A DNA stretch of 31,501 nucleotides from a virus. The position numbers were made by a program, and so were the translations under genes. Position 1 is the stretch's first letter; each line of letters begins with the position of its first letter. Positions 1 through 31,501 of this stretch are shown here, in pieces. Below the pieces are notes generated by a model. The model was given only the letters and a program-made list of their open reading frames with translations. It did no database searches and was not told where the DNA came from. The stretch lies in the IMG/VR virus record IMGVR_UViG_3300021964_008828, positions 1 through 31,501 of that record, one strand, 5' to 3'.

Positions 1-80
1 ATGATCGCGGCTATGATGACCACTGCTATTAAAACAGTCCATTGCCAAAATTTCATCGCTAGTGTTAGAATTAATTCCAT
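1..80 (-). CDS. N-terminus of a small membrane protein (cut by window edge)
   Basis: Only the first 26 codons are in the window. A clear GAGGAG ribosome binding site sits five bases before the ATG at 80. The peptide begins MELILTLAMKFWQWTV and continues as an uninterrupted run of Val, Ile and Ala, so it is a membrane segment or an uncleaved signal anchor. An ATAAATAC late-type promoter lies just upstream. Its position downstream of the endolysin, spanin-like and nuclease genes makes a holin or another envelope protein possible, but nothing visible proves it. Confidence 0.7.
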   Translation of the reverse strand, partial: MELILTLAMKFWQWTVLIAVVIIAAI

Positions 81-102
81 TTGCTCTCCTCGTTTAAAAC
101 AC

Positions 103-110
103 GTATTTAT
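103..110 (-). promoter_or_regulatory. T4-late-like promoter box (ATAAATAC)
   Basis: Read on the minus strand this is ATAAATAC, close to the T4 late consensus TATAAATA. It lies about 22 bases before the ATG at 80 and overlaps the stop codon of the nuclease gene. A transcript starting six or seven bases downstream would include the GAGGAG ribosome binding site. Confidence 0.6.
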
Positions 111-541
111 TCGATCGCGCCTTTTACGACGCCTGCTTCGACCAGTTTTTTACGGTTCTTCATGTGTTGTTTCTGTACATCTGCCTTGGCACCACCGAAA
201 TAGGCCACGGCGTGTCCGGCCTCGCACAGTATCTTTGAAACTGGTTTCTTGTCCACTAGGAAGTCGCCCAGCACCCTGCCGAACTTGCCCTTCATGTCCT
301 CACCTTTTTTGTTGATTGTCGTCTGGAGCACTGCGGTCTTGCCCAACAGGCTCTTGAGTTTGTTTTTGGCGGCCAGTCCAAATTTCTTCTCGATCTTGTC
401 CCTGGTCCTTGATTCTGGTGTGTCTATGCCCATGATCCTCACACGCTCGTTCTTCTGCCATATGCCGAATCCCAGGTCGATGTCCACGTCCACCGTGTCA
501 CCATCCACCACTTTTAAAACCTTACATCTGTACGTCCACAT
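107..541 (-). CDS. Staphylococcal nuclease-like (thermonuclease) protein
   Basis: 144 residues with the SNase (OB-fold) signature. VVDGDTVDVDID at 11-22 supplies the calcium-binding aspartates, RVRIMGIDTPE at 33-43 holds the first catalytic Arg and Glu, and KFGRVLGDF at 86-94 holds the second Arg. The family cleaves DNA and RNA with calcium. No signal peptide is evident, so it probably acts in the cytoplasm, for example in host nucleic-acid breakdown. The start overlaps the stop of the preceding lipoprotein gene by one base (TAATG), suggesting translational coupling. The link to the lysis genes may be positional only. The family call is strong; the role in infection is inferred. Confidence 0.88.
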   Translation of the reverse strand: MWTYRCKVLKVVDGDTVDVDIDLGFGIWQKNERVRIMGIDTPESRTRDKIEKKFGLAAKNKLKSLLGKTAVLQTTINKKGEDMKGKFGRVLGDFLVDKKPVSKILCEAGHAVAYFGGAKADVQKQHMKNRKKLVEAGVVKGAIE

Positions 542-885
542 TATTCTGTCTCCTCGTAGTATTTCTTGTATTCCTCAAGTAGGTTGTTGGTCTCTTGTAG
601 TTTCTGTCTTATCTGCGCGAAGTTCCGGGCTATCATCTCGAAGTCCTTGTCCGTCAGTCCGAACAGCACGGGGTCTATGCCCTCGGCCTCCAGTTTGGCG
701 AAAACTTCCTGTGCGTTCTCTGATGTTATGATGATCCAACGCACCTTCTCTAGGTCCAGTGCCTCGGGTTTTGGTAGGTTCAGTTTGGATCTTGGCTCCT
801 CCACGGAGAATATCTTCACACGCTTCTCGCCCACGCTACAGGCGGATAGTAGGAGTATCAGTGCTATCGCTAAAATTTTATTCAT
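541..885 (-). CDS. Small lipoprotein, candidate outer-membrane spanin
   Basis: 114 residues. A short hydrophobic signal ends in the lipobox LSAC, with Cys16 as the expected lipidated residue. The mature part contains VRWIIIT, then a Glu/Lys-rich C-terminal half likely to form a helix or coiled coil. It starts inside the 3' end of the coiled-coil membrane gene (8-base overlap). An anchored coiled-coil protein overlapping a lipoprotein is the arrangement of two-component spanins, which fuse inner and outer membranes at the last step of lysis. I recall similar proteins in marine T4-like phages as conserved hypotheticals. The lipoprotein call is firm; the spanin role is inferred from context. Confidence 0.72.
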   Translation of the reverse strand: MNKILAIALILLLSACSVGEKRVKIFSVEEPRSKLNLPKPEALDLEKVRWIIITSENAQEVFAKLEAEGIDPVLFGLTDKDFEMIARNFAQIRQKLQETNNLLEEYKKYYEETE

Positions 886-1351
886 ATGGTACGTACGCCG
901 GGTTGGCCAGTGATGGGCACTCTGGGTTTATCTCCGACTTCTTGGTTGCTTTCAGTTCTTCCTCCGTCCTCTCTGCCCCGGATGCCAGTTCCACACATCT
1001 CGCGGCGTTGTCAGCACCCTTGTTGATGATCCTCTCTATGGCTCCGGTCCTGTCTATGGCCAGTTTGCCTATGTCTCGTTTGCCCTTGTTGAATCTCTTG
1101 TCCAGGTCCTCTAGATCTTTCTTGAAGGTCATCACTAATGCGTTGAGCTTCTTGTTACTCTCCATTATGGCCGTGAAGTCCTTCTTCTGCTGTTCAAGTA
1201 ATTTGGTCTGTGACTCTATGCCACGTTCCAGTTCGATCTGGTTGGCTTTTAGCGTGGCGTTGTCCGCACGCAGTTTCATCACGTACACTCCAGCACCCGC
1301 GATGCCAGTGATCAGCATTATGGCTATCGCCATCTTAATCGTCGAAAACAT
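878..1351 (-). CDS. Candidate inner-membrane spanin (Rz-like)
   Basis: 157 residues with one N-terminal transmembrane segment (about 5-25) followed by a long charged coiled coil (about 28-110) rich in Lys, Glu, Leu and Asn. This is the typical build of Rz-type i-spanins: anchored in the inner membrane with the coil in the periplasm. It lies between the M15 endolysin and the lipoprotein, so the three form a lysis cassette. No Shine-Dalgarno is visible; an ATAAATAC box ends seven bases before the ATG, so a message from it would have almost no leader. The C-terminal tail is Pro-containing, as in many i-spanins. The architecture is seen directly; the function is inferred. Confidence 0.72.
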   Translation of the reverse strand: MFSTIKMAIAIMLITGIAGAGVYVMKLRADNATLKANQIELERGIESQTKLLEQQKKDFTAIMESNKKLNALVMTFKKDLEDLDKRFNKGKRDIGKLAIDRTGAIERIINKGADNAARCVELASGAERTEEELKATKKSEINPECPSLANPAYVPYE

Positions 1352-1358
1352 AATAGTA

Positions 1359-1366
1359 GTATTTAT
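1359..1366 (-). promoter_or_regulatory. T4-late-like promoter box before the spanin gene
   Basis: ATAAATAC on the minus strand, followed by TACTATT and the ATG. It overlaps the 3' end of the endolysin gene. With a start point six or seven bases downstream the transcript would begin at or next to the start codon. Confidence 0.55.
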
Positions 1367-1827
1367 TGTATGAGGCCGGGCTTGTAGACGGTTTTACCGT
1401 TTTCCTTCATCGCAGTCAGGATGCTCTTCCTGTTGCCCTCTGACTTGTATGACACGTGAACCCAACCCGAGTCTGGCACACCTGGTGTGTAGAATTCCAA
1501 GATCAGTTGATCGAAGTCTAGGTTGTCCTCTATCCACTTGGCCACGTCATAGTTTGGCGTGCCCGGACACTCTATGTCCACTGCTTCACCTTTGCAGTGC
1601 TGTGACTTGCTTGAACCACCCACCGCTTCGTTGAGTGCTGGTCCCCTGTAGCCTGAGTTGATCACTGTCACACCAAACTGATCCCTGACCTTCTGTACAA
1701 CATTCCTGAACAGTTCAGTGGCGTTGCCCATGTGTTCAGTGCTTGGTGTGTTGTCGATGCCCTGTCTCAAGGCCGTCTGGCTCTTGATGTATTCCTGTAG
1801 ACTGAAATTTTTGCTTAATCTTACCAT
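1363..1827 (-). CDS. M15-family peptidase, probable endolysin
   Basis: 154 residues matching the D,D-/L,D-peptidase M15 fold. SQHCKGEAVDIE (75-86) gives zinc ligands His77 and Asp84, and GWVHVSY (121-127) gives the third ligand His124. NSGYRGPALNEAVGG (57-71) is the usual upstream segment. Such enzymes cleave stem peptides of peptidoglycan and are common phage lysins. There is no signal peptide, so a holin would be needed for release. It is followed directly by the two spanin candidates. The start codon lies inside the 3' end of the preceding gene (7-base overlap). Confidence 0.85.
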   Translation of the reverse strand: MVRLSKNFSLQEYIKSQTALRQGIDNTPSTEHMGNATELFRNVVQKVRDQFGVTVINSGYRGPALNEAVGGSSKSQHCKGEAVDIECPGTPNYDVAKWIEDNLDFDQLILEFYTPGVPDSGWVHVSYKSEGNRKSILTAMKENGKTVYKPGLIQ

Positions 1828-2561
1828 CCGCTCTTACTTAGCAGTGCTGACTCACCGCCCTTGCTGAAGACGAATCTGTCTTCCGTGGTCTTGGTTATCT
1901 GGTATGGTCCGAAGTACTTGGTCATGAACATGCATTCTGACATGGCACTCTCGTCCAGTCTGAACGCTTTGACCTCGTTCATGATCATGTTGGTCGGACC
2001 GAATGCGTGTAGTTCGAACTTCAACGCTTCTGCGTTCTGTTTCTTGCAGGTTATGACGTTGTTGTCCAGTTTGAATTCCATCATCTGGAACCGGTCAAAG
2101 AAGTCCTTGATCTCGCCCAGTTTCATCTGCTGTGTCTTCTGTGTGTATGCTATCGGTGTCCTGGGCAGTATGTCCGCCAGGTTCTTGGCCGATGCCTCGA
2201 ACGGCGTCTTGTCCTTGTGGTATGTGAATTCGAATATGTCTATGTTGGTAAGTTTCTTGAGGTCGTCCAGGAACTTCCCTATGTGTTGGTCCACTGCTTC
2301 GACCCTCGCGAATTCCACGAACACCCTGTGCTTGCCGTCTTCCAGTGTTCCTGGGGTTGCGTCTGCGTCTAAAACTTCCTTGTATCCCGTCTCCGCGAAC
2401 CTCTCAAGGTCCTTGGCGGGTGCCATGCCGTCAACTGTGAATGCCAACACCATGATGTTCCGGTCCTCGCCCATCTTGGACTTGAACTGGTCCACTGAGA
2501 ATCGTTTTGCTACGACCCCGTCTAGGTCTCCGGCCTTCAATCCTTCATTAACTAATGTCAT
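1821..2561 (-). CDS. Conserved T4-like phage protein, possible virion component
   Basis: 246 residues, no signal peptide and no catalytic motif that I recognise. The N-terminus, LVNEGLKAGDLDGVVAKRFS followed by a Lys/Gly/Glu-rich stretch, resembles conserved proteins I recall from marine T4-like phages, some listed as structural; this is memory, not a search. It overlaps the next upstream gene by 14 bases and the endolysin by 7, so the three are probably translated from one message. I considered the sliding clamp gp45 because of size, but see no supporting motif. Function unknown. Confidence 0.7.
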   Translation of the reverse strand: MTLVNEGLKAGDLDGVVAKRFSVDQFKSKMGEDRNIMVLAFTVDGMAPAKDLERFAETGYKEVLDADATPGTLEDGKHRVFVEFARVEAVDQHIGKFLDDLKKLTNIDIFEFTYHKDKTPFEASAKNLADILPRTPIAYTQKTQQMKLGEIKDFFDRFQMMEFKLDNNVITCKKQNAEALKFELHAFGPTNMIMNEVKAFRLDESAMSECMFMTKYFGPYQITKTTEDRFVFSKGGESALLSKSGW

Positions 2562-3030
2562 CTAAACTACTTAAATCTGCAGGAGCCTGTGCCTGCTCGT
2601 CCTGGCTCTCGATCTCGTCCTTGCCGTGTTTGAAATTACCAATCAGGTTCTTGGGCATTTTAATCTCCACCACCCAAATGTCATGTGCGTCTATCTTGCC
2701 CTTGGTCGTTCCTGGCCTGTAGTCCTCTGGACCCTTGATCTTCCTGGGCTTCATCAATTCGTCTCTTTTGTATGTGACTTTACATCCTTTGTCCAGCAAT
2801 CTCTTGCCTCCCGCAGGATCTGGCATCTTGTCCGCTGGCCACATGAATGAACATGTGACGAAGTGTCTCGAATCAACCGGTCCCGAAAGCAGTTCGCCTT
2901 CCTCCCAGTTCTGGAACACGTACACGTCTAGCTCGTCCACCACCCTCTCGAAGTCCTTGAGTATGCCCAATGTGGGGCCTACCGAGTACAGTGATTGTAC
3001 GTTCTTGATTATGTCTAACACGTCATGCAT
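2548..3030 (-). CDS. Conserved phage protein of unknown function
   Basis: 160 residues. A mixed alpha/beta N-terminal two thirds contains FVTCSFMWPADKMPDPAGG (58-76) and WVVEIKMPKNL. The tail is acidic and Gln/Ala-rich and ends in SLDDIS, probably disordered. I recall homologues with the same core in marine T4-like phages, always unnamed. It is the first gene of a run that continues through the lysis cassette. No Shine-Dalgarno is visible; an ATAAATA box ends six bases before the ATG, so the message may be leaderless. The open reading frame is secure, the role is not. Confidence 0.72.
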   Translation of the reverse strand: MHDVLDIIKNVQSLYSVGPTLGILKDFERVVDELDVYVFQNWEEGELLSGPVDSRHFVTCSFMWPADKMPDPAGGKRLLDKGCKVTYKRDELMKPRKIKGPEDYRPGTTKGKIDAHDIWVVEIKMPKNLIGNFKHGKDEIESQDEQAQAPADLSSLDDIS

Positions 3031-3035
3031 AGTTC

Positions 3036-3043
3036 TTATTTAT
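3036..3043 (-). promoter_or_regulatory. Late-like promoter box (ATAAATAA)
   Basis: ATAAATAA on the minus strand, in the gap between divergent genes. It is followed by GAACT and the ATG at 3030. A weak TTTACA lies 16 bases upstream of TAAATA, so a sigma70-type reading is possible but poorer. Confidence 0.5.
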
Positions 3044-3107
3044 CCTAAATATCTCTGTTGTAAAATATGCATACTTAATCTGGAAATTTGATAGTAAGTA
3101 TTTGTAC

Positions 3108-3317
3108 ATGAGTCACAACCGAAGACACATCGAAACACAATCAAACACAACCTATGAGGAACCTTATGTTATCATCGAACGGCCTACAAATGCGACCTTT
3201 ATTCCAACGGAAACTGTGGAAACTAATGAGGAAGAAACGAGTGTACGACAAGCGTGTGAGCTTGTACATGCAGAACGAGAATTGGCTCAAGATAAGGAAA
3301 CAGAAGGACAGACGTAG
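3108..3317 (+). CDS. Small plus-strand acidic protein, unknown
   Basis: 69 residues from the ATG at 3108; a TTG two codons upstream is in frame but less likely. The product is hydrophilic, rich in Glu and Thr, without Leu-rich or membrane segments. It runs opposite to nearly all neighbours and overlaps a second plus-strand frame (3154-3393) by 164 bases. AGTAAGTA lies ten bases upstream and is only a weak promoter match. I recognise no family. Either frame, both or neither may be used; the roughly 360-base gap between minus-strand genes in so compact a genome suggests something is encoded here. Confidence 0.4.
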   Translation: MSHNRRHIETQSNTTYEEPYVIIERPTNATFIPTETVETNEEETSVRQACELVHAERELAQDKETEGQT

Positions 3318-3393
3318 GCGTAGGATATTGATGAAAATATGGCGAGCCAGCCAATTGGCCATGCTTAAACGCATGTACAATCAGGCTATTTGA
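3154..3393 (+). CDS. Overlapping plus-strand frame, very basic product
   Basis: 79 residues, extremely basic in the second half (KQKDRRRRRILMKIWR), as expected of a nucleic-acid-binding peptide or of a chance frame. It is in the +1 frame relative to the acidic protein at 3108-3317 and could be read alone or reached by a +1 frameshift from it. No Shine-Dalgarno precedes the ATG. It ends by overlapping the convergent gene at 3386 by eight bases, a tight fit that favours coding. Low confidence. Confidence 0.35.
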   Translation: MRNLMLSSNGLQMRPLFQRKLWKLMRKKRVYDKRVSLYMQNENWLKIRKQKDRRRRRILMKIWRASQLAMLKRMYNQAI

Positions 3394-3661
3394 TGAATTG
3401 ATCGATGGCGTCAGCGTACCATTGTCGGTAGTGCTGTTCTATCCTGTCGTAAGGGATCTGGTCCCGCTGTGCGACGGGTATGCCAGGCAGTTCGTTCTTT
3501 AGCACTTCCTTGTTGATGAGGTCTAACACCACTGTGTATTCCATCATCTTGCCTGGGCCTATCTTCTTCTTGGACAGTTCAACGAATTCGTCGAACTTCC
3601 TGTCCGCTTTTATCACATACTTCACGCAGAAGAATCTTTTCTTGTTGTGTTTGCTACCCAT
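3386..3661 (-). CDS. Small protein downstream of the clamp loader, unknown
   Basis: 91 residues. The start has a good GAGGT ribosome binding site inside the 3' end of the clamp loader gene (8-base overlap). The N-terminus is basic (KHNKKRFFCVKYVIKADRKF) and the C-terminus is helical and Tyr/Gln-rich (IEQHYRQWYADAIDQFIK). In T4 the small clamp-loader subunit gene 62 follows gene 44, so gp62 is the obvious thought. However, this product is only half the T4 gp62 length and I see no matching motif. It may be unrelated. Expressed with gp44 by position. Confidence 0.65.
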   Translation of the reverse strand: MGSKHNKKRFFCVKYVIKADRKFDEFVELSKKKIGPGKMMEYTVVLDLINKEVLKNELPGIPVAQRDQIPYDRIEQHYRQWYADAIDQFIK

Positions 3662-4580
3662 TGTTTAACCTCGATAATTTTATCATGACCGACGCAAGGT
3701 TTATCTCAGGATCTGCTACGAATGAGTGATCAACCAATCCCTGCTTGATAATTAGCACCGCTTTGTCCTGTGCGTCTTCATCTTTGGATATTATTTCTAG
3801 GTTGTCATACAACCATCTGTATATCTCCTCACACTCTTCTGGCCTTGCCTGGGCACAGACAAGTTTTCTTGCTTCTTGTATCTTGCCTTGCTTGAACAGA
3901 TCTACCATCTGCAGTCTGTAGTCCTGTTGTCCTGAGTCGCCACTTGCCGGTGGCATCAGTTTTCCGTCCCTAGCATTCTGTTGTAACATGTTGATGCATT
4001 TCCTCATGTCAGGATAACTGGCTTTCACATATGTGTCCAGTATCTCTATGTCAGGTGTGATTCCTTCCTGTATCAATATCTCACATGCCCTTGCTGTGAA
4101 TTCTGTCTTGTCGATGGTCTCCATGTGGAAGCCTTGGCATCTCGAATGCAGTGCTGGTATGACCCTATTGGGATAGTTGCAGGTCAATATGAATCTCGCT
4201 GAAGTGTGATACATCTCCATAACACCACGCAACGCCGCCTGACCATTTGGTGACATGTAGTCTGCCTCGTCCAGCAACACATACTTGTATGCTCCGAATG
4301 GCATGATCTGTACGAAGTTGTTGATCTTCTCACGCACAGTGTCAACGGAGTTTTCCCTCGAAGCATTTATCTCCAAGATGTCATAACTGCTGACATCCAG
4401 TTCTCCAAACAACACCTTCGCCAGTGTGGTCTTGCCCACCCCTGGTGCACCACTCAATAACAAGTGTGGGATCGCTTTGTCGTCAATCCAAGATTGTATC
4501 TGTTGTCTTTGTGCTTCGTCTCTGACCACGTACTCTTTCAGAGTCTTAGGTCTGTATTTTTCTACCCATAAATCTTTCAT
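3654..4580 (-). CDS. 44: Sliding clamp loader large subunit (T4 gp44-like, AAA+ ATPase)
   Basis: 308 residues of the RFC/DnaX-type AAA+ family. WVEKYRPKTLKEYV (5-18) is the usual start. Walker A is GAPGVGKTT (44-52), Walker B VLLDEAD (101-107), sensor 1 lies at LTCNYP (132-137), and the SRC motif with the arginine finger is at 146-148. In T4 four gp44 and one gp62 load the gp45 clamp onto primed DNA for gp43 polymerase. Length is close to T4 gp44. It lies five bases downstream of the UvdE stop but appears to have its own promoter inside that gene. Identity is very secure. Confidence 0.95.
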   Translation of the reverse strand: MKDLWVEKYRPKTLKEYVVRDEAQRQQIQSWIDDKAIPHLLLSGAPGVGKTTLAKVLFGELDVSSYDILEINASRENSVDTVREKINNFVQIMPFGAYKYVLLDEADYMSPNGQAALRGVMEMYHTSARFILTCNYPNRVIPALHSRCQGFHMETIDKTEFTARACEILIQEGITPDIEILDTYVKASYPDMRKCINMLQQNARDGKLMPPASGDSGQQDYRLQMVDLFKQGKIQEARKLVCAQARPEECEEIYRWLYDNLEIISKDEDAQDKAVLIIKQGLVDHSFVADPEINLASVMIKLSRLNNG

Positions 4581-4585
4581 ATGTG

Positions 4586-5632
4586 TTATATTACAGAAGT
4601 TTCCTTTGCTTGTCTATATAATTGTTCAGAGGCCATGTTCTTACCTTTTGCTTCACATTGTATATCAAAGTTCTCACTGAAACCTAGTGCCCATTGATTT
4701 GTTTCAACATTAGGGAATAGATCAGAGTGTGCTCTCAACTTTTGTTTTTTGGCACCTCTTGCCAACAACTCTTTCATGTCGTGTAATCCTGTGTGCATTT
4801 CTTCGGGCTTCAATCCTGCCATTGCTAGTGCTTCGTCCCTGAAGTAGGAATAGTGCATACTGGGTCTAACACCACGCCAACTGTCTATGACCCTTTTCAC
4901 TCTGTCGTCATTGGGTTGTATGTATTCTTCGTCTCGGATCAAATGGTGATGGATATCTAGGACAAGTGCCAGGTGTTTCTCCAGCATCAGGGACTGTTCC
5001 AGTCCATGTCCCATCTCGTCATTCTCGATAGTGATCAGGTTCCTTGCCTCTGGTGAAAGCCTTGGCAGTGCCTTTATGATGCCGTCTGGTCCTTGCCTGC
5101 CTGAGATGTGTACGTTTATCTTGCAACCATCCTGGAATGATCGGCCAAAGCCCATCCATCTGGCCATGTCCGCATGGTATTCGAATTCTTCTATGCTACG
5201 TTCAACGATTTCAGGAGTGGCACTGGAAAGCACACAGAACTGACCTGGGTGGAAAGATATCTTCACATCCAACTTCCTGGCCATCTCACCAACCGGTGCG
5301 AATAGATTCTCCAGGTGACTCTGTATGTGAGGCTGTTGCCACCATGTCTTCCAGTCCTTCTCTGTGTAGCCCTGTAGCATCTCTGATCCCAGCCTAACCA
5401 TCCTACGTTCTGGTGGCAGTGTGCCCACACGTTCTATCATCCTGCGTGCCGCTGTGGTGTTGTGTGTCATGATGTCCCACTGTCGTTGTACTGCTTCTTC
5501 CCGGTGTTCACGTAGCCAACGCATGGTGGTGCTTCTGCCGTTGAGATCCCTGTCCTTGGCATTGACCTTCATGCCACCGAACTCACTGGTGTCATTGAGC
5601 CATTTGCAACAGAAACCGAAACGTTGTGTCAT
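4586..5632 (-). CDS. uvsE: UV damage endonuclease, UvdE/UvsE family
   Basis: 348 residues of the TIM-barrel UVDE family, which nicks 5' to UV photoproducts and other lesions using metal ions. Family segments in order: FGFCCKW near the start, SFHPGQF (126-132), INVHISG (172-178), TIENDE (201-206), LDIHHH (225-230), MHYS (259-262) and AHSDLF (301-306). The expected His, Glu and Asp metal ligands are all present. Length is normal. The start at 5632 follows a sigma70-like promoter by five bases with no Shine-Dalgarno. A repair role under sunlight fits a surface-ocean phage. Very secure call. Confidence 0.94.
   Translation of the reverse strand: MTQRFGFCCKWLNDTSEFGGMKVNAKDRDLNGRSTTMRWLREHREEAVQRQWDIMTHNTTAARRMIERVGTLPPERRMVRLGSEMLQGYTEKDWKTWWQQPHIQSHLENLFAPVGEMARKLDVKISFHPGQFCVLSSATPEIVERSIEEFEYHADMARWMGFGRSFQDGCKINVHISGRQGPDGIIKALPRLSPEARNLITIENDEMGHGLEQSLMLEKHLALVLDIHHHLIRDEEYIQPNDDRVKRVIDSWRGVRPSMHYSYFRDEALAMAGLKPEEMHTGLHDMKELLARGAKKQKLRAHSDLFPNVETNQWALGFSENFDIQCEAKGKNMASEQLYRQAKETSVI
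4588..4616 (-). promoter_or_regulatory. Sigma70-like promoter for the clamp loader gene
   Basis: On the minus strand TAGACA (4611-4616), a 17-base spacer, and TAATAT (4588-4593), then seven bases to the gp44 ATG. The -35 matches consensus at five of six positions, the -10 at four of six. It lies within the 3' end of the UvdE gene. Confidence 0.45.
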
Positions 5633-5638
5633 GTGTGT

Positions 5639-5666
5639 ATTATAGCAGATATATGTGATCTGTCTA
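5639..5666 (-). promoter_or_regulatory. Sigma70-like promoter, UvdE gene, leaderless spacing
   Basis: TAGACA (5661-5666), 16-base spacer, TATAAT (5639-5644) on the minus strand; 11 of 12 consensus positions match. The ATG follows TATAAT by six bases, so the start point would fall at or beside the start codon. The -35 overlaps the stop of the ParB-like gene. Confidence 0.68.
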
Positions 5667-6053
5667 GTCCAGCAGTGTTTCCATCATTGCCCAGTGTCCT
5701 ATGATGTCGCTACAGTGCAGTTGGAATCCGTATTCCCTGTCTATGTCACGTAGGATCTTGTTGGCTTTGGCCATGCTCAGTCCTGCATTGGCTGGTAGTT
5801 GTAGTGCGTTGATCGTTTTCTTTTTGAGTGCTGTAGCGGCCTGTACCCTGTGCCAACCGTCAGTGAGTAGATAATAACCCGAATCCTTTATGGGTGTGAC
5901 CAATATTGGATCCCATGCACCATCCTTCTTCAACTTGTTGATCCAGGTCCTTTTCTCTTTGTTCAATGGACGTTCAACACCCAGCCCCATCTCTGCCATG
6001 GTGACTAATCGATCTATTTCCACTTTTACTTTCTTGATATTAATCTGTTTCAT
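5664..6053 (-). CDS. ParB/sulfiredoxin-like domain protein
   Basis: 129 residues. DPILVTPI (48-55) followed by YYLLTDGWHRVQAATAL (60-76) is the core of the ParB/Srx-like fold: a strand, then a DGxHR motif that in this superfamily binds nucleotide or phosphate. Stand-alone phage versions have been described with nuclease, ATPase or modification roles, so the exact activity is open. The C-terminal third is helical with no clear helix-turn-helix. It lies in the cluster of replication and repair genes and has its own sigma70-like promoter within the upstream gene. Confidence 0.75.
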   Translation of the reverse strand: MKQINIKKVKVEIDRLVTMAEMGLGVERPLNKEKRTWINKLKKDGAWDPILVTPIKDSGYYLLTDGWHRVQAATALKKKTINALQLPANAGLSMAKANKILRDIDREYGFQLHCSDIIGHWAMMETLLD

Positions 6054-6282
6054 AGGTGATGTAATTGATGTCTTGTATTATCTGCCACTCTGGTCCACGT
6101 GGCAACGGCTTCCTCTGTGGGTAGTCATTCTCGTCTGACATCTCCCTGTATTTGTTTGCACAGGGTGGTCCACAGAACGGTCTGATTATCCTCTTGTCAT
6201 GCTTGGTGTCGTGTAGGCTGTCGTACCAGTAAATTGCGTTGGTGAAAGATTTCTTGCAGACGTAACAGGTGTGATTAGTCAT
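6040..6282 (-). CDS. Small putative zinc-binding protein
   Basis: 80 residues. Cys6 and Cys9 (CYVCKKSF) together with Cys37 and Cys41 (FCGPPCANKYREM) form a plausible four-cysteine zinc site, similar in look to treble-clef or TRASH-type fingers. The remainder is Tyr- and charge-rich. It overlaps both neighbours (14 bases with the ParB-like gene, 8 with the GroES-like gene), so it is cotranslated. Role unknown; a DNA- or protein-binding adaptor is the usual function for such proteins. Confidence 0.68.
   Translation of the reverse strand: MTNHTCYVCKKSFTNAIYWYDSLHDTKHDKRIIRPFCGPPCANKYREMSDENDYPQRKPLPRGPEWQIIQDINYITYETD
6077..6105 (-). promoter_or_regulatory. Sigma70-like promoter for the ParB-like gene
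   Basis: TTGCCA (6100-6105), 17-base spacer, GATAAT (6077-6082) on the minus strand, inside the zinc-ribbon gene. Ten of twelve positions match consensus. A 23-base stretch separates the -10 from the ATG at 6053, leaving a short normal leader. Confidence 0.5.
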
Positions 6283-6718
6283 TGCCCGGCAACTTGGTCA
6301 TCTGTTGGGCACCGCCCATGTTGATGTATCCTGCCTGTCTGTTGTTGAAGTCTGGTTCCTCGTCTGAAACTAAAAGTATGTCATTCTCGTCGATCATCCT
6401 CACCTCCAGCTCAGTGCCATCCTTCTTGACCTTGAGAGCCCTGCTCCATCTTCCATGTGCTATCATGACCCATTCGCCGACCTTGACGTCCTCCTGTTGA
6501 TCTCCAACTGCGTATATCTTGGCCCAACGTGGGTGTATGCCCGCTTCCGTGCCGTCGTCGTCTAGTAGTATGATCCCACCCTTGGACTTGGTCGCCCCGA
6601 ACTGCATGTCCGATACCAATACCCTCTTCTTGAGTGGTGTGATGTCGTAGTCAACGGTGTACTGTTTGCCGCCGTGTGATCCGAAACCTTTTGCTTGTAA
6701 GTCTTCTAGTTGTCCCAT
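6275..6718 (-). CDS. 31: GroES-like co-chaperonin (T4 gp31 analogue)
   Basis: 147 residues with the GroES beta-barrel pattern. ITPLKKRVLV (26-35) is the first strand; the mobile loop FGATKSKGGIILL (40-52) has the GGII(L) GroEL-binding tip. WAKIYAVG and VKVGEWVMI (79-87) match GroES strands, and the IDENDILLV ending (109-117) is typical. The N-terminal extension of 25 residues and the C-terminal tail of about 30 are beyond ordinary GroES. Phage co-chaperonins replace GroES on host GroEL to fold the capsid protein. It has its own sigma70-like promoter. Confidence 0.85.
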   Translation of the reverse strand: MGQLEDLQAKGFGSHGGKQYTVDYDITPLKKRVLVSDMQFGATKSKGGIILLDDDGTEAGIHPRWAKIYAVGDQQEDVKVGEWVMIAHGRWSRALKVKKDGTELEVRMIDENDILLVSDEEPDFNNRQAGYINMGGAQQMTKLPGND

Positions 6719-6727
6719 TGTAGGATT

Positions 6728-6756
6728 ATTTTAACAGATTTATTTTGATTCGTCAA
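6728..6756 (-). promoter_or_regulatory. Sigma70-like promoter for the co-chaperonin gene
   Basis: TTGACG (6751-6756), 17-base spacer, TAAAAT (6728-6733) on the minus strand, ten of twelve consensus positions. The ATG at 6718 lies nine bases beyond the -10, giving at most a few leader bases. The -35 lies in the 3' end of the lipoprotein gene. Confidence 0.65.
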
Positions 6757-6937
6757 GAGCCGCACACTGTTCTTTTGTGGCAGGTAGACCTATTTCCTTG
6801 TCGTACAACCATACGTAAGAATAAGTGATCTTGTCGCCGTTCAAGTCGCATTTTTTGCCAAATGACAATTTTGGTTGCTTGATAGAACAAGCAGAGGTCA
6901 AAAACAAGATCGATAATGCTAATACTAGTGTCTTCAT
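6740..6937 (-). CDS. Small lipoprotein, unknown
   Basis: 65 residues from the ATG at 6937. An upstream in-frame start adds only seven residues ahead of a signal peptide and overlaps the neighbour, so it is unlikely. A hydrophobic signal ends in the lipobox LTSAC (Cys17). The mature part is about 49 residues, with two further cysteines that could pair in the periplasm. A GGAAT sequence precedes the start. Candidates include a superinfection-exclusion protein or a second lysis lipoprotein; neither is shown. Not recognised as a named family. Confidence 0.65.
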   Translation of the reverse strand: MKTLVLALSILFLTSACSIKQPKLSFGKKCDLNGDKITYSYVWLYDKEIGLPATKEQCAALDESK

Positions 6938-6941
6938 GATG

Positions 6942-7394
6942 TTATTCCAATCCGTCAAGTGCCGCGTCTATGCCGCCCTTGCTGGTGCTTTCTGTCTTGG
7001 GTTTGAAAGTTTCCACGGTCTTTGTCGCCGGAGTCGGTTCAGGTGTTGGTGCCACCTTCTTGGGTTGTGGTGCCGCTTTCTTGGGTGCTGGTTTTGATGC
7101 CACCGGGGTCATCTTCTGCACGGTCCTGGTTGGTTCTGGTGTGGGTGCTGGCATCGCCTTGCCCTTGCTTGGCGTGTCACTGACCATGCCCTTGGGTTGT
7201 TCGTAATACTGTTTGATCACTGTCTCTTTTGGCGTTACCACTTGTCCGCCTGCTCCCAACACGTCACCCTTGGCGTTGACGTTCATGTTGCCCACGGCCT
7301 GAACTGATTCGTTGGCCGCTCTTAATTTCTCTATGTCCACCATACGTCCCTGCATGGTCCTGTACATTCTTTTGGGTTTTGCTCTTGCTACCAT
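6942..7394 (-). CDS. Proline/threonine/lysine-rich conserved phage protein
   Basis: 150 residues. A compact N-terminal half contains RMYRTMQGRMVDIEKLRAAN and the segment GNMNVNAKGDVLGAGGQVV. The C-terminal half is low complexity (Pro, Ala, Thr, Lys), with several PTPEPT-type motifs, and ends GGIDAALDGLE. I recall proteins with the same N-terminal plan in marine T4-like phages, unnamed. The tail looks disordered, as in linkers or scaffold-like proteins. A strong AGGAG site lies ten bases before the ATG. No enzymatic motif. Confidence 0.72.
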   Translation of the reverse strand: MVARAKPKRMYRTMQGRMVDIEKLRAANESVQAVGNMNVNAKGDVLGAGGQVVTPKETVIKQYYEQPKGMVSDTPSKGKAMPAPTPEPTRTVQKMTPVASKPAPKKAAPQPKKVAPTPEPTPATKTVETFKPKTESTSKGGIDAALDGLE

Positions 7395-7422
7395 AATAAT
7401 ATGCTCCTATTACTGTTACTTA

Positions 7423-7944
7423 TCATCTCAGGAATTCGGTGATGTCCAAATTGTACAGCATGGGATTGATCTTGTGTACACCTATCAGGAACAGGCAGAA
7501 ACTGGCCACGCTGGACCCCCTGCCCACGCCCCAGACCATGTCGTTGGCCCTCAGTGTGTCAATGAAGTAGATCAGGAACTGTAGTACCCTCGTGAATTTT
7601 TTCTTCTCGAACAGATCATACTCCATCTGCACCCTCATCTTCTCCTCGTCGTTCTGGCACTTGTCCAACAACCATTCCAACACATTGATCTGGTAATACT
7701 TGTCAGGCATGTGCCAGTTGTCACAGTTCTGTTTGTCAAATTCTGTCAGTGAAGGTCTCTCGGGCGCCGTGTTGATCACTGGTAGGTCTATGCCCAACTC
7801 CTTGAGGCTTTCGGAATACTTGTCTATGTCGTTGAGATACAGTCTCGAGATGTCGAAGTCTGGATCGGTGTACAGCAATTCGATAACATCCTCCTCCGAG
7901 AATATCACATCACCGTGATCATTTGTCTTTGTTTTTGCCGCCAT
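7423..7944 (-). CDS. Stand-alone DnaE-like fragment (C-family polymerase palm segment)
   Basis: 173 residues. The last 40, VWGVGRGSSVASF (137-149) through GVHKINPMLYNLDITEFLR, closely match the bacterial DNA polymerase III alpha segment normally written GPGRGSAAGS...GITDIDPL.YNLLFERFL. In the full enzyme this lies at the start of the palm and helps bind the incoming nucleotide. Here the protein ends immediately after it, so the catalytic aspartates of the palm are absent and it cannot polymerise. I recall such short proteins as unnamed T4-like phage genes. Possible roles are nucleotide binding or interference with host DnaE, both inference. Confidence 0.7.
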   Translation of the reverse strand: MAAKTKTNDHGDVIFSEEDVIELLYTDPDFDISRLYLNDIDKYSESLKELGIDLPVINTAPERPSLTEFDKQNCDNWHMPDKYYQINVLEWLLDKCQNDEEKMRVQMEYDLFEKKKFTRVLQFLIYFIDTLRANDMVWGVGRGSSVASFCLFLIGVHKINPMLYNLDITEFLR

Positions 7945-8554
7945 CTAAAACCTTTGGTTGGAACTCAAATATTTTAGCATGATACTCGTGCTTCTTGTCA
8001 ACAGGAATCTCTTGGTTGTTCCAACTGAAGTGTCCTGTGTATATTCCCTTGTCAAGTTCTTGGTCATAAGTTGCCGTGTCCGCCCTCAGCCACCATGGAT
8101 CAAATTTGCTGAACTTCGCTGAGAACCAGTCGGGCCTATCTAACAGTATAAGCTCTTTGCTGTCTTTGTCAACCGTGTAGGTAATACCGTCACCCTGCCA
8201 TGAGCTCAGTTCTATGTGGTTGATCACTATCTTGCTGTCCAGTATGCTGTTTGCCTTGCAGAAACACACCGCGGCCATGATCTGGTCATAGGGTGGCTTT
8301 GGTAATTCAATGAACCTGTTGGTGGACTCTTTCTTCAGTGTGACATACAATGGTTCGTCCCTCCACGTGGTGATCGTGTTGGCGAATACCTGTTCGAAGA
8401 GGTTCTTCAATCTGTCGAAGTATTCTGTCTGCTCCTTGAGGCTGGCTGTGTGTGGGGTCAGTGATATGTTAAGTTTGTACTCATTGGCGAACAGTTCACC
8501 ATCAACTATGATTATGCTTTTGAATTTTGTCTTCCAGGAGAATGTGTTTGACAT
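7919..8554 (-). CDS. Conserved hypothetical protein
   Basis: 211 residues from the ATG at 8554; an adjacent TTG one codon earlier is also in frame. The sequence has alternating beta strands and short helices with several aromatic positions (SSWQGDGITYTV, PDWFSAKFSKFDPWWLRAD). No signal peptide, membrane segment or recognisable catalytic motif. It overlaps the DnaE-like gene by 26 bases and should be cotranslated with it. A TAAATA box ends six bases before the ATG and no Shine-Dalgarno is visible. Function unknown. Confidence 0.68.
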   Translation of the reverse strand: MSNTFSWKTKFKSIIIVDGELFANEYKLNISLTPHTASLKEQTEYFDRLKNLFEQVFANTITTWRDEPLYVTLKKESTNRFIELPKPPYDQIMAAVCFCKANSILDSKIVINHIELSSWQGDGITYTVDKDSKELILLDRPDWFSAKFSKFDPWWLRADTATYDQELDKGIYTGHFSWNNQEIPVDKKHEYHAKIFEFQPKVLDGGKNKDK

Positions 8555-8566
8555 CAAAACTATTTA

Positions 8567-8818
8567 CTAGTCGATGTTGACCAGGTCGCCTAGGTCTGGT
8601 TCGTTCCTCAATTTCTTGTTGTTCTTGTGCCACTCCTCGACACGTCTCTGTCTCACTGCGTCCTGGTAGGTCTTCAGTGCCTGTTGCAGTGTGGCCAGCA
8701 TCTCAGGATTACGTCCACGCCTCGCTATGGCAACTTTCCTTGACAGTTCCTTGATACGTTTGGAGATGTCTTCCTCTGACATGTTGCCTATCTCTTCTTG
8801 TAATGGATGGAAGTACAT
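8567..8818 (-). CDS. Small helical conserved phage protein
   Basis: 83 residues beginning MYFHPLQEEIGNMSEEDISK. It is mostly charged helix (Lys, Arg, Glu, Gln), likely a coiled coil, and ends in the acidic motif LGDLVNID. A textbook AAGGAG site precedes the start. I recall short proteins with the same FHPLQE opening and N.I.-type ending in marine T4-like phages, but no known function. An assembly or scaffolding helper would fit its position just beyond the virion genes, but this is inference. Confidence 0.72.
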   Translation of the reverse strand: MYFHPLQEEIGNMSEEDISKRIKELSRKVAIARRGRNPEMLATLQQALKTYQDAVRQRRVEEWHKNNKKLRNEPDLGDLVNID

Positions 8819-8833
8819 GATACTCCTTAGTTA

Positions 8834-9397
8834 TTAAACGTACTGTTTGCCCAGTTGGTGCATCAGCACCGTTGTGCCACCGTCTGGTGACATGAATTCA
8901 AAAAGTGCTCGGCCCAGACCTATCGTAACTTGGTCTGAAGTGCCGTCACTGCCTGTGACATTGTCCGCCTTGATCACCGCACTAGGTAAGGTCAGTATAC
9001 CTGTTGATGTTGGTTGCACAGTGATGTCTAAAATAATCCTGCCCACGGAACCTGTTGGGAAGTTCAAGAATGCGAAAGTGGTGTCAGCGGTTATAGTCAA
9101 TGTTTGGTAATGACCGTTTTCATGATTTAATGTCACTGATCCACTCGAGACCGATCCGTGTGCGAAAATAGTTTCGCTGTTGTCTTTCAAAACTGCATTT
9201 TGTATTGTACTACCGTTGAAATTGTTGGCCGAATCGAGATTTGCCTTGTTTGACTGTATGTTGTCTATCTCGGTCTTGGCTTCCGTGAAGTTGTTCTTTA
9301 TCGCATTGAAATTGTCTCTGAACCCTTGTGAACTGTTGTCCTGTCCCGCTTTCGGGTACGTTGCATCTATGTTTCCTGGTACTATGTTACTTGCCAT
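8834..9397 (-). CDS. Virion structural protein, short member of the NFTE paralogous family
   Basis: 187 residues. The N-terminal motif GQDNSSQGFRDNFNAIKNNF resembles the ANDGTGDTLR..KIN.NFTELY start of the four larger proteins at 12144-17186, so it is a distant paralogue. The C-terminal part is beta-rich (ITADTTFAFLNFPTGSVGRIILDI, GRALFEFMSPDGGTTVLMHQ), suggesting a trimeric fibre or head-decoration fold. I recall the PGNIDATYP..GQDN..QGFRDNF pattern as conserved in marine T4-like phages. It has an AGGA site and a late-type box 30 bases upstream, inside the fibre gene. A virion role is likely. Confidence 0.78.
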   Translation of the reverse strand: MASNIVPGNIDATYPKAGQDNSSQGFRDNFNAIKNNFTEAKTEIDNIQSNKANLDSANNFNGSTIQNAVLKDNSETIFAHGSVSSGSVTLNHENGHYQTLTITADTTFAFLNFPTGSVGRIILDITVQPTSTGILTLPSAVIKADNVTGSDGTSDQVTIGLGRALFEFMSPDGGTTVLMHQLGKQYV

Positions 9398-11922
9398 TAT
9401 TGAATTCCTTTGTCTCTAAATTTAAGGTATTTATCGTTGCTTCTTTCCACCTTTATTATTGTGCCTGCTGACGGTACTTCCTTGGTAAATGTTATGTTTG
9501 TCTTGTTTGTGGTCGTGTTGTATGACAATGATATGCCGTACTCATGATCGGCCGATCGTAGTTCCGTGTCAGCGGTCGGGTCTAAATGCCCTGCGAATCC
9601 TGACGCCGTCCAGCCTTCACCAGGTAAAACCGTTGTTGTGCCTTCTTTGACCAAAATATCTTCCTGGTGCACTAGCTCGTCCACTTCGAATGTTGTAGTA
9701 GATCCATCCGCTGTGAATGTATCTGTCGCAACCTTGCTGTTGCTGACCACGTACCTGTCTATGGTGAATGCTATGTTCTTGAAATTAATTTCCTTGTCCT
9801 CGATCCTTTTCTTGACCAATGCTGACGTTCCCGGCTTACAGTAACACAGAGGCACCGCGGTCACGTAACCCAATGGTGCCAGGCCACCCGCCTGTGTGGT
9901 CTTCATCCATAATGGTAGGTAATCCCATTCCTTGTGTCCCAGGGTCTTCATCCTAGACCTCATGTTGGCCACTGCGTTTGGATAGATTGTTTCAATGAAT
10001 CCGAGATCAGCACTCAGTTGATTCGCGTACCTCACCTTGGATCCCGCTGTGCTGAATGAAAGTCCGCCATCTGTTGTGACTTCGTAGTCCACGTAGTCTG
10101 TGGTCGCATCCATGCTGGACGCCCTTGGTCCTAGCATTGGTTTCACTATCGAATTCCTCAACGTGATTGCACTGGAAACTGCCACCCCATCTTTGTTTAC
10201 CATGCTGTCTTTTACTTCTATGTAAACTACTTCATATTTCACAGTGTTTCCTTCCTTGGCAATTGCTGTCTTTATGTCTCCGAAGTACAGTGTCTTGGGA
10301 GCATGATTCTGTTCCATCTGCTGTTGGAACGCGGTCAGCGTCTGTGCCTCGAGACCCGCCATCATCAGCATGTCCGGTTTCAACTTCATGCCGAAGTTCG
10401 TGTCCTCTGGCCTGAATATGTTGTCCACTGAATTTATGTTTGGATCCTGTGCTATGTTGTAGAATATGTTCTGGTCTATGAATGACGTGGCATGTCCAGA
10501 CATGTTGCCATATTCGATCTGTGTGTAAGGTATGTCAATGTTCAGTGTGAATTCTTTTGATGTGGCCGCGGCCTGGTACTGGTCGCTGACTGTCACGGTG
10601 AAAGTGAATGCCCTGGTTGAATCAGTGAAATCACTGGGGTCTATGGTGCCTATTAGGTTTCCTTGGTCTGACAATGTTATGCCCGTGGGCAAAGCACCCG
10701 AGGTGACGGAGTAACTCAACACACGATTATCTTCTTCTGTGACGGCCTCTACTGACAACAAGCTCGGCACGTCTGCCTTCAGTGTTCCTATCACTGCAGG
10801 TGTCGTGAATGCAATCCCTATGTCAATCTCACCTATCACCTTTAACGTGAATGCTTGGTCCGTGAACACGTTGACCCCCGTGGTCACCACTCTGTTGGCC
10901 CTGACTGTGAATGTGTGGTCTACTTCTACTGCTGACTGTCTGGCCAATTGGCCATAAAGTTCTCCGGAGTTGACGTCTATGGACACCCCTGATGGTAGAG
11001 CGCCTGACTGTATGGAATATTCCAGGTCACCCTGCTGTGGATCGAAGTCCTCCACGTCTATCTTGACCACTATTGCGTTGTCGTGCCTGAAAGTTCCAAG
11101 GTCCGATCCTGTCCTGAACACCGGTCTCCTGTTGGCGCTTAGGTCCATGGTCAGTGGTGATGAATCTATCTCTGTAGCGTCTATGGTAATGTCGGTGTTT
11201 GACACACGCCAGTAGTCCGCCGAGTACACGAATATTGAGTTGTCCTGTTCGACGAAACTGGTGCCATCTGACACACGCACTACGAAATCGAAATTCTTGC
11301 TTATGCTCTTGGAGATCACCGTCCTGTCGTATGTGCCATCAAACTGGTCGTCTGTCCCGACACCGTCGTAACCACCACGTGCTCCGTAACGTTGATCATC
11401 GGTCAGTTGCACTATCCCAGATATCAATCCCGTCTTACTCATGGTCACGCCAGGCGGCAGGGAGCCATCCACTATCTCGTAAACAAGGCTCTGCCCTGCT
11501 TCTGTATCTGTGTCCGTGGCCTGCATCTGTACGGACACGCTGGATCCGTCTATGACCCAGTACAGTCCCACACTGGTTGAATCATCCAGTTGCAGTTGTC
11601 CAGAAGCGGTTGTGAAAGTGGGTGCGTCCGCTCCCTGCACGTCTATGCTGAAAGTCCTGTCTGTTATAGCGGTACCGGCCGTGGCTCGCACGACGAAGGT
11701 GTAAAGAGTTCTTTTGGCAACCTCAGCCGGAGTACCTGTCAAGAGCCCGTCTGTGGTGACCTGCATTCCTGCGGGTAGGCTCCCTGCTATCACGGAGTAA
11801 GCGATGGCCGTTGAATCGCCTATAGCGACCGGGTCATTCGCTTCCAGTTGAAGTGAAAACGATGCCTGTTCATCTATGGTTGCAATTTTACCTGCCGTGG
11901 TTGTCCACACTGGTGTTGCCAT
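9397..11922 (-). CDS. Large tail-fibre/virion protein with four Ig-like (He_PIG type) repeats
   Basis: 841 residues. Residues 1-470 hold four putative Ig-like domains of roughly 100-130 residues. Each has the core SLPAGMQV...GLLTGTP or close variant (48-65, 154-170, 308-325, 409-427), a ..F.V.V.D/A.. strand and a closing FSIDV-type strand. Residues 470-841 form a different domain beginning near YGNMSGHATSFIDQNIF, without repeats, which I recall in structural proteins of marine T4-like phages. Such Ig repeats occur in surface adhesins and phage tail or capsid decorations that touch the host. A GGAG site and a late-type promoter precede the ATG. Virion role likely; receptor binding is inferred. 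Confidence 0.8.
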   Translation of the reverse strand: MATPVWTTTAGKIATIDEQASFSLQLEANDPVAIGDSTAIAYSVIAGSLPAGMQVTTDGLLTGTPAEVAKRTLYTFVVRATAGTAITDRTFSIDVQGADAPTFTTASGQLQLDDSTSVGLYWVIDGSSVSVQMQATDTDTEAGQSLVYEIVDGSLPPGVTMSKTGLISGIVQLTDDQRYGARGGYDGVGTDDQFDGTYDRTVISKSISKNFDFVVRVSDGTSFVEQDNSIFVYSADYWRVSNTDITIDATEIDSSPLTMDLSANRRPVFRTGSDLGTFRHDNAIVVKIDVEDFDPQQGDLEYSIQSGALPSGVSIDVNSGELYGQLARQSAVEVDHTFTVRANRVVTTGVNVFTDQAFTLKVIGEIDIGIAFTTPAVIGTLKADVPSLLSVEAVTEEDNRVLSYSVTSGALPTGITLSDQGNLIGTIDPSDFTDSTRAFTFTVTVSDQYQAAATSKEFTLNIDIPYTQIEYGNMSGHATSFIDQNIFYNIAQDPNINSVDNIFRPEDTNFGMKLKPDMLMMAGLEAQTLTAFQQQMEQNHAPKTLYFGDIKTAIAKEGNTVKYEVVYIEVKDSMVNKDGVAVSSAITLRNSIVKPMLGPRASSMDATTDYVDYEVTTDGGLSFSTAGSKVRYANQLSADLGFIETIYPNAVANMRSRMKTLGHKEWDYLPLWMKTTQAGGLAPLGYVTAVPLCYCKPGTSALVKKRIEDKEINFKNIAFTIDRYVVSNSKVATDTFTADGSTTTFEVDELVHQEDILVKEGTTTVLPGEGWTASGFAGHLDPTADTELRSADHEYGISLSYNTTTNKTNITFTKEVPSAGTIIKVERSNDKYLKFRDKGIQ
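9427..9434 (-). promoter_or_regulatory. T4-late-like promoter box within the fibre gene
   Basis: ATAAATAC on the minus strand inside the last codons of the 841-residue protein. It is followed by 29 bases that include an AGGA site before the ATG at 9397. This is the expected late-gene layout with a normal leader. Confidence 0.6.
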
Positions 11923-11942
11923 ATGACTTACTCCTTACAAGG

Positions 11943-11950
11943 GTATTTAT
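11943..11950 (-). promoter_or_regulatory. T4-late-like promoter box for the large fibre gene
   Basis: AATAAATACCC context on the minus strand, 20 bases before the ATG at 11922, with GGAG between. It is among the clearest late-promoter/ribosome-site pairs in the window. Confidence 0.65.
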
Positions 11951-11956
11951 TGGCAA

Positions 11957-12115
11957 TTACCGGCTATTGTTCTGCGTACGAATCCAGTGTTCCAGGTGCT
12001 GTAGTAGGTCTTCACGGGCGGTCTTGTCCTGTTCTCGCCTTATGGCCTCCTCCAAGCGTTTGATCTCTGACTGTGGTGATCGCTGTGACCTACGGTCGTT
12101 GTTGCGCCTTCTCAT
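11957..12115 (-). CDS. Short Arg-rich helical protein
   Basis: 52 residues starting MRRRNNDRRSQRSPQSEIKR. The first 13 residues hold six arginines. The remainder is an amphipathic charged helix (about 17-48, with KRLEEAIRREQ). It fills the gap between the large fibre gene and the next virion gene, in the same direction. A basic tail plus a short coil is typical of phage DNA-binding or assembly peptides, but no family is recognised. The sequence TTAAAATATG means a promoter-like box abuts the ATG; no Shine-Dalgarno. Coding is supported by the exact fit in the gap and by its composition. Confidence 0.6.
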   Translation of the reverse strand: MRRRNNDRRSQRSPQSEIKRLEEAIRREQDKTAREDLLQHLEHWIRTQNNSR

Positions 12116-12143
12116 ATTTTAAGTACTTTGTCGGTCTAGGTTA

Positions 12144-13583
12144 CTATGACTTGTCATAGAACGGAATGACCCTTGCCACTCCTGCAATCTTGACTTCCAG
12201 GTATCCTGTTGGTGTGGCCGGTAATGCGTTTCCTCCTCCTGCCGCTCCCACAGTGGTCTGTGTCGCTGTGTTGAAGTCCACTACACCCGTACCCTGTGTG
12301 CTGATCGATATGTCTCCGTCTGACGTGTCATTCTGCAGAGAATCAGTCCTCAGCGTGGTAAACTCACCTAGTGTGGCCTGCAGTTCGAAAGCGGTCACTA
12401 TGGAGTCGGTACCACCTAGTGCTAAGGTCTCACCCGATAATGGACTAATAGTTATACCACCTGTTGTTGAACTAATGGTATTAGCGTTCATTGTCAGGTT
12501 GTCCACATTCAGTTGTCCTGTTACAGTGGCGGTACCAGTGACGTTGGTAGGTCCTGTGAGGTTTATCGCTCCTGTCCCAGAAGGCTCTATGTCCACGTCA
12601 CCATTGGTGTCTGTGGTGATCTTGCCCTGTGCGTCGATGTTGAGGTCGCCTACGTTAAAAGTGCCTGTTGTAAGTGAGCCACTTATGGTAGTGTTTCCTG
12701 TTGTGGTTACGTCTGCTGTTGAAAGTGTTCCTGAAACCGATGCATTTCCTGTGACGTTGGTAGCCGCCGCAAGTTCTATCGTACCTGTTCCTTGTGGATC
12801 AAGTGTCAGGTTGGCGTTTGACCCATTTGTTGTGATATCGTTTGTTGTCAAACTGGTCAGCGTGGTCACACCTGTTATGGTAGGTGCGGTGATAGTTGGA
12901 CTGGTCAGCGTCTTGTTGGTCAATGCTTGTGTGTCCGAAAGTGTTACAACAACACCTGTGTCCACGTTAAAAGTCACTGTGTTGGCCGTTCCTGAAGTTG
13001 ATATACCAGTACCGCCCGTGAACGTCAATACCTCTCCATCGAGGTCGATGTTCATGTTTGTTGAATCGTCTGTGGCGAAGTCTAAGTCCTGTGCCGTGTT
13101 CTGTGCGTCAACGTATGTCTTGATCGCACCCTGTGTGGCTAACAGTGTTGCACTGCCTGTAGTTAGGTCACCGTTGTCTATGCCTGTGACAGTTGCACCC
13201 GTTGCCAACTCCAATGAAGTGCCAACTGCCAGTGTTGAACCCAGTGTTGTGGCACCGCTGATGTTCATAGTGCCCGTGGTCTGTATGTTCTCCGCTATGG
13301 TGATCTGTGTCGAGTCATCTGAACTCAATGTTGTGCCATTGAATTTCATTGCACCCAGTTTGATGCTTCCTGTTCCGTTTGGTGTGACAGTGATGTCACC
13401 ATTTGTGACACCTGTTGTTATTGCAAAAGTGTTTACGTTTAAATTTGCATCAAGCGTGTTGATGTCGTTGTCGCTTCCGTACAACTCTATGAAGTTGTCG
13501 TTGATCTTGTCAAATGCTGTTCTTAATGGATCACCCGTTCCGTCGTTTGCGGTAGATCCTATGTTGATTCCTTGTCTCGCCAT
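12144..13583 (-). CDS. Virion structural protein, NFTELY family, beta-repeat fibre
   Basis: 479 residues. It opens with INIGSTANDGTGDPLRTAFD and ..KINDNFIELY, the signature of the family. The rest is a long Thr/Ser/Gly/Asn-rich run of short strands with recurring TPNGTGSIKL, DPQGTGTIEL and EPSGTGAINL units about every 40-90 residues. This suggests a repetitive beta-helix or beta-prism shaft. The C-terminus (GYLEVKIAGVARVIPFYDKS) differs from its neighbours, suggesting a distinct tip. It has its own late-type promoter and a GGGG ribosome site. Likely a tail-fibre or whisker-like virion component. Confidence 0.8.
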   Translation of the reverse strand: MARQGINIGSTANDGTGDPLRTAFDKINDNFIELYGSDNDINTLDANLNVNTFAITTGVTNGDITVTPNGTGSIKLGAMKFNGTTLSSDDSTQITIAENIQTTGTMNISGATTLGSTLAVGTSLELATGATVTGIDNGDLTTGSATLLATQGAIKTYVDAQNTAQDLDFATDDSTNMNIDLDGEVLTFTGGTGISTSGTANTVTFNVDTGVVVTLSDTQALTNKTLTSPTITAPTITGVTTLTSLTTNDITTNGSNANLTLDPQGTGTIELAAATNVTGNASVSGTLSTADVTTTGNTTISGSLTTGTFNVGDLNIDAQGKITTDTNGDVDIEPSGTGAINLTGPTNVTGTATVTGQLNVDNLTMNANTISSTTGGITISPLSGETLALGGTDSIVTAFELQATLGEFTTLRTDSLQNDTSDGDISISTQGTGVVDFNTATQTTVGAAGGGNALPATPTGYLEVKIAGVARVIPFYDKS

Positions 13584-13607
13584 GTTGTTTATCCCCTGTT
13601 GATAAGA

Positions 13608-13615
13608 TTATTTAT
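13608..13615 (-). promoter_or_regulatory. T4-late-like promoter box
   Basis: ATAAATAA on the minus strand, 24 bases before the ATG at 13583. A GGGG ribosome site lies between, giving a normal leader. Confidence 0.6.
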
Positions 13616-13643
13616 TTTAAATTCTATAAACCTAATGTAATTA

Positions 13644-15227
13644 TTACAGGTCTATCAACACCCGCTGGAACTTGAACACGGTGCTGTCATTGGTGATGTT
13701 GGTGGCCAGCAGTCTCACGTTGCCATCATCTATGTCAGCCGTGAATGTGCATAGTGGGTCTGTGTGTGATGTGGTGTTGCCAAACACTGTGATGTATGCT
13801 TCCGTGGTGCTGTCCGCACTGGGACCGTGTATCACGCTGGCTTCCACGATCTCGAATCTGCTGTTTGTGGTGTCTGATATCGAGATGTAGTACTTTGCAC
13901 TCCTGTATGTGGCCGATGACCAACTGTCCACCAGTGACGTGGCAGAAGTGGCAATAGTGGATGTGTTGTCACCTATCTCTGAGTGGTTCAGCGTGGATGG
14001 TAATGACAGTGTGACGAACCCCAGGTTGCCCGCACCATCTGTCTTCAACACTTGGTCTGCCGTTCCATCCGCAGTTGGGAAACCAAATCCACTGATCGTG
14101 ACCGTGCCCGTGCCGTTGCCTGTCAACTCGAGGTTGGCGTTTGATGCGTTTGTTGAGATGGTGTTGTCATCTATGGTGACTCCGTCAATTGTAAGTCCTG
14201 CTGTTGTGGTCATTGTCGTGAACGTGCCGGCCGCCGGTGTCGTTGCACCTATGACCGTGTTGTCCATGGTTCCACTGTTGATGTCTGCCTTGGCTATCAC
14301 TACCTGTCCTGTGCCTGCAGGTTCGATGACGAGGTCTGAATTTGAATTTGTCGTTTTGATCTCGTTGTCCGTTATGTTGATGTTGGAATCTATGGTCAGG
14401 TTGTTTATCACCACACTGCCCGTCCCTCCCGGAGTTAGATTTATGTCCGCGTTTGAACTGGAACTGATTGTGTTGTCTTGCAATGTCAGGTTATCGATGT
14501 TGGTGGTTGTCAAGTTGGTTGTGCTGTTAACGGTCAATGATCCCAGTGTTGCCAATCCACTTACATCCAGTGTTCCTGTGGTTGTAAGATTTTCATCACC
14601 AAAACTTATTGCACCTGATGAGTCTGTGATTGAACCATCGGCCAGTGTTAGATTGCCCAGTGCTGAGCCTGTTGCGGCCGTTATTGTTCCTGTTGTGCTT
14701 AAATTTTCATCACCAAAACTTATTGCACCTGATGAGTCTGTGATTGAACCATCGGCCAGTGTAAGATTACCAAACGTCGACCCTGTGGCCGCCGTCAGTG
14801 TTCCTGTGTTTGCAGTGCCCGACACGTTCAATGTTCCGTCCACTATCAAACCATCGTTGATGTTGATGTTGGTAGAGTCATCTGAACTCAAACTCGTGCC
14901 TCTGAATTTTACTGCTCCGAATACCACAGATCCCGTGCCATTAGGGAGTAGGTTGATATTTTCATTTGATCTTGTGCCCTCGATGTTGTTGTCATTGATC
15001 CTGATCGCCGGGAAGGAAACTGCACCTGTGCCAGAGGGTTTGAACACCAGGTCTTCATTGGATCTTGTGGCCGATATCTCGTTTCCGCTGAAACTGAGAT
15101 CTCCACCTGACAGTGGTGACAGGTACAACTCTGTGAACATGGTGTTCACTTTCTGCATAGCAGATCTTAAGGTATCGCCCGTACCGTCGTTTGCGTTTGA
15201 TCCTACGTTCAGTTCCTGTTGTGCCAT
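13644..15227 (-). CDS. Virion structural protein, NFTELY family, with 38-residue tandem repeats
   Basis: 527 residues. The family start is NVGSNANDGTGDTLRSAMQK, then FTELY. A shaft follows with PSGTGAVSF/LPNGTGSVVF units and two near-identical 38-residue repeats (GNLTLADGSITDSSGAISFG core) that arise from an exact 60-base DNA repeat. The last 110 residues (SSATYRSAKYYISISDTT onward) form a separate domain shared with the next paralogue and absent from the one at 12144. A TTTAAGG sequence precedes the ATG directly. It is separated by two bases from the upstream paralogue and probably cotranscribed with it. Likely fibre protein; the shared tip domain may bind a receptor or a partner. Confidence 0.8.
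   Translation of the reverse strand: MAQQELNVGSNANDGTGDTLRSAMQKVNTMFTELYLSPLSGGDLSFSGNEISATRSNEDLVFKPSGTGAVSFPAIRINDNNIEGTRSNENINLLPNGTGSVVFGAVKFRGTSLSSDDSTNININDGLIVDGTLNVSGTANTGTLTAATGSTFGNLTLADGSITDSSGAISFGDENLSTTGTITAATGSALGNLTLADGSITDSSGAISFGDENLTTTGTLDVSGLATLGSLTVNSTTNLTTTNIDNLTLQDNTISSSSNADINLTPGGTGSVVINNLTIDSNINITDNEIKTTNSNSDLVIEPAGTGQVVIAKADINSGTMDNTVIGATTPAAGTFTTMTTTAGLTIDGVTIDDNTISTNASNANLELTGNGTGTVTISGFGFPTADGTADQVLKTDGAGNLGFVTLSLPSTLNHSEIGDNTSTIATSATSLVDSWSSATYRSAKYYISISDTTNSRFEIVEASVIHGPSADSTTEAYITVFGNTTSHTDPLCTFTADIDDGNVRLLATNITNDSTVFKFQRVLIDL
14589..14762. repeat. 60-base direct repeat with 114-base period
   Basis: Positions 14589-14648 and 14703-14762 are identical over 60 bases, offset by 114 bases (38 codons). 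Diverged copies of the same unit lie in the next gene near 16178 and 16290. The exact identity, including silent positions, points to recent duplication or gene conversion within the fibre genes. Confidence 0.9.
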
Positions 15228-15229
15228 CC

Positions 15230-16819
15230 TTAAACCTTTATTACCCTCTTGACCAATTTGATCACTTGGTTGTTAGTGTTATTTACTGTTCCTAGCAGTC
15301 TTACGTTGCCGCCTGATATGTCCGCTGACAGGTCCAACGAATCATATATGGTTGATCCGTCACCATCACCATTGGTCGCCGCACCGAATGAGCTAACATA
15401 TGCGTTTGTGCCGTCATGCGTGACATTGGCGTCTATTATCGTGTATCTGTCCGCAGTCGCGTCTGAAATCTGTATGTGGTACTTGGCACTCCTGTATGTG
15501 GCCACGGCAAATGAATCTATGACCTGTGCTGAACTGTTGCCCGTTATGGTGGCCGTGTTGTCCTGCACGTCTGTGTCAGTCACAACGAATGGGAAAACAA
15601 CGGATGATAATACTTTGCTCGCATTGGTCTTGATCAGTTGTCCCGCCGGCACCGTGTTGGGGAATGTGAAACCGTTTATCAGGACGTTGCCTGAACCATT
15701 AGCACTGATCACCAGGTCTGCATCTGTGTCTGTGGCCTTGATTTTGTTGTCTGTGATGTTGACCTTGTCTGCCTGCACTGATGGTACAGTGATGGAGACC
15801 GTTGAGAAAGTGGCCGCCGCTGGTGTCGTTGCACCTATGACCGTGTTGTCCATGGTTCCCTCGTTCATGTCCACTTTTGGAATCTGCACGGAACCTGTGC
15901 CGTTAGCAGATAATTTGAAATCATCATTTGAACGTATAACCTTGATCACGTTGTCGGTCAAATTTATGCTGGAATCTATCGTCAGGTTGGAAACATTTAC
16001 AACTCCCGTTCCACCCGGGGTTAAATTAATATCTGCATTTGAACTAGAGGCAATGATATTGTCATTGAACGTCAAGTTGTCAATCGTAGTTGTGCCCGCA
16101 AACGATGATGCACCTGATACAGTCATCGTTCCCAATGTGGACAATCCACTGACGTCCAATGTTCCTGTGGTTGTCAGGTTCTCATCGCCGAAACTTATAG
16201 CACCTGATGAGTCTGTAATCGAACCGTCTGCAAAGGTCAGGTTTCCTATCACGGATCCCGTCTCTGCTGAAAGTGTGCCTGTGGTTGTGATGTTCTCGTT
16301 GCCGAAACTTATTGCACCTGTTGAGTCTGTAATTGACCCATTGGCCAGCGTAATCGTACCTATCACAGAACCTGTGGTACTACCCACTGTGCCAGAGACA
16401 GTCACGTTGCCAGTCGTGGTCAGTGAACCATCCACTATCAAGTTCTCGTTGATGTTCACTATGGACGAGTCAATTGCAGTTATAGAAGTTCCTGCGATCC
16501 CAATCCCGTCTACGACCAATGAACCAGATCCGCTGGCCCTCAATATTAGGTCCTCGTTGGTCCTTGTGCCTTCTATGTTGTTGTCGTTGATCCTGATCGC
16601 TGGAAACAGTATGCTACCTGTGCCGGATGGTTTCAGCACTATGTCTGCGTTTGACTGTGTTGTACTGATCTCGTTTTCAATAAATCCTATTGATGTCTGG
16701 GCAAATGGTGTTGCGTACAACTCCGTGAAGTTGTTGTTGATCTTGATGCCCGCACGCCTGATGGTGTCTCCCGTGCCATCATCAGCCAATGCTCCGATGT
16801 TGATTGTCTCCTGGGCCAT
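15230..16819 (-). CDS. Virion structural protein, NFTELY family paralogue
   Basis: 529 residues, closely parallel to the gene at 13644 through most of its length. It has the same kind of N-terminus (NIGALADDGTGDTIRRAGIK, NNNFTELY), the same tandem ITDSTGAISFG/ITDSSGAISFG units, and the same C-terminal domain (VATYRSAKYHIQISDAT and GGNVRLLGT). The DNA shares a 38-base identical stretch with that gene (15822-15859 and 14236-14273), inside otherwise diverged sequence. AGGCG precedes the start. Two similar fibres could form heteromers or offer alternative host contacts; this is inference. Confidence 0.8.
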   Translation of the reverse strand: MAQETINIGALADDGTGDTIRRAGIKINNNFTELYATPFAQTSIGFIENEISTTQSNADIVLKPSGTGSILFPAIRINDNNIEGTRTNEDLILRASGSGSLVVDGIGIAGTSITAIDSSIVNINENLIVDGSLTTTGNVTVSGTVGSTTGSVIGTITLANGSITDSTGAISFGNENITTTGTLSAETGSVIGNLTFADGSITDSSGAISFGDENLTTTGTLDVSGLSTLGTMTVSGASSFAGTTTIDNLTFNDNIIASSSNADINLTPGGTGVVNVSNLTIDSSINLTDNVIKVIRSNDDFKLSANGTGSVQIPKVDMNEGTMDNTVIGATTPAAATFSTVSITVPSVQADKVNITDNKIKATDTDADLVISANGSGNVLINGFTFPNTVPAGQLIKTNASKVLSSVVFPFVVTDTDVQDNTATITGNSSAQVIDSFAVATYRSAKYHIQISDATADRYTIIDANVTHDGTNAYVSSFGAATNGDGDGSTIYDSLDLSADISGGNVRLLGTVNNTNNQVIKLVKRVIKV

Positions 16820-16820
16820 T

Positions 16821-17186
16821 TTATATCGCCTGTAATACTAGTTTCTTCCAGATGGCAGTGGATCCATCGTAGTTGGCCGTGCAAACATACAAGTTTGTTT
16901 CGTCCCAACTGATTGAACCTGCCACGTCACCCGTGTTTCCCACAGCGGTGGCGGTTTTCGTGGTCTTGATCACAAGCCTGTCTGCTTCTATTTGGACCTG
17001 TCCTGTGCCATTTGGATCCAGTATGATGTTGCCGTTGGTGTCAGCACTCAAGAGGGTGTTGCCGGACATCTGTAGGTCACCGGCCAGCTCAGCGAAATTG
17101 CTGTTGACCTTGGTCATGGCGGTACGTAGGGTATCGCCCGTTGCTGGATTCCCCGCCGTTCCTGTGTCTATCGTTAATCTTGCCAT
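16821..17186 (-). CDS. Short NFTELY-family virion protein
   Basis: 121 residues. The family N-terminus is IDTGTAGNPATGDTLRTAMT, then KVNSNFAEL. It is followed by one DPNGTGQVQIEADRLVI unit and the ending GSISWDETNLYVCTANYDGS..WKKLVLQ, a common C-terminal motif of phage tail proteins. It is the shortest member of the set, about a minimal head-plus-tip version, and the first gene of the virion operon. A late-type box lies 12 bases before the ATG with no clear Shine-Dalgarno. Confidence 0.8.
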   Translation of the reverse strand: MARLTIDTGTAGNPATGDTLRTAMTKVNSNFAELAGDLQMSGNTLLSADTNGNIILDPNGTGQVQIEADRLVIKTTKTATAVGNTGDVAGSISWDETNLYVCTANYDGSTAIWKKLVLQAI

Positions 17187-17198
17187 AATGTGTTATTC

Positions 17199-17212
17199 GT
17201 ATTTATTAAATA
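17199..17212. promoter_or_regulatory. Palindromic bidirectional promoter box
   Basis: TATTTATTAAATA at 17200-17212 is a perfect 13-base inverted repeat. On the minus strand it gives AATAAATAC for the virion gene at 17186. On the plus strand it gives TTAAATAG, five bases before the ATG of the zinc-ribbon gene at 17218. The divergent genes would thus share one late-type element. Confidence 0.5.
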
Positions 17213-17217
17213 GTAAT

Positions 17218-17496
17218 ATGTTCATAGAAACCCTCAAGACCATGAAGTTGTACAAGAGGCAGAGCAAACTGGGTACCATGCACAACTACCACAGGAAGAA
17301 CCTGATCTATGTGTTCAAGTGTGATTCATGTTCTGAGACGTTCATGAGGCCCAAGAGCAGGGTGGATCCTGAACGTGCGTCAAACGACTACAAACACGTG
17401 TGCAGTAAATGTGATTCCAAGAAGTTCGCCCAATCAGTGGGCGTCAAGATGCGTCGGGTTTATCAGTTGGACGCCAGCAGTACCAAGACCCTATAA
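17218..17496 (+). CDS. Small plus-strand zinc-ribbon protein
   Basis: 92 residues from the ATG at 17218. Two CxxC pairs, CDSCSETF (36-43) and CSKCDSKKF (63-71), spaced 24 residues apart, should bind one zinc. The flanks are basic. The segment RKNLIYVFKCDSC resembles zinc-ribbon domains I recall in phage HNH-type or homing endonuclease-related proteins, but no HNH or other nuclease motif is present. It runs against its neighbours and ends overlapping the convergent gene by six bases. Candidate DNA-binding regulator or relic of a homing element; unproven. Confidence 0.68.
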   Translation: MFIETLKTMKLYKRQSKLGTMHNYHRKNLIYVFKCDSCSETFMRPKSRVDPERASNDYKHVCSKCDSKKFAQSVGVKMRRVYQLDASSTKTL

Positions 17497-18234
17497 CTGT
17501 TTCCATCGGATATCATCGCGACGGCCATCTATCCATCTCTGTAGGTCAGCGTAGATGCCACACTTTATATTTGGTTGGTCGAAGTACCAACGCAGGAACG
17601 GATTGCCCTCAAGATATTCCTTGCGATTAATAAAGTAGAAGTTTGTTTTAGGAAATTTCCTGAACGTCTGTCTGAGTTGGTACATCCATTCATACTTGAG
17701 GTAGGCCTTCATGCTTTCACGTCCTGGATAGTTGATGGAATCTTTGTATATGTTGTTCTGTATCCTGCTGGGCGTGTCCATCTCCCATTGCTGGGCACCC
17801 ATTATGTCAAACGCCATTATGACGATGTTCTTGATGCCTGACTCCGCGGCCATCAACACCGCACTACAACCTGAACCACGTGACTTGGAGAAGTCCTTGG
17901 TCTTGATCTTTCCACCCTTCTTGACGTCACCACCACGCCATACCCTGTAGATCTTAAGTCCCTCGGGTATATCCTGCTCGTGATCGCCCTCGCAGATGTA
18001 GTTCCACATGCTGACGTCATCTGGACCGTAGATGTGTGGAGACTCCTTGCCGTCGTTGTGCCATTGTGATAGTTCTTCAAACATTTCAGGGCTGACACTT
18101 ACTATGTGATCACACAGCATGGGATGATCTCGGTATATGGCATTGCAACCGTATATGGTGCCTTTGCCTTTTAATGTTTCTATTGGGAAGATGTTCCTGG
18201 ACTCACCGTTGCCTATTATGAAAGCGGTGTCCAT
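17491..18234 (-). CDS. GNGESR-type protein 1, possible glycosyltransferase-like Rossmann protein
   Basis: 247 residues from the ATG at 18234, which overlaps the stop of the IscA-like gene by one base (TAATG). The opening FIIGNGESRNIF and GCNAIYRD resembles the nucleotide-binding start of GT42 sialyltransferases and DUF115-like proteins (GNGPS..., CN.FY). A second copy of this family lies at 28542. The middle has a GSGCSAVLMAAESGIKNIVI segment typical of a second Rossmann-like helix. Likely a sugar- or nucleotide-binding enzyme, substrate unknown. It is the last gene of an operon with radical SAM and Fe-S carrier genes. Confidence 0.62.
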   Translation of the reverse strand: MDTAFIIGNGESRNIFPIETLKGKGTIYGCNAIYRDHPMLCDHIVSVSPEMFEELSQWHNDGKESPHIYGPDDVSMWNYICEGDHEQDIPEGLKIYRVWRGGDVKKGGKIKTKDFSKSRGSGCSAVLMAAESGIKNIVIMAFDIMGAQQWEMDTPSRIQNNIYKDSINYPGRESMKAYLKYEWMYQLRQTFRKFPKTNFYFINRKEYLEGNPFLRWYFDQPNIKCGIYADLQRWIDGRRDDIRWKQL

Positions 18235-18569
18235 TACACGCCAAACGACTCTCCACAACCGCATGCGGAAGTTGAGTTTGGATTTGATATCTCGAACTGC
18301 GATCCGAAGGTCTCCTCCACCCAGTCGATCTTGGTGCCCATGACATACAACAACGAGGTCTCATCCACCACGAACCTGCCCGTGGTCCAGTCTTCAACAT
18401 GGTCTCCACTGTTGACATTGGCCTCCGTGTCTGCGAATCCCCATTCGTACTTGAATCCTGCACATCCACCACCCAGCACCGCCAGGCTGACCGCGTACTT
18501 GCCCGTGTTCTTTTCCAGCAGTCGTTCTATCTGTGCCTTCGCGGCATCTGTTATTTCAAATGGTTTCAT
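18234..18569 (-). CDS. A-type iron-sulfur carrier (IscA/HesB family)
   Basis: 111 residues from the ATG at 18569. Longer in-frame starts would lie inside the neighbour and add an unrelated tail. The family core is complete: ITDAAKAQIERLL, LGGGCAGFKY with Cys36, and SACGCGESF with Cys103 and Cys105, the three cluster-binding cysteines. A-type carriers pass Fe-S clusters to target enzymes, chiefly [4Fe-4S] proteins. Length is normal. It sits in the same operon as a radical SAM enzyme, which needs such a cluster, so a supply role is attractive though inferred. Confidence 0.88.
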   Translation of the reverse strand: MKPFEITDAAKAQIERLLEKNTGKYAVSLAVLGGGCAGFKYEWGFADTEANVNSGDHVEDWTTGRFVVDETSLLYVMGTKIDWVEETFGSQFEISNPNSTSACGCGESFGV

Positions 18570-18577
18570 ACTATTAA

Positions 18578-18907
18578 TTATCCATCCCTGTTGCCCATGT
18601 TCTGCACTCCGACTGCTAACCAGAACCTCGATGCGTCCTTCTTCTTTTCGAAGCTCATGTAACTGTTCTGTTCCTCCCAGTGGTGCCATTTTTCTGTGAA
18701 TAGATTCTTCTGTTCGAACCACCAACCCCACTTGCCCTCACAGTTGACCTGGCACCACTCGATGCACTCGCCCATGATGCCGTTGCTGTTCATGTCCACA
18801 TTGAAGCGGAACTTCTTCTCGTAGCCACAGTCCGCTGGTATCTCTGCAAGACCTGCCTTTGCTTTTTTAACTTTTATTTTTCCGTAATTCCTACCAACTT
18901 GTTGCAT
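18578..18907 (-). CDS. Conserved hypothetical, Trp/Cys-rich
   Basis: 109 residues. The N-terminus is basic (KIKVKKAKAG). The middle carries IMGECIEWCQVNCEGKWGWW with three cysteines within nine residues and several Trp, followed by an amphipathic C-terminal helix. Three close cysteines plus a fourth (Cys27) could bind metal. It overlaps the radical SAM gene by 17 bases and precedes the IscA-like gene, so it belongs to that group by position. Family not recognised. Confidence 0.6.
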   Translation of the reverse strand: MQQVGRNYGKIKVKKAKAGLAEIPADCGYEKKFRFNVDMNSNGIMGECIEWCQVNCEGKWGWWFEQKNLFTEKWHHWEEQNSYMSFEKKKDASRFWLAVGVQNMGNRDG

Positions 18908-19907
18908 GATCTAAATTCCATTTATTTGCTGAACATTTTTCACCGCACTCTTGCACAGATCCAAAATCATTGAAAAGTTTTGACCAGTAAGGATCATCAA
19001 GCACTTCTCCCAACGTTTGCTTAGGTTTAATGTAATCAAATATGTTTTTGTTGTGTCCATATCTCAGTGCAGTCCAACAGCAAGGATAAAATTTGCCTCG
19101 GGCATTCAAAAATAGTCCTTTGTTACCAATCATACACAATGGTATGACTGAAGAAGCTTTACTTGTATTATAAAACCTTTCTGTGAAAATATCAATGCAG
19201 TTGTCGTGCCATTTTTTACCAGTCAGTGGTGTTGCAGTTCTAGTGAATCTTCCCGAAGAAATAAATTTCTCACTAGGTTGTAATGGATCATTCTTTGGAT
19301 ATGTTCCGTAATTTTTACCAAACTTAGAACTTAATGTCAGTTGAAAACTGTCGAACCCCAACTCCCTGGCCAATTCCTTGATATGGCTAATTTTATTCTC
19401 GTTGAATTTAAATGCTATGCTGGCCCAGGTCTTGAATGCTTTTGTGTGTTTTAACACATTCACACCCGTCATGATGGATTTCCAATTGCAATTTACTCTG
19501 TAGAGATTATTGGAGTTCTGATCCCATCCATCTATGGAAAAATGTATATTATCCCTTTGGTTTAGTATTTTGTTTAGTTCCTCCCACCATGTTTTAGTTT
19601 TATAAGAGCCATTGGTCACTATCACGAATTGTACTTGATCATTGTTCTCCCTGAACCATGCAAGTATCTTTAATAGATCTTTTGCATAGATCGGGTCACC
19701 GTCATCACCACAGAATGTAAGTTTCTTAACTTCCGATAACAGTTTACCTGTGAAATTATTCTGGAACCATTCTAAATTAAGATCTCTGTTGATCAATCCT
19801 TCCGGAACTTCTTGTCTGCTACATCTCGGACAAAGTAGACTACATTTGGAACATAGTTCTATGTGCCAGTGTTCCAGCGGCCAGTTGTGAGAATTTTTAA
19901 AAATCAT
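18891..19907 (-). CDS. Radical SAM enzyme with C-terminal Cys-rich (SPASM-like) region
   Basis: 338 residues from the ATG at 19907, whose ATGA overlaps the stop of the glycosyltransferase gene. The cluster motif Cys22-x3-Cys26-x2-Cys29 lies in LCSKCSLLCPRCSR, followed by LTFCGDDGDP where other members have GGEP. The C-terminal third carries CCWTA and C..KC pairs, as in SPASM or twitch extensions binding auxiliary clusters. Radical SAM enzymes of this form modify peptides, sugars or RNA. The coding region looks more AT-rich than the virion genes, consistent with separate acquisition. The target is unknown. Confidence 0.85.
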   Translation of the reverse strand: MIFKNSHNWPLEHWHIELCSKCSLLCPRCSRQEVPEGLINRDLNLEWFQNNFTGKLLSEVKKLTFCGDDGDPIYAKDLLKILAWFRENNDQVQFVIVTNGSYKTKTWWEELNKILNQRDNIHFSIDGWDQNSNNLYRVNCNWKSIMTGVNVLKHTKAFKTWASIAFKFNENKISHIKELARELGFDSFQLTLSSKFGKNYGTYPKNDPLQPSEKFISSGRFTRTATPLTGKKWHDNCIDIFTERFYNTSKASSVIPLCMIGNKGLFLNARGKFYPCCWTALRYGHNKNIFDYIKPKQTLGEVLDDPYWSKLFNDFGSVQECGEKCSANKWNLDHATSW

Positions 19908-20602
19908 TTCCAGTTGTCTATTACCCACTGATCCGCACACTCCATTGGGTTAGGTGATCCGTGGAACACCGCGACCTTGTTAAGGGGTGCAACCTTGCAA
20001 GGTTCACGGAAGAACTTTTTTCCGTCTTGCGTTAATAATTTAGTATCTTTTAATCCTATCATCTCCCACTTGTAACTCCTGATCCACTCGTCCGGGAACC
20101 ACGTGATCTCGTCCTTGGCCCTCTTGGTGATCCAGTCCTGGTCTCCATGGTTCTGTTGCATTATTCTTGCCGAATTACCCTTGAATTCGTTCCACAGGTA
20201 GTCCATTGTGCCACTCTGCCATCGCATGCAACTGCTGTTTGAAAGTTTCCAGTCCTTGATCCTGCACCTGTTGAAGTCCCTGATTATGTTGAACTTGCCC
20301 GTGTGCGTGAACAGGGGATCTATGTTGTCGAATATCACAACGTCAAGGTCGAAGAATAATATGTTGCCTTTGAGGGGCATCTCGGGTGCGAACATCCACA
20401 ACTTGCTCCACCATGATTTCACACATGGGTCCGTGGGCAACTTGATCACGTTGATGTCCGGATCCAGTCCGTTAGCATCATCGGTCAGACAATGGAACTG
20501 GTAAGGCACGGTTGTGTGTCGCTTGACCATGCTGTTGAGAACATTGGCGTACTTACTCACGTATTTGTTGCCCCACTTTACACACACCACGTGATTAGTC
20601 AT
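19904..20602 (-). CDS. Putative glycosyltransferase with DxD motif
   Basis: 232 residues. NILFFDLDVVIFDNIDPLF (80-98) contains the DxD (Asp85, Asp87) expected to bind metal and sugar-nucleotide in GT-A enzymes, with the hydrophobic strand before it. KSWWSKLWMF and VFHGSPNP (near 213-220) are shared with phage and bacterial GT8-like proteins I recall. Its start overlaps the oxygenase gene by eight bases and its stop overlaps the radical SAM start by four. Possible substrates: host surface glycans, modified DNA bases or virion proteins. The enzyme class is likely, the acceptor unknown. Confidence 0.75.
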   Translation of the reverse strand: MTNHVVCVKWGNKYVSKYANVLNSMVKRHTTVPYQFHCLTDDANGLDPDINVIKLPTDPCVKSWWSKLWMFAPEMPLKGNILFFDLDVVIFDNIDPLFTHTGKFNIIRDFNRCRIKDWKLSNSSCMRWQSGTMDYLWNEFKGNSARIMQQNHGDQDWITKRAKDEITWFPDEWIRSYKWEMIGLKDTKLLTQDGKKFFREPCKVAPLNKVAVFHGSPNPMECADQWVIDNWK

Positions 20603-21173
20603 TGAAGTATCCAGTCACTGTAAGCACATATCTGTCAGTAATCCCAGCATTCACAAGCCCATGTATTTCGTCTCTGTCCCATACATACACTTCGCCTTTT
20701 CGCCAGTTGTTGATCGCCCATTCCTTGCCGTAAAATATATGACCGACCGCGGCATCTTGTAGCGGTATCCACAGACGTATTGTTTTTTTATTTTCTTCTA
20801 GAATATCTGTCCTACTGACAGTGTCTTTATCGGCAAGATTCCTCGGTGCACTAGGACATACATCTATGTGTGGTGGTGAAAAATGTCCGGGTGGGGTCAT
20901 TATTATTCTGCCCCAGCACTTTTCTTTGTTGATATTGTGCTTGTTTAGGAATCCGTTATCAATAATTGTTAGTATGTCTGGTCTCCATGTCATGAAATCT
21001 GTTACTGCTTTAGAATAAAATCCTTGCACTTTCTTTTCCCAACTTGTCCTGATGCCTGCGTCATACCCTATAACTTCCTCGTAGACATCATTATATACCT
21101 CCGGTTTTGTGTTTTTACAGTATTCCAGTAACTGTGTAAAATTAATTTTTATATCATCTATTTTTCTTATCAT
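20595..21173 (-). CDS. Fe(II)/2-oxoglutarate-type oxygenase, Asp/Asn hydroxylase-like
   Basis: 192 residues. The ATG at 21173 has AGG seven bases before it and lies seven bases after the PP-loop stop; an ATG at 21194 is an alternative. His102-x-Asp104 in PPHIDVCP and His171 in DEIHGLVNAG form the iron triad. A basic residue follows in DRYVLTVTG (Arg181), the usual 2-oxoglutarate contact. WGRIIMTPPG and TIRLWIPLQD are typical cupin strands. The closest look is to aspartyl/asparaginyl beta-hydroxylases. Substrate unknown; the neighbours suggest a small-molecule or peptide modification. Confidence 0.75.
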   Translation of the reverse strand: MIRKIDDIKINFTQLLEYCKNTKPEVYNDVYEEVIGYDAGIRTSWEKKVQGFYSKAVTDFMTWRPDILTIIDNGFLNKHNINKEKCWGRIIMTPPGHFSPPHIDVCPSAPRNLADKDTVSRTDILEENKKTIRLWIPLQDAAVGHIFYGKEWAINNWRKGEVYVWDRDEIHGLVNAGITDRYVLTVTGYFND

Positions 21174-21180
21174 ACAGTGC

Positions 21181-22398
21181 CTATTTAAACGCATTTTCCT
21201 TGACTCTAAAAAGTCTTTCGTTGACTGGGAACAACGGTATAGGTTTTGTACATATTCCCACCAAAGTTTTATTTTTTTTGTCCAGGAATCTTGAATCAAC
21301 ATTGTCCACGAGTTCGTCATCGAAAAATTTATCAGCCAAGTATTTCCTGGTTGCCATCCCCTGACAGTCTTCTATGACATTTTTATTCAATCTGCTATAC
21401 CAATCTCCATTGAGCTTGGTGGTACCTGACTGTAGGAAGTGACTGATTGCCTTATACCCCATTTTTTCTATCAGCCTTATGTAATGTAGGCTATCCTTTG
21501 AACTCACATGCATACTGTTTTTCCTGTTTGGTTCTAGTCCCTGTTCGAGGAATATATTCTGCATCTCCTTGGCCTTGGTCCATGCTAGTTTTTTAATCAG
21601 GTCTGGACAAGCATCATTTAAAAAAAACATGCACACGTCTATCTCTGGATCCATAGCACCTAAAGGTAGTTCATGAGAATAGTTGATCATGTGGAAACAC
21701 CACCAACCGTTGTGTATCACAATATCGGGTTTTTCTTTACCCATCACCAGGACCTTGCGTTTTCCTGTTGTAGGTATTACGATTTTTCCACTATTTTGTG
21801 ACCAAGTTGAGTGGGGTCTGTAATCCACGTGAAAGGCACCTATTTTGTGATCCTGTAAACTGTTTGCAAAGTGTCCCACGTCATTCGTCTGCCAGGGTTT
21901 GGCAATAGTGAACTTCCATTTCAGGTCCCTTATGGCATCACTGTGTTTAGCTTTGATGCACCTTTTCATGTGATTCCATAGTTCCTGTTTGTCCTTATTT
22001 GCGTAGTGTTCTGTGAGAGCTGTATGGAGGAAATGTATGTTCTTAGTTCCCCTCCTTTTGAAAGCATCACACACTGTTTCACTGTCAGTGCCTCCGCTAT
22101 ATCCTACCACAATTTCATCATATGTGTCCTCGAGGTATGCACAAATTTCTTGTCTATAGTATTCTATTTCATATTTCGGTTCTTGTGTCCAGTCTGGATC
22201 GCTTCCTGAAAACATGTCCAACCCCACATGGAAGTGGATAGGATCGTTGAGATTTTTACTGAAGTCTTTGTAGGCATCTATGTCGTTGTAGTGTACCCTG
22301 TCGCCCACTGTGTAGTATATAGGGTACACTTTCTCCTTGCGGTTATCGACAATTTTATTGAGGTCATCTATTATTCTTTTACTCCCAGAAGACCTCAT
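21181..22398 (-). CDS. PP-loop ATP pyrophosphatase-type protein
   Basis: 405 residues from the ATG at 22398, with AAGG nine bases upstream. EIVVGYSGGTDSE (95-107) is the PP-loop of N-type ATP pyrophosphatases (asparagine synthetase, PAPS reductase, QueC and tRNA-thiolase families), which adenylate a carboxyl, amide or carbonyl. The remaining sequence does not match any of these closely. The middle has Trp/His-rich stretches and the C-terminus is helical. The start overlaps the TctC-like gene. It likely activates the substrate of the pathway to which the oxygenase and radical SAM belong; that is inference. Confidence 0.78.
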   Translation of the reverse strand: MRSSGSKRIIDDLNKIVDNRKEKVYPIYYTVGDRVHYNDIDAYKDFSKNLNDPIHFHVGLDMFSGSDPDWTQEPKYEIEYYRQEICAYLEDTYDEIVVGYSGGTDSETVCDAFKRRGTKNIHFLHTALTEHYANKDKQELWNHMKRCIKAKHSDAIRDLKWKFTIAKPWQTNDVGHFANSLQDHKIGAFHVDYRPHSTWSQNSGKIVIPTTGKRKVLVMGKEKPDIVIHNGWWCFHMINYSHELPLGAMDPEIDVCMFFLNDACPDLIKKLAWTKAKEMQNIFLEQGLEPNRKNSMHVSSKDSLHYIRLIEKMGYKAISHFLQSGTTKLNGDWYSRLNKNVIEDCQGMATRKYLADKFFDDELVDNVDSRFLDKKNKTLVGICTKPIPLFPVNERLFRVKENAFK

Positions 22399-22408
22399 AA
22401 TCACTGCC

Positions 22409-23200
22409 TTACTTCTTCTCAGCAATTTCAGCCAGAAAATTGCTTACTTGCTTGTAAGAAGTGTCCCACTTGCTGTACTTGGTGTCTTTCCTGTTGGTCC
22501 AAGCATTGCTCTCATGTACTGTATCCTGCACGTTTTCTGTACCAACGATTACATAGGCGTAGCCGAGCTCACTGAATTTGCTCGTTGTTCCAAGACTTTT
22601 ACCTGTAACTATGCCTTCGTTTGTTTCGCCTAAAACGATCAAACAAGATTCACCATCTTTTGGTATTGTCGACATTTTGTAATCAACTTCTCCAGAAGGT
22701 AGTGCTGTTTTGAATTGTTTGCTTTTGTACCTGATCACTTTTGCTTCGGGGTTGGCTGACATGATGAAGTCGGTCTGTGGAACACTCCAGAAAGCACTGT
22801 CCCAAACTGCAACTTTGATCTTTCCTTTTCTAAAGTAATCCATGCTGGCCGCTTTTTCATTATCAGACAGGTGACACACATAGTATGGTGCACTGGCCAA
22901 TGTACCTTTGAAGTATTCTCTGTCAACAAGGCAACTGTTCCCTTCTGCAAGATATTCAACACTCCACGCGGCCACAGTTGAGTTCTCATTGTTTTCTATA
23001 ACTCTCTTCGCCGCCGCACATCCTTTTACGTTAATGAACTGGCCAAACTTATCTCCTAGTGATTCGGCTATGAGATCATTCATCCTGTCTGTTAGTCCGC
23101 CTGCTCTGCTGTATTTGACCACATCGATTTTGTCCGAAGCAATTGCCGTGGACAACCAACAACCAATGATCAAAATCATAATTGTTATTGTTTTCTTCAT
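22409..23200 (-). CDS. TctC-like periplasmic binding protein (tripartite tricarboxylate transporter)
   Basis: 263 residues. A cleavable signal peptide (about 1-21, ending STAIA) is followed by VVKYSRAGGLTDRMNDLIAE (27-46) and KFGQFINV (51-58), matching the TctC/Bug start V.P.PAGG.TD...R..AE.L...LGQ.V.V. It is shorter than usual (about 300-325), and the later GA.G segment is replaced by CAAAK. A cysteine-containing loop may be disulfide-linked. A strong AAGGA site lies upstream. It precedes the PP-loop gene and follows the permease gene by 28 bases, so the two transport genes form one unit. Confidence 0.78.
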   Translation of the reverse strand: MKKTITIMILIIGCWLSTAIASDKIDVVKYSRAGGLTDRMNDLIAESLGDKFGQFINVKGCAAAKRVIENNENSTVAAWSVEYLAEGNSCLVDREYFKGTLASAPYYVCHLSDNEKAASMDYFRKGKIKVAVWDSAFWSVPQTDFIMSANPEAKVIRYKSKQFKTALPSGEVDYKMSTIPKDGESCLIVLGETNEGIVTGKSLGTTSKFSELGYAYVIVGTENVQDTVHESNAWTNRKDTKYSKWDTSYKQVSNFLAEIAEKK

Positions 23201-23228
23201 TTTTTTTCCTTTTTTGTTGTTAACATTA

Positions 23229-24560
23229 TCAGCTCAAATACAACTGATAAATTCTATAAAAACTATCGACTAACGGTTCGCTGAGTACAAAGCCAAACAC
23301 CAAAGGGGTCATGTCCCTCGATATGCATAACAGTCCTATCGGTATTAAGATAACAGTGATAGTCACTTGATTGAACGCATTGAATTGCTGTGCTCCGACT
23401 ATGTAGTTCATCAGTAGTAGAAACGTCACGATGCCAAGATAAACGTAGGATACTTTCATGTTGTTCAACACAGACAGTAAATTGACGTATTTGCCCGCCA
23501 ACACCAAACCAATGGAAGCACTTACTAAGAAATAGAAAACCACCTGCGAGAACAGGTCCGAGAACCATGCTATGTCCACGGGCATGCCTCGTGATTCCAG
23601 TATGTTGTAAATCAAGGCTTCACTGGCTGTGATAGGTATTCCCAGAAATAACAAAGGAACCATTTGTGTGAATGCCCCAGCGTTGTTGGCACTTTCGCTA
23701 GCGATGAGACAGTTGACATCTCCCCTCTTGTAAATCTTTTTCTTCACTCTTATCCATCTTTCAATGCTGTAGGCAAGCATACTACTAAATGCATACGCAA
23801 GGCCTGGAACAAATCCTCCGATGCTACCTAGTATACTGCTACGGAATAAAGTGGTCTTGTGTTTCCACATCTGTTTGAATGATTCCGCGTATCCAGAAAA
23901 TGTCATTGTCTTGAATTCTATTTGATTTTTGTTTTTTAGGTATGACGTTGCCAACATCGGTACGACGAACAGTGATGTCAACACACTCAGCATAGGCAGT
24001 CCTGTCTCCAGAAACTCCAGACCCAGGGTGTACATCATCTTTCCCTGGTCCTCGTGCCAGCCCACGTTGGCCAGTGTTATCCCAAAGAAGAACAGAAAGA
24101 GGTTAATGATCATGTTGTTTTTGCTCACCATACAAACTGCTACGGTGGCTATGCCAAAAAAAAGACTTTGCAACAGCGTGTTCCAAATTCCATAAGCGAG
24201 AAACAAAAACGGCAACAGACTTATTATCAACAGAACACTGAACAGGCTGGCAAACCAACTGCCTATGGCACTGAACATGATTGCCTTGTCTCCCTGGCCT
24301 TGTCGAAACATTTCGTGTCCCTCGATCATTGTGGGCACACTCATTGAACTGCCTGGCATGGCCAATGTGATGGCGGTGACACCTCCAAAAAACTGATCTA
24401 TGCTGATAAGGGTGATGTAGAAAATTAATATGTTGGCAGGATCTAGGGAAATCAACACCGGGTATGCCAGTGTCATCATCACAAGGCCTCCCACGCCTGG
24501 CATGATGCCACTAAAAATTCCACCTATTATACCTGCTACAAAAACCGCAACTGTTTCCAT
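23229..24560 (-). CDS. TctA-like permease (large subunit of tripartite tricarboxylate transporter)
   Basis: 443 residues with about ten to twelve hydrophobic segments. Family motifs: GIMPGVGG (18-25), FFGGVTAITLAMPGSSMSV (57-75), GHEMFRQGQGDKA (81-93), and in the second half GGFVPGLAY, ESANNAGAF and LLFLGIPITASEALI. These are the hallmark repeats of TctA, the large membrane subunit that carries tricarboxylates or other acids with TctC. It is somewhat shorter than the usual ~500. No gene for the small subunit TctB is seen nearby. Uptake of a host-type substrate during infection is the natural inference. Confidence 0.88.
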   Translation of the reverse strand: METVAVFVAGIIGGIFSGIMPGVGGLVMMTLAYPVLISLDPANILIFYITLISIDQFFGGVTAITLAMPGSSMSVPTMIEGHEMFRQGQGDKAIMFSAIGSWFASLFSVLLIISLLPFLFLAYGIWNTLLQSLFFGIATVAVCMVSKNNMIINLFLFFFGITLANVGWHEDQGKMMYTLGLEFLETGLPMLSVLTSLFVVPMLATSYLKNKNQIEFKTMTFSGYAESFKQMWKHKTTLFRSSILGSIGGFVPGLAYAFSSMLAYSIERWIRVKKKIYKRGDVNCLIASESANNAGAFTQMVPLLFLGIPITASEALIYNILESRGMPVDIAWFSDLFSQVVFYFLVSASIGLVLAGKYVNLLSVLNNMKVSYVYLGIVTFLLLMNYIVGAQQFNAFNQVTITVILIPIGLLCISRDMTPLVFGFVLSEPLVDSFYRIYQLYLS

Positions 24561-24564
24561 GCTC

Positions 24565-24663
24565 TCATTTTAACACATTTTTAAAGTCAATGCTAGTGAA
24601 AACACATACGGCACGGCCTGTTCTTATGGCTTTTACAAAGGTCGCTTTCTTCGCCGACGTCAC
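24565..24663 (-). other. Short open frame in the gap before the TctA gene
   Basis: Between 24561 and 24687 no larger gene exists. A 32-residue frame starting GTG ends two stop-linked bases before the GAGAGC preceding the TctA ATG. Its composition (Lys, Arg, Val, Thr, Ala) is peptide-like, but its length is compatible with chance. It could be a leader peptide or the remnant of an older gene. No promoter is convincing here: TTGACT and TAAAAT are present but only 12 bases apart. Confidence 0.2.
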
Positions 24664-24687
24664 TTATGATCAAGTGGCGTTGCACAA

Positions 24688-25794
24688 TTATTTAACCTTA
24701 TCATTGGATGCATTCAAAAATCCTGGAAGCATTCCCTCCATCTGTATTTTTTTCCAATCCTTGGTATCGAGGTTGTATTGATACTCTGTTTCAATTGCTG
24801 GACTGACTATTGTTTTTATGCTTGTTATATTTAAATTATTACTCATTACTTCATGTACATCATGTATCGATGCATTTGTGCCAAAAGTCCTTTGTAAATC
24901 TATCTGGCCTATTTTGATATATCCTAATGATAGTTTTGGATCTTCCCATTCATACCCGTTATATTTTAACCATGTCCTGTACCTATCCATTTCTTCTTTC
25001 TTGAAGTCTTGTTTTTCTGTGATTGTTTGTCCCCATTCCACGTCAAACTCTCCGGAATAGTATTTTTGATGATTAATTTCAGAACATAGTGCTTCTGACA
25101 TTTTCGGTGCACCTTCGTCTCTGAATACCTCGTACAATGTTTTGCCCACTTGGCTCCAGTGCAGATACACTCCGCCCAGTTCTCTGTCGTACCTATTCTC
25201 TTTGAAAAGTTCAAAGTCCAACTCGTGTAATTCGTACCTAGGTGCATTCAAGAATGTTGTTATTTGTGATGGTCTCATCCATTCAGGATTCACCTTGCTT
25301 TTTCTGTAAGAAAGAACCCAGCTTTCTATTTCGTGACATATATTATTCAACTGTCTTATCGCGTACTTGGTGTTTGGGTCTGCCTGTTTGTAAAAATTAG
25401 ATAACTGCCATGCTGTGCCTTGCAGTTCTTCAAAATACCTGTGTAAGAGATTACATGCTTCATGTTTTAACTTCAACCCAGGAAAATATCCATCTATGTC
25501 ACGCCCTATGGGGAGGCTGGCACTGTATTGGAAGTCATCTGCACGGAACGGATGTATCTTCTCATAGGGTGGGTCAAAACTAAATGAATTGATTTGTGCA
25601 ACATTCGTGTTTAGCTCGCCCACGAGATAATTTAGATCTCTTTCGGAGTCAGCCCAACCCAAGAAGCAGAAATTCTTCTCCAGTATCCTCTTTTGTTTTA
25701 GATTGTCCTTGAGTGCATCCAACCACCTGTGTCCCAAGGGTGTGTCGTACACCTGGAAGTAGTAGGATTTGTTTGTGAGGCCAACCCTCACCAT
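24688..25794 (-). CDS. Unknown protein of the accessory block
   Basis: 368 residues from the ATG at 25794; a GTG at 25860 is in frame but lies inside the neighbour. No signal or membrane segment. It is rich in Trp, Tyr and charged residues, with recognisable but unassigned stretches such as FFLGWADSERD-like NFCFLGWADSERDLNY, GGVYLHWSQVGKTLYEVF and SGEFDVEWG. No nucleotide-binding loop, cysteine cluster or metal triad is obvious. It follows the PTPS-like gene by 13 bases and appears AT-rich. A role in the same pathway is possible. I do not recognise the family. Confidence 0.65.
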   Translation of the reverse strand: MVRVGLTNKSYYFQVYDTPLGHRWLDALKDNLKQKRILEKNFCFLGWADSERDLNYLVGELNTNVAQINSFSFDPPYEKIHPFRADDFQYSASLPIGRDIDGYFPGLKLKHEACNLLHRYFEELQGTAWQLSNFYKQADPNTKYAIRQLNNICHEIESWVLSYRKSKVNPEWMRPSQITTFLNAPRYELHELDFELFKENRYDRELGGVYLHWSQVGKTLYEVFRDEGAPKMSEALCSEINHQKYYSGEFDVEWGQTITEKQDFKKEEMDRYRTWLKYNGYEWEDPKLSLGYIKIGQIDLQRTFGTNASIHDVHEVMSNNLNITSIKTIVSPAIETEYQYNLDTKDWKKIQMEGMLPGFLNASNDKVK

Positions 25795-25807
25795 GTCATG
25801 TATGAAC

Positions 25808-26257
25808 TTATGATCTGGTGTAGATGGCACTGTTGGCTCCGTGTTCCATGCATTCCACACTCTCCACGAAACATCTGTTGTCTGTCTTCTCCCGGATCAG
25901 TTTGTCAGCGAAGTCAAAGGCGTGCTTGGCGAACATCTCCGCACCAACACCATCGAACACCCTGATCTCCGCGAGGTCCATTTGTTCCAGTTCCTTGAAC
26001 TTGTCCATGTGTGGGTCATTCTTGTCCACTGCGGTCTTGTGATCAAATGAATCTTCAAGCCATGCCTTCAGGGGTTTGAGTCCTCCGAAGTCCACCGCCC
26101 AGTTCTTGTTGTCTAACTCATTACATCCAAATGTGAATTTGAACGCCAGGCTGTATCCGTGTATGAGGTGGCAGTGTGAATGGTCTGCGTTGGGTTGTCT
26201 GAACACACAGGCCAGGCCTATATTGTGTCCGTATGTTTTGGTCGAGTAGTAAGTCAT
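25808..26257 (-). CDS. 6-pyruvoyl-tetrahydropterin synthase/QueD-like protein
   Basis: 149 residues of the PTPS/QueD T-fold. HSHCHLIHGYSLAF (26-39) holds the zinc and catalytic region, VDFGGLKPLKAWLE (55-68) is the strongly conserved segment, and SFDHKTAVDKNDP (70-82) and FVESVECMEHG supply the rest. The usual HGH becomes HGY, so one zinc ligand differs from the standard enzyme; I recall a bacterial PTPS-like subgroup with this HGY form. QueD makes the precursor of 7-deazaguanines. No QueE, QueC or GTP cyclohydrolase with normal motifs is seen beside it. AGGAG and a late-like TATAAAC precede the ATG. Confidence 0.82.
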   Translation of the reverse strand: MTYYSTKTYGHNIGLACVFRQPNADHSHCHLIHGYSLAFKFTFGCNELDNKNWAVDFGGLKPLKAWLEDSFDHKTAVDKNDPHMDKFKELEQMDLAEIRVFDGVGAEMFAKHAFDFADKLIREKTDNRCFVESVECMEHGANSAIYTRS

Positions 26258-26288
26258 CGTTTCTCCTTGCGTTGATGACCTGCAGAAT

Positions 26289-26295
26289 GTTTATA
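26289..26295 (-). promoter_or_regulatory. TATAAAC promoter-like box before the PTPS-like gene
   Basis: TATAAAC on the minus strand, 31 bases before the ATG at 26257, with AGGAG in the leader. There is no good -35. Closest to a late-type element; it could drive the accessory operon. Confidence 0.42.
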
Positions 26296-26327
26296 GAGGG
26301 ATGAAAGTCTTGAAGTCCTCTTGACCA

Positions 26328-26582
26328 TCAGTTCAACTTCTTGTCGATCTTCTGGTCCATGTCCATCTGGAACGCCGTGTCTCTGATGCGATCCGTCAGT
26401 TCGTTGGGTATATTTAACTCTCCATCGATGATGCTCTTTAGGAAGTGTATCATCACCGTGAACTCGTTCCTGTTGGCCACAGTCTCTGGATCTATGCCGT
26501 GCTTCTCCATTACGTTCAGCATGGCCTCAGACACGTCCACCAGTGCAGTTATGCTCTTGGAGTGTTTGTCAAAGTGTGCCAT
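26328..26582 (-). CDS. Small conserved phage protein
   Basis: 84 residues, largely helical and acidic/basic mixed, beginning MAHFDKHSKSITALVDVSEA and ending in MDMDQKIDKKLN. It shares one base with the preceding Lsm-like gene (TAATG) and is therefore coupled to it. I recall proteins of this size and position near the Lsm-like gene in marine T4-like phages. No motif. About 70 bases of non-coding sequence separate it from the next gene, which contains the TATAAAC box. Confidence 0.65.
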   Translation of the reverse strand: MAHFDKHSKSITALVDVSEAMLNVMEKHGIDPETVANRNEFTVMIHFLKSIIDGELNIPNELTDRIRDTAFQMDMDQKIDKKLN

Positions 26583-26887
26583 TACGTGATTATGCTGGGT
26601 TTCTTGGGAACCTCGATCTTGCTGAACACCCTGTTGTACTCCTCGGCTATCTTGTCATTGATGTGTGCTATGGATATCAACTTGTCAGTGGCGATGTTGA
26701 AAGGTTGGTCCTGTCGGGCTGTGGAGAAAAAGGTACCGAACGCAAGACCCTGTGGTCCGTTCATCAGTACCAGTGCCTTCTCGATACTGACGTACGTGTC
26801 GGCCTTGCCCGTGAATTTTGCTATGACTTCTTCCCCCGAAGCCAGTTTAAGAGTAACTAGATCTCCATCTTTTATTTTATCAAACAT
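26582..26887 (-). CDS. Lsm-like small beta-barrel protein
   Basis: 101 residues. DGDLVTLKLASGEEVIAKFT (7-26) and ADTYVSIEKALVLMNGP form the bent five-strand Sm-like pattern (a glycine between strands, then V.I..), a feature I recall for a conserved protein of T4-like cyanophages. The C-terminal third (DKIAEEYNRVFSKIEV) is a helix plus a tail. Sm folds usually bind RNA or make rings. The gene starts five bases after TATAATA with a perfect sigma70 promoter and no Shine-Dalgarno. RNA binding is inference. Confidence 0.68.
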   Translation of the reverse strand: MFDKIKDGDLVTLKLASGEEVIAKFTGKADTYVSIEKALVLMNGPQGLAFGTFFSTARQDQPFNIATDKLISIAHINDKIAEEYNRVFSKIEVPKKPSIIT

Positions 26888-26893
26888 ATGCTT

Positions 26894-26921
26894 ATTATAA
26901 ACTATCCTGCGAGTTTGTCAA
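26894..26921 (-). promoter_or_regulatory. Perfect sigma70-type promoter for the Lsm-like gene
   Basis: TTGACA (26916-26921), a 16-base spacer, and TATAAT (26894-26899), all consensus, on the minus strand. The ATG lies six bases after the -10, so the transcript would be leaderless or nearly so. The element lies in the 3' end of the glycosylase gene. Confidence 0.8.
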
Positions 26922-27312
26922 TGTATTTCCGCAACTCCTTGTCCTCGACGTTGGGTGGAATGTGGTTGAAGAAGAATATCTGGTAACTGTCAGACCCGTA
27001 CTTGCCTATGCCGTGTAGGTCACTGGCCTCCTGTTTGTCCCAGGTCAGGTACTGTTCAGTCATGCGCCTTATCCGTTTTGAACGCACCTCCCACATGCCC
27101 AGGGGTCGCAACATCTCCTGCTGTGTTTTGAGCCTGCCACGCAGGTACGCCTCAGGGTTGGGATATCTCTTGAAAAGTTTTGGAAGGATTATCTTGACGT
27201 GCTTCCTGTACGTGAGGTTGAGGCACATCACGGCCACCATGTGTTTCCATCTCTTGTGCGGGGCCTTCAGTTGCTGTTGCACCATCAGGTGATCCACCAT
27301 CGGTCTGATCAT
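26902..27312 (-). CDS. MBD4-like HhH-GPD DNA glycosylase
   Basis: 136 residues. LHGIGKYGSDSYQIF (99-113) is the helix-hairpin-helix-Gly/Pro-Asp motif in the form found in eukaryotic MBD4 (LHGIGKYGNDSY). Asp108 sits at the position of the catalytic Asp. Upstream CLNLTYRKHVKIILPKLFKRYP and MLRPLGMWEVRSKRI also follow MBD4. MBD4 removes T or U from G:T and G:U mismatches at deaminated cytosines. The iron-sulfur loop of endonuclease III is absent. It would be a base-excision enzyme protecting phage DNA from deamination or removing modified bases; specificity is untested. Confidence 0.85.
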   Translation of the reverse strand: MIRPMVDHLMVQQQLKAPHKRWKHMVAVMCLNLTYRKHVKIILPKLFKRYPNPEAYLRGRLKTQQEMLRPLGMWEVRSKRIRRMTEQYLTWDKQEASDLHGIGKYGSDSYQIFFFNHIPPNVEDKELRKYIDKLAG

Positions 27313-27319
27313 ACTTTAT

Positions 27320-27347
27320 ATTATAAATGGTATATTGATATTGTCAA
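27320..27347 (-). promoter_or_regulatory. Perfect sigma70-type promoter for the glycosylase gene
   Basis: TTGACA (27342-27347), 16-base spacer, TATAAT (27320-27325), on the minus strand. The ATG at 27312 comes seven bases after the -10, so the message should have almost no leader. The -35 overlaps the stop of the radical SAM gene. Confidence 0.8.
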
Positions 27348-28540
27348 GCAACCAGGTTAGATAATTCAGGCCACAATTTGCCAAATTTGCTTTGGTTGTT
27401 GAAAATATTTTCGTTTTTTTCAATGAATGATTTACACTCGTTGACTATTTCGCTAGATGTGTTTTGTTGGACCAGTTTATATTGGTCTATTTTGCCTAGG
27501 AAAAACTTTTTTTCTGCTTCATCCACATCCGTTGACAAGTATTTTCTAATTTCGACTATTACTTTGTCAAGCACATCCTTACCATAATTGTCCACACACA
27601 GGGCGGACGGCTCCTGGAATTTCTGCCAAACGATTTCAATCTTATCTCTGTGGGGATTTCCCTTGTCGAACTTACTGGGGAAGAAGGAAAGTGCTTCCTT
27701 GGCAAATTCCCTTAATTCGCAAAGTCGCGTGGCATTAAGCAAATGGAAAAGACTCAAGAATTGTATCTCGTGGTCGTTTTTCTCTGGAGGATTACGAACT
27801 TGTTTACCCAGTATCTTTAAATTATCTAAAACACGTTGCCATTTTGATTCTTGTCTCACATACTCATACCTAGCACCGATGTTTTCAAGGCTGATGTGCC
27901 AATGCACTTTTCTTTTAGCAAGTAATTTCTCAAAAACTTTACTTTTTGTTATATCTGTGCTGAAATTTGAAATAACATCTACAGTGGTGTGTTCGGGGAC
28001 TAAATCTAGTAAATCTGCATTTTCTTTCATTAACAAAGGTTCGCCACCAACCATCGCCACCGTTTTTAATTTTTTGTTATTTTTCGAAAAGAATAATTGT
28101 ATTTTTTCTTTATGATCCTTTACTGGTTTTGATTCATGTTGTGAAAGCAAAGAAGACCATTTGGAACTTAAATACGGTGAGCAATATGTACAGGCACTGT
28201 TACAGGTGTTGTTCCAACGTGCGTCGAATATGACCGGAAACTGGTAATCAAGATTGGCTGTGCCTATGTCAAAATCTTCATTCAAAGAATTGTGCCAATC
28301 TTTTTCACTTTTAATTTTACTTTCCGATGCATGAATACATGATCCACAATATTCTTTATGTAACACACCAGACTTGATAGAAGTCCTGACTTCTTTTAAT
28401 TTCTCGTTTGACAATGCTGATTCTATTGTGTCTGTGTTAATGTTACCTAGTTTAAATGCACCGGCACAGCAGGTCGAAATACCGCCGTCAACTTGAATGT
28501 GTAGGCCTCTCCATGGAGCGGCACAATAATTTTTAGACAT
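27344..28540 (-). CDS. Second radical SAM protein (twitch/SPASM-like N-terminal Cys)
   Basis: 398 residues. Cys113-x3-Cys117-x2-Cys120 in TCNSACTYCSPYLSS is the SAM-cluster motif, and GGEPLL follows (about 165-170). It begins with CAAPWRGLHIQVDGG and TCC, then CGSC (65-68), an N-terminal Cys set that in twitch-type radical SAM proteins binds an extra cluster. Two long helical tails follow. It starts just after the stop of the GNGESR-type gene (28542), two bases away. Sequence is AT-rich relative to the virion genes. Target unknown; the second of the two radical SAM genes in the window. Confidence 0.83.
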   Translation of the reverse strand: MSKNYCAAPWRGLHIQVDGGISTCCAGAFKLGNINTDTIESALSNEKLKEVRTSIKSGVLHKEYCGSCIHASESKIKSEKDWHNSLNEDFDIGTANLDYQFPVIFDARWNNTCNSACTYCSPYLSSKWSSLLSQHESKPVKDHKEKIQLFFSKNNKKLKTVAMVGGEPLLMKENADLLDLVPEHTTVDVISNFSTDITKSKVFEKLLAKRKVHWHISLENIGARYEYVRQESKWQRVLDNLKILGKQVRNPPEKNDHEIQFLSLFHLLNATRLCELREFAKEALSFFPSKFDKGNPHRDKIEIVWQKFQEPSALCVDNYGKDVLDKVIVEIRKYLSTDVDEAEKKFFLGKIDQYKLVQQNTSSEIVNECKSFIEKNENIFNNQSKFGKLWPELSNLVA

Positions 28541-28541
28541 T

Positions 28542-29174
28542 TTATTTGCTTAACTGCTTGTTGATGAACCGGGCCATGCCGTCATAGGTCTCTTGGTACA
28601 CGTTGCCGTGTTGGCTCCACTCCTTGGGCATCTCCCAACGGTCATGGTTGACCACTATCCATCTGGTGTCTGGATCCGAGTAGCCCATCAACTTGTGGAA
28701 CTGGTATATCCAGTAACTGGGATCAACCGGTCTCTTGATGTAGGTGTAGCCCTCCGAACCCGTGTACATGTTGTTGATCTTGTCCTTCTCCAACGGGTGT
28801 AGGTCAAACCCCAACATGAATATGGCCTTGGGTTTGAATCTCAGTCCCAACACTCCTGCGTAAGGTCCCGTGCCCCAGTGGAAAGGTTCGTCCTGTCTCT
28901 TCTCTCCCGAGTAGGGAAGTGCTGGTAATTTTTTCACATTGGGCCATGCCGCGAACTGTTCCGCCCAGTTGTCCCTGGTGTATATGGTCGTGCCTTTACC
29001 AACCGCGTTGGCGGCCTGTTGGCACATGTGTTTGTCTGCACACACCAGATACTCCGTGACGAAGTCACGATATATGGCGTTGCATCCTACCACGGTGCTG
29101 AAAGATTTAAGGGGGCTGATGTCAAATCCCCTCCTGCTTTCACCGTTGCCTATTATACTCACATACTTGGTCAT
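28542..29174 (-). CDS. GNGESR-type protein 2
   Basis: 210 residues. VSIIGNGESRRGFDISPLK (5-23) and VVGCNAIYRDF (28-38) repeat the opening of the protein at 17491, so the two are paralogues. The rest differs: it has a Gly/Trp-rich middle (FHWGTGPYAGVLGLRF) and FMLGFDLHPLE, a Rossmann-like strand. The DNA here looks less AT-rich than the adjoining radical SAM gene. It sits directly before that radical SAM gene, as its paralogue lies in an operon with another. A TTAAATAG box ends four bases before the ATG. Confidence 0.68.
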   Translation of the reverse strand: MTKYVSIIGNGESRRGFDISPLKSFSTVVGCNAIYRDFVTEYLVCADKHMCQQAANAVGKGTTIYTRDNWAEQFAAWPNVKKLPALPYSGEKRQDEPFHWGTGPYAGVLGLRFKPKAIFMLGFDLHPLEKDKINNMYTGSEGYTYIKRPVDPSYWIYQFHKLMGYSDPDTRWIVVNHDRWEMPKEWSQHGNVYQETYDGMARFINKQLSK

Positions 29175-29178
29175 AATG

Positions 29179-29216
29179 CTATTTAATCACCCCTTTAGAC
29201 GTACACAGACGTCTGT
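29179..29216 (-). promoter_or_regulatory. TTAAATAG box with upstream perfect palindrome
   Basis: TTAAATAG (29179-29186, minus strand) lies next to the ATG at 29174. About 19 bases upstream, 29205-29216 reads ACAGACGTCTGT, a perfect 12-base palindrome, suitable as an operator for a dimeric regulator. Positions 29175-29255 hold no gene. Confidence 0.4.
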
Positions 29217-29255
29217 ACACTGCTGGTAAAACACAAACAGGAATAGTTATACATA

Positions 29256-29510
29256 TTATTCTTTTTCCGCGATTAGATGCCATACGGTGCGGTATTGATC
29301 CCATGCTTTCTTCAGTGTTGGATATTTCCTACGCAGTGCTATGGCCTCTGCTCCCACCATTTCTGCCTCCTCGTATGCGGTCTCCTCGTCCTTGGCCTCC
29401 TGTGATTGCTCGACCAGTATCCTGTCACCATTTGGTAATTGTTCGTACACTGTCTCGCCACCATCTGGTGAGATGTAGATTGGATTGATCCTCCTTGCCT
29501 TTCTTGGCAT
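29256..29510 (-). CDS. Small conserved phage protein
   Basis: 84 residues from the ATG at 29510, which shares one base with the HIT-like stop (TGATG) and has AAGGAG nine bases upstream. Longer in-frame starts run into the neighbour. It opens MPRKARRINPIYISPDGGET and ends with a helical, charged, Tyr/Trp-containing segment (LRRKYPTLKKAWDQYRTVWH). I recall close relatives in marine T4-like phages. No function known; the composition suggests a helical binding protein. Confidence 0.72.
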   Translation of the reverse strand: MPRKARRINPIYISPDGGETVYEQLPNGDRILVEQSQEAKDEETAYEEAEMVGAEAIALRRKYPTLKKAWDQYRTVWHLIAEKE

Positions 29511-29911
29511 CAGTAGTGCTCCTTGTGGTCCGCCCCTGGGTGTGCGTATCTCATGCCACCCTTCTTTGGTGCGTCCCCCTCGTGCCTGGGTATGAAATGT
29601 ATGTGTGGCCACATGATGGTCTGTCCGGCGCATTCACTGATGTTCATGCCCACGTTGAATCCCTTCATCTTGCCCTCCTTGATCCATTGCTTGCCACAGT
29701 AGTAGGCCAGCCTGTATGATTCTCCTATGGCCTCGGGTGTGTCCTGTTTTGGTATGAACAGGGTGTGCCCGGGCACGCAAGGATACCGGTCCTTGAACAC
29801 TCCGGTGAATTCGTTCTCGAAAATGGGTGTGTCATTGCCCAGCCATGTGCTTTCCTCATAACGGTCTATGATTTCAAATGGCTTCTTGTAGGTAGGTTTT
29901 TTCGATGGCAT
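29510..29911 (-). CDS. HIT-like hydrolase
   Basis: 133 residues. The segment GQTIMWPHIHFIPRHEGD (96-113) aligns with the histidine-triad motif QxVxHxHxHxxPR. The first His is replaced by Trp101, while His103 and His105 remain, and His103 corresponds to the catalytic residue. PGHTLFIPK (47-55) is the usual upstream strand. HIT proteins hydrolyse nucleotide phosphoramidates or dinucleoside polyphosphates. AGGA precedes the start. With the first His lost, activity may be altered. The fold call is good; the substrate is not known. Confidence 0.75.
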   Translation of the reverse strand: MPSKKPTYKKPFEIIDRYEESTWLGNDTPIFENEFTGVFKDRYPCVPGHTLFIPKQDTPEAIGESYRLAYYCGKQWIKEGKMKGFNVGMNISECAGQTIMWPHIHFIPRHEGDAPKKGGMRYAHPGADHKEHY

Positions 29912-30224
29912 TGGTTTTGATGATTCCTATCCTTATATTACTGGAATTTGGTCTGTGTTGCAATCTAATTCTTTGCCAATGTTTGGTTTTTGGCACGGAT
30001 GGATTGTGTTGATTCACGTCCAGCAGGTTTACCAGGGCCTTCCTGACCTTCTCCGCACCACCGTGTTTCCTACAGGTGTCTGACCTGCCCACGTGTACTA
30101 CCTTGTTCGCGATCTTGATCTTGTAGACACACGGAAGTCGTATCCATTTAGTGGCCGGTGTTTTATTGTGTTGAATTTTGTAGTCCTTGATCGTGTATAG
30201 GTCTTCTATGTTGTACCATTTCAT
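29874..30224 (-). CDS. GIY-YIG-like small protein, possibly degenerate
   Basis: 116 residues from the ATG at 30224, whose ATGA overlaps the membrane gene stop. CVYKIKIANKVVHVGRSDT (32-50) resembles the GIYKI...VYVGSS core of GIY-YIG nucleases, Arg52 follows at the usual spacing, and a Glu (Glu108) in IEKTYLQEA matches the metal-binding Glu region. The first Gly-Ile is replaced by Cys-Val. It overlaps the HIT gene by 38 bases. If real it would be a homing, repair or anti-host nuclease; it could equally be an inactive fold. Tentative. Confidence 0.5.
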   Translation of the reverse strand: MKWYNIEDLYTIKDYKIQHNKTPATKWIRLPCVYKIKIANKVVHVGRSDTCRKHGGAEKVRKALVNLLDVNQHNPSVPKTKHWQRIRLQHRPNSSNIRIGIIKTNAIEKTYLQEAI

Positions 30225-30487
30225 GACAATATTCCAACAAAGTATGCACCTACCATGCAACCTGCTACACCGAACACTACATCGTCCCAACTCCAGTGCC
30301 CTTTGCTCCACAGATCCAGTGCTTCCTTTATGATAGTTGCTATCAATCCCAGGTATATCAATGGTTGCCAGAACACTGCGAACAGTGTCAGGAACATGGC
30401 CCATAAGAAATGCAGTTGCAGATCAAATCTCAGATAGAATATTATTGTTGTTGCTATTTGTTTGTAGAGTAGTTTAACGTCTGGCAT
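30221..30487 (-). CDS. Small integral membrane protein
   Basis: 88 residues from the ATG at 30487. Two or three hydrophobic segments (about 13-38, 43-58 and 68-87), with LHFLWAMF, IIKEALDLWSKG and VFGVAGCMVGAYF, resemble the HF...KE..D......G pattern of VanZ-like and small phage membrane proteins. It overlaps the exonuclease gene by 14 bases. Possible holin, antiholin or superinfection factor; there is no support beyond topology. Confidence 0.6.
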   Translation of the reverse strand: MPDVKLLYKQIATTIIFYLRFDLQLHFLWAMFLTLFAVFWQPLIYLGLIATIIKEALDLWSKGHWSWDDVVFGVAGCMVGAYFVGILS

Positions 30488-31013
30488 TCTTGATGCCCAG
30501 TTGTGCGTACACCTTCTGCACTTTCCTCGCCTGGAAATAGCAGTCCTCCAAGGCGTTGTGTAGTCCTGTCCTCTTCTCGTTGGGATCTCTTGGCACAAGA
30601 CTGAACAGTGTTCTCGAATCCCTGATCTGCCAGTACTGCCATGGTTGTGGGTGTCCCAGTTGTGTGTATAAATTCTGTAGTATGGCGTAATCAAACAACG
30701 GACCTTGACACCAGAAAACGTCAACCCCCACACTCCACTTGTTGATGGTCTTGATCATGGCGTCCAGTGATATCCTGTCCTTGTCACCCAAGGCCTCTTC
30801 CATGATCTCCGGGTCCTGTCTGCCCCACCAGTCCAGTGTGTCCTGCATGACGTCCCTGCCCATCTCAGTCTGTGAGTCCACGTCCACACGGAAGTACATG
30901 CCCTGTGCGGGTTCTACGGTCGTGTATGGATCAAACTTCACACCACCCACCGTCAGTATGGTGGCGTTGGGATTGGTGCTCAAAGTCTCCAGATCTATCA
31001 TTGCGTGGATCAT
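30474..31013 (-). CDS. dexA: DexA-like 3'-5' exonuclease (DEDD family)
   Basis: 179 residues. MIDLETL (5-11) gives Asp7 and Glu9, LFDYAIL (106-112) gives Asp108, and LHNALEDC (151-158) gives His152 and Asp157, the full DEDDh set. The spacing and the DWWGRQDPEIM segment follow T4 DexA and Rv2179c-type enzymes. T4 DexA degrades single-stranded DNA from the 3' end and trims DNA ends. The start overlaps the RimK-like stop by four bases (ATGA), so it is cotranslated with that gene. Confidence 0.85.
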   Translation of the reverse strand: MIHAMIDLETLSTNPNATILTVGGVKFDPYTTVEPAQGMYFRVDVDSQTEMGRDVMQDTLDWWGRQDPEIMEEALGDKDRISLDAMIKTINKWSVGVDVFWCQGPLFDYAILQNLYTQLGHPQPWQYWQIRDSRTLFSLVPRDPNEKRTGLHNALEDCYFQARKVQKVYAQLGIKNARR

Positions 31014-31501
31014 ATTCTTATCCCTGCGTATTTGAAAATCTTCTCTGGCACGTTGATGCCCGTGGCCTTCTCGAAGCCTCGGAACCCTGGAGCGGAGTTG
31101 GCTTCACATACCCTGTAGCCGTCGTCGGAGAACAGTAGGTCCACGCCACATATGTCTAGGTCCAACACCCTGGCCACCTGTAGTGCCAGCATCTCCATCT
31201 CGTCATCTAATGCATATGTCTTGGCCGCCCCGCCCCTGGAGACGTTGGCCCGGAAGTTCCCGTCCGTGCTGGATCTCTCCATGGCGCCTATCACCTTGCC
31301 GCCCACGACGATCACCCTCAGGTCTCGCCCAGCGGACTCCTTGACGTACTCCTGGATGATCATGGAGTTCTTTGAGTCCAGTGATGCTATCAGTTCCTGC
31401 AGATCCAAAAATTGTTTCAGTGTCTCGCACAGGTACACCCCCGCACCGTGTGAACCAGTCACCACCTTGATCACGCATGGCAGGCCGATCTGTTTCTCCA
31501 C
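31010..31501 (-). CDS. rimK: RimK-like ATP-grasp ligase (5' part outside window)
   Basis: 163 residues are present; the N-terminal part lies beyond 31501. The first visible codon is an internal GTG rather than a proven start. LPCVIKVVTGSHGAGVYLCE, IIQEYVKESAGRDLRVIVVGG, MERSSTDGNFRANVSRGG and VDLLFSDDGYRVCEANSAPG are, in order, the ATP-grasp segments of RimK. RimK adds glutamates to the C-terminus of ribosomal protein S6 and related ligases join amino acids or peptides to carboxyls. Host ribosome or phage protein modification would follow. Overlaps the exonuclease by four bases. Confidence 0.9.
   Translation of the reverse strand: MEKQIGLPCVIKVVTGSHGAGVYLCETLKQFLDLQELIASLDSKNSMIIQEYVKESAGRDLRVIVVGGKVIGAMERSSTDGNFRANVSRGGAAKTYALDDEMEMLALQVARVLDLDICGVDLLFSDDGYRVCEANSAPGFRGFEKATGINVPEKIFKYAGIRI

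Follow-up and report, generated by a model that had tools for sequence, protein, structure and literature searches.

The DNA that we examined, virus record IMGVR_UViG_3300021964_008828, comprises 31,501 bases and is called the window below. It contains T4-type genes for a clamp loader, baseplate wedge/tail-fibre connectors, an exonuclease, spanins and an endolysin, in agreement with the T4-like genome that had been proposed in an earlier, sequence-only reading of this DNA. The clamp loader is of the gp44 type (phrog_168, 2e-78), and its identity to those of other IMG/VR contigs reaches 100%; gp23 lies outside the window, which is a 31.5 kb fragment. On the minus strand, a tight run of genes encodes, in order, a TctA permease (23229-24560), a TctC/Bug-type solute-binding protein (22409-23200), a PP-loop ATPase (21181-22425), a protein resembling Fe(II)/2-oxoglutarate oxygenases (20595-21320) and a glycosyltransferase (19904-20602, phrog_1962), which closes the run. 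The oxygenase-like protein, an optional partner of the first three, matches PF05118 below the cut-off (E 0.0024), and its gene has a likely ATG start near 21173, a few bases past the stop of the PP-loop gene. It belongs to cluster c2 (E 1.2e-21), whose members recur near the same genes in other phages. The glycosyltransferase is linked to these genes only in the window and in record L089, and the two homologues are 86% identical. Elsewhere in the window, a QueD gene (25808-26257; PF01242 4.8e-14; phrog_2389 3.4e-40), two radical-SAM/SPASM-type genes (27344-28540 and 18891-19940) and part of an S6-glutaminyl-transferase-like (RimK-type) gene (31010-31501) make this a rich biosynthetic region.

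The PP-loop neighbour had also been recognized in the earlier reading, and we found its SGGTDS motif together with a PF01171 match at E 0.007, below the cut-off. Its ORF starts at TTG 22425 or ATG 22398, and it overlaps with, or directly adjoins, the end of the gene for the binding protein. Over 28 members of this phage family, G101, G102 and D104 of the PP-loop signature are invariant, and S105 is present in at least 90%. The protein matched no Pfam family over its cut-off, and the fold comparison gave no PDB match at E<=0.001; the weak fold matches (E 0.006-0.05) were to CysD, GMP synthetase, LarE, NadE and AsnB. Since QueD and radical-SAM genes are present in the window and the protein shows a weak match to QueC (E 0.02, below the cut-off), it might be supposed that the enzyme carries out a QueC-like step of 7-deazaguanine DNA modification together with QueD, and that the transporter brings in a precursor. 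However, QueC is matched by only 1 of the 28 members, which together with the sub-threshold score rules out QueC as the identity of the enzyme, and the QueD cluster lies beside the transporter genes only in the window and L089. We regard a 7-deazaguanine route as very improbable.

The permease and the binding protein

The profile search settled the identity of the permease, previously read as TctA. The 443-aa protein matched PF01970 with an E-value of 1e-61 and 209 bits (cut-off 28.9), spanning positions 3-407 of the 423 in the profile. In an alignment with Salmonella TctA and three others, the invariant positions of the family are kept; compared with bacterial TctA, the phage protein lacks about 17 aa at the N-terminus and 60 aa at the C-terminus. 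The TctA family has the motif G-x3-G-x3-G-x2-P-G-x-G in TM1 and repeats it in TM7 (PMC5812351). In the window protein, the TM1 motif is complete (G10, G14, G18, P21, G22 and G24), and the TM7 copy is partial, with G245, G249, P252 and G253 present and the outer two glycines substituted. Residues G14, G18, P21, E289 and N293 are shared by 35/35 TctA sequences of the phage lineage. Residue E314, which immediately follows the conserved GIP motif (GIPITxSEA), is acidic in 30 of the 35; the aligned bacterial TctA proteins have no acidic residue at this position, which may bear on the substrate. No TctA structure was found among the solved structures searched.

Phage TctA proteins share 24-30% identity with their best cellular matches, and that of the window is at most 30% identical to the matches that were kept. 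When we calculated a tree, a fully supported branch separated the 35 phage sequences, including that of the window, from all bacterial ones, and this separation was stable under a mixture model and after removal of the longest branches. Another type of phage TctA, with a length of 499 aa and nearer to the bacterial ones, occurs in three gp23-bearing contigs (L187, L188 and L190), directly preceded by a 354-aa TctC-like gene, and no PP-loop gene was found in these three. The second phage branch may or may not join the first, either arrangement being possible (AU p 0.24). Two TctA genes are present in the 316-kb record L332, a virus of jumbo size; one is bacterial-like and encodes 500 aa, and the other is of the phage kind and lies inside a full set of TctA, binding-protein and PP-loop genes.

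Many bacterial-like TctA genes occur in IMG/VR (L091-L141), which raises the question of whether phage and host DNA were misassembled into one contig or whether the window crosses a prophage boundary. Against this, the window TctA belongs to the separate, fully supported branch of 35 phage sequences and has the low cellular identity given above, and the same genes are found in gp23-bearing contigs of 160-218 kb. In addition, L089, which comes from another sample than the window, carries the same gene group between closely similar flanks: over window positions 17491-27312 the flank genes are 78-88% identical (one 65%), and the TctA, binding-protein and PP-loop group is 31-49% identical. This group, located beside tail-fibre genes, has been exchanged or is diverging faster than its surroundings. 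Contamination is ruled out by the tree, the gene context and the gp23-bearing genomes, and a joining error or prophage boundary is hardly credible.

The 263-aa protein encoded by the neighbouring gene, which is separated from the TctA gene by 28 bases, has a signal-like segment at its N-terminus and contains an AGGLTD motif. The window protein alone gave no Pfam match at E<=0.1 and only chance matches to PDB sequences, so that the TctC-like label of the sequence-only reading must have drawn on features beyond a single-sequence profile search. The label was borne out by the family profile, the predicted fold and the motif, which agree with each other. The family alignment contained 28 phage homologues whose genes all lie next to a phage TctA gene, and PF03401 was matched by 5/28 relatives of the window protein (best E 4e-4). 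When the family profile was compared with the PDB, all the best matches were TctC/Bug proteins, with BugE at the top (4.6e-10) and TphC, BugD and a terephthalate-binding protein among the other top matches (2dvz, 7ndr, 25hk, 4x9t and 2f5x, besides the terephthalate-binding protein). An HMM of bacterial TctC matched nearly all of the phage family, with the window protein falling below that list. Using hhalign, the phage family matched bacterial TctC at 99.0% (E 3e-18), and the four members nearest to the window protein did so at 91% (E 1e-6), compared with 0.1% for unrelated controls. The AlphaFold model of the window protein (pLDDT 86.5) pointed the same way: ranks 1-12 of its PDB fold matches are all TctC/Bug proteins with the two-lobed TctC fold, at moderate TM-scores of 0.5-0.67. 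Its best viral fold matches were proteins of uncultured Caudovirales (E 5e-9 to 5e-8). Based on this family evidence, we file the window protein as a divergent, predicted TctC-type protein, although it fails the single-sequence Pfam search.

It has been known that, within the loop motif P-F-x-A-G-G-x-x-D, the AGGxxD loop holds the ligand carboxylate in BugD (PMC5812351). The corresponding loop of the window protein is Y-S-R-A-G-G-L-T-D, in which AGGxxD is present and PF is gone. The full motif is seen in record L170 (PFPPGGGSD), and many distantly related phage members have lost the complete carboxylate loop (e.g. GSKTG, GSANG). The four cysteines of the window protein are conserved in the family, and nearly all phage members have an even number of mature cysteines (2, 4 or 6, usually 4), compared with bacterial TctC proteins, about half of which have none. 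These paired cysteines may form disulphides.

Recurrence of the gene group in phages and the absence of TctB

Single-sequence IMG/VR searches with the window TctA or binding protein returned nothing, and the phage TctA family was found there only by way of a mixed TctA alignment. Scanning IMG/VR with the phage TctA alignment then yielded at least 38 further loci, all with TctA over the cut-off and four with two copies; these record counts are lower bounds, since the scans require exact peptide patterns. gp23 is present in 11/39 records, including contigs of 160 to 218 kb. We counted linkage among 32 phage TctA genes, non-redundant at 90%. The binding-protein gene lies within 285 bases on the same strand in 31 of them and the PP-loop gene within 4.5 kb in 29, and both partners are present in 28. 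With the permease (A), binding-protein (S) and PP-loop (PP) genes so abbreviated, the order was PP-A-S in 11 cases, A-S-PP in 9, PP-S-A in 5 and S-A-PP in 3, indicating that the link survives reshuffling. All three genes are under purifying selection, with dN/dS values of 0.06-0.14 where dS was measurable, dS being saturated in many pairs. TctA, the binding protein and the PP-loop enzyme form a conserved phage module and not a one-off.

Several records show further features of this module. L090 contains two tandem sets of PP-loop, TctA and binding-protein genes (3244-6594 and 7371-11058), each TctA having a separate PP-loop gene; between the two sets is a 2OG-oxygenase-like gene. In L170, a gp23-bearing record of 216.7 kb, a Gram-negative porin gene (PF13609, 4e-38) is located two genes upstream of the TctA, binding-protein and PP-loop genes (945-6059), and porins are also found away from the module in L174 and L181.

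We also looked at records without the permease. Records related to the window by the clamp loader (69-100% identical) had no TctA above the cut-off. The PP-loop gene was absent from 39 such TctA-less relatives, in which the sole matches to the binding protein were signal-peptide stretches of 36 residues. The co-absence of the three genes is suggestive, these relatives being themselves fragments. The PP-loop profile had no match in 87 bacterial TctA loci. A reciprocal search from the PP-loop protein, in which two sub-alignments were used, gave 11 new records, 5 of them with TctA and the binding protein adjacent. In L325-L327, which represent one phage type with a record of up to 166.6 kb, and in L340, the PP-loop gene has the binding-protein gene before or after it and the record has no TctA, and the TctC-type genes matched the bacterial TctC HMM at E 2e-23 and 6e-16. 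In L340 a gene that seems to be of the Rieske type lies next to this pair. The remaining two, L337 and L339, have the PP-loop gene alone, among tail-fibre genes. Based on L325-L327 and L340, the permease is dispensable in some phages; the steadiest pair is the binding protein and the PP-loop enzyme, and TctA is usual but not universal.

TctB had been reported missing from the window, and we found none there. A wider search gave the same answer: 0/39 phage records, up to 218 kb long, had a match over the PF07331 cut-off, and neither a match to a TctB HMM nor a small multi-span gene was found beside phage TctA. In the bacterial comparison, TctB is adjacent to 69/96 TctA genes. Several of the 39 records exceed 130 kb, though none is marked complete, and the absence of TctB is therefore not merely an effect of fragments. 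For the records examined, a fused TctB is ruled out, phage TctA being shorter, and a hidden one is ruled out by the PF07331 and TctB-HMM searches. TctA without TctB or TctC is also found in Archaea (PMC5812351); the variant here is TctA with TctC and without TctB, and a TctB-less TctA itself has precedent. In the records examined, the PP-loop gene is nearly always, and TctB never, beside the phage TctA/TctC pair. The tie that had been drawn between the transporter and its adjoining enzyme gained in strength, as the TctA/TctC pair, the lack of TctB and the PP-loop link recur across dozens of phage contigs.

Proposed function

Based on these observations, we suggest, with a probability of roughly 55%, that TctA and TctC act as a two-part version of the tripartite tricarboxylate transporter (TTT), importing at the front end of a small pathway, in which the PP-loop enzyme adenylates the carboxylate or its product. 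First, the TctC-type protein would be secreted into the periplasm of a Gram-negative host cell, where its AGGxxD loop would capture a small carboxylate. Second, the phage TctA, without TctB or with that of the host, would move the carboxylate across the inner membrane by an ion gradient. Third, the PP-loop ATPase would adenylate the carboxylate or its product, preparing it for coupling with an amine, ammonia or sulphur donor. Finally, in some phages the product may be further modified by a 2-oxoglutarate oxygenase. The direction of transport, the carboxylate nature of the substrate, the adenylation and the use of the product are what we infer from the genes.

PP-loop enzymes such as GMPS, NadE, AsnB and LarE adenylate a carboxyl or carbonyl oxygen before attack by an amine, ammonia or sulphur. 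Adenylation by the phage enzyme would fit, by analogy, a transporter family that mostly binds carboxylates, and because the fold matches of the enzyme itself are weak, this chemistry is a guess from its superfamily. The porin of L170 would complete a route through both membranes, which fits uptake. Radical-SAM, SDR, carbamoyltransferase or AsnB-like genes are found near the module in individual phages, and together with the 2-oxoglutarate oxygenase they suggest that processing of the product varies from phage to phage. Against the importer model, the permease is dispensable in L325-L327 and L340, and the carboxylate loop is gone in many distant members. The uptake of an acid for the adjoining pathway, which the sequence-only reading had put forward as possible, is a prediction, and some relatives retain the PP-loop enzyme with the binding protein but have no TctA.

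Here, we need to consider that TctA and TctC might form an ordinary auxiliary uptake system that works with the TctB of the host and serves the metabolism of the infected cell, boosting the import of, for instance, citrate, a dicarboxylate or the 2-oxoglutarate needed by oxygenases, as carbon source or co-substrate, while the PP-loop gene does a separate job. TctC proteins bind many carboxylates (PMC5812351), single uptake parts such as the phosphate-binding PstS of cyanophages are known in phages, and 2OG-oxygenase-like genes recur near the module. However, the PP-loop gene accompanies the module in four gene orders, is missing where the module is missing and is retained with the binding protein in the TctA-less L325-L327; it was also not found next to bacterial TctA. 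We consider auxiliary uptake alone unlikely. A role in the envelope instead of import, in which the permease and the periplasmic protein would sense a ligand or block a superinfecting phage or competing uptake, seems improbable. It is true that T4-like phages carry envelope proteins that block superinfection, that tail-fibre genes are found close to the module in both the window and L089, with the PP-loop genes of L337 and L339 also among such genes, and that transport by the phage pair is itself a prediction. Nevertheless, the conserved TctA core is kept throughout the phage lineage (35/35 sequences), the two-lobed TctC fold is kept, and the steadiest partner is a cytoplasmic ATPase.

The importer model can be carried further. 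The module might be a self-contained pathway to acquire and activate an acid, in which a TctB-free importer supplies a new PP-loop family that adenylates the acid for a phage-specific product; a modified nucleotide, a cofactor or a virion decoration would be candidates. This extension is tentative, and the odds lean against it. Many large phages carry the permease, the binding protein and the dedicated enzyme together; the genes are under selection and their order is shuffled, and for these reasons the three must matter to one another. As a natural experiment, the module could show whether TctA functions when TctB is absent, and it points to a so far unrecognised metabolite that is worth some effort to large phages.

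Comparison with known systems

The sequence-only reading had cautioned that similar phage genes might already be known, and this proved justified. Among marine-virus papers, PMC4164917 mentions a tctA domain on SUP05 viral contigs in passing, and PMC8115048 does so for 'tricarboxylate transport' close to norB/nirK on a T4-like scaffold. These genes, from marine virus contigs and compared here by description only, possibly belong to the same phage lineage; the mentions are of one clause each, with no analysis of TctC, TctB or a PP-loop gene. In UniProt, the uncultured Caudovirales proteins that gave the best viral fold matches (A0A6J5L7K0, A0A6J5M1T7 and others) are annotated automatically as 'PBP2_Bug_TTT domain containing protein' or 'Bordetella uptake protein'. 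Beyond the two passing mentions, we found in the open-access literature no account of the module, the missing TctB or the PP-loop partner. GenBank phage records gave no match to the binding protein or the PP-loop protein, and their TctA matches were only bacterial-like genes in contaminant or short contigs.

The module resembles bacterial TctCBA (TC 2.A.80; PF01970, PF07331, PF03401) in the TctA family and its core and in the adjacent TctC/Bug gene on the same strand at tight spacing. It differs in four respects: the phage records are without TctB; the phage TctA is shorter and forms a separate branch; the binding protein has paired cysteines and falls below the Pfam cut-off; and the module is coupled to a PP-loop ATPase that is missing from bacterial loci. 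This ATPase shares the SGGxDS motif and the superfamily core fold with the PP-loop ATP pyrophosphatases (GMP synthetase, NAD synthetase, AsnB, LarE, CysD), but unlike them the phage family does not reach any Pfam cut-off, and the fold comparison gave it no PDB match at E<=0.001.

Phage nutrient-uptake genes are usually single stolen parts. Like cyanophage PstS and other auxiliary metabolic genes, the module would let the phage contribute to nutrient uptake with a periplasmic binding protein or part of a transporter, and the TctA-less phages with a binding protein resemble the cyanophages that carry only PstS. In contrast to PstS, the module mostly adds a permease, its ligand is probably organic, and its steadiest partner is an enzyme. 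The TctA/TctC pair, found without TctB and nearly always beside one ATP-using enzyme, suggests that some large T4-like phages import a small acid and chemically activate it during infection.
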